Part shown: positions 1 through 49,916 of the stretch, piece after piece | Layout of the letters: every line of letters begins with the position of its first letter | Numbering within the stretch: position 1 is the first letter of the stretch | Program-made: the position numbers and the translations under genes | DNA from: Akkermansiaceae bacterium | GTDB taxonomy: Bacteria > Verrucomicrobiota > Verrucomicrobiia > Verrucomicrobiales > Akkermansiaceae | Assembly: GCA_903878115.1 (NCBI GenBank) | Contig: CAIRGO010000254.1 | Coordinates: forward strand, 1 to 49,916 | Direction: 5' to 3' | Length of the DNA stretch: 49,916 nucleotides | Notes under the pieces: generated by a model | The model's database searches: none | What the model saw: only the letters and a program-made list of their open reading frames with translations | What the model was told of the DNA's origin: nothing

Positions 1-329
1 TGAAATTGCGTGTGCGTAATTTGAACCCTCATCCCTGTCCTAACATCGCCTTGATTGATCTTTTGCCAGCAGGATTCACCATCGAACCCGGAGCGCTAAC
101 CCCTGGCAGCAATACGGTGTTAGGAACAGATCGAGCGGATCTGCGGGAGGATAGGAATTTGTTTTATCTCAGTTTGGCTGGCGCCAAGGAGATCAGCATT
201 ACTTATCAAATTCGCGCTACCTGTGCGGGCGATTTTGTGGTGCCGGCGCTTTATGCAGAGTCAATGTATGATCGTGGCATCAACGGTCAAGGACTCAGCA
301 CCCGTATTAAAGTGGAAGCAACCGAGTGA
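1..329 (+). CDS. Alpha-2-macroglobulin family protein, C-terminal fragment
   Basis: The reading frame is open from the left edge of the window (first full codon at base 3), so this is only the last ~108 codons of a gene that starts outside it. The segment reads as the final beta-rich domain of bacterial alpha-2-macroglobulins: LLPAGF, then a RADLREDR stretch, then a YAESMYDRGI motif close to the terminus, which is typical of the end of this family. These are large periplasmic, usually lipid-anchored protease traps. The stop overlaps the GTG start of pbpC (GTGA), so the two are translationally coupled. The pairing matches the known yfhM-pbpC arrangement, in which a protease trap is linked with cell-wall repair. 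A thioester motif, if present, would lie outside the window. Confidence 0.82.
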   Translation, partial: KLRVRNLNPHPCPNIALIDLLPAGFTIEPGALTPGSNTVLGTDRADLREDRNLFYLSLAGAKEISITYQIRATCAGDFVVPALYAESMYDRGINGQGLSTRIKVEATE

Positions 330-2599
330 AAATTGCTAAGAAAAAGTTTTTACGTTATCTACTCCGCAGCATAACCTGCGGGGTAGTAATGCTGCTTTTT
401 CTGTGGTATATGATTCCGGCTTGCTCTCTCTATAAGGAGGACGCTTCTTGGTCCACTGTGCTGCGTGATCGTCATGGTGAGATCATCTACGTTGGCCTCG
501 CTAAGGATGATCGGTATCGAATAAAAACGCCGTTGCAAAAAATTCATCCAAGTATGATTCAGTCAACTCTGGCCTATGAAGATGAGCATTTCTTTTCTCA
601 TCCAGGGGTGAATCCACTATCTGTTCTTCGTGCTTTGGTAGGTCAATTGCAAGGCGTCTCAAGGGGTGGCGGTTCCACTCTAACAATGCAGTATGCACGG
701 TTGCGCTTTGATTTGAAGACCAACCATATGAGCGGAAAGTTGGAGCAAATGTTACGTGCATTTCAGTTAGAACGACATTTCACCAAAGAGCAAATTCTCG
801 AAGCATATCTCAACTCGGCTCCCTATGGTGGTAATGTGGAAGGCGTTGCAGCGGCAAGTTATCGATGGTGTGACAAAGAATGTGCAAATTTGAATACGCA
901 AGAATCAGTCGCTCTGGTCATGCTTCCGCAACGCCCCGCAGCACGCATGCCGCGAGTTGGGCGTGAAGAACTCGCCAGCACCATTTCGGCGAGACAGCGT
1001 TTGTTAGATAAGATAAATCTCAGTGATTCGATGCTTGCTGATTATGCATGGCAAACGCAGCGCATGCCGAATGCTATTCCACATTTGGCGCGTCAATTTC
1101 CAGCGGGTGAGGAACGGCAACTCAGTATAGATGCCTCTGTGCAGCAACGTGCCCAGGAGACAGTGAGGGATTATCTCATTCGTCAAAAGGAATTAGGCGT
1201 CACTAATGCGAGTATCATGATCATCGACTCACCCACGCGTGAGGTGCTTTCCTATATCGGATCAGCCGATTTTTTCGATGATCAGATCGAAGGGCAAAAT
1301 GACGGTGTGAAAGCACGACGTTCGCCTGGCTCGTTGTATAAACCATTTCTCTATGGTCTCGCCTTGGACCAAGGATTGATTCACCCTAACAGTTTACTGG
1401 CTGATGCGCCGTTGCATTTTCGCGATTACAATCCTGAGAATAATGAGCGTGATTTCCTTGGTCCAGTCAAAGCCTCTGATGCGTTAAAGCGCAGTCGGAA
1501 TCTGCCCGCAATTCGCCTGATGAATCAAGTGCAGGGTGGGGGGCTTTACGGCTACTTGCAGACAGCTGGATTTCGTCTTGATCACCCAGCTTCGCATTAT
1601 GGCCTATCGCTTGCGTTAGGCAGTGCACCGGCGAGTCTGGAGGAAGTCGCTCAACTGTATTCATCATTAGCTGCCGATGGCTTAGCTGCGCCGCTGCAGT
1701 ATATTCACCATGAAGTCGCTTCTAACAATTCTGTGAAATTACCACTATTGAGCGCTGCGGCACGATGGTTGCTTCGCGATATGTTAGTTGATGATCAACG
1801 TGATCCATTATTGAATCACGGGTCGCGCATTGGTGAAATATCGATCAAGACAGGAACCTCGCAAGGTTATCATGATGCGTGGGCCGCAGGTATTAGCGGT
1901 CGTTATGTAATTGTGGTCTGGTTGGGAAATTTCGATAATCACTCGAATCCTGCCTTAAAAGGTCGCACGATGGCAGCGCCACTTCTGAAACAGTTATTTG
2001 CAACTTGTCATCTAACACAAAAACTCCCTCCACCACCGGCTGGGGTTAGCCACGCTGAACTATGCGCTGTATCTGGGATGATTCCTTGTCAGCACTGTCA
2101 ACATCAGCAACAAGCATGGTTTATTGAAGGCATTTCACCAATTGTGCCTTGTGATTTGCATCGCCAAATATGGGTCAATCAACGTACCGGAAAACGGGTC
2201 GCTAGTAATTCGCGTGATCCTGATGTGAAAGCCGAAGTGCGCGAGTTTTGGTCGCAGGAGTTTCTTGATCTCTTTCGTCAAGCCGGAATGCCGCGCCGTG
2301 CCATTCCGCCCAGCAATGAAGTAATATTAGCACAAGCTGATGCGCCACACATCACTTCTCCGATGAATGGCAATGTCTATGAAATCGAGCAAAGTACCCG
2401 CGAATCTGGCTTGATCTGCAAAGCTGATGCCGCGCCCGGCGTCACGCGACTATTTTGGTTCGCTAACGGAAAATTTCTAGCCAGCACCGCAGCAGGAGAA
2501 TCTTACATCTGGCATGAGGCAGAAGGAGTCTGTCAAATTCATCTCATGGACGACCGCGGCCTGTCGACCTCTGTGAAAGTAAATGTCGAACGAAAGTAG
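326..2599 (+). CDS. pbpC: Penicillin-binding protein 1C (peptidoglycan glycosyltransferase)
   Basis: Class A PBP of the 1C type, 757 residues, close to the usual length. An N-terminal membrane anchor (about residues 13-30) is followed by a GT51 glycosyltransferase domain with the EDEHFFSHPG motif (catalytic Glu85) and GGSTLTMQ (115-122). The transpeptidase domain has SLYK (Ser336 to Lys339), an SRN motif, and KTGTS from residue 508. The C-terminal ~90 residues form the beta-rich BiPBP_C domain, which separates PBP1C from PBP1A and 1B. A Cys-rich stretch (CAVSGMIPCQHCQ) precedes it, as in other PBP1Cs. The GTG start overlaps the stop of the upstream alpha-2-macroglobulin gene by three bases, so expression is likely coupled. 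It acts on the periplasmic face of the inner membrane. Confidence 0.95.
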   Translation: MKIAKKKFLRYLLRSITCGVVMLLFLWYMIPACSLYKEDASWSTVLRDRHGEIIYVGLAKDDRYRIKTPLQKIHPSMIQSTLAYEDEHFFSHPGVNPLSVLRALVGQLQGVSRGGGSTLTMQYARLRFDLKTNHMSGKLEQMLRAFQLERHFTKEQILEAYLNSAPYGGNVEGVAAASYRWCDKECANLNTQESVALVMLPQRPAARMPRVGREELASTISARQRLLDKINLSDSMLADYAWQTQRMPNAIPHLARQFPAGEERQLSIDASVQQRAQETVRDYLIRQKELGVTNASIMIIDSPTREVLSYIGSADFFDDQIEGQNDGVKARRSPGSLYKPFLYGLALDQGLIHPNSLLADAPLHFRDYNPENNERDFLGPVKASDALKRSRNLPAIRLMNQVQGGGLYGYLQTAGFRLDHPASHYGLSLALGSAPASLEEVAQLYSSLAADGLAAPLQYIHHEVASNNSVKLPLLSAAARWLLRDMLVDDQRDPLLNHGSRIGEISIKTGTSQGYHDAWAAGISGRYVIVVWLGNFDNHSNPALKGRTMAAPLLKQLFATCHLTQKLPPPPAGVSHAELCAVSGMIPCQHCQHQQQAWFIEGISPIVPCDLHRQIWVNQRTGKRVASNSRDPDVKAEVREFWSQEFLDLFRQAGMPRRAIPPSNEVILAQADAPHITSPMNGNVYEIEQSTRESGLICKADAAPGVTRLFWFANGKFLASTAAGESYIWHEAEGVCQIHLMDDRGLSTSVKVNVERK

Positions 2600-2687
2600 T
2601 CATCACTTGCTCTATTTTTCATTGCTAATCCATCGCGAATCAAGAAACATAAAACGGTTGGTTTCCATGGATGGCGAAGGTTTGTTT

Positions 2688-2719
2688 TTGACAATTTTCA
2701 CGCTCTATCATAGTATACT
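2688..2719 (+). promoter_or_regulatory. Putative sigma70 promoter for the LOG-family gene
   Basis: A perfect -35 TTGACA lies at 2688-2693. Possible -10 boxes are TAGTAT (2711-2716, 17-bp spacer) and TATACT (2714-2719, 20-bp spacer). Transcription would start almost at the ATG (2728), so the mRNA may be leaderless. No Shine-Dalgarno sequence precedes that ATG. Confidence 0.55.
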
Positions 2720-2727
2720 GCTTTCTC

Positions 2728-3780
2728 ATGCCCATTGTAAGATTATCAGGAACTGTCATTAGCGATATTGACCCAAATCGCGCTGTTCGCGCCAAGTTGC
2801 TCTATTTGCTTTTTGGAGCAGGATGGGACATCTATAACTCTAATGGTGACCAACAAATCACACTAGGAAATATTGAGAAGAAAATCATTGAAGCAAATGC
2901 CTTCGTGTTCACTCCAGGAGCCACGTTAGAAGATGTTTTCAAAGCAGTATCGATCTTTGTCGGTTATCAAACGCTAGATCAAAATCTCAAAGGAAAACCA
3001 ACGGTTCTGATGAATAGTGATGGATCATGGGATCAATTATACCATCTGCTAGAGCATCTGCAGAAGATGGGGACAATCCAACAAGATTTTCGCCAATTCC
3101 TGCTGAACACAAATGAGCCTGAACAGATCCTTTCAATGCTCAATCAAGCGCTCCGCAATGGGATACCCGATGCGGAGCGTCATCGAGAAGGTCAAGTGGC
3201 GGGGGACTCCTTCGATCACGGACCAGAAGATATTGACCGCCAGGACATATGTGTGTTTTGCTCAGCTAGCATAAAGGATCAAGATTATTTGGACGACGGT
3301 TATCACTTGGGTCGCATGTTAGCAGAGCAGGGCATGGGTTGTGTTTCTGGTGCTGGATGCACTGGTATCATGGGAGTTGTAGTGCAGGGTGCTGTGGATG
3401 CTGGCGGTTGGGCTGGGGGTTCTAACGTGCCGCATATCATTGAATTGGAAGGCTTGCCAGAAGGTTTGTCGAGTTTTTGGTTGCGCCCTGATATCTACAC
3501 TCGAATGGAGGTCATGATCGAAAAATCAACGGGATTTGTGATATTTCCAGGTGGAGCAGGCACAGTGCAAGAAATGTTGGCATTGATGATTTTTCAGCAG
3601 CAAAACAGCCCATTGATGAAAAACAAACCCGTGGTGGTATTCAATCGACGCGACAACAACGGGGTTTCATTTTGGGATCCCATGATCGACATGTTGCATG
3701 ATCTTTGCTGCGGCAGCCATTTTGAAGTGGTGGATACCTTGGATCAAATCATACCCACTTTAATGAAATCGCTGAGATAG
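2728..3780 (+). CDS. LOG-family (lysine decarboxylase-like) nucleotide-binding protein, with a degenerate N-terminal half
   Basis: The C-terminal half (about 173-350) is a LOG/Rossmann domain: a CVFCSAS strand start, GAGCTGIMG (208-216), and the diagnostic PGGAGT (274-279) followed by QEMLAL. Family members cleave nucleoside monophosphates (cytokinin-activating LOG, PpnN/YgdH) at the N-glycosidic bond. The N-terminal half (about 59-145) looks like a worn copy of residues 269-350: FVFTPGATLEDVF aligns with FVIFPGGAGTVQEML, and KGKPTVLMNSDGSWD with KNKPVVVFNRRDNNG, but the glycine-rich signature is lost. The protein is longer than single-domain LOGs (~200 residues) and shorter than PpnN (~450). 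It stands alone behind its own promoter. The exact substrate cannot be called. Confidence 0.75.
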   Translation: MPIVRLSGTVISDIDPNRAVRAKLLYLLFGAGWDIYNSNGDQQITLGNIEKKIIEANAFVFTPGATLEDVFKAVSIFVGYQTLDQNLKGKPTVLMNSDGSWDQLYHLLEHLQKMGTIQQDFRQFLLNTNEPEQILSMLNQALRNGIPDAERHREGQVAGDSFDHGPEDIDRQDICVFCSASIKDQDYLDDGYHLGRMLAEQGMGCVSGAGCTGIMGVVVQGAVDAGGWAGGSNVPHIIELEGLPEGLSSFWLRPDIYTRMEVMIEKSTGFVIFPGGAGTVQEMLALMIFQQQNSPLMKNKPVVVFNRRDNNGVSFWDPMIDMLHDLCCGSHFEVVDTLDQIIPTLMKSLR

Positions 3781-3884
3781 CCATGAATCGAGAAAAGCTG
3801 TGAATGAGCTAATAACTGTAAGGAAAGATATCTGCTGAATCAGATTGCCAGATTGCGGCACTTATGTTGTCCTTTTTATCACGT

Positions 3885-4361
3885 ATGATTGGAATTGGCT
3901 ATGATGTTCACAGATTTGCAGAAAATCGCCCGCTAGTCTTAGGTGGCATTACGATCCCTTACTCTCTGGGCCTCGACGGTCACTCAGATGCTGATGTATT
4001 ATCACACGCAATCGCTGACGCCATTCTCGGTGCTCTAGGCGAGCCTGATATTGGATACTTTTTTCCTCCCGGCGACCCTGCATGCAAGGGGATTTCCTCA
4101 CTGAAAATATTGGAAAAATGCTTGCAGCGATGTGAAGAATTAGGATTTTCTCTGGTTAATATCGATGCCACCATTATTGCGGAAGCTCCTAAAGTATTGC
4201 CGTATCGTGATGCGATGAAAGCCGCCATTGGCGCGGTATTAAAAATTTCTCCTGCTCGCGTTGGTATTAAAGCTACGACAAATGAAACGATGGGATTTGT
4301 CGGGCGCAAAGAAGGAATCGCCGCCATGGCCGTGGCAATGGTCAAAGAGACCCATTCATGA
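3885..4361 (+). CDS. ispF: 2-C-methyl-D-erythritol 2,4-cyclodiphosphate synthase
   Basis: Cyclises CDP-ME 2-phosphate to MEcPP in the non-mevalonate isoprenoid pathway, as a cytosolic Zn-dependent homotrimer. The frame opens at ATG 3864, but the conserved N-terminus MIGIGYDVHRF starts at the second ATG (3885), which I chose; this gives 158 residues, the normal family size. The metal ligands in GYDVHRF (Asp, His) are present, as are the DGHSDADVLSHA block and the C-terminal signature KATTNETMGFVGRKEG. ispD, often adjacent, is not in this window. The stop overlaps, on the other strand, the stop of a PEP-CTERM relic. Confidence 0.95.
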   Translation: MIGIGYDVHRFAENRPLVLGGITIPYSLGLDGHSDADVLSHAIADAILGALGEPDIGYFFPPGDPACKGISSLKILEKCLQRCEELGFSLVNIDATIIAEAPKVLPYRDAMKAAIGAVLKISPARVGIKATTNETMGFVGRKEGIAAMAVAMVKETHS

Positions 4362-4565
4362 ATTCACCAAGCGCTTGCGGCGATAGAGAATAAAAGCGCC
4401 AGCTAGTGCAGTGATTATCCCCGTGCTTGACTCTGGTATGGCGCCGACAATAATCGGGCTACGGTTGCTTTCGTAAGCCCAATTGCGAATCATCACGCCT
4501 GATGTATTTGCCGTTAGGTTAACCTTAATCCCTTTGTTGACGGGCGCGCCGACATAAATTGGAAC
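4356..4565 (-). pseudogene. Relic of a PEP-CTERM-anchored protein (C-terminal tail only)
   Basis: Read on the minus strand, bases 4565-4356 give 69 sense codons and a TGA. The tail is a textbook sorting signal: VGAIPESST, a hydrophobic stretch of ~16 residues (GIITALAGAFILY), then RRKR. The part before it (VNLTANTSG, then RNWAYES) resembles the end of verrucomicrobial PEP-CTERM beta-sandwich proteins. Directly upstream is an in-frame TAG (4566-4568), and the stretch has no suitable start before the conserved part. I therefore read it as the 3' remnant of a decayed surface or exported protein whose tail would once have been recognised by an exosortase. PES replaces the usual PEP. The frames further upstream show nothing I can assign. 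Confidence 0.6.
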
Positions 4566-4737
4566 CTATTGAATCCGAACAGATTGATGCTTGCTAGGTG
4601 TGATCTAATGTAATGAATGCAACAATTAATGCGAAAAAACAGTTTCTTTTTTCCTTACCAGTGTTAGATTGTTCCGCGCGCTTCATGCTCTAGATAACTT
4701 TAGTTGCATTGATAAAAATCGCGCCTATTTTATCATC
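4362..4737. other. Intergenic region between ispF and ftsH
   Basis: This 376-bp gap holds the minus-strand PEP-CTERM relic (to 4565), about 135 bp of AT-rich sequence in which I see no gene, and the ftsH promoter candidate. A short A/T inverted repeat near 4632-4652 is too weak to call a terminator. Confidence 0.6.
4704..4731 (+). promoter_or_regulatory. Putative ftsH promoter
   Basis: -35 TTGCAT (4704-4709), a 16-bp spacer and -10 TATTTT (4726-4731), with the chosen ftsH ATG only six bases further on. As with the LOG gene, this predicts a very short or absent leader. Confidence 0.4.
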
Positions 4738-7104
4738 ATGTCAGAAGATTCAGAAAAATCGCCCGAAACGCGGGATTCCAACCGTCCAGGAAATGAAGCC
4801 CCGGGAGTGAACTGGCGTTTGCTCGGCTTGTTGTCTCTCGCCATTGTCATTTTAGGATTCGCCTATTTTAGCGGCGATGCTTTTGGTGGTAAGATTAGCA
4901 ATCTCACATACAGCGAATTCAAAACAAAGTATGACCAAGGATTAGTGGTCATGGGAGACATGAAAAAACCACTTGAGGTTGTCACTCGCGATAGCGTTTA
5001 CATAGCCAGTGTCAGCGGTTGGCTTGAGCCCAAGCGTCAGCAAGATGCCAACGCGGCTCCCATTCGTAAGGAATTTCAAGTTCCCGTTGATCTTAATTTA
5101 AATCAAAAAGATCTAAATCAGATTCTTGGTGATCAATTAAAGATTGAGCGCACGGAAGCGCTTCCTGTATTATCGTCCGATGGTGAGGTGGTCACTTTGA
5201 AAAGTTTCCGTAAAGCCATGGCTTTGGGAGAAGTTGCGATTAACGATCTGCAGAATCCGCTGCGCGTATTGATCGCCAAAGATGGCTCGGCCGTGATTCA
5301 AGGTGTAAAGGAATGGCGTCCCTATTTAACTCCTCCCGCAACCACAGAGAAAAATGGTAAAGCTATTGATGTAACCACACGCTTCGAGTGCAAAGTGGAT
5401 AGCCTGATGCAAGGGGAAGAACTTGCTCAATTGCTCGCAGCTGGTGCTAAACGCACGAATATCAGCGGCACGTTTGCCAGCGTAATGATCAATCTTTTAC
5501 CGATTATTCTCATCGTGGCGGTATTGGTATTTTTATTCCGCCAGCAAATGAAATCAGCAGGGCGTGGCGCCATGAATTTCGGACGTAGCAAGGCGCGATT
5601 GCTGACGATGGATCGTAACAAAGTCACCTTTAAAGACGTAGCTGGCATTCAGGAAGCCAAAGAAGAGCTTCAGGAAATTGTCGAATTCTTGCGTGATCCG
5701 CGGAAATTTCAAAAACTTGGCGGCAGCATTCCCAAGGGAGTGCTGATGGTCGGCGCTCCGGGAACGGGGAAAACATTGCTTGCCCGCGCGATCGCCGGTG
5801 AGGCTGATGTCCCGTTTTTCTCTATCTCTGGTTCGGATTTCGTTGAGATGTTTGTCGGTGTGGGCGCTAGTCGCGTGCGCGATATGTTCGAACAAGGCAA
5901 AAAAAATGCACCTTGCTTGATTTTCATCGATGAGATTGATGCTGTTGGTCGTCATCGTGGCCAAGGCATGGGTGGTGGTAACGACGAGCGTGAGCAAACA
6001 CTCAATCAAATGTTGGTGGAGATGGATGGCTTTGATACTCAAGAAGGCGTCATTATCATCGCAGCCACGAACCGCCCTGATGTTCTTGACCCAGCACTCC
6101 TGCGCCCGGGGCGATTTGATAGGCAAGTGACCGTTTCTCTGCCCGACGTTAATGGTCGTGAAGAAATTCTCCGTGTTCATGTGAAAAAAATCAAACTGCA
6201 AGCCGGCACGGATCTCGCCGTGATCGCTCGTGGAACACCTGGTTTTTCAGGTGCTGAACTGGCAAACTTGATCAACGAGGCAGCGCTGCTGGCCGCCCGA
6301 CGCAATTTGAATGCTGTCACGGGCGCAGAACTCGAAGAGGCACGTGATAAAGTACGCTGGGGACGTGAGCGTCGCAGCCTTGCCATGAGCGACAAAGAGC
6401 GCATCGGCACCGCTTGGCACGAGGCTGGACATGCGTATTTGAACGTGATTCTGCCACATTGCCATCCTCTGCATAAAGTTACCATTATTCCCCGCGGTCC
6501 GTATCTGGGCGCTACGATGTATCTGCCAGATGGAGATAAATACTCCACGCAGAAGAAAGAAGCACTCGATTCACTGGTGATGACCATGGGCGGTCGTATT
6601 GCTGAATCCTTTCACAGTGACGACATTTCAAATGGTGCGTCAGGCGATATTCGCCAAGCAACGCAGCTTTCTCGTCAGATGGTCTGTGAGTGGGGCATGA
6701 GTGAAAAACTAGGCATGATTGGCTACAATGATGCAGAAGGCGGTTCGTTTATGGGTCGCGATATGGGTCGTTCACGCGATTATTCTGAAGCCACCGCCCA
6801 GGCGATTGATGCAGAGATCAAACATCTCATCGATGAGGCCTTCAGTAAAGCAGAGCACCTTCTTAATGAGGGACGCGACAAGGTGGAAAAAATTGCTCTA
6901 GCACTGTTAGAATTTGAAACACTTGATGCCAGCCATGTGATCGATATCGTCAAATACGGTGAAATGAAAAATCCACCACCGGCTCCAAATCCACCACCAG
7001 TGCCAGATGAGCTCAAGAAGAAAGACGTTTCCAAGGCAGTTGAAAAAGAAGAGCCCATGGGTAACGGACCGATTCCAGGTGAAGTAGTAGGCGCGCCAGC
7101 GTAA
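4738..7104 (+). CDS. ftsH: ATP-dependent zinc metalloprotease FtsH
   Basis: Membrane AAA+ protease that degrades misfolded membrane proteins and regulatory substrates as a hexamer. The frame is open from a TTG at 4669, but the ATG at 4738 (MSEDSEK) fits the family N-terminus and gives 788 residues. Order: TM1 (about 28-46); a periplasmic region of ~190 residues, longer than in E. coli FtsH; TM2 (about 251-272); the AAA domain with Walker A GAPGTGKT (from residue 339), Walker B LIFIDEID and the second-region-of-homology segment [19 protein letters not shown]; then the M41 protease with HEAGH (561-565) and the downstream Asp in GASGDIRQ. The C-terminus is Pro/Lys-rich. A strong hairpin terminator follows, so the gene is probably monocistronic. 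Confidence 0.97.
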
Positions 7105-7131
7105 CTTGCTTTTTGTCTAACGATTTTTCTC

Positions 7132-7163
7132 AAAACGCTGATCCAACGATCAGCGTTTTTTTC
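7132..7163 (+). terminator. Rho-independent terminator after ftsH
   Basis: A perfect 12-bp stem, AAAACGCTGATC (7132-7143) with GATCAGCGTTTT (7148-7159), loop CAAC, running into seven Ts. It lies 27 bp after the ftsH stop. Confidence 0.92.
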
Positions 7164-7190
7164 TTCTGTGAGGAGAACTTTTTTCGCTCA

Positions 7191-7216
7191 TTGACGTTGC
7201 GAGCTTGACCTATAAT
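7191..7216 (+). promoter_or_regulatory. Putative promoter of the ABC exporter gene
   Basis: A consensus -10 TATAAT (7211-7216) overlaps the first in-frame ATG (7215). The best -35 is TTGACG (7191-7196), with a short 14-bp spacer. If transcription starts near 7223, the ATGs at 7215 and 7221 lie upstream of the mRNA, which favours the ATG at 7239. Confidence 0.45.
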
Positions 7217-7238
7217 GCATATGCGATTTGAATCTCGC

Positions 7239-8993
7239 ATGGCAAGTTCAAGAGGTGAGGGGTTCAAGTGGTTGTGGAGTTATTTGTCACGGCATAAAGC
7301 GATTTTTTTGCCTTCATTGCTAGCATTGTTGCTCACCGCTGGTTTGGCATTAGTCTTCCCGTGGTTTCTCAAAGACATTATCGGCGATCCAGCTGATGCT
7401 TTACGCAAGGGAATCGATCCCGCCCAGGTCCTGCAAAAAGTCGACAAAGACGTGCTGATCATTCTTTGCTGTCTTGCTCTGCAAGCTTTTGTCGGTTTTT
7501 GGCGTGTCCAGGGATTCATCCGTTCAGGGGAAGCGGCACTCAATGATTTGCGAAAAGAGATCTTTGATAAATTGATGAACCTACCCGTCTCATTTTTTCA
7601 AAACCAACGCAGTGGATCGTTGAGCAATCGTATTTCTGCCGACCTAGCCGTAGTCAGAGAAACGCTGATCAATACTGTGCCTCAAGCCGCGCGACAAGTG
7701 GTCATTTTGATAGGTGGATTGGCTGTGGTATTCTATTCCTCATGGAAACTTTCGCTGATGATGTTGGCTTGTATTCCCGTGGTGATTTTCGCGGTGGCGA
7801 TGATCGGTCGCCGAGTCAAAGCGCATTCGAAAGCATCTCAGGATGCCTTGAGCGAGGCGAGCATCGTGGTGGAAGAAGTTTGCCAATCAATCGCCGATGT
7901 GAAATCTTATGGTAATGAAGCGTTTGAAAGTCACCGTTATGCGAAGACGTTAAAAACGTTTTACGATGTCACAGTATTGGGAGCCCGCACCCGTGGTCTT
8001 TTTCTCTCGTTCATTATCTTTGTCATGTTCGGCACGATCACTGCGGTGGTCTGGTTTGGTGCGCGCATGCTTACAGAAAATGAAATTACACAAACTCAGT
8101 TCACTTCTTTTATTCTGTTCAGTATTTTTGTAGGTGCTTCTTTAGGGGCATTTCCCGAAATTATGGCGCAAATTTCCGCAATGAATGGAGCTAGTGAACG
8201 GCTGAAAGAAATTCTCCACGAGGAAGCAGAGCGACAAGGTGGATCAATACTCAATAATTTTCGTGGTGAAATTACGTTAGATGGCGTTATTTTTCGTTAC
8301 CCATCACGCCCTGAAAAAGAGATACTTCGCGGCATTACGTTCCATGCGAATCCCGGTCAACGCATTGCTTTGGTTGGTTCCTCGGGTGGCGGCAAAAGTA
8401 CCATTTTTTCACTACTGTTAGGTTTCTATGCGGCAGAAAAAGGTGATGTATTTTTTGATGGGAAAAGTATCAATACTCTTGATCTGGCTAAGTTGCGGAA
8501 ACAAATGGCGGTCGTTCCACAAGAAGTCATGTTGTTTGGCGGTACTATTGCAGAGAATATCGCCTACGGAAAACCGGGAGCAACTCGTAAGGAAATCGAG
8601 GCCGCAGCACTTGTGGCGAATGCTCACGAGTTCATTTCTTCACTGCCAGAGTCTTACGATACATCAGTGGGCCCTCGCGGGGTGAAACTCTCTGGTGGCC
8701 AGCGCCAGCGCATTGCCATTGCTCGCGCCGTGCTTGCCGACCCACGCATCTTACTGCTTGATGAAGCGACTAGCGCACTTGATTCAGAAAGCGAACGTCT
8801 CGTGAACGAAGCATTAGAGCGATTGATGAAAGGCCGCACAGCACTTGTGATCGCGCACCGCTTATCCACCGTGCGCGATGCCGACAAAATTCTAGTCGTG
8901 CAAAACGGACAAATTGTTGAAAGCGGCACCCATGATGAACTAATGGCTTTAGCGGGAAGTTATCGTTTGCTGGTGGATACCCAGTTACTATGA
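7239..8993 (+). CDS. MsbA-like ABC exporter (fused membrane and ATPase domains)
   Basis: A half-size ABC exporter. The frame is open from ATG 7215; I chose 7239 because the two earlier ATGs fall in or beside the TATAAT box. About six membrane helices (roughly 20-310) come first, starting with WLWSYLSRHK and containing the coupling-helix region NRISADLAVVRETL. The nucleotide-binding domain follows: Walker A GSSGGGKST, Q-loop VPQEVMLFGG, signature LSGGQRQR, Walker B ILLLDEATSALD and switch His in IAHRLST. The family exports lipids, peptides or drugs. In a diderm with lpxB, lipid A-core flipping is an attractive role, but the sequence cannot separate MsbA from multidrug relatives. It is convergent with serA. 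Confidence 0.85.
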   Translation: MASSRGEGFKWLWSYLSRHKAIFLPSLLALLLTAGLALVFPWFLKDIIGDPADALRKGIDPAQVLQKVDKDVLIILCCLALQAFVGFWRVQGFIRSGEAALNDLRKEIFDKLMNLPVSFFQNQRSGSLSNRISADLAVVRETLINTVPQAARQVVILIGGLAVVFYSSWKLSLMMLACIPVVIFAVAMIGRRVKAHSKASQDALSEASIVVEEVCQSIADVKSYGNEAFESHRYAKTLKTFYDVTVLGARTRGLFLSFIIFVMFGTITAVVWFGARMLTENEITQTQFTSFILFSIFVGASLGAFPEIMAQISAMNGASERLKEILHEEAERQGGSILNNFRGEITLDGVIFRYPSRPEKEILRGITFHANPGQRIALVGSSGGGKSTIFSLLLGFYAAEKGDVFFDGKSINTLDLAKLRKQMAVVPQEVMLFGGTIAENIAYGKPGATRKEIEAAALVANAHEFISSLPESYDTSVGPRGVKLSGGQRQRIAIARAVLADPRILLLDEATSALDSESERLVNEALERLMKGRTALVIAHRLSTVRDADKILVVQNGQIVESGTHDELMALAGSYRLLVDTQLL

Positions 8994-8998
8994 CTATA

Positions 8999-9033
8999 GT
9001 AAAAACGCTCACCACTCGAAAGTGATGAGCGTT
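8999..9033 (-). terminator. Terminator between the ABC exporter and serA
   Basis: A 13-bp stem with one mismatch (9004-9016 with 9021-9033, loop CGAA). On the minus strand it ends in TTTTTA, so it mainly serves serA. On the plus strand the hairpin is followed by GAAAAAG, so termination there would be weak. Confidence 0.75.
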
Positions 9034-9056
9034 GAAAAAGTAAGCTAATGTTACTA

Positions 9057-10652
9057 TTAGAACGACATTACTAACACACGGAGAATTCCCGGAGTAGCAC
9101 GAAGAGTTTCTAGCAAAGCAGCAGGTGGCTCAGTATCGACTTCAATCACTGTAACAGCACGCGAACGATCGCTGGTGCGCGAGAGTGACATGTTGGCAAT
9201 GTTTACTGATGCAGCGCCTAATGCCATGCCTACCGTGCCGACCATGCCGGGACGGTCGTCATTTTCCACGAACAAAAATTGTCCGCAAACATTTGTCTCA
9301 ACATTATGGCCAGCGATATGGACAATCCGTGGTTGCGATCCAAGGAACGTGCCAGCCACTACGATTTCTTCAGAGCCTTTGATGACATCTACTTCGATCA
9401 ATTCCGTGTAGGGAGAGCTAATCGCGACAGAAGATTTTTGCACCACCAGACCTAATGATTTCGCGACGGCAGGAGCGTTGATCAAATTGACCTGCGATTC
9501 ATTGCGCGCGGAAGAAAGATATCCAGTGATCACCGAGCGAGTGATGAGTTCGGTATCCAGTTCGGCCACAGGACCAGCAAAAGAAACGCGGATGGCATCA
9601 GCTTGTGCAGGGCCGAGTTTTGCCGCGAGTTTTCCAAGGGCCAATGCCAGATCCATGTATTTGCCGACTTCTGCGATCGTTTTTGCATCGAGGTTTGGCA
9701 TGTTTACCGCATTGCGGATCTCACCGGTGACGAGGAAATCACGTACTTGATGGGCGACTTCGATGCCAACATTTTCTTGTGCTTCCGCTGTTGACGCACC
9801 GAGGTGAGGAGTGAATACGCATTTTTTTGCGGAAAATAACGGAAAATCTGCAGGTGGTGGTTCCACTTCGTAGACATCGAGCGCGATACCCGCCAAATGA
9901 CCAGAATCAAGTGCGGCTTTTGCTGCGGCCTCATCAACGAGTCCACCACGCGCGCAATTGATTACCAAGGCGCCTTTGTTCATCAGCGCGAGTCGCGAGG
10001 CGTCAAGAATGTGCTTGGTGTCATCATTAAGAGGAATATGCAGCGTTACTACATCAGCGCCAGTGAGTGCCTGCTCTGCTGTTTCTGCAAGGTCAACCTT
10101 CAGTGCTTGAGCGCGTGCCGCAGTGAGGAATGGATCGTAGGCTGCCACCGACATGCCGAATGCTTGCGCACGTTTGGCGAACTCAGTACCGATGCGACCC
10201 ATACCGAGAATCGCAAGGCGTTTGCCGTGAATTTCACATCCTTCGAATGACTTGCGGTCCCACTTGCCCGCAATCATTGTCGCGTGTGCTTGAGGAATAT
10301 TTCGCGCCAGCGAGAGCATTAAGGTAAAAGCATGTTCCGCAGTGGAGATCGTGTTGCCACTCGGTGTGTTCATTACCACCACGCCGTGATCGGTAGCAGC
10401 TTGACGGTCGATATTATCAACACCCACACCAGCGCGTCCGATCGCCTTTAAATTGGTGGCCGCCGCGAAAACTTCAGGAGTCACTTTTGTTTGTGAGCGC
10501 ACCACCAAGCCATGGTACTGACCGATGATTTTCAATAATTCTTCAGGTGCCAGACCTGTGTTCACATCGACGGAAATATCAGGAGAGGAAGCAAGAGCTT
10601 CTACACCTTTTTCAGAAATTGGATCAGAAACAAGAACGCGGTATTTTGCCAT
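9057..10652 (-). CDS. serA: D-3-phosphoglycerate dehydrogenase
   Basis: First step of serine synthesis: NAD-dependent oxidation of 3-phosphoglycerate, cytosolic. The 531 residues match the long (type I) form with an intervening domain. The substrate-binding end has GRAGVGVDNID, the NAD fold has GMGRIGTEFAKR, and the catalytic set is the Arg in NCARGGLVDE, the Glu in YEVEPP and the His in TPHLGAST. After these come the allosteric substrate-binding domain (about 325-450) and a C-terminal ACT domain (VENDDRPGMVGTVG onward), the usual site of serine feedback. The start MAKYRVLVSD is the family N-terminus. A small palindrome lies just upstream of the start. Confidence 0.96.
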   Translation of the reverse strand: MAKYRVLVSDPISEKGVEALASSPDISVDVNTGLAPEELLKIIGQYHGLVVRSQTKVTPEVFAAATNLKAIGRAGVGVDNIDRQAATDHGVVVMNTPSGNTISTAEHAFTLMLSLARNIPQAHATMIAGKWDRKSFEGCEIHGKRLAILGMGRIGTEFAKRAQAFGMSVAAYDPFLTAARAQALKVDLAETAEQALTGADVVTLHIPLNDDTKHILDASRLALMNKGALVINCARGGLVDEAAAKAALDSGHLAGIALDVYEVEPPPADFPLFSAKKCVFTPHLGASTAEAQENVGIEVAHQVRDFLVTGEIRNAVNMPNLDAKTIAEVGKYMDLALALGKLAAKLGPAQADAIRVSFAGPVAELDTELITRSVITGYLSSARNESQVNLINAPAVAKSLGLVVQKSSVAISSPYTELIEVDVIKGSEEIVVAGTFLGSQPRIVHIAGHNVETNVCGQFLFVENDDRPGMVGTVGMALGAASVNIANMSLSRTSDRSRAVTVIEVDTEPPAALLETLRATPGILRVLVMSF

Positions 10653-10671
10653 AGCGCGCGGAAGCTAGTGG

Positions 10672-10686
10672 CAGATGCGCCATCTG
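10672..10686 (-). promoter_or_regulatory. Short palindrome upstream of serA
   Basis: CAGATG-CGC-CATCTG, a perfect 6-bp inverted repeat 19 bp before the serA start. It has no T-tract, so it is not a terminator. It could be an operator or a 5' leader hairpin; the function is unknown. Confidence 0.3.
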
Positions 10687-10720
10687 TCCAGTGACAAACG
10701 TGGCATTTTTTAGCGGAGCA

Positions 10721-12091
10721 TCATTCTACGGTGAATGCGACTCGATAAAAAGTCTTAGCATCGGTCGCCTGCGCCGATGTCGCTTCAATCGTGAGGGTGC
10801 TCAGATTGCCAATGGCAGGGGAAGAAATCAACGTGTGGGGGACCGTGGCCCATGTGTCACTCTCTAGCGATGTGCTGCGTTGAATTTCGTATTTCACCCC
10901 AGCAATGTCATTGCGAAAGGGAAATCGAAAACGTGGCTTGCGGGCGCTGCCACCTTGGAAGCCTTCAAAGATGACAGGGGACATGCGATAGCCACCACGC
11001 GGCAACCCATGGAGAAATAGCTCAAGGTTCGTTAGCTTATCACCTTCATGGTCGCCAAGTGGGCCAGAAATAGCAGAATTGGCGAGTTCGATTACGTTGA
11101 ACTGGCTATTTTTCCAAGTGGTGTAAGATTCTAATACATTTACGATAAAGCTATCATCGACAGTATTACCCACCGAATCTGTAGCGCGTATGGTAATCGT
11201 AGAAACGCCCTTTATGCTGGGCTCGAAGGCCAATTGCAGTTGAGTTCCAGAAATCACTGAGGGAGTTACTAAACTAGGATTCGAGTTGCTCATGATGCTG
11301 TATGTCAAAGCAGTTGATTCACCCGCCTGACCTGCGGGTAGTGGAACTAAAGCAACGGTTGGGAAATTGATCAAGTAGTCTAGGTAGTTCTGCCCGAAAC
11401 TGTTAGTAAATTGAAAAAATAAGGGCAGTTCGCCAAATGCGCTATTGATACTGCTACCATTCCATACACGGAATGAGTTGGGGTCGTTAAAAATAGCCAT
11501 GACCGGCATCGTCTCTTTTGTTACACGACCAAATACGGTAAATCCGCCGTTTTGAGGGTCTAAAATATCACTATTCGCCCCCATGCTAACGAAAAATTGA
11601 TTGGTCGCACTGTTAGGATTTTCAGCATTTTTCGCCATCGAGATTGTTCCTCGTGTATTGGATACTCCAAATTCATTAAGCACAGGAGCATTGGCAGGGA
11701 TAGGTTCCCAGTTGGATGCTCCTAAGCGAAAGCCACCGCCTTGTACGACAAAGTCTTGCACCGATCGATGAAAAAACATGTTCGTGTAAGCTCCGGAATT
11801 CACGTAATTGAGAAAATTAGCACGGGTGAGCGGAACTCGATTGCTGAACAAGGCGAGATCAACGTAAAGAGGATTGCCGTCTGAATTATACTCGGAACTA
11901 AAGCGCACCACTTGATCATCGATCTCCTCAACACCAAAGACACTATTCAACGAAATGGTCCTTGGCTCACGACTGGCCGGTTCACGCAAATCCGTCATCG
12001 GAACATTGAGAACTGGCAGAACTTGTGGCAGTGCCGATAGTGATGTCGTCAATAGCAGGCAACTGCAATAAAATAGATTACAGGATTTCAT
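10721..12091 (-). CDS. Secreted cyclophilin-type peptidyl-prolyl isomerase with C-terminal extension
   Basis: I start at ATG 12091, where a signal peptide begins (MKSCNLFYCSCLLLTTSLSA); a TTG at 12130 would add 13 residues before it. The cyclophilin fold (about 55-215) shows FFHRSVQDFVVQGG, TRGTISMAK and NSATNQFFVS, the main active-site blocks. The protein should therefore catalyse prolyl isomerisation in the periplasm or outside. It is about 456 residues, far longer than a plain cyclophilin. The rest holds an Ig- or cadherin-like segment (STITIRATDSVGNTVDDSF) and a terminal module with DHEGDKLTNLELFL and YEIQRSTSLESDTW, a layout I associate with secreted verrucomicrobial proteins. It follows the AI-2E-family gene closely. 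Confidence 0.85.
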   Translation of the reverse strand: MKSCNLFYCSCLLLTTSLSALPQVLPVLNVPMTDLREPASREPRTISLNSVFGVEEIDDQVVRFSSEYNSDGNPLYVDLALFSNRVPLTRANFLNYVNSGAYTNMFFHRSVQDFVVQGGGFRLGASNWEPIPANAPVLNEFGVSNTRGTISMAKNAENPNSATNQFFVSMGANSDILDPQNGGFTVFGRVTKETMPVMAIFNDPNSFRVWNGSSINSAFGELPLFFQFTNSFGQNYLDYLINFPTVALVPLPAGQAGESTALTYSIMSNSNPSLVTPSVISGTQLQLAFEPSIKGVSTITIRATDSVGNTVDDSFIVNVLESYTTWKNSQFNVIELANSAISGPLGDHEGDKLTNLELFLHGLPRGGYRMSPVIFEGFQGGSARKPRFRFPFRNDIAGVKYEIQRSTSLESDTWATVPHTLISSPAIGNLSTLTIEATSAQATDAKTFYRVAFTVE

Positions 12092-12126
12092 GAGCTGCGT
12101 TAAGCAATCAAAAATAAAAAATCCAA

Positions 12127-13476
12127 TCAAGCAGAAATGATTTCATCGGGAGGATTTAGTGCGTCTTCCTCTAAGGGAGCATCTGCCTGATCTTTGATTT
12201 TGCGTTCCCAAATGAAACGACGAAATAATACCTTTATCGCAGCAGTTAAGGGAACTGCTAATAACGCTCCGACAAATCCACCAAGAATCACCGTCCAAAA
12301 AATCATCGAAAAAATCACCGTCATCGGATGGAGTCCGACAGAATCCCCCACGATTTTCGGCGCCGTTACCAGCGAATTGATTTGTTGCACTACCACAAAT
12401 ATAATTACCACACCGATGGTATAAGGCATTGCTTCTAAGCCAAATGGCATTTCTCCTTTAGCATGAAACCAGCCAATGATGCACGCTGGAATGAGGCATA
12501 AAATATTGCCAATGTAGGGAATTACGCCCAGCAGCGCCATGAATACGCCGATCAAAAAACCATAGGGCAATCCGTAGAATGTCAGCGCGATGCCCACCAA
12601 AATTCCATCGATAAAAGCCACCAACACTTGACCACGAAAGAACGAGATCAGGTAACCATTGATTTCCTTTAGTGTATCGACCAATTCACTTTTGAACTTA
12701 GATGCTTTCAGAGGGACGTAATCATGCCAATGCTCTTCGATGCTTGCAGAGTCTTTTAGAAAGAAAAACAAGTATACTGGCACCATCACCAGACCGATGA
12801 CAAAGCCTAACAACGCCAGAATTTTTGATGTTCCGGTTGTCGTCCACTGCCAAATATGTCCTTTATAGGTGTAGAGCAATCGTCCAGCACGTGTGTTCCA
12901 GAAAAAATCCAATCCTTCTGGTTTTGCACTGTCGGCAGACGGTTCAGGAATCTTGATCGCATTGCCTTGATCGTCAACCTCGGTCAACGCCCAGCCCAAA
13001 ATCTTACCGCGATTGTCGTTCTGTAATTCATGTAAATATAACCCTATTTGCGTTGATAAAGAATCATTTTCATTTTTGCTCTTGATCGTCTTCTTGCCCG
13101 CTGCGATCTGTTGGGCCACCAGTGCGCTGCCTTGATTGACGCCTGGCAGAATGGCAATCGTCAGTAATAACATCCCTGCTAACATGGCGATATACACTGC
13201 CACGACAGATTTCAAACGCGATAGACCCCATTTTTGCAAACGTCGCACCACCGGATCTAACAAGTAGGCAATGATCCCCGCAACGATCACTGGAATCAAC
13301 ACAGGTTGCAAAAATCCAAACAACTGACCCGTTAGCCAAACCAAGCCAACCACTAATAGTCCCAAGATCAGAATGGATACTCCCGTGGCAGCATTCCACA
13401 AAGTTCGAATTTGAAATACAGTAGGATAGTTTCTCATGCGCCGCGCTTTTTTACCAATATCTGCGCCCATTACCAT
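12127..13476 (-). CDS. AI-2E family transporter (PerM/UPF0118 type membrane protein)
   Basis: Polytopic inner-membrane protein of the family once thought to export autoinducer-2; many members have unknown cargo or act as ion antiporters. Hydrophobic helices occur near 28-75, 88-110, about 215-245 and repeatedly from 285 to 420. The family features LLDPVVRRLQKWG near the N-terminus and the late segment GDSVGLHPMTVIFSMIFWT are visible. A polar region of about 100 residues (115-215) between the early and later helices is the usual soluble insertion. The ATG at 13476 is used; an alternative at 13437 (MRNYPTVF) is also reasonable. A Pro/Glu/Asp-rich cytosolic tail ends the protein. The secreted cyclophilin is next in the same direction. 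Confidence 0.85.
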   Translation of the reverse strand: MVMGADIGKKARRMRNYPTVFQIRTLWNAATGVSILILGLLVVGLVWLTGQLFGFLQPVLIPVIVAGIIAYLLDPVVRRLQKWGLSRLKSVVAVYIAMLAGMLLLTIAILPGVNQGSALVAQQIAAGKKTIKSKNENDSLSTQIGLYLHELQNDNRGKILGWALTEVDDQGNAIKIPEPSADSAKPEGLDFFWNTRAGRLLYTYKGHIWQWTTTGTSKILALLGFVIGLVMVPVYLFFFLKDSASIEEHWHDYVPLKASKFKSELVDTLKEINGYLISFFRGQVLVAFIDGILVGIALTFYGLPYGFLIGVFMALLGVIPYIGNILCLIPACIIGWFHAKGEMPFGLEAMPYTIGVVIIFVVVQQINSLVTAPKIVGDSVGLHPMTVIFSMIFWTVILGGFVGALLAVPLTAAIKVLFRRFIWERKIKDQADAPLEEDALNPPDEIISA

Positions 13477-13526
13477 GAGAAAAATCAGTTGATTTTGGAA
13501 TGCATAAGAAAATCTAACACTTTTCC

Positions 13527-14246
13527 TTAAGGCGTAACGGGTAACGTAATGCTCTCATAGTCTATGCGATTGAATTGCGCATCCCAATTGAAGATACACA
13601 TTTCACGACGAGTCGAATAGAGTGCAACAGTCGATGCCGTGATCATGGCCCACTCTTGCCGCTCTGGATGAAAATAGCTGAGGCGAATTGGCAAACTAAC
13701 AGATTTAGCAGTTCCGAGTGGATTATGAATTTTAACTTGTCCCGGTTCGATCAGAATTTTTGCTTCGCCTAACTCGACACCAACCTTTAAGGTTGTCATG
13801 TTCAAAAACATCGCATCTCCGCCTTTCAATGCGTTGAGGTCTTGAACTTTTGACTGAAATAGTAATCCTTTTACATTCTTTGCTACAGGCATAAGAACGA
13901 TAAGAGCTTGACCCACGGTCTCGGGAACGATCGCTTGAGCGAGGGTAATATATTCGGGCTTTGCTGGGTCGGCGGGGTTCGCAACCTTACGAACGATGCG
14001 GATAATGCCATCAGCAGGAATTTTTATCGGATCGCTGGGAGAAAGTTTGGACAGCAAAATCTGACTGAAATCTTTCCCATGCATAACGGTAACAGGGTTT
14101 TCAAGGCCTTCTGGCACGGCAGTATAAACAAACCATGCATGCCTTCCCTTTGGTTCCTTTTTTTCAGGTTGCCCTGCTTCTTGTGCTAGAAGCGGTGCTC
14201 CCAAAAAACAACCAAATACCATTATACGCCATATTGAATATATCAT
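13527..14246 (-). CDS. Conserved secreted protein of unknown function
   Basis: I do not recognise the family. The chosen ATG (14246) starts a signal peptide (MIYSIWRIMVFGCFLGAPLLAQ); a GTG at 14276 would overlap the stop of the upstream Verru_Chthon A-like gene and couple the two. The mature part, about 218 residues, begins with a charged linker (EKKEPKGRHAWF) and continues as beta-rich sequence without Cys pairs or catalytic motifs: YTAVPEGLENPVTV, then a run of short alternating strands, ending in FNRIDYESITLP. Its position 20 bp behind the pilin-like gene, or overlapping it, suggests a shared transcript and perhaps a partner role at the cell surface. That is inference. Confidence 0.6.
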   Translation of the reverse strand: MIYSIWRIMVFGCFLGAPLLAQEAGQPEKKEPKGRHAWFVYTAVPEGLENPVTVMHGKDFSQILLSKLSPSDPIKIPADGIIRIVRKVANPADPAKPEYITLAQAIVPETVGQALIVLMPVAKNVKGLLFQSKVQDLNALKGGDAMFLNMTTLKVGVELGEAKILIEPGQVKIHNPLGTAKSVSLPIRLSYFHPERQEWAMITASTVALYSTRREMCIFNWDAQFNRIDYESITLPVTP

Positions 14247-14265
14247 AAAAAAAGATTGCTGATCA

Positions 14266-17200
14266 TCAAATCTCACTACCGTTCAACCAACGGAAACTTT
14301 CGATTTGGAATTTACGCCCAAATTGACGATTCAATGGGCGCAACGAGTTGTTAATCGTAAATGTCCCCGTCGCGCTCAATGTCGTAGCGGCCACATCGGA
14401 GGCATTTGCGGGATCAATGTATTCGGGCAAGCGCTGCACAATCGCCTCGCACCATGCGCGGGCGATCACGTTGCCTGAGGCATCTCTGGATTCACCATAG
14501 GCACGGATGCGGAAGGTGTCATCTCGAACAGCTAAGGTGTTTGCGATAGGCTTTAGTAGGTCCGACTGAATGACGTAGCCGGGAATGCCAGCTAAACGCG
14601 AACCGACGGCAGCAGCGGGAGTTGCGTAACTATTTTTTCCAAGGTCCGTTTGAGTAATCATGAAAGCAGGAGCGTTTTTATAACGATAATTGATGGATTT
14701 CGGGTCAGGCGCATTGTCATCGTAATCGATGGCACTCTGCAAAGCGCCCATCACTCCGAGCGAATCATTGGACAAACGGCGGTTAATAAACTCGGAATAA
14801 TTGAGAAACGGACCACGTAACTTAACTTGTTTGACGCATTCCTCCGCCAGCTTCATAATTTGATCGTCATCCAGAAAGCGAACACCACTCCAGCCTCTAG
14901 AACCATCGGGCATCGTTGCTCCTTGTCCAGCATCGCCCATCTCCTTATCGGAGACCTCCGTGTCAAAGCGCGAGAGGGCGATCCGTTTGCCAGAGGGGAC
15001 ATTGATTTTTTTAACCGCTCCAGAACTGTCACGGAAAACCAACTGTCGCTCACGAATGCCAGCGAACACGGCCTGCCAAGCAGCCACGGAGGTGCTATTG
15101 ACATTGAACATGCCATCTACCATCAAGTGCTTGGCAGCCTTGAGATATCCGTCTGTGGCTTGGAGATCGGTTTTGATTTGGCTTGGCTGCCTGCCACCTT
15201 CACGAAAAATGTAACGGGAGTTGGCGAGATCCTGGCCGGTAGTCATGAGGTCGATATTTGCACTCAGAGACTCCCCTGGGCTACCAGTATAGCCACGCTT
15301 TTGATTGGCCAGAGAAGAAATAAAATAATCGTCCCACAGGGCATCATTGAGCAGCAATACATGATCCCAGTAATCGCAGTAGGCCTTGGTGTCAACTTCC
15401 TCAGTCACGCTCGGATTTTGCCGGTCTATGACATCCTGGCTCTTCGAATTATCGATGAACCGGTAGACATCATTCCGGGGTAGCATCGGGTGCATGAAGG
15501 AGTTTCCGATGCCTGGGCCGGTGACTCCGCTCTGATAGACGACTCGTTTGCTCTCAGAGCAATAGAGTGAGCATTTTGCTACACTACTACCGTTTCCTGT
15601 GAAACTGCTAGCAAAATTAGGTTCTAGTTGGTTCGCATTAAGCCAGCCAGGATTGATGCGCATACCAGAAAATCCAGCAAGACTGCTGATCGGTGCGGTG
15701 GGCAGTTCTAACAAGGCGGCTGAAGTGACTTGTTCATAAGCAGGGGCTCCCGAGCCAAGAAACGCTTTGTCGCCCAATTGCCCGACGATTTTGCTAACGC
15801 CAAACGTGGTAGTCGGACCGAAATTTACGATGTAGGGGCAGTCCATCCGTTGGGTGTGGGCGATCGTGTCGTCCATGGACATATACATACCGCTGCCAAA
15901 ATAGAACGGGGGGGACTGTATCCAGTTTCGGCTTCGCCAGTCTTTTTCCCAATCAATGCTTGGGTAATCGAACTTGAACAGCCCCTTGATCGCCATTTGC
16001 GTATATGCTACTATCTTTGGGTTGCCATCAAAGTCCCATAAGGCAAGATTACTAGTGCCAAGAGGAGTGATCGGGGTGTTGGTCTGATCCGGACTGTGTG
16101 GACTCCTTTGGAACCAGTCGTTAGAATAAGTCATTGGCAATCCACCCGAAGAAGGTGTCAACTTAGATTCCATGAACATGGCACCGGGAGTGTTTCCATT
16201 ATTAACGCCACCACCCCATTGAGCACAGGAAAATTCGTAGCCAACACCAGGCTTTTCAGCTGAGGCAAAAGTAGCCGTGCTCCCGATCTTCCAAGACCGC
16301 TCATCTCCTACAACCACATTCGGGTCGAACCCTGGGACAAGTTCAGTCACTAGACCGCCTACTACAGAACTGTCGAGGGTTGTTTTCATAGAAAAAACCT
16401 TCAATTCGCCTGGTTGAAAAACGATGTCACCCTTACCACCAGAGGTAAGCAGAGCACTAAAGTTCTTGGCCTCACTGTAACCGTTCATTGTTTTATAAAC
16501 TCCATTCAGGTAGAATTTCATATTCGTCGGCCACAGTCTGTATGCCTTACAAGAAATGGACATCATGCCGGAAGGAATAACAAGTTCGGTATTATAAGGG
16601 TTCCAATAAGTAAAGACGGGGCTGTAGTATTGCAGACAGTTGAATTTATCCCCACCTATTGGCCTAGCCACCAGACTGTAAATCAAAGTCAACTTGGCAA
16701 GCACCGGGGCTCTCCAATAGTGGTTCGATCCATCCCATGATGGATTTGTCACCGACATTGAAGACGAAGACGCGAAGTTGGTGGATGGCTTGATTCCTTT
16801 CCAGTTAAGTGCTCCCGCCATGCCCTGTTCTGTCGTGTCAGCATCACTTCCAGAGCGATACATGCGATAATAATGACGCATGTTGGTCCAGGATGCGAAT
16901 TGTCGGTTAGGAATAGCTGGGTTCTTGGCCGCCAGTTCAGAACTCATTGGTCGTATGGAGGGCTCGCGAATATCACTTCCCGTATTGAACTTATAAGGTA
17001 AGGGCAGGCTAGAAGCACTTTTTTCAAACAACAAGCTAAGATCCTTCTTGAGATGGCCTGTGCGAACGCTTGCAATCACGCCTTGGCTCTGCGCAGTGAG
17101 ATTGTAAAAGTTCTTCTCTACATATTCTTTATCGATGGTAGCGGGGCTCAATGTCTTGGTCGTGACCAATCGACTACCGGCCGTCGTGTCGCTATCGAGA

Positions 17201-17949
17201 GCAGAGAAGCCATTCAGCGCACCTACTCCCACTTCTGCGGTATCACCCTGCGCTGCCTGCCAAGCTTCTGCCGTCAAATTACGGGGGTTTTTGGCAAGAG
17301 TAATCTTTGCCTTTTGATTTTCCGCACCGATCCACCATGCTTGTTTGCCAGTAGTACCAACCGAAGTTAAATAGGCGCGGGTGATTTGATCTGGCTTTGT
17401 ATTAGCTAATTCGCCAAGGCTACCTTTGCCGACCATGACGACAGAGTTACTATCATCCCAACCACTGATACTCAGCGGGCTAAGGGCATTCTTTGCCATG
17501 GCGTCTGGCATGGACAATAACCAGCGACGAAACATGTTTTTGCGTTGCGCTACGTAGGTGTCTTGGATTTTTACTGTACTAGTCGTGTCAGGAATTTTAT
17601 AGTTATTATTGAGCCAGGATCCCCAAGAATTGTAACTGGCAAGCCAATGCGGTTGGGCCACTCCTTCGATCGCTTCGGTATTTTTGTTAGAGTCGAACAA
17701 TGCAGCTTCGGCACTGACACGCATATCGGGTCCCATTTGTTTTTGTAGTTCGCCTAACGCTACAAATAAAGCCACGCGTGCATTGGCGCGTGCTTGCGCC
17801 TGCCCTTCGCCCTGGCCTGCAGAGCGCAGTGACACGGAGGATAATGAGAGAATTCCTAGGACAATCATCGTCAACAGAACCATAAGGGAAATGGTCATGA
17901 TAAGTGTGAAGCCTTGAATATTGCGAGTAATTTTGAAGGTGTTTTTCAT
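14266..17949 (-). CDS. Verru_Chthon cassette protein A-like, prepilin-type N-terminus
   Basis: A 1227-residue protein with a type IV prepilin-like start: NIQGFTLIMTISLMVLLTM, Gly13/Phe14 as the likely processing site, then a hydrophobic helix and a Gln/Ala-rich region (GQGEGQAQARANARVALFVALGELQKQMGPD). The pilin Glu at +5 is absent (Met18), as in some minor pseudopilins such as GspK or PilX. The ALGELQKQMGPDxR region and the great length match my memory of the verrucomicrobial family named Verru_Chthon cassette protein A. It is Ser/Trp/Asn-rich and has no enzyme motif I can see. The B, C and D partners, themselves pilin-like, are not in this window. The downstream 240-residue secreted protein may be co-transcribed. 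Confidence 0.65.
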   Translation of the reverse strand: MKNTFKITRNIQGFTLIMTISLMVLLTMIVLGILSLSSVSLRSAGQGEGQAQARANARVALFVALGELQKQMGPDMRVSAEAALFDSNKNTEAIEGVAQPHWLASYNSWGSWLNNNYKIPDTTSTVKIQDTYVAQRKNMFRRWLLSMPDAMAKNALSPLSISGWDDSNSVVMVGKGSLGELANTKPDQITRAYLTSVGTTGKQAWWIGAENQKAKITLAKNPRNLTAEAWQAAQGDTAEVGVGALNGFSALDSDTTAGSRLVTTKTLSPATIDKEYVEKNFYNLTAQSQGVIASVRTGHLKKDLSLLFEKSASSLPLPYKFNTGSDIREPSIRPMSSELAAKNPAIPNRQFASWTNMRHYYRMYRSGSDADTTEQGMAGALNWKGIKPSTNFASSSSMSVTNPSWDGSNHYWRAPVLAKLTLIYSLVARPIGGDKFNCLQYYSPVFTYWNPYNTELVIPSGMMSISCKAYRLWPTNMKFYLNGVYKTMNGYSEAKNFSALLTSGGKGDIVFQPGELKVFSMKTTLDSSVVGGLVTELVPGFDPNVVVGDERSWKIGSTATFASAEKPGVGYEFSCAQWGGGVNNGNTPGAMFMESKLTPSSGGLPMTYSNDWFQRSPHSPDQTNTPITPLGTSNLALWDFDGNPKIVAYTQMAIKGLFKFDYPSIDWEKDWRSRNWIQSPPFYFGSGMYMSMDDTIAHTQRMDCPYIVNFGPTTTFGVSKIVGQLGDKAFLGSGAPAYEQVTSAALLELPTAPISSLAGFSGMRINPGWLNANQLEPNFASSFTGNGSSVAKCSLYCSESKRVVYQSGVTGPGIGNSFMHPMLPRNDVYRFIDNSKSQDVIDRQNPSVTEEVDTKAYCDYWDHVLLLNDALWDDYFISSLANQKRGYTGSPGESLSANIDLMTTGQDLANSRYIFREGGRQPSQIKTDLQATDGYLKAAKHLMVDGMFNVNSTSVAAWQAVFAGIRERQLVFRDSSGAVKKINVPSGKRIALSRFDTEVSDKEMGDAGQGATMPDGSRGWSGVRFLDDDQIMKLAEECVKQVKLRGPFLNYSEFINRRLSNDSLGVMGALQSAIDYDDNAPDPKSINYRYKNAPAFMITQTDLGKNSYATPAAAVGSRLAGIPGYVIQSDLLKPIANTLAVRDDTFRIRAYGESRDASGNVIARAWCEAIVQRLPEYIDPANASDVAATTLSATGTFTINNSLRPLNRQFGRKFQIESFRWLNGSEI

Positions 17950-17993
17950 AATGCAGGCGGCTTAATGTATGTCCAATGTATTTAATATAATTG

Positions 17994-18024
17994 AAAAAGC
18001 AAGAAATAATTTCTCCATTTCTTG
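17994..18024 (-). terminator. Terminator after the first sulfatase gene
   Basis: On the minus strand CAAGAAAT, a 9-nt loop and ATTTCTTG form an 8-bp stem (18024-18000), followed by CTTTTTC. It lies 67 bp beyond the sulfatase stop and separates that gene from the pilin-like gene. Confidence 0.7.
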
Positions 18025-18090
18025 TGAAAAATATGGGCAGGTTTTTAAAGGCTGTCATGATCAATAACAATAGAAAGCACAGGCAGAAAA

Positions 18091-19482
18091 TCACTTTTTG
18101 GCTTTCACCGGAGGGGCGTATTTCATGGTTTTTGCCAATTCATCCAAATCCGCAGTAAGTTTTACTGCTGTATCGTGATCTGAAGCTAAATTTTTCGTTT
18201 CATATGGATCGGCGTCGAGTTGGAACACTTCGGTCCACTCAGGATGATCGATGTATTTTATGAGTTTACTGTTGGCGGTGCGAATACCGATGCACGTGGG
18301 TGTATCACCCAATTCGCGAAAATATTCGGAAAAAAACGACTTGCGCCACTGGGTAGATTTTTCACCAGAGGCTAAAGTCTTCCAACTGGCTCCTTGCATC
18401 TCAGCGGGGCGAGGAATGCCAGCGAGATCGAGGAATGTCGGGGCGATATCGATATTTAGGACCATTTCATCGATGGTTTTTCCTTTTCCAAATAATTTTG
18501 GATAACGCACGAGCATGGGAATGCGAAGTGATTCTTCATAAAGTGCTCTTTTATCGCCAAGATGATGTTCGCCAAGAAAATATCCGTTATCGCTGGTGTA
18601 AACGACGACCGTGTCTTCTGTTAGGCCTAGCGAATCGAGTGTATCTAACAATCTTCCCAGATTCTCATCGACTCCAGTGATGTGTCGCAAGTAATCAAGG
18701 TGCACCGTATTTTCAGATAGCCCACCTGTTGACTCTTCGCCGTTAGGTTTGTTTTTTGATTTTGTCGTGGCATGATAAATCGCAGGCACAAAGCAATTAG
18801 GCACTGTGCGAGTCGCTTGATCCGCGTAAAGATTGCGCAGTCGCTCGGGCAGATTCACGCCTCCACGTGGTCCATGTGGGCTCTTAAAACCAATGATCAT
18901 CGAGAATGGTTGTTTGCTATTCTCTTTTATCCAGTTGATGGCATTGTCGGTACTGACATCGTCCACCCAACCATTGCTTGGTTGGGACACTCCGTTGACT
19001 TCAATGGGACAATTCTGATACGTTCCTTGCCCGATAAAGCTTGCAGAATAGTCGAAACCTGGGCGTTGGCCACGTTGATTGCCCATGTGCCATTTTCCGA
19101 TATAAGCCGTCTTATAACCAGCCGCACGCATCAGCGAAGCGTGGGTGACAGAATCGATCGGAAACGGAGTATTGTTATCGGAAATTCCGTTTAGATGATT
19201 GTAGCGACCAGTGAGAAAAGCCGCCCGACTAGGTGAACAGAGCGATAGTGTGACAAAAGCATTACGAAAGCGAACGCCCTCAGCAGCGAGTCGATCCATG
19301 CCTGGAGATTTGAACCACGGAAAGCGAGCTTTGTCACCTTGCTCACGCTGCACCGCTCCCATTGCGTCCCAACGCTGGTCGTCAGTGTAGATAAAGAGAA
19401 AATTTGGTTTGCGCTCGGCAGCATGAAGGGGGGACGCGCTGGCTAACAAGGCGAGGCTGAAGATTTTCAATTGTCTGATCAT
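18091..19482 (-). CDS. Sulfatase, type I formylglycine-dependent, exported
   Basis: Hydrolyses sulfate esters, probably on a polysaccharide or glycosaminoglycan. Signal peptide MIRQLKIFSLALLASASPLHA starts at ATG 19482 (an ATG 12 bases earlier is less likely). Metal-binding TDDQ follows the first strand (PNFLFIYTDDQ). The maturation motif CSPSRAAFLTGR has Cys82, the residue oxidised to formylglycine. Later conserved blocks are YIGKWHMGN, FKSPHGPRG and TSDNGYFLGEHHLGDK. About 463 residues fits the iduronate-2-sulfatase-like branch (DQRWDAMG, then a WF.SPGMDRLA block), but the substrate cannot be fixed. It is divergent from the esterase across a strong palindrome. A formylglycine-generating enzyme must be encoded elsewhere. 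Confidence 0.93.
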   Translation of the reverse strand: MIRQLKIFSLALLASASPLHAAERKPNFLFIYTDDQRWDAMGAVQREQGDKARFPWFKSPGMDRLAAEGVRFRNAFVTLSLCSPSRAAFLTGRYNHLNGISDNNTPFPIDSVTHASLMRAAGYKTAYIGKWHMGNQRGQRPGFDYSASFIGQGTYQNCPIEVNGVSQPSNGWVDDVSTDNAINWIKENSKQPFSMIIGFKSPHGPRGGVNLPERLRNLYADQATRTVPNCFVPAIYHATTKSKNKPNGEESTGGLSENTVHLDYLRHITGVDENLGRLLDTLDSLGLTEDTVVVYTSDNGYFLGEHHLGDKRALYEESLRIPMLVRYPKLFGKGKTIDEMVLNIDIAPTFLDLAGIPRPAEMQGASWKTLASGEKSTQWRKSFFSEYFRELGDTPTCIGIRTANSKLIKYIDHPEWTEVFQLDADPYETKNLASDHDTAVKLTADLDELAKTMKYAPPVKAKK

Positions 19483-19509
19483 GATTCTACACAATACTGA
19501 TGAATAGAG

Positions 19510-19540
19510 TGATTTGTATCACATCATTTGATACAAATCA
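19510..19540. promoter_or_regulatory. Perfect 12-bp palindrome, putative operator
   Basis: TGATTTGTATCA (19510-19521) and its exact complement TGATACAAATCA (19529-19540) flank a 7-bp spacer in the 112-bp region between the divergent sulfatase and esterase genes. Neither side has a T-tract. The arm length, spacing and position fit a dimeric regulator such as a GntR- or LacI-type repressor controlling both directions. No regulator gene is nearby, so this is inference. Confidence 0.55.
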
Positions 19541-19594
19541 TATGCGTTGATATATTTTCCATCATACGAGCGTATTACATAAGTTAACAAAATT

Positions 19595-20431
19595 ATGAAA
19601 AAACTCATTCTTCTGCTTTTTTGCGCATGCATTTCTTTACTTAACGTTCATGGTTCGGAATCGATAGTTTACAAAAAAACTACCGATAAAGAACTGAAGT
19701 TATTTGTTGATAAACCTGCGAACTGGAAATCTTCAGACAAAAATCCCGCTATAGTTTTTTTCTTTGGTGGTGGTTGGGTCGGCGGGTCTCCTACACAGTT
19801 TGCCAAGCAGAGCCTGTATTTTGCCTCACGTGGCATGGTGGGGATTTGCGTTCAATATCGCGTCATTCCCAAGGGCGATAAAGGACCGCCCACATGGTGC
19901 TGTGCAGATGCCAAATCAGCCATGCGCTATGTGCGAGCTCACGCAGCAGAATTAGGCATAGATCCAGAACGCATCGCCGGAGCGGGAGGTTCTGCTGGTG
20001 GTCATTTGGCAGCCTTTACTGCTTTGGTGGATGGCCAAGATGATCCTGCAGATGATAAAAAAATATCCTGTAAACCAAATGCGTTAGTGTTGTTTAATCC
20101 AGTGTTCAATAACGGACCGGGTGAATGGGGGCATGAGCGTGTAGGGACTAAGTATCTTGATTTCTCTCCTGCCCATCATGTCAAAAAAGGCGCGCCACCG
20201 ACAATTGTTTTTTTAGGCGATAAAGACGCACTCATTCCTGTAAAAGTCGTTGAAGAATTTCAGAAAAACATGAAAGAAGTGGATTCTTTATGTGAGGCTG
20301 TTTTCTATAAAGACTGTGGTCATGGATTTTTTAATAGCGCCCCCAACTACGCAAAAACATTGATCGCGGCTGATCAGTTTCTCGCCACACTCAAGTGGAT
20401 TTCTGGGCCGCCGACTGTGAAAGCGGAGTAA
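19595..20431 (+). CDS. Exported alpha/beta-hydrolase, carbohydrate-esterase-like
   Basis: Signal peptide MKKLILLLFCACISLLNVHG, then an alpha/beta-hydrolase of about 258 residues. The oxyanion motif is FFGGGWVGGS (the HGGGW motif with Phe for His). The nucleophile elbow is GAGGSAGGH with Ser133, the likely acid is Asp209 or Asp211 in GDKDALIP, and the catalytic His is His243 in CGHGFFN. This combination is common in bifunctional acetylxylan/feruloyl esterase-like and other carbohydrate esterases next to sulfatases. It probably removes acyl groups from the polysaccharide that the flanking sulfatases desulfate. The next sulfatase starts 9 bp after the stop, so the two form an operon. Confidence 0.82.
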   Translation: MKKLILLLFCACISLLNVHGSESIVYKKTTDKELKLFVDKPANWKSSDKNPAIVFFFGGGWVGGSPTQFAKQSLYFASRGMVGICVQYRVIPKGDKGPPTWCCADAKSAMRYVRAHAAELGIDPERIAGAGGSAGGHLAAFTALVDGQDDPADDKKISCKPNALVLFNPVFNNGPGEWGHERVGTKYLDFSPAHHVKKGAPPTIVFLGDKDALIPVKVVEEFQKNMKEVDSLCEAVFYKDCGHGFFNSAPNYAKTLIAADQFLATLKWISGPPTVKAE

Positions 20432-20440
20432 TCCATTCCG

Positions 20441-21985
20441 ATGATAAATTCACCAATGCCATTGTTTCACATGTACAAATATATTCGCGTTCTATTTCTC
20501 ATATCCGGACTTTCGTTTTCCATTTCAGCGGAAACATATCGTCCCAATATTATCTTTATTCTGTGTGATGACCTAGGCTATGGCGATCTGAAATGTCTCA
20601 ATCCACAAGGGAAAATCGCGACACCTCAGATGGATCGCTTGGCGAAAGAGGGGATGATTTTTAACGATGCGCATTCCAGTTCAGCCGTGTGCACGCCCAC
20701 TCGTTACGGGATTCTAACAGGTCGTTACAATTGGCGCTCACGCATGAAAAGTGGTGTGCTGAATGGTTACTCGCCGCGCCTGATCGAAGAGGGACGCGTG
20801 ACTGTGGCCGCATTTCTCAAAGATCAAGGTTATGCAACTGCTTGCATCGGAAAGTGGCATCTTGGTATGGATTGGCCGAAACGCGAGGGGGCCTCTGAAG
20901 ACGCAAAAAATATTGATTATACCAAGCCGATCGCAAACGGCCCGTTAGCGGTGGGCTTTAACTACTATTTCGGCATAAGTGCCTCACTTGATATGCCGCC
21001 GTTTGCCTACATCGAAAATGATCACCTCACCCAAGTACCTACCGTGGAAAAAGAATGGATTCGCAAGGGGCCTGCCGCCGTGGATTTCGATGCGAGCAAT
21101 GTGCTGCCCGATCTAACCAAAAAAGCAGTCGATTACATCGCCGATCAAGCGAACAAAGCGAAGGACGCTAAACCGTTTTTTCTCTATCTTCCTCTCGCGT
21201 CGCCGCACACACCAATCTTGCCAACGAAGGAATGGCAGGGGAAAAGTGGTCTTAATGAGTATGCTGATTTTGTGATGCAGACTGATGCCACTGTGGGCGC
21301 CATACTTGATGCGTTAGAGAAAAATGCTCTGAGTAGTGACACAATGGTTATTTTGACTAGCGATAACGGTTGCTCACCCGCCGCGAAGTTTCCTGAGCTT
21401 CTCGCCAAAGGACATAATCCTAGTGCGCAGTTTCGTGGTAATAAAGCTGATATTTTCGATGGCGGTCATCACATTCCTTTTTTGGTGAAATGGCCGAAAC
21501 AGATCAAGGCAGGAAGCACTAGTGATCAACTCATTTGCCTCAATGATTTTTTTGCCACGTGTGCAGAGATCACGGGTGGTAAAGTAACCGATGAAATGGC
21601 AGAGGATAGCGTGAGCATTTTGCCGGCCTTATTGAATCGTGCGGAAAAACCATTGCATGAAGCTGTCGTGCACCATTCGATCAATGGTTCGTTTGCCATT
21701 CGTCAGGGAAAATGGAAATTAGAATTTTGCCCCGGCTCCGGCGGATGGAGCGATCCTAAACCAGGAAGTGCTGACAGCAAAGCGCTACCAGCCTTACAAC
21801 TATACGACCTCTCTGTTGACATCGGAGAGACAAAAAATCTTCAAGCGGAACATCCACAAGTTGTCGCCGATCTTACAAAATTGTTAGAAAAATACATCGC
21901 AGATGGCCGCAGCACACCAGGCAAAAAACAGGAAAACACCGGAGCTGTTTCGATTAGTACTGAGAAGAAAAAATCGAAAAAATAG
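20441..21985 (+). CDS. Sulfatase, type I with CTPTR maturation motif, exported
   Basis: Arylsulfatase-A-like enzyme of about 504-514 residues. The first ATG (20441) gives a short pre-extension; the ATG at 20471 starts the cleaner signal peptide MYKYIRVLFLISGLSFSISA. Metal binding: CDDLGYGDL. The maturation motif is CTPTRYGILTGR (Cys74 from 20471) with Thr in place of the common Ser, a known variant. Downstream are ACIGKWHLG, PLASPHTP and TSDNGCSP. It differs strongly from the minus-strand sulfatase, so the two probably attack different sulfate positions or sugars. The C-terminus is Lys-rich. It is co-transcribed with the esterase and convergent with the sugar permease, only 12 bp away. Confidence 0.93.
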   Translation: MINSPMPLFHMYKYIRVLFLISGLSFSISAETYRPNIIFILCDDLGYGDLKCLNPQGKIATPQMDRLAKEGMIFNDAHSSSAVCTPTRYGILTGRYNWRSRMKSGVLNGYSPRLIEEGRVTVAAFLKDQGYATACIGKWHLGMDWPKREGASEDAKNIDYTKPIANGPLAVGFNYYFGISASLDMPPFAYIENDHLTQVPTVEKEWIRKGPAAVDFDASNVLPDLTKKAVDYIADQANKAKDAKPFFLYLPLASPHTPILPTKEWQGKSGLNEYADFVMQTDATVGAILDALEKNALSSDTMVILTSDNGCSPAAKFPELLAKGHNPSAQFRGNKADIFDGGHHIPFLVKWPKQIKAGSTSDQLICLNDFFATCAEITGGKVTDEMAEDSVSILPALLNRAEKPLHEAVVHHSINGSFAIRQGKWKLEFCPGSGGWSDPKPGSADSKALPALQLYDLSVDIGETKNLQAEHPQVVADLTKLLEKYIADGRSTPGKKQENTGAVSISTEKKKSKK

Positions 21986-21997
21986 TGCTTTGTGACA

Positions 21998-22942
21998 CTA
22001 AGCCTTACGATGGCGTAGTCGGTCAATGATCACTGCGATCACAATGATCGCGCCAGTGATCACTTCGGTCCATGGGGTAGGGATGCCGTTCATGCCGCAG
22101 CCATTTCTAATGGTGGTCATCAGCAGTGCACCGACTAAGGCTCCCAATACCGAGCCTTCACCACCCGATAGACTGGCGCCACCGATCACCACAGCGGCGA
22201 TAACATCCAATTCCATGCCAGTTGCCGTAGTGGGGTCACCTTGGGATGATTTGGCCATGTTCATGATCGCCGCGAGACCGGCCATGGCGCCGCCGATGGT
22301 ATAGACGAGAATTTTGATGCGAGCCACAGGAAGGCCGCAAAGCGTTGCTGTTAGTTCGTTTGAGCCTACAGCAAAGATATGCCTGCCGAATCGCGTAAAA
22401 CGCAGCATGAGCGAAAATAGAAGCACCAAAGCGAGCATCATCCACACTCCATAAGGCAAGCCAACTCCCCCCATCCATGGCTTCCATGCTGAAACGGTGG
22501 TAGGCAAATTGATTGGCGTTCCATTGGTAGCGACTTTTGCCGCACCGCGAAAAATTTGCATGGTGCCTAGGGTGACGATGAATGGTAATAGTTTCAGTTT
22601 GACCGTCAGACTGCCATTGCAAGCACCACAAAAGGCCCCGAATGCGATGGTAGCAGCAAATATCATCAGCGGATCCATTCCCTTGGTGGTCAGCCAGGCG
22701 CAAAATACACAGCTCAAGGCAATCATCGATCCCACCGATAAGTCAATGCCACCAGAGATGATGATCAAGGTCATTCCGATAGCTGCGGTGGCGACGATGA
22801 CGGTTTGCGTGAGGATATTGAGTGCTACATCGGTTGTGAAAAAGCGTGAATTTAGACTGCCGAAAATGACATAAACAACCAGCAATGCAAGGAACGGACC
22901 AAGCATGGCGAGCATCGAACGGAGGTGGGTAGCTTTGGACAT
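21998..22942 (-). CDS. Sugar ABC transporter permease, RbsC type
   Basis: Inner-membrane permease of the carbohydrate uptake transporter-2 family (ribose, xylose, galactose and similar). It has 314 residues and about 8-10 hydrophobic helices. Diagnostic blocks are IISGGIDLSVGSM (about 63-75), GTMQIFRGAAK, the FAVGSNELTATLCGLPV cytosolic motif that contacts the ATPase, and GGASLSGGEGSVLGALVGA. It sits 21 bp downstream of the partner ATPase. No periplasmic sugar-binding protein is found beside the pair, which is unusual for this family. Co-localisation with a deacetylase and sulfatases suggests that a released sugar is imported. Confidence 0.9.
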   Translation of the reverse strand: MSKATHLRSMLAMLGPFLALLVVYVIFGSLNSRFFTTDVALNILTQTVIVATAAIGMTLIIISGGIDLSVGSMIALSCVFCAWLTTKGMDPLMIFAATIAFGAFCGACNGSLTVKLKLLPFIVTLGTMQIFRGAAKVATNGTPINLPTTVSAWKPWMGGVGLPYGVWMMLALVLLFSLMLRFTRFGRHIFAVGSNELTATLCGLPVARIKILVYTIGGAMAGLAAIMNMAKSSQGDPTTATGMELDVIAAVVIGGASLSGGEGSVLGALVGALLMTTIRNGCGMNGIPTPWTEVITGAIIVIAVIIDRLRHRKA

Positions 22943-22963
22943 GATAAAAAAAGTAATGGTTCG

Positions 22964-24490
22964 TTAGAGATTATCGGATTTTCCAGTTGCAACTCGCATG
23001 ACGTCTTCGGCAGTAATATCCGCCACTGGCACAGCGCGAGTGAGTGTGCCGCGCGACATCACGGCAATGCGATCACAGATGCCAAATAGTTCAGGCAGAT
23101 AACTGGAGATCACAATGACGGCGCGTGGATTATTAGCATCAGTGACGATTTCATTGATCGCTTCATAGATCCGCGCCTTGGCTGCGATATCAATTCCGCG
23201 AGTGGGTTCGTCTAACAAAAGGATATCTACTTCGTGTTCTAACAAACGTGCAAGTGCGGCTTTTTGTTGATTTCCGCCAGAAAGAGCAGAGATTTTTTGG
23301 GTGGCAGCTTGGCATTTGATTCCCAGTTTTTCGATCCACTTCGCGGACCGCTGACTCATAACGGCGGGAGAAACAATTCCATAACGCCCGAAATTTTTTA
23401 ATGAAGAAAGCGTGATGTTATCGGCTATGCTTAGATTTAATGCCAGTCCTTCTTCTTTACGATTCTCACTCAAGATACCAATGCCTTGCTTCCAGCGCTC
23501 AGCGGGTGAGGGGGCGGTAGTGGTGACCGCATGAACCGTGACATCACCTGCAACAATAGGATCAAGTCCAAAAAGAGTGCGCAGAAATTCGGTGCGACCT
23601 GAGCCGACCAATCCAGCAATGCCAATGACCTCGCCTCGATACAAATCTAGGCTGACATTTTTTGGTTTTTCTTTTCCCGCTAGCTGATTGATTTCTAACA
23701 CTTTTTCACCTCGTTGCCGGGAACTGCGCGGATAGAGATCTTTTACATCGCGGCCCACCATTAACGAGACGATTTCCTCTGGACTTGTCGAGGCAACATC
23801 ACGTGTGGCCACCGCGCAACCATCACGCAAAATCGTAAGTCGTGTCGCGAGACGCTTCACTTCTTCGAGGAAATGAGAAATGTAAACGATGGAAATGCCA
23901 GTAGCTTTCAATCGGTCGATCAATAAAAATAGTCGCTCGATGTCTTTCTGTGCGAGAGAAGAAGTCGGTTCATCAAACACTAACAACTTGCAACCCATGG
24001 CTAAGGATCGCCCGATTTCGATCAACTGCTGCACTGAAACAGAAAGATCACCCGCGCGTGCTGTCGGTTTGAGATCAGGGTGATCAAAGTGAGACAATGC
24101 CTCCATCGCTCGTTGGCGCATGGTTTTTCTATCAATAAATGGCCCCATCGTCGGCTCCATGCCAAGCACGATGTTCTCTTCCACTGTGAGATGAGGCGCG
24201 ATTGAGAGTTCTTGATAAATCATTCCCACGCCTTGCGCTCGGGCATCGAGCGGATTTTTAGGGCGATAGATCATGCCGTCAAACAACATTTCTCCGGTGT
24301 CAGCCGCATGCGCTCCGGAGAGGATTTTCATCAAGGTGCTTTTACCAGCTCCATTCTCACCCACTAGTGCGTGCACTTCTCCCGGTAGCACTTCCAAATC
24401 CACCTTGCCCAACGCAATTGTTGGCCCGAAGGTTTTTCGTATGTTCCGCATGATTAAACGATGCGCAGAATGACCAGAACCGTGAAGCAT
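22964..24490 (-). CDS. Sugar ABC transporter ATP-binding protein, RbsA/MglA type (tandem ATPase)
   Basis: A 508-residue protein with two ABC domains in tandem, the hallmark of CUT2 importers. Domain 1 has Walker A VGENGAGKST, signature LSVSVQQ (degenerate) and Walker B LLVFDEPTSSL. Domain 2 has GLVGSGRTEFLR (degenerate Walker A, usual for the family), signature LSGGNQQK and Walker B ILLLDEPTRGID. It should energise the RbsC-type permease that follows. The chosen ATG adds ~14 residues before RNIRKTFGP; the internal Met at residue 14 is an alternative. The gene starts 17 bp after the polysaccharide deacetylase stop, so all three are probably one transcript. Confidence 0.92.
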   Translation of the reverse strand: MLHGSGHSAHRLIMRNIRKTFGPTIALGKVDLEVLPGEVHALVGENGAGKSTLMKILSGAHAADTGEMLFDGMIYRPKNPLDARAQGVGMIYQELSIAPHLTVEENIVLGMEPTMGPFIDRKTMRQRAMEALSHFDHPDLKPTARAGDLSVSVQQLIEIGRSLAMGCKLLVFDEPTSSLAQKDIERLFLLIDRLKATGISIVYISHFLEEVKRLATRLTILRDGCAVATRDVASTSPEEIVSLMVGRDVKDLYPRSSRQRGEKVLEINQLAGKEKPKNVSLDLYRGEVIGIAGLVGSGRTEFLRTLFGLDPIVAGDVTVHAVTTTAPSPAERWKQGIGILSENRKEEGLALNLSIADNITLSSLKNFGRYGIVSPAVMSQRSAKWIEKLGIKCQAATQKISALSGGNQQKAALARLLEHEVDILLLDEPTRGIDIAAKARIYEAINEIVTDANNPRAVIVISSYLPELFGICDRIAVMSRGTLTRAVPVADITAEDVMRVATGKSDNL

Positions 24491-24507
24491 GAGAACAAGG
24501 GAATAGA

Positions 24508-25704
24508 TTAGTCAGCGCTTGGCTGATAAGCGGCTTCTTTATCGATGATGAACGTCCAACGCAATGGAGTAGTGATGGTTTTATCATCCTTCGTTTTCCA
24601 TGTGATGGAAACCTGGCAAGAATCACTGCGCAGGCGACGATTGATTTGCCACGTGTAGTGTTTTGATGTCTCATCCCAAACGGCGGGCACGTCACCAAAT
24701 CCAGCCACTTTCATGAGCAAGGTCTCTGGCTTTATATCCGCCACCGTTGATAAATCTGCAGAAATCAAAGGCATGCGTGTATTCACCACGGCCCCAGGCT
24801 CAGGCAAAACAGGGTAGGGGACGATTTGTTTCGGAGCATTGGCCAACCCTGCCGCCGCGACCGCCGAGGCATCACGAAATTCCGTCGCGGTGACAAAAAT
24901 TTTGTCGTAAGTACCTAGGATGATATAGCGCGGCAAGGTATTGCCATCACTGCTGCGCTTAATTTTTCCAGGCAAAACAGTAAACAGGTTCTCGTAGCCA
25001 TATTTCTTGCCCGCGACAAACATTTCATCAGTAGAATATCCTCCAGGATAACAATAAGAATTGATTTTTTGTGAAAATGTCTTTTCTAAAAACACCTTAG
25101 ACTGATTCATTTCTTGCTCAAGGTATTGCTCGTAACTTTTAGTCCCTTTGCGTTTCTGGCTTTTCACGGTGGTGGGAAAATGATGCGACTTCGAGTGATT
25201 ACCTAAGGTCATGCCATTTTTTTGCATTTCACGAATCATTGCCAAAGTCATCGATTTGCCACCTACATCGACGTATTTTGTGTAAAGATACACTGTAAAT
25301 GGATAGCCAAACTCTTTTAATATCGGATAGGCATCGGTATAAACACTCAACCAGCCATCATCGATGGTGATCAATACGGATTTCGGTGCGAGTTCCTTTT
25401 CGCCTTTTCTCCATGCCGTAAAATCAGCCATGCTAACCACAGTTAATCCCTGATCTTTGATTGCCTGCATCTGCGCGCGAAATTTGGTCGTGTTGATGCG
25501 CATCTCGGTTTCCTTGAGGGTGTTGGAAAAATCGTGATAACCGAGAACCGCCACCCGCACACCGTCATCGGGAATGCTCACCGGAGCAGGAGCAAGAGGC
25601 ACGGCCTTCGGAGCATCCTCTGTGCTGACTGGGGGAGCCTGCTGCGCCAGAAGAGTGCCGCAAGAAAATGAAGCTAGGGTGAGAGCAAGTAACAGCGAAC
25701 GCAT
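24508..25704 (-). CDS. Exported polysaccharide deacetylase (NodB/CE4 homology)
   Basis: Signal peptide MRSLLLALTLASFSCGTLLA, a Pro/Ala-rich linker, then a NodB-type domain (about 48-270). Visible motifs: GYHDFS at the first strand; TIDDG (Asp115 and Asp116, base and metal ligand); GNHSKSH (metal His170 and His174); and YCYPGGYSTDEM, the third conserved region. The last ~110 residues form a separate beta-rich region (PGAVVNTRMPLISADLS...), an Ig-like or substrate-binding extension. The enzyme should remove N- or O-acetyl groups from a polysaccharide or peptidoglycan outside the cytoplasm. It heads the operon with the sugar ABC ATPase and permease, so a role in sugar supply is more likely than wall editing, although this is inference. 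Confidence 0.88.
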   Translation of the reverse strand: MRSLLLALTLASFSCGTLLAQQAPPVSTEDAPKAVPLAPAPVSIPDDGVRVAVLGYHDFSNTLKETEMRINTTKFRAQMQAIKDQGLTVVSMADFTAWRKGEKELAPKSVLITIDDGWLSVYTDAYPILKEFGYPFTVYLYTKYVDVGGKSMTLAMIREMQKNGMTLGNHSKSHHFPTTVKSQKRKGTKSYEQYLEQEMNQSKVFLEKTFSQKINSYCYPGGYSTDEMFVAGKKYGYENLFTVLPGKIKRSSDGNTLPRYIILGTYDKIFVTATEFRDASAVAAAGLANAPKQIVPYPVLPEPGAVVNTRMPLISADLSTVADIKPETLLMKVAGFGDVPAVWDETSKHYTWQINRRLRSDSCQVSITWKTKDDKTITTPLRWTFIIDKEAAYQPSAD

Positions 25705-25791
25705 GAGTAACGATATACAAAATCAAAATACTAGGGAAGCTCAAATTCGCAATTCTACGTATTTCCGTAATATTCGTCCCATTAATCATTT

Positions 25792-26340
25792 TCATCCTTT
25801 TCTCTTCACTTGCCCTCTTTTAGGGGTGAAGGAAATGGCGCTCATGTCAAAGATGGTGGGATCCCAGATGCCGCGATACCAGCCGCACATGCCGTCGCAT
25901 AGCTCTAGATATTCTAGCGTACCGCCGCAGGCTTCGGGTGGGCAAGCATTGGCACCATCGATCATTTTCGGTCCCGTTTCTTCGCTTTCAAAATGATTTT
26001 CGATCGCGATTTCATGAATCCATTCATCGGCGTAATCGTAGAGATAGAGGAACCTTCGCGGAAGTTTTCCCCGACCAATAAACGCAGCAAGGGTCAGGAT
26101 GCTTTCATCTTGGAAGCTATCGGCGCCTTTAAATCGTTCATCATCTGGTGTGGCGATGATGTCTCGCAGGTACTTGCCTTTGCCGAATCGGAATTCGTGA
26201 TCATACTTATGCTCCCAACCCATGGCGCATTGCAAGGCGGTGTGAAATTGAGCAAAGGTATAGTGTGCTGGCACGCTAAAGCTGCGCCAGATCACGGGAG
26301 TGATTTTGTAGAGGGTGACTTTTACGGTGAAGTGCTTCAT
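25792..26340 (-). CDS. Plasmid pRiA4b ORF-3-like protein
   Basis: A 182-residue protein starting at ATG 26340 (MKHFTVKVTLYKI); an upstream TTG at 26400 would run into tsaD. The family pattern is clear: ITPVIWRSFSVPAHYTFAQFHTALQ, AMGWEHKYDHEF, FLYLYDYADEWIHEI and the Cys motif CPPEACGG. It is a widespread family of unknown function, named after an Agrobacterium rhizogenes plasmid gene; the YDYxDxWxH block is its most conserved part. It starts 19 bp after tsaD and probably shares its transcript. No enzymatic role can be assigned. Confidence 0.85.
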   Translation of the reverse strand: MKHFTVKVTLYKITPVIWRSFSVPAHYTFAQFHTALQCAMGWEHKYDHEFRFGKGKYLRDIIATPDDERFKGADSFQDESILTLAAFIGRGKLPRRFLYLYDYADEWIHEIAIENHFESEETGPKMIDGANACPPEACGGTLEYLELCDGMCGWYRGIWDPTIFDMSAISFTPKRGQVKRKG

Positions 26341-26359
26341 GGAATCGTTAAGAAAAAAT

Positions 26360-27373
26360 TTAATGAAAAAGTGATAGGTTCGGATGAATCGGTGAATCAA
26401 GTGGATCGAACTTACCTTGCAAATGGCGAATCAATCCAGCGAAAGCAATCATCGCAGCATTATCCGTGCAGAGGTCAGGTGGGGATAATGATAACGTGAT
26501 TCCCGCAGCGTCGCAAGCAGTCTGAAATTTTTTTCTCAGAGATTGATTCAGCGAAACGCCACCGGAAAGAGCGAGGTGATTCATGCTTTCTTGTTTCAGC
26601 GCTCGCAGGGATTTGTGCAATAGAACATCGATTACTGCGGCTTGGAACGATGCGCAGAGATCATTCAGTGAAGTAGCGAGATTTTCGATTTTAGGTAAGC
26701 TGTAAAGCACACTGGTTTTCAATCCGGAGAATGAGAAATCAAGATGCGCTTCGTGCATAAGACCACGTGGAAAAGCATACTTTAAAGGATCTCCATCAAT
26801 GGCGGTGGCTTCAATGTTCGGCCCGCCGGGGTAAGGGAGCCCTAGCATTTTTGCGACTTTGTCAAATGCTTCGCCAGCGGCATCATCACGTGTGCTGCCG
26901 AGTTTGGTGTAGTCGCCTGCGGCACGAACTTTGATCAGCAATGTGTGTCCACCTGAGATGATCAATGCGATGTGCTCAGGAATGCATGTCTCTAACAAAA
27001 ATGGCGATAGTAGGTGCCCTTCGAGGTGATTGATGGCGAGGAACGGTTTACGGGTTGCGGCGGCGAGGGCTTTTGCTGTGGTATTGCCGATGAGTAGCGA
27101 TGAAGACAAGCCAGGCCCCGCGGTGGCGGCAAAAGCATCGATTTGATCAATGCTGACTTGTGCTCGGCGTAAAGCTTGCTCGATCAATGGTCGTAAGTTG
27201 AGCGAATGATTGCGCGATGCCAGTTCAGGAACTACGCCGCCGTGAGGTTGATGAAGGGGGATTTGGGAAGAAATTTCAGACGCAAGAATCCGCGTGCGTT
27301 GTTGACGATCGCCAGATAGAATAGCGACAGCAGTTTCATCACAAGAGGATTCAATAGCGAGAACAAGAGGCAT
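26360..27373 (-). CDS. tsaD: tRNA N6-adenosine threonylcarbamoyltransferase
   Basis: Transfers threonylcarbamoyl to A37 of ANN-decoding tRNAs, working with TsaB, TsaE and TsaC, none of which is here. The frame extends to 27460, but MPLVLAIESSCDETAVA is the family N-terminus and starts at ATG 27373 (337 residues, the normal size). Present are the ASKHA-type first loop (AIESSCDET), the metal-binding HLEGH of the kae1 signature, ISGGHTLLI, the YTKLGSTRDDAAGEAFDKVAK block, and GGVSLNQSLRKKF near the end. It is divergent from folP. Confidence 0.96.
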   Translation of the reverse strand: MPLVLAIESSCDETAVAILSGDRQQRTRILASEISSQIPLHQPHGGVVPELASRNHSLNLRPLIEQALRRAQVSIDQIDAFAATAGPGLSSSLLIGNTTAKALAAATRKPFLAINHLEGHLLSPFLLETCIPEHIALIISGGHTLLIKVRAAGDYTKLGSTRDDAAGEAFDKVAKMLGLPYPGGPNIEATAIDGDPLKYAFPRGLMHEAHLDFSFSGLKTSVLYSLPKIENLATSLNDLCASFQAAVIDVLLHKSLRALKQESMNHLALSGGVSLNQSLRKKFQTACDAAGITLSLSPPDLCTDNAAMIAFAGLIRHLQGKFDPLDSPIHPNLSLFH

Positions 27374-27379
27374 GAGCGA

Positions 27380-27463
27380 AAGTGGTGACCACTTCATGGA
27401 ACAATCGTGGGCGATTATGCAAGGGAAATGGGAAAAAGTTGGAAATTTAACCCATTCCATGAA
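27380..27463. promoter_or_regulatory. Inverted repeats between tsaD and folP
   Basis: A 15-bp perfect palindrome (AAGTGGT-G-ACCACTT, 27380-27394) lies next to one arm of a second inverted repeat, TTCATGGAA (27393-27401) and TTCCATGAA (27455-27463). Both sit in the 101-bp divergent intergenic region. They could be operator sites, but no cognate regulator is visible and the outer pair could be chance. Confidence 0.3.
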
Positions 27464-27474
27464 ACGTTGTTCGT

Positions 27475-28332
27475 GTGCAGTTGTTGTTTCGTCATCGTAA
27501 AATTTCGTTTGATCGCCGTCCGTTGGTGATGGGGATTGTCAATATCAACGATGATTCATTTTCTGGTGACGGAAGTCTTGACGAAGATCGCATCATCGCG
27601 CAAATCCGTCAGCAAATCAGCGACGGTGCAGATGTAATCGACCTCGGAGCAGAAAGCGCACGTACCAACCGTCAGGCGATCTCCATCGCCGAAGAGTTGC
27701 GTCGATTTTCGCTCGTGATGGAGCGATGGCAGGAAATATGGTCATCGGCAAAACCAATCGATGCGCTGCAAGTGTGGCCGCCGATTTTATCAGCGAATAC
27801 TTGGCGCACCGATGCCGTGCGTGGTGTGATCGCGATGGGGGCTGAATGGATCAATGATATGAGCGGATTGCCTGATGGTGAAAATGCAGCATTGTGCGCG
27901 GCAGCAGGCACGGCATTATTAATTATGCACAGTGTGGGTGAACCAAAAGTGCCGCATTTTCATCAACAATGGGATGATGTGATGGCTCAGCTTATGCAGT
28001 TTTTTTCTGAGAAAATCCAACTGGCCGAACAACATGGATTGAGCAGGGATTCCTTGATGTTAGATCCAGGAATTGATTTCGCGAAACAAAAAGATGACAA
28101 CCTAACGATCTATCGCAATCTAACCCGGCTCACCCAATTTTCTTTGCCACTGATGATCCCCGTATCTCGTAAGACGGTGATTGGCGATGTGTTGGGCATA
28201 AGTAATCCTTGCGAGCGGGATGCCGCTACCATTGCTTGCCTAACCTGGTGCATGCGGCATGGCGGAAATATTTTCCGGGCTCACAATGTGGCAGCTGCTT
28301 CTCAGGCGATTCGCTGCCTTGCCACTACTTGA
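27475..28332 (+). CDS. folP: Dihydropteroate synthase, divergent
   Basis: Condenses p-aminobenzoate with dihydropterin pyrophosphate in folate synthesis. A TIM-barrel of 285 residues starting from GTG 27475. Recognisable blocks: VMGIVNINDDSFSGDG (usual MGILNVTPDSFSDGG), INDMSG, LIMHSVGEP, DPGIDFAK, SRKTVIGD and the final RAHNVA (usual RVHDV). The second loop, normally GESTRPGA, reads GAESARTNRQ here and lacks the Thr and the Pro-Gly that shape the pterin/pABA site; in the first loop TPD is replaced by NDD. The Lys/Arg phosphate contacts remain. It is convergent with the batDE fusion gene, 3 bp away. folB lies 11 kb downstream. Confidence 0.85.
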   Translation: MQLLFRHRKISFDRRPLVMGIVNINDDSFSGDGSLDEDRIIAQIRQQISDGADVIDLGAESARTNRQAISIAEELRRFSLVMERWQEIWSSAKPIDALQVWPPILSANTWRTDAVRGVIAMGAEWINDMSGLPDGENAALCAAAGTALLIMHSVGEPKVPHFHQQWDDVMAQLMQFFSEKIQLAEQHGLSRDSLMLDPGIDFAKQKDDNLTIYRNLTRLTQFSLPLMIPVSRKTVIGDVLGISNPCERDAATIACLTWCMRHGGNIFRAHNVAAASQAIRCLATT

Positions 28333-28335
28333 TTT

Positions 28336-30768
28336 TTACGCAGAGGGTCCTTTGGGTTCGCTGGAGGTCTTTAATTGCGGTGCTGTCTGCGGTTTGTTAG
28401 GAATGATCTCCTCGATCGCATCTGCAGGAACCCAGCCTCTTGTTTGCGTGGCAAAGGCAATATAGACCCAGCGGTCGCTGCGCTGAATGATGCGGCAAAG
28501 CGAACCAGCAGGTGCATCGATCACTTCCGCAGAGGTTCGCGAGGCATCGGCGTAGGCGACAGCTTTTTCTGATACAATAATTGCTTGCTCGCTATAGGGT
28601 GCAAAGGTTGCATCGTCTGGATAATAATGCAGTGCGGCAGCAGCGGCTAGCAATAAAAAGGGACAAATGACGCATGATACAACCGCATAAATGCGCAATT
28701 TGCTGCCTCGGCTAGTCGCAGGAAACACCAATACACCTAAAACAATTAGCCACAGGCTAACAAAAAGCGTATTTTGCACCCAAGCGAGTGGGATTTTCGT
28801 TAGTGTGTATTGGTAATCCGGCCGTTTGATCGTAAGCGCGCCGAATTTTCTTTCGAGAAAACGCAGATTTTGGCGAGCCTCTAGCAATCCTGAATCGGCG
28901 ATCAGGGCCCGCCGATAATAAAGCGCCGCATAACCTGGCGAACTCATGCGATAGCTGGCGTTACCGATGTTGTAGAGTGTTTGTGAAGTGAGTTGCTCAT
29001 AGGGGCCTGCAGATAACCACGCGGTGATTGCATCTTTGTATTGTCCTTCGGCGTAAAGTTGATACCCGTCTTTTTGCACCTCTGGTTTTGCTTCTTCGGC
29101 TTGCAAGCCGCTAGAAAATATAGCCGCGAATATCATCAGCGAAAAAGCTAATTTGCGTAAGGTTTTTAAAATCATGGATCTTTGGGCTGGTGGTATCGGT
29201 GAGGTGTCTGGTTGTGGATGAAAACAAAGGGCATCGCGTTGTTTTAGTATATTCTGAATTTCGCTTTGTTGAGATTTTTCCGGCAACCATGTTTCGATAA
29301 ATCGGCCAACACTTCGATAAAATGAAACCATGTCATTCGGTGATTTTTCGAGTGATTTCCATGCTTCTTTCCTTGCTGCCAAGTGAGGATTTGAAGCGAA
29401 TCGATAGGCATAACGACGATAAACAATTGCAGCAATCAAGGTCAGCAAAAGAACTAACGGAACCAGATGCCATAGATGCGGGAGATCCATGGTCTTGCTC
29501 GGGTCGATCAACGGGCCCGTTTTGATCACTCCTAAAATATCCGTCATCCGTTCAACTGGCAAATTTGCTGCTTGTGGGGGAGCATCGATGATTGAAACGT
29601 TTGGGTTTGTGGAGGGAGTAACTTTTAACGGAACTGCTGCCGTGGTCAACGATTTGTAGGATTCGGTGATAGGGTCAAAATAATCCAAGCGAAATGGAGG
29701 AATCATGGTTTGTCGTTCCGTGGGACGCATAAACTGTTTAAAGACCACAGTTCCTTTCTGGGTTCTGCGTTCCTCGCCTTGTTCGCTGCGCGTTGCATCG
29801 TAGAGCTTCCAACCGTCTGGATCAGTGAGAAAGGGGGCCTCGAGAGAGTCGAGGTTGCCTCGACCTGAAACTACTAAATCGACGTTCACAGGGTCACCTT
29901 CGCGGATCTCTGTGTCAGCGGCATTGATGCCGAGATTGAGGGTGAAATCACCCACCGCATTTCGAAAACCAGGTGGCGGATTTGCAGGCAATGGTTTGGC
30001 ATCCAATTCAAGCTTCGAAGCGGCAAGATTCAGCGCTACGAGATTTTGTTCGACGCCAAATTGTCCCACGCTCGACTGAACCGTAATGAGCCGAATTTTA
30101 GCACCACCGATCGAGACCTTTCCTGATTTGCTAGCTGCCATCGTGCTCGGATAGGATACTGCTTGGTATTGCGCTCCTAACAAAATTGCGCTGCCTATTT
30201 GCGGGCGTGGTTCGAACCGCCATGCTGTGATGCCATCGCGGTCGAAATCTGGAATACCCCATTCTTCCACGCGCTGGTTGGCAGGGAAGTAGATTTTCAT
30301 TTCCACAGGAATGATTTCCCCTTCATACGGATTGGTTTTTGTTGTGCGGAACATTGCTGCATAACGCGTCGTCGATCCGTTAATCACAATTTCAGTGAAG
30401 GGAATTTGTGTTGCGTCAAAAACTTCAAAATCCAAGGCGTCGCTGGCGATTTTCTCAGTGCCTACTTGAAATTTCAACTCAGGAATCTGATGCTTGCCGA
30501 CTTCAAAACTTGTCAGTGCAAATTGATAAATATAACCCAATTTCCGACCCGGTAAAATTGTGGTATTAGGCCCGCCGAAACCACGCGCCTGCAAGGTGAC
30601 GCCGGGAATGGCTGGTAATTGCAATTCTTCGGGAGGATTCACATCTGTCAGTGTGATTTCCAATACGGCTTGTTCGCCGCGTGCAAGAAATTGACTCGAC
30701 AGCGCTACATCGATCGATGCTGCTCGCAGCAAACACGTGAAGCTCAGGAGAAAAAATAGATATTTCAT
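28336..30768 (-). CDS. BatD-BatE fusion protein
   Basis: One open frame of about 810 residues joins two proteins that are usually separate. Residues 1-530 are BatD: a signal peptide (MKYLFFLLSFTCLLRAA), repeated beta-sandwich domains rich in GDPV-type turns, and a membrane helix (WHLVPLVLLLTLIAAIVY) with a short cytosolic tail. From Met532 an internal hydrophobic stretch (MILKTLRKLAFSLMIFAAIF) resembles an old BatE signal peptide. BatE then follows: TPR units (YQLYAEGQYKDAI, YNIGNASYR), two membrane helices, and a terminal SH3-like domain (APAGSLCRIIQRSDRWVYI). The ATG at 30768 begins the signal peptide; a GTG at 30804 overlaps the upstream stop (GTGA) and may couple translation. It is the last gene of the MoxR/Bat operon. 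Confidence 0.88.
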   Translation of the reverse strand: MKYLFFLLSFTCLLRAASIDVALSSQFLARGEQAVLEITLTDVNPPEELQLPAIPGVTLQARGFGGPNTTILPGRKLGYIYQFALTSFEVGKHQIPELKFQVGTEKIASDALDFEVFDATQIPFTEIVINGSTTRYAAMFRTTKTNPYEGEIIPVEMKIYFPANQRVEEWGIPDFDRDGITAWRFEPRPQIGSAILLGAQYQAVSYPSTMAASKSGKVSIGGAKIRLITVQSSVGQFGVEQNLVALNLAASKLELDAKPLPANPPPGFRNAVGDFTLNLGINAADTEIREGDPVNVDLVVSGRGNLDSLEAPFLTDPDGWKLYDATRSEQGEERRTQKGTVVFKQFMRPTERQTMIPPFRLDYFDPITESYKSLTTAAVPLKVTPSTNPNVSIIDAPPQAANLPVERMTDILGVIKTGPLIDPSKTMDLPHLWHLVPLVLLLTLIAAIVYRRYAYRFASNPHLAARKEAWKSLEKSPNDMVSFYRSVGRFIETWLPEKSQQSEIQNILKQRDALCFHPQPDTSPIPPAQRSMILKTLRKLAFSLMIFAAIFSSGLQAEEAKPEVQKDGYQLYAEGQYKDAITAWLSAGPYEQLTSQTLYNIGNASYRMSSPGYAALYYRRALIADSGLLEARQNLRFLERKFGALTIKRPDYQYTLTKIPLAWVQNTLFVSLWLIVLGVLVFPATSRGSKLRIYAVVSCVICPFLLLAAAAALHYYPDDATFAPYSEQAIIVSEKAVAYADASRTSAEVIDAPAGSLCRIIQRSDRWVYIAFATQTRGWVPADAIEEIIPNKPQTAPQLKTSSEPKGPSA

Positions 30769-30800
30769 AAATAAGTATGGCTTAAAAAATGGACGAATGA

Positions 30801-32783
30801 TCACCAGTCTTTTTCAGGACGACGATACTGGTAGGTTCCTTCCGCGACGACCCCACGTTGCAAATCAGCGTTTTCATTGAGTTTGCGCATGGCGTGCTGT
30901 TCTTTGGTTTCTTCAGGACGTTTATCTTTGCCGTGAGTGTTGTTAGGATCGGGTTTTTCACCTTCGGGAGTTTTTCCTTCTTTATCTCCCTGATCACCTT
31001 TGTCTTTTGGCTCTTGGCCATCTTTCCCCTTTTCGCCAGGCTTGTCACCTTCTCCTTCGCCTTCGCCCTCTTGGTCTCCAGGCTCTTGACCCTCACCTTC
31101 GCCTTCGCCCTGATCTTGCCCACCCATTTGTTGCTGCATTTCTTTTTGCTGATCTTCCATTGCTTTGCGCAATTTCTTTAAGTATTCGTAGGCGACTGTT
31201 TTGTTTTGTTGCGCATCGGTCAGTTGCTGATCAATGCTCAGTGCTGATTGTGAGTGGCGCACCGAATCAGACCAGTTCAACAAAATGGACTGCATATTAC
31301 GAAACCCTTCCGATGGTTTATTGGGCTCAGATTTATCATCCTTCATCCAATCGTCCATTCGCTCTTTTAGTAGGGCTTCAAAACGCGCTGGACCGTCAGT
31401 TTCGCCGGGGTAGGTTTCTCCTTTGGAAAGCGATTGCCAGCCTAATTGAAATAAAGTATTGCCCATACCTTGATGCGCAGCTGCTCTAATTGCTGGCTCA
31501 TCTTGTGCTAGAGCGTGGGAATATGCGGCGCGGGCTTCAGGGAACTCGCTTAGACGATAATCGGCCGTTGCTTTGCCTAACATGATGCCAGCATAAGCAT
31601 CGGTTTCGGGTGTTTCTAGGCGTGATAATTGTTCAAACTGTGAACTGGCTTCTTTGTAATCTTTTGCCTCGAACGCCGCTCGTGCGGTGGCCAGTGTGAT
31701 CGGCGGTTCTTCGCCATTAGAGAATGAGCTTAGTAAAAGCATCATTACGATTGTGGCCGCTGCTGATTTAGCAGATGCATTCACGGAAGTTAGACCACGC
31801 CAGCGAGTGCCAAGAAGTATTGCGATCATAAGAAATAGAACTGCGGGAAACATAAACCATTGATACAAATCCGTCGCTAACATTTTTTCAGTTCCTTTCA
31901 ATTCAAAGGTATCCAAATCTGACACTGCTGCTGTGATCATGGCGGGAATATCACTTGCTGATTGAGCGAGTGCAAAGCGACCACCACACTGGGAAGCAAA
32001 ATTTTGCAATGTGGCGGACTGCAGTCTACTGATGATCACTTCTCCTTTGAGATCACGAAATTTTCCATCCGCCGCTTCAGGGTCCGGGATGAATCCACCA
32101 TCATCAGTGCCTATACCAATCGTAAAGGTGTATGTGCCTGATTTTTTGATCTCGCTTACTGTGCCGAGTAGCTCTGGCGAATGCTCTTCACCATCGGAAA
32201 GAATGATCATGCCATTGTTGCTTTGAGCAGTTTCTTTCAACGTGGCGATTGCCATTTTCACTGCAGCGCCCACATCGGAACCGCCATTGGGGATGGAATC
32301 AAAATCCAACTGTTCCACGGTTTCACGCACAGCTCCATGATCATTTGTGAGCGGTGCAAAAAGAAAGGAGGTTCCGGCAAACCCGACCACTCCGATACGA
32401 TCATTCGGCAGTGTTTCCAGTAATTCATAAATCAGTGCTTTTGCTTGATCTAGGCGTGATGGTTTGAGGTCGGCCACTTTCATCGAGCGCGATAGATCCA
32501 GCACGATAATGAGGTTCCTACCGCGTGAGCTTTCGGTTTTTACGGAGTTAGTGCTTTGCAAACGTGCAATCGATAAAATCAACATCAGCGCAGCAATCAT
32601 CAGTGAGGCGAATCCCAGCCATCTCGGCCATGAGGAACCACTTTTCAGGAGGTTCTTGCGCAAACGATCGGCGACAAATTCAGCCCATTGTCCACGCTTA
32701 CGTCGCAAAGCAATCAGCGCTACGACTACCAGCAAAGGCAGCGCGAGCAGCAGTAATAGCAAGTATGGTTGAGCGAATGACAT
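30801..32783 (-). CDS. BatB-BatC fusion: VWA membrane protein with TPR and acidic Gly/Glu-rich tail
   Basis: About 660 residues. Helices at 6-27 and about 57-75 flank a short cytosolic part, then a von Willebrand factor A domain (about 88-290) with MIDAS DLSRSM (Asp96, Ser98, Ser100), a Thr in FAPLTND and DGEEHS, so metal binding looks intact. A closing helix (FMFPAVLFLMIAILL) ends the BatB part. A second hydrophobic segment (TIVMMLLLSSFSNG) looks like a former BatC signal peptide and leads to TPR units (about 360-540). A low-complexity stretch of Gly-Glu, Lys and Asp (about 560-635) and a conserved-looking tail (RRPEKDW) finish it. Bat proteins are thought to form a periplasm-facing complex linked to envelope stress tolerance. 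It overlaps the batDE GTG candidate. Confidence 0.88.
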   Translation of the reverse strand: MSFAQPYLLLLLLALPLLVVVALIALRRKRGQWAEFVADRLRKNLLKSGSSWPRWLGFASLMIAALMLILSIARLQSTNSVKTESSRGRNLIIVLDLSRSMKVADLKPSRLDQAKALIYELLETLPNDRIGVVGFAGTSFLFAPLTNDHGAVRETVEQLDFDSIPNGGSDVGAAVKMAIATLKETAQSNNGMIILSDGEEHSPELLGTVSEIKKSGTYTFTIGIGTDDGGFIPDPEAADGKFRDLKGEVIISRLQSATLQNFASQCGGRFALAQSASDIPAMITAAVSDLDTFELKGTEKMLATDLYQWFMFPAVLFLMIAILLGTRWRGLTSVNASAKSAAATIVMMLLLSSFSNGEEPPITLATARAAFEAKDYKEASSQFEQLSRLETPETDAYAGIMLGKATADYRLSEFPEARAAYSHALAQDEPAIRAAAHQGMGNTLFQLGWQSLSKGETYPGETDGPARFEALLKERMDDWMKDDKSEPNKPSEGFRNMQSILLNWSDSVRHSQSALSIDQQLTDAQQNKTVAYEYLKKLRKAMEDQQKEMQQQMGGQDQGEGEGEGQEPGDQEGEGEGEGDKPGEKGKDGQEPKDKGDQGDKEGKTPEGEKPDPNNTHGKDKRPEETKEQHAMRKLNENADLQRGVVAEGTYQYRRPEKDW

Positions 32784-32795
32784 GATGGGAAATTG

Positions 32796-33821
32796 TTAAG
32801 CTGTGGGAGGTGGCGAGAGAGCTATCAAAAGAAGCGACAGCAGTGCAAAAAATAGCGCAGGATACGCAAACCACAAAAATAATTCGTGATCTTCCGTGAC
32901 GGTGTAAGTTTTGCGTTCAGTTTTTTCTAACTTATCGATGGTCTGAAAGGTGTCTTTTAACTCGGCATTGGTTTGCGCCCAGTAATGCTCGCCACCTGTA
33001 AGCCTTGATACTTCTTGAAGAGTTGGTAGATCGAATTCTTGGCGCGGAAAACGTTGAATATTGCTGCTGACGCGCCCGTCTTTGGTGCCGATCGCAACGG
33101 CATAAATTTTGATATTCAAATCAGCAGCGTATTTCGCGGCATCAATGGGGGAAATTTTTCCTGAATTATTAGCTCCATCAGTAATTAGCACGACGATTTT
33201 CGACTTCGCATCCCTTGCATTGAGCCGTGACGAAGCCGCTGAAATGGCGGAACCAATCGCTGTTCCTTGCTCGCGAATGGTGCCATCGCCATAGCCGTTG
33301 CGGTGGTTTAATTTTACCCGTTGCAGGCCAGCTAAGAGCCAATTGTGATCCAGCGTGATTGGGCTAATGTGATATGGTTGACCTGAGAAAACCACTAGTC
33401 CGATGCGGTCGTCAGGTCGATTGCTTACGAAGCTGGTGACCACTTCTTTCGCGGCGTCTAGACGCTGAACAGGCATTCCGTCCGGCGTTTTAAAGTCATC
33501 GATCTCCATCGAAAGCGATAAGTCGAACGCGATCATGATATCGATCCCTGAAGCTGTGCGATTTTGAAACTCCAAACGATTGACCGGTCGAGCTAGTGCA
33601 ATGATCGCCAATACCAAAGAAACGAAAGCGAATGGCAGCGCGAATGAGCCAGGTCCTTGGCGCATCTTTTGGCCAAGTGACACAAGAACATTCAGTGTAG
33701 AAAACGTAAGCGCAGCCTCCGCACCACGACCACGTCGTAAAAACAACAAAAATAACGCTGGTATCAAGAGTAACAGCCAATAGGGCGAGACAAAGACGAA
33801 ATGTTTTAGTTGATCAAACAT
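32796..33821 (-). CDS. BatA: VWA-domain membrane protein
   Basis: 341 residues from ATG 33821 (MFDQLKHFVFVSPYWLLLL); a TTG 21 bases upstream is unlikely. It has an N-terminal helix, a short basic loop (RRGRG), a second helix (ALPFAFVSLVLAIIALA), then a VWA domain with MIDAS DLSLSM, the Thr in SPITLDH and the Asp in LITDGANNSG. A C-terminal helix anchors it again (LFLWFAYPALFFALLSLLLIAL). The arrangement matches BatA, which is paired with BatB in this operon type. The domain faces the periplasm and the MIDAS looks complete, so it probably binds a protein partner via a divalent metal. It lies between the DUF4381 gene and the batBC fusion. Confidence 0.88.
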   Translation of the reverse strand: MFDQLKHFVFVSPYWLLLLIPALFLLFLRRGRGAEAALTFSTLNVLVSLGQKMRQGPGSFALPFAFVSLVLAIIALARPVNRLEFQNRTASGIDIMIAFDLSLSMEIDDFKTPDGMPVQRLDAAKEVVTSFVSNRPDDRIGLVVFSGQPYHISPITLDHNWLLAGLQRVKLNHRNGYGDGTIREQGTAIGSAISAASSRLNARDAKSKIVVLITDGANNSGKISPIDAAKYAADLNIKIYAVAIGTKDGRVSSNIQRFPRQEFDLPTLQEVSRLTGGEHYWAQTNAELKDTFQTIDKLEKTERKTYTVTEDHELFLWFAYPALFFALLSLLLIALSPPPTA

Positions 33822-33838
33822 GGAAGCGAATACTGCGG

Positions 33839-34345
33839 TCAAATTTTGATAACGTGAAGGTGATCAATCAGCTCGATGGCCTGTGGAATAAGTCCAGAAA
33901 GGTCACGTGATTCCTCCACTGGTGCATACTTGAGGCGAGCGAGTTGTTGGAAATGTGTGCTAATTTGCTGGCGTGAAGGCTCTGGCAAACGAGCTAGCGC
34001 ATCGTGACGACTTAAAAATTCCTCATGAGTTTCAAATATCGACGAATCGCTAAATACGAGAGCTAGGTAATGACGAATTGTTAGAGAGACTGTCGTTGCC
34101 AGCGTGACCGGATTTTGGATGCTTTTTGCTTTCTCCAACTCCGTCATCGCTTCGTGATAGGCCTTTGCTCGGATCGATTCCGCAGTGGCCACTTTACTCC
34201 TTGCTAAGCGAACGAAAAACAAAACAAGCGCCACCGAAAACAATGCAATCATCAACCATGCCCACCATGGAAGTGCAGGGTGGGGGATAAATTTTTCCAC
34301 CTCCGGAATATCACGCAGGTCAAGTTTGGGAGTGTTTTCGTCCAT
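33839..34345 (-). CDS. DUF4381 family membrane protein of the Bat operon
   Basis: 168 residues. The N-terminal ~28 residues are polar with LRDIPEVEKFIPHPALPWW, followed by one membrane helix (WAWLMIALFSVALVLFFVRLA), then a soluble, helical cytosolic domain (AKAYHEAMTELEKAK, ... LARLKYAPVEES). The Pro-Trp-Trp entry to the helix and the LARLKYAP segment are typical of DUF4381 proteins, which sit between DUF58 and BatA genes in this operon type. The molecular role is unknown; position suggests an assembly or membrane-adaptor function. Its start overlaps the DUF58 stop, and its stop is 18 bp before the chosen batA ATG. Confidence 0.8.
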   Translation of the reverse strand: MDENTPKLDLRDIPEVEKFIPHPALPWWAWLMIALFSVALVLFFVRLARSKVATAESIRAKAYHEAMTELEKAKSIQNPVTLATTVSLTIRHYLALVFSDSSIFETHEEFLSRHDALARLPEPSRQQISTHFQQLARLKYAPVEESRDLSGLIPQAIELIDHLHVIKI

Positions 34346-35238
34346 CAGTTAGATCGTTTGCGTATACGGCGTTTGAGCAGAGCGTGTAAGGGCGGAATAG
34401 GATCGCTATCCGTGCTTAGATCTGCACAATCGATTCCGTGTTTTTTGAAAATGGCGAGCACGCCTTCATGTTGGCGACGCATTAATTTTTCGTATGCCAT
34501 GCGTAGATTTGAGTTCGAGGTGTTCACCGATGTTTGCCAGCCCGTTTCTGGGTCAGCGAGGGTGACTCGACCCGCACGAGGAAGTTTTTTCTCTAATGGA
34601 TCAGTGATGCGGATGGCAATGGTGTCGTGCTTTGCTGATAATTTCCCTAAAGGTTTTTCCAAAGGATCAGTGAGGAAGTCAGAAATGAGAAACACTAACG
34701 ATTTGCGCGGCAGCGCTTGGATTAAAGTGGTGCACGCCGCTACCATGGATGTCCCTGGATTCGTGGGTTCTGCGAGTAAAATTTCTCTGACCAAGCGCAA
34801 CAAATGGCGTGATCCTTTTGCTGGGGGAATGAAAAGAAGCGACTCAGCAGCAAATAAGAGCAATCCGCATTTATCGCCGTTTTGGATCGCTGAAAAGCCT
34901 ACTACGGCGGCTGTTTCTGCGGCAACTTCACGTTTGGAATAGTTGACCGATCCGTAGTTGGCAGAACCGCTGACGTCGACGGCAATGATGACATTTAATT
35001 CGCGCTCTTCACGGAATTTCCTAATATAAGGAGTGCCCATGCGCGCGGTGACATTCCAGTCGATAAAACGAATTTCGTCACCGTGCTGATATTCACGGAA
35101 ATCATCAAAATCCAGACCTTGTCCTTTGAACGATGATTGATATTCGCCAGAAAATGATTCTCTGACCAAGCGCCGCGCTTTAAGCTCGAGCTTGCGCACG
35201 CGAACCATCATTTCCTCGATCTGTTCGTCAGTGGTCAT
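34345..35238 (-). CDS. DUF58 domain protein
   Basis: About 297 residues, soluble, from ATG 35238 (MTTDEQIEEMMVRVRKLE). The DUF58 signature is present: RGDEIR-like (HGDEIRFIDWNVTARMG), then IRKFREERELNVIIAVDVSGSA. The DVSGS stretch is the start of a VWA-like fold with a nearly complete MIDAS. The segment VFLISDFLTD and the final Arg/Lys-rich tail (LKRRIRKRSN) follow. DUF58 proteins accompany MoxR ATPases and are taken to be their partners or clients. It overlaps both neighbours' coding ends, indicating tight translational coupling. Confidence 0.9.
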   Translation of the reverse strand: MTTDEQIEEMMVRVRKLELKARRLVRESFSGEYQSSFKGQGLDFDDFREYQHGDEIRFIDWNVTARMGTPYIRKFREERELNVIIAVDVSGSANYGSVNYSKREVAAETAAVVGFSAIQNGDKCGLLLFAAESLLFIPPAKGSRHLLRLVREILLAEPTNPGTSMVAACTTLIQALPRKSLVFLISDFLTDPLEKPLGKLSAKHDTIAIRITDPLEKKLPRAGRVTLADPETGWQTSVNTSNSNLRMAYEKLMRRQHEGVLAIFKKHGIDCADLSTDSDPIPPLHALLKRRIRKRSN

Positions 35239-35249
35239 GAAGAAAAAAA

Positions 35250-36233
35250 TCAAGGGACGGGAATTTTCGCCAACAACCGAGTGATAATGGTATCAGTAGT
35301 GATGTTTTCCGCTTCGGCTTCATAAGTGACCAAAATCCGGTGACGGAGTACATCCAGCACCATGTCCTTCACATCTTGCGGCGTTACATAAGCACGACCA
35401 CACATAAAGGCACGAGCTCGAGCACTGAGCGCTAGATTGATGGTGCCACGAGGTGAAGCGCCTGCACGAATAAGATTTTTCAGCGGTGCATCATAGTTTA
35501 CCGGTTCGCGTGTGGCGTAGATGATTTGCACGATGTATTGTCTGATGGCTGGGTCGATGTAAACCGAGTTCACAAGAGTGCGCGAAATCGCAATTTGTTC
35601 AGGAGTTGCCACCGTCTGAGTCACGTAGCTTGGCGCGGAAGTAGCCATGCGGTCAAGAATCTGCAACTCTTCTTCCGGAGTGGGGTAATTGACAGTTACT
35701 TTTAATAGAAAGCGATCCAACTGCGCTTCGGGCAACTGATAGGTGCCTTCTTGGTCGATGGGGTTTTGCGTGGCGAGCACCAAGAATGGCTCGGGCAATT
35801 TGTAAGTTTTGTCGCCCAGAGTGACTTGGCGTTCTTGCATCGCTTCTAACAATGCCGATTGCACTTTAGCTGGTGCGCGGTTGATCTCGTCCGCAAGAAT
35901 GAGATTATTAAAAATGGGTCCTAATTTGGGAGCAAAAGAACTGGACTGCGGATTGTATACCATGGTGCCTAACAAATCGGCAGGAAGCAGATCGGGAGTG
36001 AACTGGAAGCGTGAAAAGCTAGTATGCAAACAGCCTGAGAGAGCTTTTACAGCTAGTGTTTTCGCCAATCCAGGAACACCTTCTAACAGAATGTGACCAT
36101 TGCAGAGGAGCCCGATGAGTAGGCGATCTACGAGGCGATCTTGGCCAACTAACAGCTGTGCCATTTCGGTTTTTACTGCTTGAATCCAGTGACTGGTTTC
36201 GGCGATGCGTGCTTGCGTTTCTTCGATGGTCAT
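35250..36233 (-). CDS. MoxR-family AAA+ ATPase
   Basis: 327 residues with Walker A EGVPGLAKT, Walker B NLILADEINRAP, sensor 1 ATQNPIDQEGTYQLPEAQLDRF (a shared MoxR block) and a C-terminal lid with ASPRGTINLALSARARAF. MoxR proteins act as chaperones that insert cofactors or remodel VWA proteins. As the first gene of the run moxR, DUF58, DUF4381, batA, batBC and batDE it probably drives assembly of the Bat complex. The 116-bp region upstream has no clear promoter; it contains a 7-bp inverted repeat (CTTGATT, 36286-36292, and AATCAAG, 36302-36308). Confidence 0.94.
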   Translation of the reverse strand: MTIEETQARIAETSHWIQAVKTEMAQLLVGQDRLVDRLLIGLLCNGHILLEGVPGLAKTLAVKALSGCLHTSFSRFQFTPDLLPADLLGTMVYNPQSSSFAPKLGPIFNNLILADEINRAPAKVQSALLEAMQERQVTLGDKTYKLPEPFLVLATQNPIDQEGTYQLPEAQLDRFLLKVTVNYPTPEEELQILDRMATSAPSYVTQTVATPEQIAISRTLVNSVYIDPAIRQYIVQIIYATREPVNYDAPLKNLIRAGASPRGTINLALSARARAFMCGRAYVTPQDVKDMVLDVLRHRILVTYEAEAENITTDTIITRLLAKIPVP

Positions 36234-36349
36234 GAGTGATGGAATTTCTATTTGCTTGCTATGAATGATAAACGTCTCAACGCTACTTGATTGTTTATAA
36301 AAATCAAGTTTTGTTCAGTTTTTAATGTGTCTTTAGGGCATTTGTTAGA

Positions 36350-37174
36350 TCAAAGACAAACACGGCGAAAGAGTTCGTCTAGCGGAAGCTGCATGCCGAT
36401 ATAAAAATCGCCAAATTCTGCGTAGCGAGCGGATACTTCATCAAAGCGCATTTCATAAACGATTGATTTGATGTCAATGGTATCTTTTGCCAATAAAGTT
36501 ACGCCCCATTCGTATTCGTCAAGCCCAGTAGAACCAGTGATTAATTGCAAAATGCGCCCCGAGTAGGTTCTACCTACGCGAGCATGCCCCGCCATGAGTT
36601 GACGGCGTGCATCGTAGTCTAACGAATACCAATTGTCATTGCCGCTGCGGCGCTTCGACATCGGATAAAAACAAACAACCGGCCAATCAGGCAACACAGG
36701 ATAAAGGCGATGCTGCAGATAATGCGCCATGCGGTCTTCAAACTCCTTTAATCCGGCAGCAAATTCAGGCATTTCTTCCGTGAGGCCTTTTTCGCCCTTG
36801 AGAGTATCTTCAATATATTGCGCGCTTGTTGTGGTGTATTCCGAGCTTTCCGTTTGAGATAAATAAGAATAGCTAGGACTTAGCACATCAGCACCTAATG
36901 AGAGCGTAAGTCGTTTTTCAAATGCGTTCGCGACTTGTAAATCAGGGGTCAGCAACATAAAGCCAATATCGGCTTTGGGCGTAGCAACGGCAAAGGTCAG
37001 TAGGTGCGTATCTACCGTAGAACGAATTTCTTGAACTAACTCTGTGAGATTCGTTTTGGCGGCGCGTTGTTCATCTTGGGTCAAGCAATTCCATTGAGAA
37101 TGTTCAATTTGATAATAGAGATGCAATACATGCCAGCCTTCGCGGGGGATTAGTGGGGTAACGGGTGTGCTCAT
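36350..37174 (-). CDS. hemQ: HemQ-type coproheme decarboxylase (chlorite dismutase fold)
   Basis: 274 residues in the chlorite dismutase superfamily. The active-site block YPMSKRR carries Tyr170 and Lys174, equivalent to the Tyr145/Lys149 pair of studied firmicute HemQs, and MAGHARVGR carries the axial His197, exactly 23 residues after the Lys as in that family. The tail has ITGSTGLDEYEWGVTLLA and YEMRFDEVSARYAEFGDFYIG. This supports oxidative decarboxylation of coproheme III to heme b, the last step of the coproporphyrin-dependent pathway. A chlorite-degrading function is unlikely given these residues. It starts 3 bp after the unknown membrane-protein gene. Confidence 0.93.
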   Translation of the reverse strand: MSTPVTPLIPREGWHVLHLYYQIEHSQWNCLTQDEQRAAKTNLTELVQEIRSTVDTHLLTFAVATPKADIGFMLLTPDLQVANAFEKRLTLSLGADVLSPSYSYLSQTESSEYTTTSAQYIEDTLKGEKGLTEEMPEFAAGLKEFEDRMAHYLQHRLYPVLPDWPVVCFYPMSKRRSGNDNWYSLDYDARRQLMAGHARVGRTYSGRILQLITGSTGLDEYEWGVTLLAKDTIDIKSIVYEMRFDEVSARYAEFGDFYIGMQLPLDELFRRVCL

Positions 37175-37177
37175 AAA

Positions 37178-38341
37178 TTAATGTCTGATGATGGATACGG
37201 GAGTGGTGAAAAGCAGTTTGAAGGAAGTAAGCGGGGCATTGTCATCAGCGCCCTCGTATACCTCGATGGACCATGGTTTGCTCAAATGTGCGCGGTAAGC
37301 TTCTTGCTCGCCGAAGTCCGTGAACCCATCTGTGCAAGGAAATGCCAACGTTGCTGACTGGTTGGCGACAAACTTGTTATTAGTGAATGTTTTGGTTAAC
37401 GAATCTCCAACGATAACCTTTTCTCCATTGCGGAAAATGACGCGAATTACGCCTTTAGTAGCATCGCTACCTTCGAGTGTAATTTCGATGACGGGAATCA
37501 AAATAACATTCAATTTGATGGGGTCTGGATTAGGACCTTCTCTCACTGGTTGGCGCCAATATGTTTTTGCCTGATCAACTTTTGCGATCTTCCCTGCGAT
37601 GGGAAAATTAGGTTCCGCATAATCATTCGCCTCTGCTTTAACGTTGTCTTGAAATGCTTTGTAGGCAAAAAAAGAGCCAATCAAAAACAGTGTAAGAAAG
37701 GAAAGAGAGCATATTTTTTCAAGGCGAGAAAATTTGGTAATTTGCAGTGTTACGGCATTCCCCGATGGAGCCTTTGGAGCGAATTCGTCTTCATCTGTTG
37801 GGGGTAAAGTTTCCGTTTTAACGGAAGTTGGTTCGATTTCTGATTTAACAGATTTTGGCTCAGACTTCTCAATAACAACACTCTGAAACTTCTCAACTTC
37901 GGGTTCAGGTTCTTTTACTGCAATGGTGACCTTGTCACTCTCGTCATCGTCGACAAAATCCCCCCAAAGTTCAGCTTCAGTGTTTTTTTTGATAATTATA
38001 GCCGCTATATTTTTTTCATTAAGCTCGGCAAGTTCTTTATACTTATCGATTTCGGCAGCCTGCGTCACCGATTTTAAGATAGGCGATGAGTGAGCAGCGG
38101 CAACCTCCTCAACAGGAGTTTCGTCTACAACGTTTTCAACAACGAGTGTTACAGTCGGTTCGCCATTATTTGAATTAGGCAATATACTACGGCTATTTTC
38201 TAGGGTAATGGGATCATGATTTTCTTCAAAATTCCACAAATCCACTTCCGTCGCAAAAGACACCTTGTTTTTAGGCGGATCAACCTTTTTTTGACCGCGT
38301 GTAGATTTTTTTGAAGGAAGTTTGGAATTGTTATCAGGCAT
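37178..38341 (-). CDS. Single-pass membrane protein with two TExxLW motifs, unknown function
   Basis: 387 residues, family not recognised. The first ~205 residues are polar and probably disordered and cytosolic, with a basic start (KKSTRGQKK) and then acidic. Two similar short motifs stand out: TEVDLWNF (31-38) and TEAELWGDF (121-129), each followed by acidic residues. One membrane helix lies at about 210-229 (ICSLSFLTLFLIGSFFAYKAF). The remaining ~150 residues are beta-rich, outside the cytoplasm, ending SKPWSIEVYEGADD and a strand pair. It precedes hemQ by 3 bp, so the two are co-transcribed, and it is divergent from a ferredoxin gene. A role near heme or iron is only positional inference. 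Confidence 0.6.
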   Translation of the reverse strand: MPDNNSKLPSKKSTRGQKKVDPPKNKVSFATEVDLWNFEENHDPITLENSRSILPNSNNGEPTVTLVVENVVDETPVEEVAAAHSSPILKSVTQAAEIDKYKELAELNEKNIAAIIIKKNTEAELWGDFVDDDESDKVTIAVKEPEPEVEKFQSVVIEKSEPKSVKSEIEPTSVKTETLPPTDEDEFAPKAPSGNAVTLQITKFSRLEKICSLSFLTLFLIGSFFAYKAFQDNVKAEANDYAEPNFPIAGKIAKVDQAKTYWRQPVREGPNPDPIKLNVILIPVIEITLEGSDATKGVIRVIFRNGEKVIVGDSLTKTFTNNKFVANQSATLAFPCTDGFTDFGEQEAYRAHLSKPWSIEVYEGADDNAPLTSFKLLFTTPVSIIRH

Positions 38342-38355
38342 AAGTTGCGAACAGC

Positions 38356-38368
38356 TTAGTCAGACTAA
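38356..38368. promoter_or_regulatory. Palindrome TTAGTC-A-GACTAA between the hemQ operon and ferredoxin
   Basis: A perfect 13-bp palindrome 15 bp from the start of the minus-strand membrane-protein gene, inside the 120-bp divergent region. The TTAG...CTAA ends resemble half-sites of DtxR/IdeR-type boxes, but the spacing is shorter. The genes on both sides are related to iron or heme. No regulator is seen. Confidence 0.35.
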
Positions 38369-38461
38369 ATCGGAATTGTGTGGGATGGAAGTGAAAAACA
38401 AAAAAAACTGGTTGCAAGATTGCCGATTTCAGGCGATGGGTTCTGCGACAAATACATCATT

Positions 38462-38692
38462 ATGGCAGACAAAGAAGATCGAAATAAAGAAAACGTAGCT
38501 GGCAAGTTTTACGTCGATAGCCAATGCATCGACTGTGATTTGTGCCGTGAGACGGCTCCGCAGAATTTCACACGTTCGGACGATGAAGGATATTCCTTTG
38601 TTTATAAGCAACCTGAGAGCGATGAAGAACGCGAGCAATGCCGTGAAGCGATGGAAGGGTGCCCCGTCGAAGCAATTGGCGAGGATGGCTGA
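38462..38692 (+). CDS. Mono-cluster [4Fe-4S] ferredoxin
   Basis: 76 residues from ATG 38462 (MADKEDRNKEN). Cluster ligands: CIDCDLC gives three Cys, and the fourth is in EGCPVEAIG near the end, the layout of Thermotoga-type single-cluster ferredoxins. In those proteins two further Cys can form a disulfide. Here one is present (EQCREA) but the partner after the first motif is Ala (RETAPQNF), so the disulfide cannot form. The protein is strongly acidic, as expected for a soluble electron carrier. It is the first of a same-strand run with the DciA-like, HAD and folB genes. Confidence 0.92.
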   Translation: MADKEDRNKENVAGKFYVDSQCIDCDLCRETAPQNFTRSDDEGYSFVYKQPESDEEREQCREAMEGCPVEAIGEDG

Positions 38693-38703
38693 TATCTAAT
38701 CGA

Positions 38704-39075
38704 ATGAAAAAGAATTTCGCACAGGACGCGATTCGACGCAAAATTCGGCGTGAATTGTGGGGCTGTGACGATGTTCTCGATTTGAACGAAAACGTTCATT
38801 TGGTATCAGAATTCATCGATGCCATTGTCGCACAGGCCGGATTGCTTGATGGAATCGAGGAGGAAAGTCTTCGCGCCGCATGGAAAGACCTCGCAGGTGA
38901 ATACATCGCTAAGTGTAGCGATCCCTTATCGTTAAAACGGGGATTGCTAACCATCCGCGTAACGCAACCAGCCATGCGCTTTCATCTGGAACAAATGCGT
39001 GGTTCTTTATTATTGAAGATCCAGCAAAGTCTTGGCAAAGATAAAATCCAAACGCTTCGGTTCACCATGGGCTAA
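38704..39075 (+). CDS. DUF721/DciA-like protein
   Basis: About 123 residues from ATG 38704 (MKKNFAQDAIRRKI). It has the DUF721 layout: an N-terminal helical part, then the K-homology-like domain with AWKDLAGEYIAKCSDPLSLKRG, the strand LLTIRVTQPAMRFHLEQMR, and the final helix/strand LGKDKIQTLRF. In many bacteria without DnaC, DciA loads or assists the replicative helicase DnaB, which makes this a candidate replication factor. It lies 11 bp after the ferredoxin stop. dciA is often near dnaA, gyrB or secA, none of which is here, so the name is not certain. Confidence 0.75.
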   Translation: MKKNFAQDAIRRKIRRELWGCDDVLDLNENVHLVSEFIDAIVAQAGLLDGIEEESLRAAWKDLAGEYIAKCSDPLSLKRGLLTIRVTQPAMRFHLEQMRGSLLLKIQQSLGKDKIQTLRFTMG

Positions 39076-39092
39076 CTCATTTTCAATTACGT

Positions 39093-39737
39093 ATGTTTAA
39101 AAATCTTATTTTTGATTGGTCGGGCACCCTCGTTGATGATCTAGGTCCTACGCTTGAGGCCACGAATGCTGTATTGCAATTGCATGGGAAAGACACCATG
39201 AACAAAGAGGAATTTCGTCGTCGTTTTCGGCTACCCTACTCGGAGTTTTATGAAGAGGTCTTGCCTGGTATACTTCTCGGAGAATTAGAAAACCATTTTC
39301 GGCATGCCTTTGCAAATTCCACTGTCCCCGTTACAGTTCTTCCTCATGCTCGTGAAAAACTTGATTGGTGTCAAAATAACAATGTGCGCTGTTTTGTTCT
39401 TACCAGCATGGATCAAAAAACATTTGAAGCTCAATTAGACGATTTATTCATGCGCCAGTTTTTCGAAGCCACTTATTCTGGTGTGCTCGACAAACGCCAT
39501 GTGATTGGGGAATTAATCGATACCCATAATCTGCTCATTGACGAAACCGCTTTTGTGGGAGATATGATTCACGACGTGGTCACCGCGAAGCATGGAGGCG
39601 TTTCTAGTGTGGCGGTTCTGACAGGATACACTCATCACGATGTGTTATTAACAGTTTCGCCCGATTGGATTGTTGATGATTTATCAGTGTTCCAAGCGAT
39701 GATGCATGATGCTAAACAAATGCGTTCGTATGAATGA
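39093..39737 (+). CDS. HAD-superfamily hydrolase with DWSGT motif I
   Basis: 214 residues. Motif I is FDWSGTLVDD: nucleophile Asp8 is present, but the position that is normally the second Asp (general acid/base) is Ser10. Motif II is VLTSMD, the motif III Lys is probably in DKRHVIG, and motif IV is FVGDMIHDV. A helical cap (about 18-85) of the phosphoglycolate-phosphatase type separates motifs I and II. The DWxGT form is known from phosphonoacetaldehyde hydrolase (DWAGT), but the cap lacks an obvious Schiff-base Lys that I can place. A small phosphometabolite phosphatase remains the default call. It overlaps folB by 8 bp, so a folate-linked dephosphorylation is an attractive guess. Confidence 0.78.
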   Translation: MFKNLIFDWSGTLVDDLGPTLEATNAVLQLHGKDTMNKEEFRRRFRLPYSEFYEEVLPGILLGELENHFRHAFANSTVPVTVLPHAREKLDWCQNNNVRCFVLTSMDQKTFEAQLDDLFMRQFFEATYSGVLDKRHVIGELIDTHNLLIDETAFVGDMIHDVVTAKHGGVSSVAVLTGYTHHDVLLTVSPDWIVDDLSVFQAMMHDAKQMRSYE

Positions 39738-40077
39738 AATTCAAATCAATGGTCTGCGTTTGCTTTGTCGCGTAGGAGTGCCTGACGAAGAGTTGGCTCA
39801 GCCCCAAGAATTGCGCATGCATCTGACTTTATGCCCGACAACAGATTGGCAATACGTCGATGATCGCATAGAAAATACCATCGATTATGCTGCGGTTGTC
39901 GCTGAGATAGAATCACTGGCAGCAGATCATCCGCGACGTCTTATAGAAACATTGGCGCAGGATGCGGCAAATTTTTTGTTAGAAAAATACCCACTAAAGA
40001 GTGTTAAAATTGTCGTAGAAAAATTTATACTACCGCAAACGAATTTTGTCGCGGTAGTTGTGGAAATACACCGTTAA
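39730..40077 (+). CDS. folB: Dihydroneopterin aldolase
   Basis: 115 residues from ATG 39730 (MNEIQINGLRLLCRVGVPDEE), inside the end of the HAD gene. The family start (GLRLLCRVGVPDEE, cf. GLRCFAYHGVFPEE) and NTIDYAAVVAEIE are visible, as is ETLAQDAANFLL with the conserved Glu; the C-terminal strand has VVEKFILPQ (usual VxKPxAP). It cleaves dihydroneopterin to 6-hydroxymethyl-dihydropterin in folate synthesis, as an octamer. It is convergent with the split TPR gene, whose stop lies 1 bp beyond the folB stop. Confidence 0.9.
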   Translation: MNEIQINGLRLLCRVGVPDEELAQPQELRMHLTLCPTTDWQYVDDRIENTIDYAAVVAEIESLAADHPRRLIETLAQDAANFLLEKYPLKSVKIVVEKFILPQTNFVAVVVEIHR

Positions 40078-40078
40078 A

Positions 40079-40852
40079 TCACTCTTTCTCTTTCGACAAT
40101 CCACCATAGAAGCTTTCGATGTAGCCGAATTCAATCAATGTGTCTTGCCAGGGAGCGATCACGGCAGGATTTGCAAACACCCGGCCTGCCATAGCAACCC
40201 ACTCTTCCGCTATAATCTTATCCTTATCGCGATAGCAAAGTGTGGCTTGAGCGTAATAATAATAGGGCGAATCATCGTCGATGGGTTAGTATTTTTCTGC
40301 CTGTTTTGCCGCATCGTCAATTTTACCTAAGGCAATATTGCACAGCAGAATTTTAAACTCAATCAAGCGCCGCGTAGGAATTTCATTCACGGGAAGTAGC
40401 TTTAGCACGGCTGTTAATTTCGCCAGGCAGTCGGTCCATTTCTTGGTGACAAAATCCATTTCAGCCAGATTGAACAAAATTGAAGATGCTCCAGGAGAGA
40501 GGGCGTCGGCTTTATTGAAGTTTTCACGAGCTTGCGTAAAATCCCGAAATTCAACAAAGCAACTTCCCAATAAATTAAAGATATCTGAGCTCTTGTCGAA
40601 AATTTTTCGCGCTTCGTGAATCTCGTCCAAACACTCAAAGATTCGCTTCTGATTGAACAATCGCGTCGCCTCACCAAAGTGTTTGTAGAAATCTTCACGC
40701 TTCTGCTCAGGTAAATTTAAAAACTCCTGCTGTTCTGCGGTGAGCTCGACTTTTTTCTTTGCGTCGCCTAAAGGAATCACTTCTTGCGCAGCTAGAAATG
40801 ATTCCGATGAAATCAATAGTAGGGTAGAAAGTAATAATGTTCTCATCGCCAT
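40079..40852 (-). pseudogene. Exported TPR protein interrupted by one in-frame TAA
   Basis: The frame runs from ATG 40852 (signal peptide MAMRTLLLSTLLLISSESFLAAQ) through TPR-like repeats (DIFNLLGSCFVEFRDFTQARENF, SSILFNLAEMDF) to a TAA at 40286-40288. It then continues in the same frame for 68 more codons to a TGA at 40079-40081. The continuation is clearly protein-like (SPYYYYAQATLCYRDKD, APWQDTLIEFGYIESFYGG) and the repeat pattern carries straight through, so the TAA is a single nonsense change in a gene of about 257 residues, or a sequencing error. The truncated product of 188 residues may still be exported. It ends 1 bp from folB on the opposite strand. Function unknown; probably a periplasmic scaffold. 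Confidence 0.75.
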
Positions 40853-40905
40853 GCCATTCTATTAGCTGATTATTGCATCTCTGGCAAGGCGGGAATTAAA
40901 AAATT

Positions 40906-41481
40906 TCACGTGTATAAATGTTGCTGAATGCAATAATCCAATACTCTCGGAGAAAGCCACGCGGGGTCGATAAAATGCTTCGATGATTGATCGCGGATCG
41001 CGCTGGCTGAAGCAGGATGCTCTCCACTGAGCGCGCGCATTTGATAACCCTCTTGGGCGCGTGGGGCATCGCCTCGGGCGAACACCAGAAAGGTCACTGA
41101 TTTTGCCAAAAGTTCAGGATTTCTCCACCTCGGCAGGGCATTCCATTGATCGCAACCCATGATCCAAAACAGCTGTGCATCTGGCCAAAGATTTCGAAAA
41201 TATGCCACGGTAAGATAACTATAAGATGGAGCAGGCGTGATTAGGTCGTAATCGTTTACCGAAATACTCGGTTGATCAGCTATGGCTAATTGTATCATCG
41301 CCAAGCGATCAGCGGCAGAACTCGTCGGCAATCCTTGCTTGTGCGGTGAAGTTCGGCACGGTAGAAAAACGATTTCATCAAGTTTCTCCTGCTCGATCGC
41401 CTGTTTTGCAATGAACAGGTGACCCTCGTGAATCGGATCAAATGTCCCGCCAAACAAAGCGATCTTGCGTGATGCGTTCAC
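40906..41481 (-). CDS. nadD: Nicotinate-nucleotide adenylyltransferase
   Basis: 191 residues. Nucleotidyltransferase HxGH motif as GGTFDPIHEGHLF, then LPCRTSPHKQG, an internal FWIMGCDQWNALPRW segment and the final ISxT/S-type region (HPASASAIRD, with Ala where many have Ser/Thr). It adenylates nicotinate mononucleotide in NAD synthesis. The GTG start overlaps the stop of the upstream DR2241-like gene (GTGA), giving translational coupling. rsfS, often next to nadD, is absent. Confidence 0.93.
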   Translation of the reverse strand: MNASRKIALFGGTFDPIHEGHLFIAKQAIEQEKLDEIVFLPCRTSPHKQGLPTSSAADRLAMIQLAIADQPSISVNDYDLITPAPSYSYLTVAYFRNLWPDAQLFWIMGCDQWNALPRWRNPELLAKSVTFLVFARGDAPRAQEGYQMRALSGEHPASASAIRDQSSKHFIDPAWLSPRVLDYCIQQHLYT

Positions 41482-42176
41482 TGTTGTGCTTTTTGTTCAA
41501 ATTCCAACTTTGATACTTTACGGCATTCGGCCACAAAATGATTGCACGCCTCGCGGCAGAGCAGGGGGATTGCCTGTGGTTCGGCAAGACCACTGCCAAT
41601 ACCATTGAAGCGCGATGCAGCACTATCATCTAATGGATTGCCCTCGTCGATTTGCCAGAGGATTTTTTTCGCACATTGGTGCTCAGGTCCACATACATTT
41701 TGAATCAATTGCTGCGCGCCCTCATTGCTAATACTCCTCGCGAAGCGATACATTCCAGTCTGTCGATTGAGTTTATCTCGCAAATTCTGCACCTCCAATG
41801 ATCCTCGCTGCTGAGCAACCCAGAGCGCGAATGAAGATGGATAAAATCCTTCCAGTGCGAGAAGAAGTTCCTGCAATGATTGCAAATGCATCACCCAATT
41901 TCTTCGCAAGTTCATCTGACCTTTGGTAAATCGATATTCATTCTCGGGAGAATATGTCGATAGTTCTCGAGCACGATCTGGTCCCGTCGCGATGATGAAA
42001 TCTGATGGAAGTCCTTTAGTTGATTTTACAACTTCGATATCCAATTCATGACATAAAACATACGTCACATCTGACCTATCATTGGCAGGCTTTTGATCGC
42101 CATGCAAAATTTCAATTTGCCCGATGCGATGAAAACCTTTGGCGAGTTGCTCAGAGAGCCAGGAGAGTTGATTCAT
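41478..42176 (-). CDS. DR2241-like Cys-rich protein, putative [4Fe-4S] binding
   Basis: 232 residues, soluble. The N-terminal half (about 1-85) is a mixed fold with LPSDFIIATGPDRARELSTYSPENEYRF; the C-terminal half is helical with YRFARSISNEGAQQLIQ and five Cys at 162, 168, 207, 211 and 218. This resembles the part of Deinococcus DR2241 that follows its CbiX domain and is described as an Fe-S binding region. Here it is a separate gene whose ATG overlaps the stop of the CbiX-domain gene (ATGA), so the two products are likely partners. A redox or metal-chelation step in siroheme or cobamide metabolism is inferred. nadD follows with another overlap. Confidence 0.7.
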   Translation of the reverse strand: MNQLSWLSEQLAKGFHRIGQIEILHGDQKPANDRSDVTYVLCHELDIEVVKSTKGLPSDFIIATGPDRARELSTYSPENEYRFTKGQMNLRRNWVMHLQSLQELLLALEGFYPSSFALWVAQQRGSLEVQNLRDKLNRQTGMYRFARSISNEGAQQLIQNVCGPEHQCAKKILWQIDEGNPLDDSAASRFNGIGSGLAEPQAIPLLCREACNHFVAECRKVSKLEFEQKAQQ

Positions 42177-42997
42177 GAAAGCTGTAAATGTTGTTGATCG
42201 AAGTCGCGAATTTGATCGAGAATGACATCTGCGATCAATCTTTCGGTGCCAATAGCAGAGGAGTAGTAAAGCTCTTTGCCGTGCAAATGATGTGGATTGT
42301 GGCGAAAAACTTCTCGTTGACTTGCCGCAGCACCTACTTCTTTTTCCATGCCTAACATCACCGGAATATCTTGATACGAATGCAGACCGTCAGAGATAAA
42401 GAAAGGGACAACAACTACATTTGGCGTTTGTGCAATGGTGTGCCAATCAGCGATGAACGGCTGCTCTTCCATGTAAGCATCGATCACAGCTGCATATGGC
42501 GTCTCTTTCTGCTCACGCAGAAGATCACATTGATCTTTGATGGATTTCGTAGAGTTCGTATTTAGGCTGGTTCCGTGACCTACCACGATCAAGGTGGTCT
42601 GTTGCGGATCGATTCCTAGAGCGACATCTTGTGCGCGTTTGAGCAATAGCTGCGTCATCGATGAATGCACGCCCACTGGTGCGCAATAGTGAATCTTTTT
42701 TCCTCTAACAATTGTGCTAGCCCCTGTGAGCTCGAGCTCGCGGGGAATCACATCTTGAGTAAAATATCCCTCACTAATAAAATCAGGGACCACGTAAATC
42801 TCTTCGCAATCTGTTAGGTAAATCGCTTCGCGAAATGAGGGTTCCTCTTTCCAAAAAATACAATGCACCTCAGCAAATAATCCACGTTTGCGGATCTCAT
42901 CCGCATGCTCAAAGTACGGCGCTGAGGAGTCAGGATTCTCGGTGGAACCATGTCCGGCGATAAATAAGGCTGTGTTTGGCTTAGCTTGCATCGGCAT
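42173..42997 (-). CDS. CbiX-family chelatase-like protein, two domains
   Basis: About 274 residues from ATG 42997 (MPMQAKPNTALFIAGHGS); ATG 42991 and longer forms are possible. It contains two CbiX/sirohydrochlorin chelatase-like domains. Domain 1 has AGHGST (His16), but its second site reads SEGYFTQDV, with no His. Domain 2 has VGHGTS (His141) and DGLHSYQDIP (His206), so it keeps both metal His. The family inserts Co2+ or Fe2+ into sirohydrochlorin. Only domain 2 looks competent; domain 1 may be structural. It heads the operon with the DR2241-like protein and nadD, with ATGA overlap. Confidence 0.8.
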   Translation of the reverse strand: MPMQAKPNTALFIAGHGSTENPDSSAPYFEHADEIRKRGLFAEVHCIFWKEEPSFREAIYLTDCEEIYVVPDFISEGYFTQDVIPRELELTGASTIVRGKKIHYCAPVGVHSSMTQLLLKRAQDVALGIDPQQTTLIVVGHGTSLNTNSTKSIKDQCDLLREQKETPYAAVIDAYMEEQPFIADWHTIAQTPNVVVVPFFISDGLHSYQDIPVMLGMEKEVGAAASQREVFRHNPHHLHGKELYYSSAIGTERLIADVILDQIRDFDQQHLQLS

Positions 42998-43079
42998 CTG
43001 GCACCATACATGGTAGAGGAATGGCGATTTGTAAAATGATAATTTTGGAAAAGTTCCCCAAGCCTCGTTGATCAAATGA

Positions 43080-44336
43080 CTACTTGAGTTTTTCCAATGC
43101 TTGTAACCGTTGTCCTAAGGGCGGGTGAGAGTAATCTAACGCAATGCGCAAAGGATGCGGGGTAGGGTGCGACAAATTATCAGTGGTCAGCTTTTTCAGG
43201 GCAGTCATTAGAGTTTCTGGCGCGCCGGTGTGCTCTGCAGCGTAAGCGTCAGCCTCGAATTCGTGGGTTCTTGACCATTTGTTAGACGCGATGCCTAACA
43301 ATCGTGACACAGGTGAAAACAATAACGAGAAAAGAACCAAACCGACATGTGGAGAAATCGTCGCGACGCCAAATGCATCAAATAGCATGCGCGCAAAAAC
43401 TCCTTGAGGATCGGTGGCGAGACCGATGAGGTAAAATAGAACTGCCGATTGCAAAATCCCTGCGACGAGTCGTTTCGGCATGTGATGGCAACGAAAATGT
43501 CCGATTTCGTGAGCTAAAATCGCAACTAGTTCATCGGTAGAATGTTTTTCGATAAGCGTATCAAACAAAGCGATTTTCTTTAGCTTCCCAAAGCCTGTGA
43601 AAAAAGCATTGGCCTTGGTTGATCGTTTCGATCCGTCCATCACGTAAAGCCCAGCCAGCGGGAAATTGCATTTTTTTGCCATCGCTTCGATCGCACTACG
43701 CAGTTCTCCTTCTGGCATCGGTTGGAATTTATTGAACAACGGCAGAATCACGGCAGGAGCAAGCCACATCATCAGAATTTGAATCGCGGAAAATGCAACC
43801 CACGCCCATAACCATGCGTTCGGCACAGTGAGGAAAATCCATAAAATCAGCGCAGCGATGGGCATCCCGATGACTCCGCCCAACAGAATCCCTTTGACTT
43901 GATCGAGAGCAAATAATGATGGTGTCGTTTTATTAAATCCAAATTTTTCTTCGATGACAAAAGTATCATAAATAGCGAGTGGTAAGGACAACAAGTGATT
44001 CCCTAAAAAAAGCAATCCGAGAAATGCGCATCCCGCATAGATTGGGGAATCTGGTAGCCAACTGCGCGTGAGTTCATCTATCCAAGAAAAACCTCCCAGG
44101 AACCAAAACACCAATAATGTCATTAGCGAAAAACTTGATTCAAGGATCGAAAACTTCGCGGAAACGGTAGAATAGGCACGGGCTTTGTCATATTTTTCCT
44201 CGGTCCATAGATCTTTCAAGTGCTCGGGAATCATTGGCGCGAAGGCTTTTTGATTTAAAATCGTCACGATAAAATCGAGCTTCCACATTAGGAAAAATAT
44301 GAATAAAATGCCTACCCCCATGAAATTTAAATCCAT
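43080..44336 (-). CDS. M48-family (Ste24/CAAX-type) membrane metalloprotease
   Basis: About 418 residues with several membrane helices. Zinc motif HEIGH (in ILAHEIGHFRCHHMPKR) and the third ligand in THEFEADAYA. The FVIEEKFGFNKTTP segment and the KRSTKANAFFTGFGKLKKIALFDTL block mark the Ste24 type. Such proteases clip or degrade membrane and prenylated-like proteins in quality control. The frame is open to ATG 44399; I start at 44336 (MDLNFMGVGILF), just before the first helix, because the plus-strand gene overlaps the longer form. The true start is uncertain between these. It is divergent from the lipoprotein-like gene. Confidence 0.88.
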   Translation of the reverse strand: MDLNFMGVGILFIFFLMWKLDFIVTILNQKAFAPMIPEHLKDLWTEEKYDKARAYSTVSAKFSILESSFSLMTLLVFWFLGGFSWIDELTRSWLPDSPIYAGCAFLGLLFLGNHLLSLPLAIYDTFVIEEKFGFNKTTPSLFALDQVKGILLGGVIGMPIAALILWIFLTVPNAWLWAWVAFSAIQILMMWLAPAVILPLFNKFQPMPEGELRSAIEAMAKKCNFPLAGLYVMDGSKRSTKANAFFTGFGKLKKIALFDTLIEKHSTDELVAILAHEIGHFRCHHMPKRLVAGILQSAVLFYLIGLATDPQGVFARMLFDAFGVATISPHVGLVLFSLLFSPVSRLLGIASNKWSRTHEFEADAYAAEHTGAPETLMTALKKLTTDNLSHPTPHPLRIALDYSHPPLGQRLQALEKLK

Positions 44337-44350
44337 AGAAGCTAAAACGG

Positions 44351-44994
44351 TGAAATCTGTTAGTTTGTCCATCATATCGCGTGCGCTCATCATCACCATC
44401 GCGGTGGGAATGTCAAACTGTGCGAGCTTGATTGCAAAAAAGAATACCTACGGAGCCAGCGGTCCAGCGGCTAAGATCAATGGCGCGGAGGTGCGTCTTC
44501 AGGTCAACCCACAAGGAGCGGAAAATGGAGCCTTTTCGCTCAGCGCGATGGTCGTCTCCACCACGGTGGCGACGATGGAAGGGCCATTTCGTTGGCGCGT
44601 GGAAGCAATCGGCGACTCGAGTGTCCACCAATCGATTGTGATTCATCGGATTTTCACCAGCACCGAAAAATCAAAGCGTAAGGAATGGTATCCCACTGCG
44701 AAATTATCAAAACGAGCGGATTTTCGGGAAGTCAAAGAACGCCTGGGCAAGTCTCGTGCTCGTTATGAAATCCCCGGACTGCTGCAAGTAACTTCCGCAA
44801 AAGACGGAAAACTAAGCATTCTCTGCGATATTTCGATTTGGAAATACGGCAATCATTACGAAAGAAAAATGGTGAAATTCTTGCTCGACCCCGCGCAAAA
44901 ACGCCAAGACGAATTTATTTTCTTGCCCGTAGAATTAGTGAAATCATTTGGTAAGGATCTGCAAGACATGGAAGATCCCAGCTGGGATCAATAA
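44351..44994 (+). CDS. Putative lipoprotein of unknown function
   Basis: About 214 residues from GTG 44351; an ATG at 44299 would overlap the M48 gene. The N-terminus has a basic residue, a hydrophobic stretch (SRALIITIAVGM) and SNCAS, a poor lipobox (Asn before Cys), so lipidation is uncertain. The remainder is beta-rich and basic: GPFRWRVEAIGDSS, HQSIVIHRIFTSTEKSKRKEWYP, ISIWKYGNHYERKMVKFLL and FIFLPVELVKSFGKDLQ. No catalytic motif is visible. It ends at a bidirectional terminator shared with the RRM gene. Confidence 0.6.
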
Positions 44995-45000
44995 CATAAA

Positions 45001-45031
45001 AAAACGCCGCGACCATTGATCGCGGCGTTTT
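45001..45031. terminator. Bidirectional terminator between the lipoprotein-like and RRM genes
   Basis: A perfect 12-bp stem, AAAACGCCGCGA (45001-45012) with TCGCGGCGTTTT (45020-45031) and a 7-base loop. An A-run on the left and Ts on the right let it work for both convergent genes. Confidence 0.92.
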
Positions 45032-45056
45032 ATAGTAGTGATATTTCTGAAGTAGC

Positions 45057-45920
45057 TTACGCGAAAGTTTCTTTTTCGGTGCTGGCTTCTAAGCTGTGAA
45101 CTTCTTCGACAATGGCAGTTTCTGGAGTGACTTCAGAAAGTTCAGCCACTTCAGTAGCGGCAACTTCATTTACTGCAACAGGTGCGGCTTCTTCCCGAGG
45201 AGCGCGTTCAGCACGAGCTGGACGCTCTGCGCGTTCTTCTGGTTCTTCGCCATCAGCATTTTTTGCCTTAGCGCCAGAGACGATCAATTGACGACCCATG
45301 AAATGTTGGTCATGCAGCACTTCGACGGAGCGTTTTGCTTCATCGATGCGCAGCATTTCCACAAATCCATAACCTTTCGATTTATGGGTGTGCTTGTTAT
45401 AGACGACTTCGACGGAGCGCACTGGGCCAATGCCTTTGAACAACTCTTCGATATCGGACTCCGTTGCATCATACGACAAATTGCCGATATAAAGACGGGT
45501 TGATTCGACATCTGCGAGTGATGGTTCACGGCGTTCGCGCGGCTCACGAGGTGGACGCGGCTCCGAAGGAGTGCGAGTGCCGCGTGTGTTCGTGCGTGGT
45601 GGACGATCACCGCTTGATTTCTCTGTGCGGGTGTTTTCTGAACGTGGATTATTGCTCTGTGTTTTGGAGCTATTTCCTGGGCGACTTGGTTTGACTGGCT
45701 CTTTGTAGAGTCCGACCATTTTCAGCAATTTCTGCCAAAAAGTAAGCGTCACGGGGGTTCTGCTTACGAATGATTGGTGCTGTGATTGAGGTCTGCTGCT
45801 TTGATTGCCGTCGTTACTACGGTTGTCGCGATTGCGATTGTTGTTACGATTACGATTACGATTAGGGCCGCGATTGTTGCGATCGCGATTTCTGTTGTGT
45901 TCCTGTGGTCCTGTGGACAT
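45057..45920 (-). CDS. RNA-binding protein with one RRM between disordered arms
   Basis: 287 residues from ATG 45920 (MSTGPQEH). The first ~55 residues are almost only Asn, Arg, Asp and Gly; a short hydrophobic helix follows (LTFWQKLLKMVGLYKEP), then a Ser/Pro/Arg-rich linker. The RRM (about 145-222) has RNP2 RLYIGNLSY and RNP1 KGYGFVEM. The C-terminal ~60 residues are acidic and Glu/Ala/Val-rich. The RRM is typical of small bacterial RNA-binding proteins, some of them cold-induced, but the arms are unusual and suggest self-association or condensate formation (inference). Its promoter lies ~200 bp upstream, giving a long leader. Confidence 0.88.
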   Translation of the reverse strand: MSTGPQEHNRNRDRNNRGPNRNRNRNNNRNRDNRSNDGNQSSRPQSQHQSFVSRTPVTLTFWQKLLKMVGLYKEPVKPSRPGNSSKTQSNNPRSENTRTEKSSGDRPPRTNTRGTRTPSEPRPPREPRERREPSLADVESTRLYIGNLSYDATESDIEELFKGIGPVRSVEVVYNKHTHKSKGYGFVEMLRIDEAKRSVEVLHDQHFMGRQLIVSGAKAKNADGEEPEERAERPARAERAPREEAAPVAVNEVAATEVAELSEVTPETAIVEEVHSLEASTEKETFA

Positions 45921-46094
45921 GTTGGTGGTGTTTCTTCGTTGATGGCAGCGCGAAGGGCGCGAGGATCCAGAGGGATCGCAATTTCGCAAGTATGCGTGAG
46001 CGACACGCGCTCCCGACTTCACCCACGTGGAATATGGGGTGCTGGGGAGTTGTTGTGATGAGCCGTGCGACTGCCATAAGTTAGTTTATATCGG

Positions 46095-46118
46095 GCAGAC
46101 ATTCAAATTTTCGTCTGC
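46095..46118 (-). promoter_or_regulatory. Hairpin at the 5' end of the RRM leader
   Basis: GCAGAC (46095-46100) and GTCTGC (46113-46118) pair around a 12-nt loop. On the minus-strand RNA the stem begins within about two bases of the predicted start (~46120), so it could protect the 5' end. About 175 nt of leader without an obvious gene follows before the RRM ATG. Confidence 0.4.
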
Positions 46119-46126
46119 ACGGCGAC

Positions 46127-46154
46127 ATAATACTCGGCAAAATTAATTTGACAA
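46127..46154 (-). promoter_or_regulatory. Putative sigma70 promoter for the RRM gene
   Basis: On the minus strand: -35 TTGTCA (46154-46149), a 16-bp spacer, -10 TATTAT (46132-46127). The predicted start is near 46120, leaving a leader of about 200 nt before ATG 45920. Confidence 0.6.
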
Positions 46155-46267
46155 GGCGAAACCGCCATGTGGGTGAAAATAAGGTTAATTACCAGAAAAT
46201 ATCGGTCTTTTTAATGAAATCACATCATAAATCACCAAAAATATCGAAATGCAAGGCTATGAGGCGT

Positions 46268-47113
46268 TTACCGCGGCACTTGATTGATCGTAATCATCCC
46301 TTGCTGTTTGGCACCTGGTTGAATGACGATATTTGCGGCTGTGACATCTCCAATGACCACAGCTTTTTTCTCGATGGTAACGGTGCCAGTGGCAATAATC
46401 GCACTTATAAGTTCTCCTTCAATCAGCGCGTCATGAGTCGTGATCGGGTGCTGACTTTCTAATACACAACCTTTAGGCACGGTTAGTTGCTGACAGGAAA
46501 GACGCCCTAGAATTTTAGCAGAATGCTGAAAAATGATAAATCCTGAGCACTGTGCAGATCCGTGAAAAATACCTTCTACAGTAAGATTGTGACACTGAAT
46601 GATGATTCCTTGGACTGAGCCTTTTTTGTGAATATGGACGTTCCCCCGCGTTTGAATTCGGAGATGCCAATTTTCCTTAATTTCGTAATCGCGAAGACTG
46701 ACATAAGAGCCGCATGAAGGACAGTGCGAGGATTGCGCATTGCTGGACGCACTGTGCTCTTTGTTGCATTCGATGCATACTACAGCGCGTTTCTCTGGTG
46801 TTCTGTGTAGGTATTTTTGCAACAACGAAATCGGTGTGGCAGGTGATTGCGCTTTACCGTGAAAGGGAAATCGGTGAGGATTTTTGAATTCAACTTCAGT
46901 TTGATTGGCGCTTGTTTTATCAAGCGTATGATTGGCTTTAGGAGAAAAATGTACACGATTGAATTTTTTCGATACCGCCGCTCCCTCCTTGATTTCATAA
47001 CCAGCATTGCATCCTCGGCAGATAGTAGAGATCGCTTGACGTGATTCCTTTTGCTGGTGACCACACTCGGGGCAGGTCATAATTACTGCATGAGATGAAG
47101 GTTCACTACTCAA
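46268..47113 (-). CDS. Bactofilin with two N-terminal zinc-ribbon motifs
   Basis: 281 residues. The first zinc-ribbon-like set is Cys14/Cys17 (CPECG) with Cys32/Cys35 (CRGC); the second is Cys113/Cys116 (CIEC) with Cys131/Cys134 (CPSC). From about residue 155 a right-handed beta-helix of the bactofilin (DUF583) type follows: HIHKKGSVQG, LTVEGIFHGS, AKILGRLSC, LTVPKGCV, VVIGDVTAANIVIQPGA. Bactofilins polymerise into filaments on or near the inner membrane that position wall enzymes or DNA. Zinc ribbons are not part of the classic family; they may bind protein or nucleic acid. A second, classic bactofilin lies just upstream in the same direction, separated by a terminator. Confidence 0.8.
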   Translation of the reverse strand: MSSEPSSHAVIMTCPECGHQQKESRQAISTICRGCNAGYEIKEGAAVSKKFNRVHFSPKANHTLDKTSANQTEVEFKNPHRFPFHGKAQSPATPISLLQKYLHRTPEKRAVVCIECNKEHSASSNAQSSHCPSCGSYVSLRDYEIKENWHLRIQTRGNVHIHKKGSVQGIIIQCHNLTVEGIFHGSAQCSGFIIFQHSAKILGRLSCQQLTVPKGCVLESQHPITTHDALIEGELISAIIATGTVTIEKKAVVIGDVTAANIVIQPGAKQQGMITINQVPR

Positions 47114-47135
47114 AAGATTTCTTGGATGAAAAGAG

Positions 47136-47172
47136 ATAAAAAAGGCGCGCGACGCAGGTTACGTCGCACGCC
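47136..47172 (-). terminator. Terminator after the classic bactofilin gene
   Basis: An 11-bp stem with one mismatch (47144-47154 with 47162-47172, 7-nt loop), followed on the minus strand by TTTTTTAT. It splits the two bactofilin genes into separate transcription units, at least in part. Confidence 0.82.
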
Positions 47173-47195
47173 AAAAATCAGAAAGCTTACTGCAG

Positions 47196-47702
47196 TTAAG
47201 CCTTAGCAACTGGATTGTTACCAGAGTTAGGAGCAGTAGGTGTGCTAGTTGGTGTGCCGACTGTTGCTTTACCAACAAAGATGGCGCCTGGCTCCATGGC
47301 TAAAACTTTCGCTTTGATATCACCAACAACTTCAGCGCCAGCTTTGAGGTCTACGCGATCGGTAGCGGTAATATTACCATGAACTTTGCCATGAACAGTA
47401 ACCGTAGCGGTCTTGATCTCGGCTTTGATGCGGGCATTTTCACCGATCGTCAGATTGCCGTCCGATTGAATTTCGCCTTCGATGCGACCATCAACGATCA
47501 AATCGTTGGTAAATTTCAATGTGCCTTTTACCTCTACGTCTGTGGAAAGAACGTTGCGGGAAGCACTTGATGCGGGTCGTGCTGCTGTCGCTGCAGTAGC
47601 AAAAGGAGCGGACGCTGAGGAAGGGGCACTTGGCGCAGCTGCGGGTAAAGCCGGAGCAGCAGGGGGAGTTGCGGGAGTATGACCGATTACTTTTTGAAAC
47701 AT
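47196..47702 (-). CDS. Bactofilin
   Basis: 168 residues. A Pro/Ala/Ser-rich, probably disordered N-terminus (about 1-48) leads into the compact beta-helix of a classic bactofilin: LSTDVEVKGTLKFTNDLIVDGRIEG, DGNLTIGENARIKAEIKTATVTVHG, VHGNITATDRVDLKAGAEVVGDI. A short Thr/Pro/Asn-rich tail follows. The core of ~100 residues is the usual size and should polymerise without nucleotide into cytoskeletal filaments that may shape the cell. It lies 38 bp after the membrane-anchored TPR gene, so these two are probably co-transcribed. Confidence 0.94.
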   Translation of the reverse strand: MFQKVIGHTPATPPAAPALPAAAPSAPSSASAPFATAATAARPASSASRNVLSTDVEVKGTLKFTNDLIVDGRIEGEIQSDGNLTIGENARIKAEIKTATVTVHGKVHGNITATDRVDLKAGAEVVGDIKAKVLAMEPGAIFVGKATVGTPTSTPTAPNSGNNPVAKA

Positions 47703-47740
47703 AGTGGTATTAATTAGATGTGATTAAAATGAAGATGAAT

Positions 47741-48616
47741 TTATTTTACAGTGGGAGGAGTCGCTGGATCAGCAGGTTTTTCTGGAGTTGCAGTATCAGC
47801 AGGCGCAGCAGGAGATGGACTTGGTTCTGGAGTTGGCACTGTTTTGTCAGGCGTGCCACTGAGATTATTTAACAAAGGATTGTCGCTAGGAGGTAATGAC
47901 GTGTCGGCATCGTCAGGCTGAATAATTGAGCTCGTAGGATCTTTCGTTGCAGGAGCAACAGGTGGAGGAGCGATTTCATTTGGCGCCTGGAAGTTAAGAA
48001 ATTGCGTGCGGTCTTTGGCAATGCTTGCAAGCGAACTGTCGGCATATTCTTTGCCAGCCTTATCGTAATATTCTTTTGCTTTGACGAGATCTTTATTTTG
48101 TCTCGCAATATCGCCCAATGCCACCATAGCAGCAGGAGCGAGAAAATGCGTATTTTGATCGTCGATGATTGCTTTGAAAACCACTTCTGCATCACCCGTT
48201 TTGCCAAGATCGATCAAATGGTATCCAAGTGAACTTTGTGCGATGGGGCGCGATGCATGGTCAGGATATTTTTCAATCAAGGTGCGCAAAGTTGTTACTG
48301 CCTCCTCTTTTTGTAAGTTAGACCATTGTTTATCGGCGATGGCAAGCATTGCAGAACCCGCTGAAGGCGTGCTCGCGAAGTCCTTTACGATCTTTTCATA
48401 ATCGGCAATATCCTGCGCTTTCGTTAGAGCGGCACTCGCCTCAGCGGCGTGATCAGCCTTGACTTGAAGACTAACAAAATAAGCTCCAAGACCAAGCGCA
48501 GCAACGATTGCAGCGACAGTGATGAGTTTTTGATTGCGATCGAGAAATTGCTCAAAAGCACTTGGACCTTGGCTAATTTCACCAAGAGGAATAGGAGTGG
48601 AAGAAAGATCAGTCAT
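47741..48616 (-). CDS. Membrane-anchored TPR protein, YfgM/YbgF-like layout
   Basis: 291 residues. A polar N-terminus of ~30 residues and one helix (LITVAAIVAALGLGAYFVSL, about 31-50) put the rest outside the cytoplasm. The soluble part has tetratricopeptide units: AMLAIADKQWSNLQKEEAVTTLRTL, AQSSLGYHLIDLGKTGDAE, ALGDIARQNKDLVKAKEYY. From about 212 the chain is Pro/Thr/Ala-rich and disordered. It resembles YfgM-type proteins, which assist periplasmic folding near SecYEG, but the fit is only by layout. It is the first gene before the bactofilin on the same strand and may tether or scaffold envelope components (inference). Confidence 0.75.
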   Translation of the reverse strand: MTDLSSTPIPLGEISQGPSAFEQFLDRNQKLITVAAIVAALGLGAYFVSLQVKADHAAEASAALTKAQDIADYEKIVKDFASTPSAGSAMLAIADKQWSNLQKEEAVTTLRTLIEKYPDHASRPIAQSSLGYHLIDLGKTGDAEVVFKAIIDDQNTHFLAPAAMVALGDIARQNKDLVKAKEYYDKAGKEYADSSLASIAKDRTQFLNFQAPNEIAPPPVAPATKDPTSSIIQPDDADTSLPPSDNPLLNNLSGTPDKTVPTPEPSPSPAAPADTATPEKPADPATPPTVK

Positions 48617-48728
48617 ATTGCGGAATGAGAATGCCTGTTATTGCGTGCAAAATCAATCGCAAGTTTCATCTTTTTTCAAATGATTGGTTGTAGACGATTT
48701 CACTCACTCTTGTTACGGTAGTCTGCGG

Positions 48729-49868
48729 ATGCCAAAATCAATCTATATTGTAGCGGGAGAAATGAGTGGAGACGCTCATGGGGCAGGGTTAATACGCTCG
48801 TTGCAGGAGACGATTGCCGATCTTAAAGTCCACGGAGCAGGGGGAGGGATGATCGAGACTTTTACCACCGCACCCTTTCGCAATTGGATTGCCGATGCTG
48901 CTGTCATGGGGATCTGGGAAGTGCTAAAGCACTATGGTTGGTTTAAAGATCAGTTCGCCGAAATGTTTGCGGAAGTGAAACAGATAAAACCTGACGTGCT
49001 TCTTTTGGTTGATTACCCTGGCTTTAATTTGCGCTTCGCCAAAGCTGTGCGCGAGGTGCTGCCACAGACCAAAATTCTTTACTACATCAGTCCGCAAGTG
49101 TGGGCTTGGAATAAGGGGCGTATCCCGAAGATGGCAGTTTTATTAGATGAAATGATGTGCCTGTTTCCTTTTGAAGAAAAAATATTTTCCGAATCGGGTT
49201 TGAAAACCACCTTTGTGGGGCACCCCTTGGTTGATGAATTGGAGGAGCAGCGCATCGATGTAGTTAGATCGAATAATATTGTTGGTCTTTTTCCGGGGAG
49301 TCGTGAGCGAGAAGTGGCCAGACTTTTTCCGATGATGCTTGGGGCAGTCGCTCTTTTAGCAAAGCAAAATGCAGGGCTTCAGTTTGAAGCGCCCGCCGCT
49401 GCGCCCAAACTGGCAGTGATGATGCGCAGAATGCTCGAAGAGAATGAATTATCTGGGCTTGTTAAAATTACCGATGGCGGCAGTCATCACTTAATGCAAA
49501 AAGCACGGTGCGGGGTGATAGCGAGTGGAACAGCCACTCTGGAGGCTGCCTACTACGGATTACCCTATTGCCTGGTATATAAAGTGGCGTGGCCTACATA
49601 TTTGTTAGGGAAAATATTGGTAAAAATTGAACACATTGGGCTGGTTAATATTCTCGCTGGACGCACCGTGGTAAAAGAATTCATTCAGCGACAAGCCTCA
49701 CCAGAGTTGGTAGCGGCCGAATTGCACATATTACTCGACTCAGCGGAGGCGCGACTATCGATGCAGCAATCACTTGCCGAAACAGCGGCATTGCTTGGTG
49801 GTACGGGTGCTCACGAACGAGCGGCGACAGTGGTTGCCGGGTGGTTGATGGGGACCAGAAAAAAGTAA
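48729..49868 (+). CDS. lpxB: Lipid-A-disaccharide synthase
   Basis: 379 residues from ATG 48729 (MPKSIYIVAGEMSGDAHGAGL). GT19 family: joins UDP-diacylglucosamine and lipid X at the cytosolic face of the inner membrane. Present are the N-terminal GEMSGDAHG, VLLLVDYPGFNLRFAK, YYISPQVWAWNKGRI, VGHPLVDE, LFPGSREREV and the substrate-binding SGTATLEAAYYGLPYCLVYK. This shows that the organism makes lipid A, so it is a true diderm. An in-frame GTG at 48684 would add 15 residues and is less likely. It stands alone and divergent from the TPR gene. The last ~48 bp of the window beyond the stop show nothing. Confidence 0.96.
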   Translation: MPKSIYIVAGEMSGDAHGAGLIRSLQETIADLKVHGAGGGMIETFTTAPFRNWIADAAVMGIWEVLKHYGWFKDQFAEMFAEVKQIKPDVLLLVDYPGFNLRFAKAVREVLPQTKILYYISPQVWAWNKGRIPKMAVLLDEMMCLFPFEEKIFSESGLKTTFVGHPLVDELEEQRIDVVRSNNIVGLFPGSREREVARLFPMMLGAVALLAKQNAGLQFEAPAAAPKLAVMMRRMLEENELSGLVKITDGGSHHLMQKARCGVIASGTATLEAAYYGLPYCLVYKVAWPTYLLGKILVKIEHIGLVNILAGRTVVKEFIQRQASPELVAAELHILLDSAEARLSMQQSLAETAALLGGTGAHERAATVVAGWLMGTRKK

Positions 49869-49916
49869 TTCTGAAGGATTGCGTTTTTTCTGTGTTTGGT
49901 CTATCAAAGCGCCGCA

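Follow-up and report, generated by a model that had tools for sequence, protein, structure and literature searches.

The window analysed here, a stretch of 49,916 nucleotides from an Akkermansiaceae genome assembly (contig C254; host genome of 4.41 Mb in 331 contigs, 95.3% complete), contains a minus-strand TPR gene that is cut by one in-frame TAA and continues beyond it in the same frame. The question raised by this locus is whether the gene is a very recent pseudogene, is rescued by stop-codon readthrough, or is intact in the organism and broken by a sequence error, the three readings put forward in a preliminary description of the stretch. Translation of the minus strand from 40852 to 40079 (window:40079-40852:-) yields 188 codons of which the first is ATG, the TAA, 68 codons, and a TGA. 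The 188-codon open reading frame, the lone TAA at 40286-40288, and the open 68-codon continuation were thereby confirmed, and all previously given coordinates proved right. The terminal TGA (40079-40081) also lies, as had been claimed, beside the stop of the convergent folB-like gene (TAA, 40075-40077, plus strand), with 1 base between them. The features concerned are the following.

40286..40852, minus strand: TPR gene under the standard code, from ATG 40852-40850 to the in-frame TAA; the 188-aa product has TPR repeats behind a hydrophobic leader at its N terminus.
40286-40288, minus strand: premature in-frame TAA, occupying a near-invariant Asp column of the homologues.
40079..40285, minus strand: same-frame continuation of 68 codons plus the terminal TGA, matching the conserved C-terminal end of the homologues.
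40906..41481, minus strand: nadD-like gene, the nearest one upstream of the TPR gene; name read from sequence.
39730..40077, plus strand: folB-like gene, convergent with the TPR gene and uninterrupted; name read from sequence, start codon chosen by hand.

The codon usage of the TPR gene (40286..40852) is gene-like in a coding-potential scan, and its product is presumably exported, judging from the hydrophobic leader. The tail encoded beyond the TAA, APWQDTLIEFGYIE, contains 0 further stops. Re-initiation after the TAA was considered and rejected, the first ATG, GTG, or TTG being tail codon 32, too late for a separate protein to regain the conserved stretch. Compensated frameshifts were likewise rejected, with no gap needed at the stop when the gene is aligned to eight genus mates.

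A query read through the stop, with X in its place, matches 227 of the 260 family genomes and 46 of the 57 relatives, the window's own genome being included in both counts, and in the family search the near relatives align through the stop, up to query residues 250-257. For instance, the homologue in genome G007 is similar from end to end (62% identity over query residues 17-253; E = 3.7e-103). Most close homologues are ~250-290 residues long, versus 188 for the window product, and among the family-search matches listed, an internal stop occurs only in the window's own row. A second TAA in the family, in genome G049, was considered as a shared recoding site and rejected, because the alignment puts it at the natural end of that homologue. 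In tblastn comparisons with six genus mates (L031-L036), identity is 71-74% in the tail versus 54-58% in the body. The preliminary description had taken the continuation for protein and had named two findings that would speak against the split reading, namely, homologues ending at the same point as the short product and a tail lacking homologues. Both were sought, and the reverse was found: homologues continue through the stop, conservation is higher in the tail than in the body, and all conserved tail columns are kept. As judged from this alignment of sequences, the continuation is real coding sequence rather than a chance open frame. No relatives of the TPR gene were found in viral contigs.

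The closest likeness of the window gene is to a presumably exported TPR protein found in Akkermansiaceae and related families, with which it shares a similar length and the motifs FNQKRIFE, PWQDTLIEFGYI, and SFYGG. Six genus mates also share its convergent folB neighbor. The window gene lacks the single uninterrupted frame of this family owing to the TAA at 40286-40288, and the window copy ends after residue 188. In Pfam, the gene obtains weak TPR matches, the best of which is TPR_2 (E = 6.9e-06; 26.2 bits, below the cut-off of 27), and an NCBIfam search with the window product and an intact relative returned no model at or above cut-off. Foldseek retrieved generic TPR proteins, with PilF (2ho1_A) as the best PDB match by E-value (E = 3.1e-05; TM score of 0.54 by query length). 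Membership in the PilF/PilW group of type IV pilus TPR proteins was nonetheless rejected: the NCBIfam PilW model scores 31.8 bits with the intact relative and 17.4 bits with the 188 residues of the window, against a cut-off of 154, and the likeness to these pilotin-type proteins (PDB 2ho1 and 2fi7) is confined to the generic TPR fold, at 13-16% identity.

To locate the stop on the fold, we used a model of the uninterrupted L031 homologue (genome G007), built on a 10-sequence alignment (mean pLDDT of 85.5) and consisting of a row of helices of the TPR type. The stop position falls in the loop following helix 179-186, and three helices lie beyond it (198-209, 213-227, and 230-243), carrying the conserved end motif. 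Mean pLDDT is 91-97 in the blocks covering residues 191-240, drops to 79 in 241-250, and is 42 over the final eight residues. In this predicted structure, the lost part corresponds to the last three helices of the fold, namely, the final pair of TPR helices plus the one at the C terminus, and the conserved stretch PWQDTLIEFGYI-SFYGG is located in them.

The stop column was examined in a 62-sequence alignment of the window gene and 61 homologues fetched as loci, a set weighted to the best matches rather than to all matching genomes; L031-L037 were excluded from it as they represent the same contigs as L002-L007 and L012. The records of L031, L032, and L033 are titled Akkermansia muciniphila, yet they are the same contigs as genomes placed in the window's genus; we suspect that this species label is loose and take genus g3, with its many small complete genomes, as Akkermansia proper. 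At the stop column, the 61 homologues carry Asp (47), Thr (6), Gly (3), Asn (2), Glu (1), Ser (1), and Lys (1), and the 29 nearest aligned relatives (8 from the window's genus, g1, and 21 from genus g13) have Asp or Asn without exception. None of the 61 carries the stop, and the disabling change is thus absent from these relatives, as in a recent pseudogene. The codons of 52 homologues are two changes away from TAA, those of 7 are three changes away, and those of the remaining 2, both outside the window's genus, are one change away. All 8 genus-mate codons are two changes from TAA and 0 are one change away, so that, with a genus-mate codon as the starting point, neither a single mutation nor a single error suffices, and a second change is needed either way.

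Set against the 29 relatives, the window gene has retained all 30 invariant columns of the body and all 17 of the tail. Of the near-invariant columns, it has retained 43 of 45 in the body and 27 of 27 in the tail, both body mismatches being conservative (Lys to Gln and Glu to Asp). Its ratio of tail to body identity, 1.235, falls between the extremes of the eight genus mates (1.20-1.36). With a fixed tree, the branch leading to the window gene measures 0.269 in the body and 0.228 in the tail, giving a ratio of 0.85 compared with 0.91 for the whole tree; as single-branch ratios scatter from 0 to 3.5, this test has low power, and the value signifies that no inflation is seen. In neutral simulations, the chance of so intact a tail is 0.52 at 0.01 substitutions per site, 0.04 at 0.05, and 0.07% at 0.1, implying that, if the sequence has been neutral since the stop arose, the event would date to less than ~0.05 substitutions per site ago. 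The stop would accordingly be very young, if it is real and inactivating. Little or no decay downstream of the stop is what characterizes a recent pseudogene, and a sequence error predicts the same pattern.

The neighborhood of the gene suggests that it can be lost. Six genus mates (L031-L036) share the order of the folB, HAD-like, DUF721-like, and ferredoxin-like genes beside the TPR gene. The folB gene is downstream and convergent in these six loci and was not found there in L037-L040; nadD is upstream on the same strand in L032, L033, L035, and L037-L040, was not found upstream in L031, L034, and L036, and is on another contig in G007. In G004, a genome of the same genus, the ferredoxin-like, DUF721-like, HAD-like, and folB genes are kept and the TPR gene is absent beside folB (5 kb searched), with no match to it anywhere in the genome (92% complete). 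The gene has likely been lost in G004, and it is, by this reasoning, probably dispensable in the window's genus. Among the matchless family genomes listed, 19 of 20 belong to genus g3, suggesting that loss outside g3 is rare; 13 further matchless genomes fall outside that list. As separate observations, nadD is also absent beside folB in G004 (L143), with no nadD match genome-wide, and a 571-codon frame lies beside folB there, on the same strand as folB. In L039, at ~4315-4886, a nadD-like gene matches in two pieces, in different frames, that meet at ~4566-4569, suggestive of a frameshift or of faulty assembly in that record.

Farther along the minus strand of the window, at 28336-36233, stands a row of genes whose translations suggest, by eye, a MoxR ATPase, a DUF58-type protein, two von Willebrand A proteins, of which the second has TPR-like repeats, and a BatD-like protein; together they look like a Bat/MoxR-type cluster. 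At 21998-24490 (minus strand), a pair of genes resembles, by eye, RbsA/RbsC, a sugar-type ABC ATPase with its permease; the next gene upstream, at 24508-25704, is polysaccharide-deacetylase-like rather than an obvious binding protein.

The explanation that we prefer, with a confidence that goes no further than even, is a nonsense allele of very recent origin that yields a truncated and probably inactive protein. Under this explanation, a normal, family-wide gene for an exported TPR protein would have gained a nonsense codon in this lineage or strain, where the allele may be fixed or segregating; translation would end after residue 188, with loss of the three helices that follow this point. Because the missing helices carry the highly conserved PWQDTLIEFGYI-SFYGG stretch, the truncated product would probably be inactive, making the gene a pseudogene in its first stage. 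The stop is shown in the assembled sequence, the collections having one genome per species; its presence in the organism and the failure of the 188-residue protein to work are inferred. In favor of such an allele are the undamaged tail, with every near-invariant column in place, the distance of two changes from all eight genus-mate codons, which is beyond one read error, and the evidence from G004 that the gene can be lost. Against it, the absence of decay in both halves is equally expected from an error, and most of the family (227 of 260 genomes) keeps the gene. The gene resembles young bacterial pseudogenes caused by single nonsense mutations, a class treated by Belinky et al. (PMC7918605), in having one in-frame stop, a clean constrained frame, and uninterrupted homologues; it differs from them in being known from the assembly alone and in the two changes that separate the stop from all 8 genus-mate codons.

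The strongest competitor, whose probability we put somewhat short of even, is that the stop arose in assembly, consensus building, or base calling, or from a consensus of mixed strains; the real gene would then be intact and encode ~257 residues. An error would account for two halves without decay, and the genome is fragmented. The rarity of lone stops points the same way, as isolated errors would be rare too. The coding-potential scan covered 33 readable stretches (539,227 bases, window included; 8 all-N stretches were skipped) and gave 402 gene-like segments, 381 of them with the stop read. It yielded 123 same-frame continuations of at least 25 codons, of which 93 were set aside because they overlapped a gene-like segment or had a start within the first 12 codons, a filter that misses lone stops whose tail has such an early start. 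Among the 30 left, five outscore the TPR tail, and apart from these five no continuation but the TPR tail scores as clearly protein-like; the five were rejected as lone stops, with starts at codon 13-28 and lengths of 268-592 codons, and read by eye as the next genes. The case ranked next below the TPR tail is a weak one of 31 codons in L116. Before filtering, high-scoring continuations included two in the G+C-rich L102 and one in L118, which are missing from the filtered rows listed. A second convincing lone stop was not found in the 539-kb sample. Against an error stand the Asp or Asn in all 29 relatives from g1 and g13 and the eight genus-mate codons two changes off: one wrong base suffices only if the species already had another residue, and the 2 of 61 codons that qualify are both outside the genus. 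Moreover, nine neighboring frames of the window with matches in genus-mate loci are all open; a tenth, at 43080-44399, had no match in the fetched stretches. Of the base-calling error suggested earlier, what stands is that a sequence error remains viable; what does not is that a lone wrong base would be enough, as a second difference is needed. On these codon comparisons, the two-change distance weakens the simple base-calling idea without removing error as such. Of the three original readings, the recent pseudogene and the sequence error survive about equally, with the nonsense allele slightly likelier than an assembly error, and readthrough is unlikely.

Readthrough of the stop, or its decoding by a UAA-reading tRNA, would yield some full-length protein and leave the gene functional, an outcome that we regard as highly improbable. 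The tail does look constrained, and in Belinky et al. (PMC7918605), readthrough is suggested to be frequent at in-frame stops in bacteria, many of which are described as short-lived and probably deleterious in the long term. In PMC11126739, readthrough peptides are reported for 0.23% of the E. coli genes ending in TAA, with higher readthrough at low temperature; in the E. coli reporters of that study, no stop leaks less than TAA, whose mean signals are 0.01-0.05% of wild type. The window stop recurs in 0 of the 61 homologues aligned and is therefore no conserved site of recoding, and TAA is still in use as a stop, being the commonest one in the genome sample (215 of 381 gene-like segments in 539 kb). 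ARAGORN named 37 of 38 tRNA hits, the 38th lying at a contig end, from the 150 of 157 first-look candidates that were scored, and there was no UAA-reading anticodon among the 37; the set is incomplete, lacking a named Asp, Ile, or Trp tRNA, and a suppressor may lie on a missing piece. Around the stop, no unusual RNA structure was detected (z = +1.07, with 171 of 200 shuffled sequences folding as well or better), and there is no sign, in the sequences sampled, of an unusual genetic code. That UAA would be read through efficiently here, giving short and full-length forms of a conserved exported protein, is less probable still. A functional, lineage-specific short form of 188 residues is also very unlikely, since its well-kept body (43 of 45 near-invariant columns, both differences conservative) would have to work without the last three helices and the highly conserved end motif, and a long-dispensable tail should have decayed, which this one has not.

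In-frame stops are reported by Belinky et al. (2021, PMC7918605) to be widespread in bacterial genes, often in sequence under purifying selection, with sources that include annotation artefacts, sequencing errors, pseudogenes, and functional genes; among the listed matches of a literature search on pseudogenes and premature stops in Verrucomicrobia, there was nothing on this TPR gene. Whether it is a nonsense allele or an error, the stop would be an ordinary kind of event that leaves the wider picture unchanged. For annotation, it carries a warning, as the gene will be called as 188 residues in a family where most close members are much longer. For the organism, the nature of the stop decides whether one exported TPR protein works in one uncultured species.
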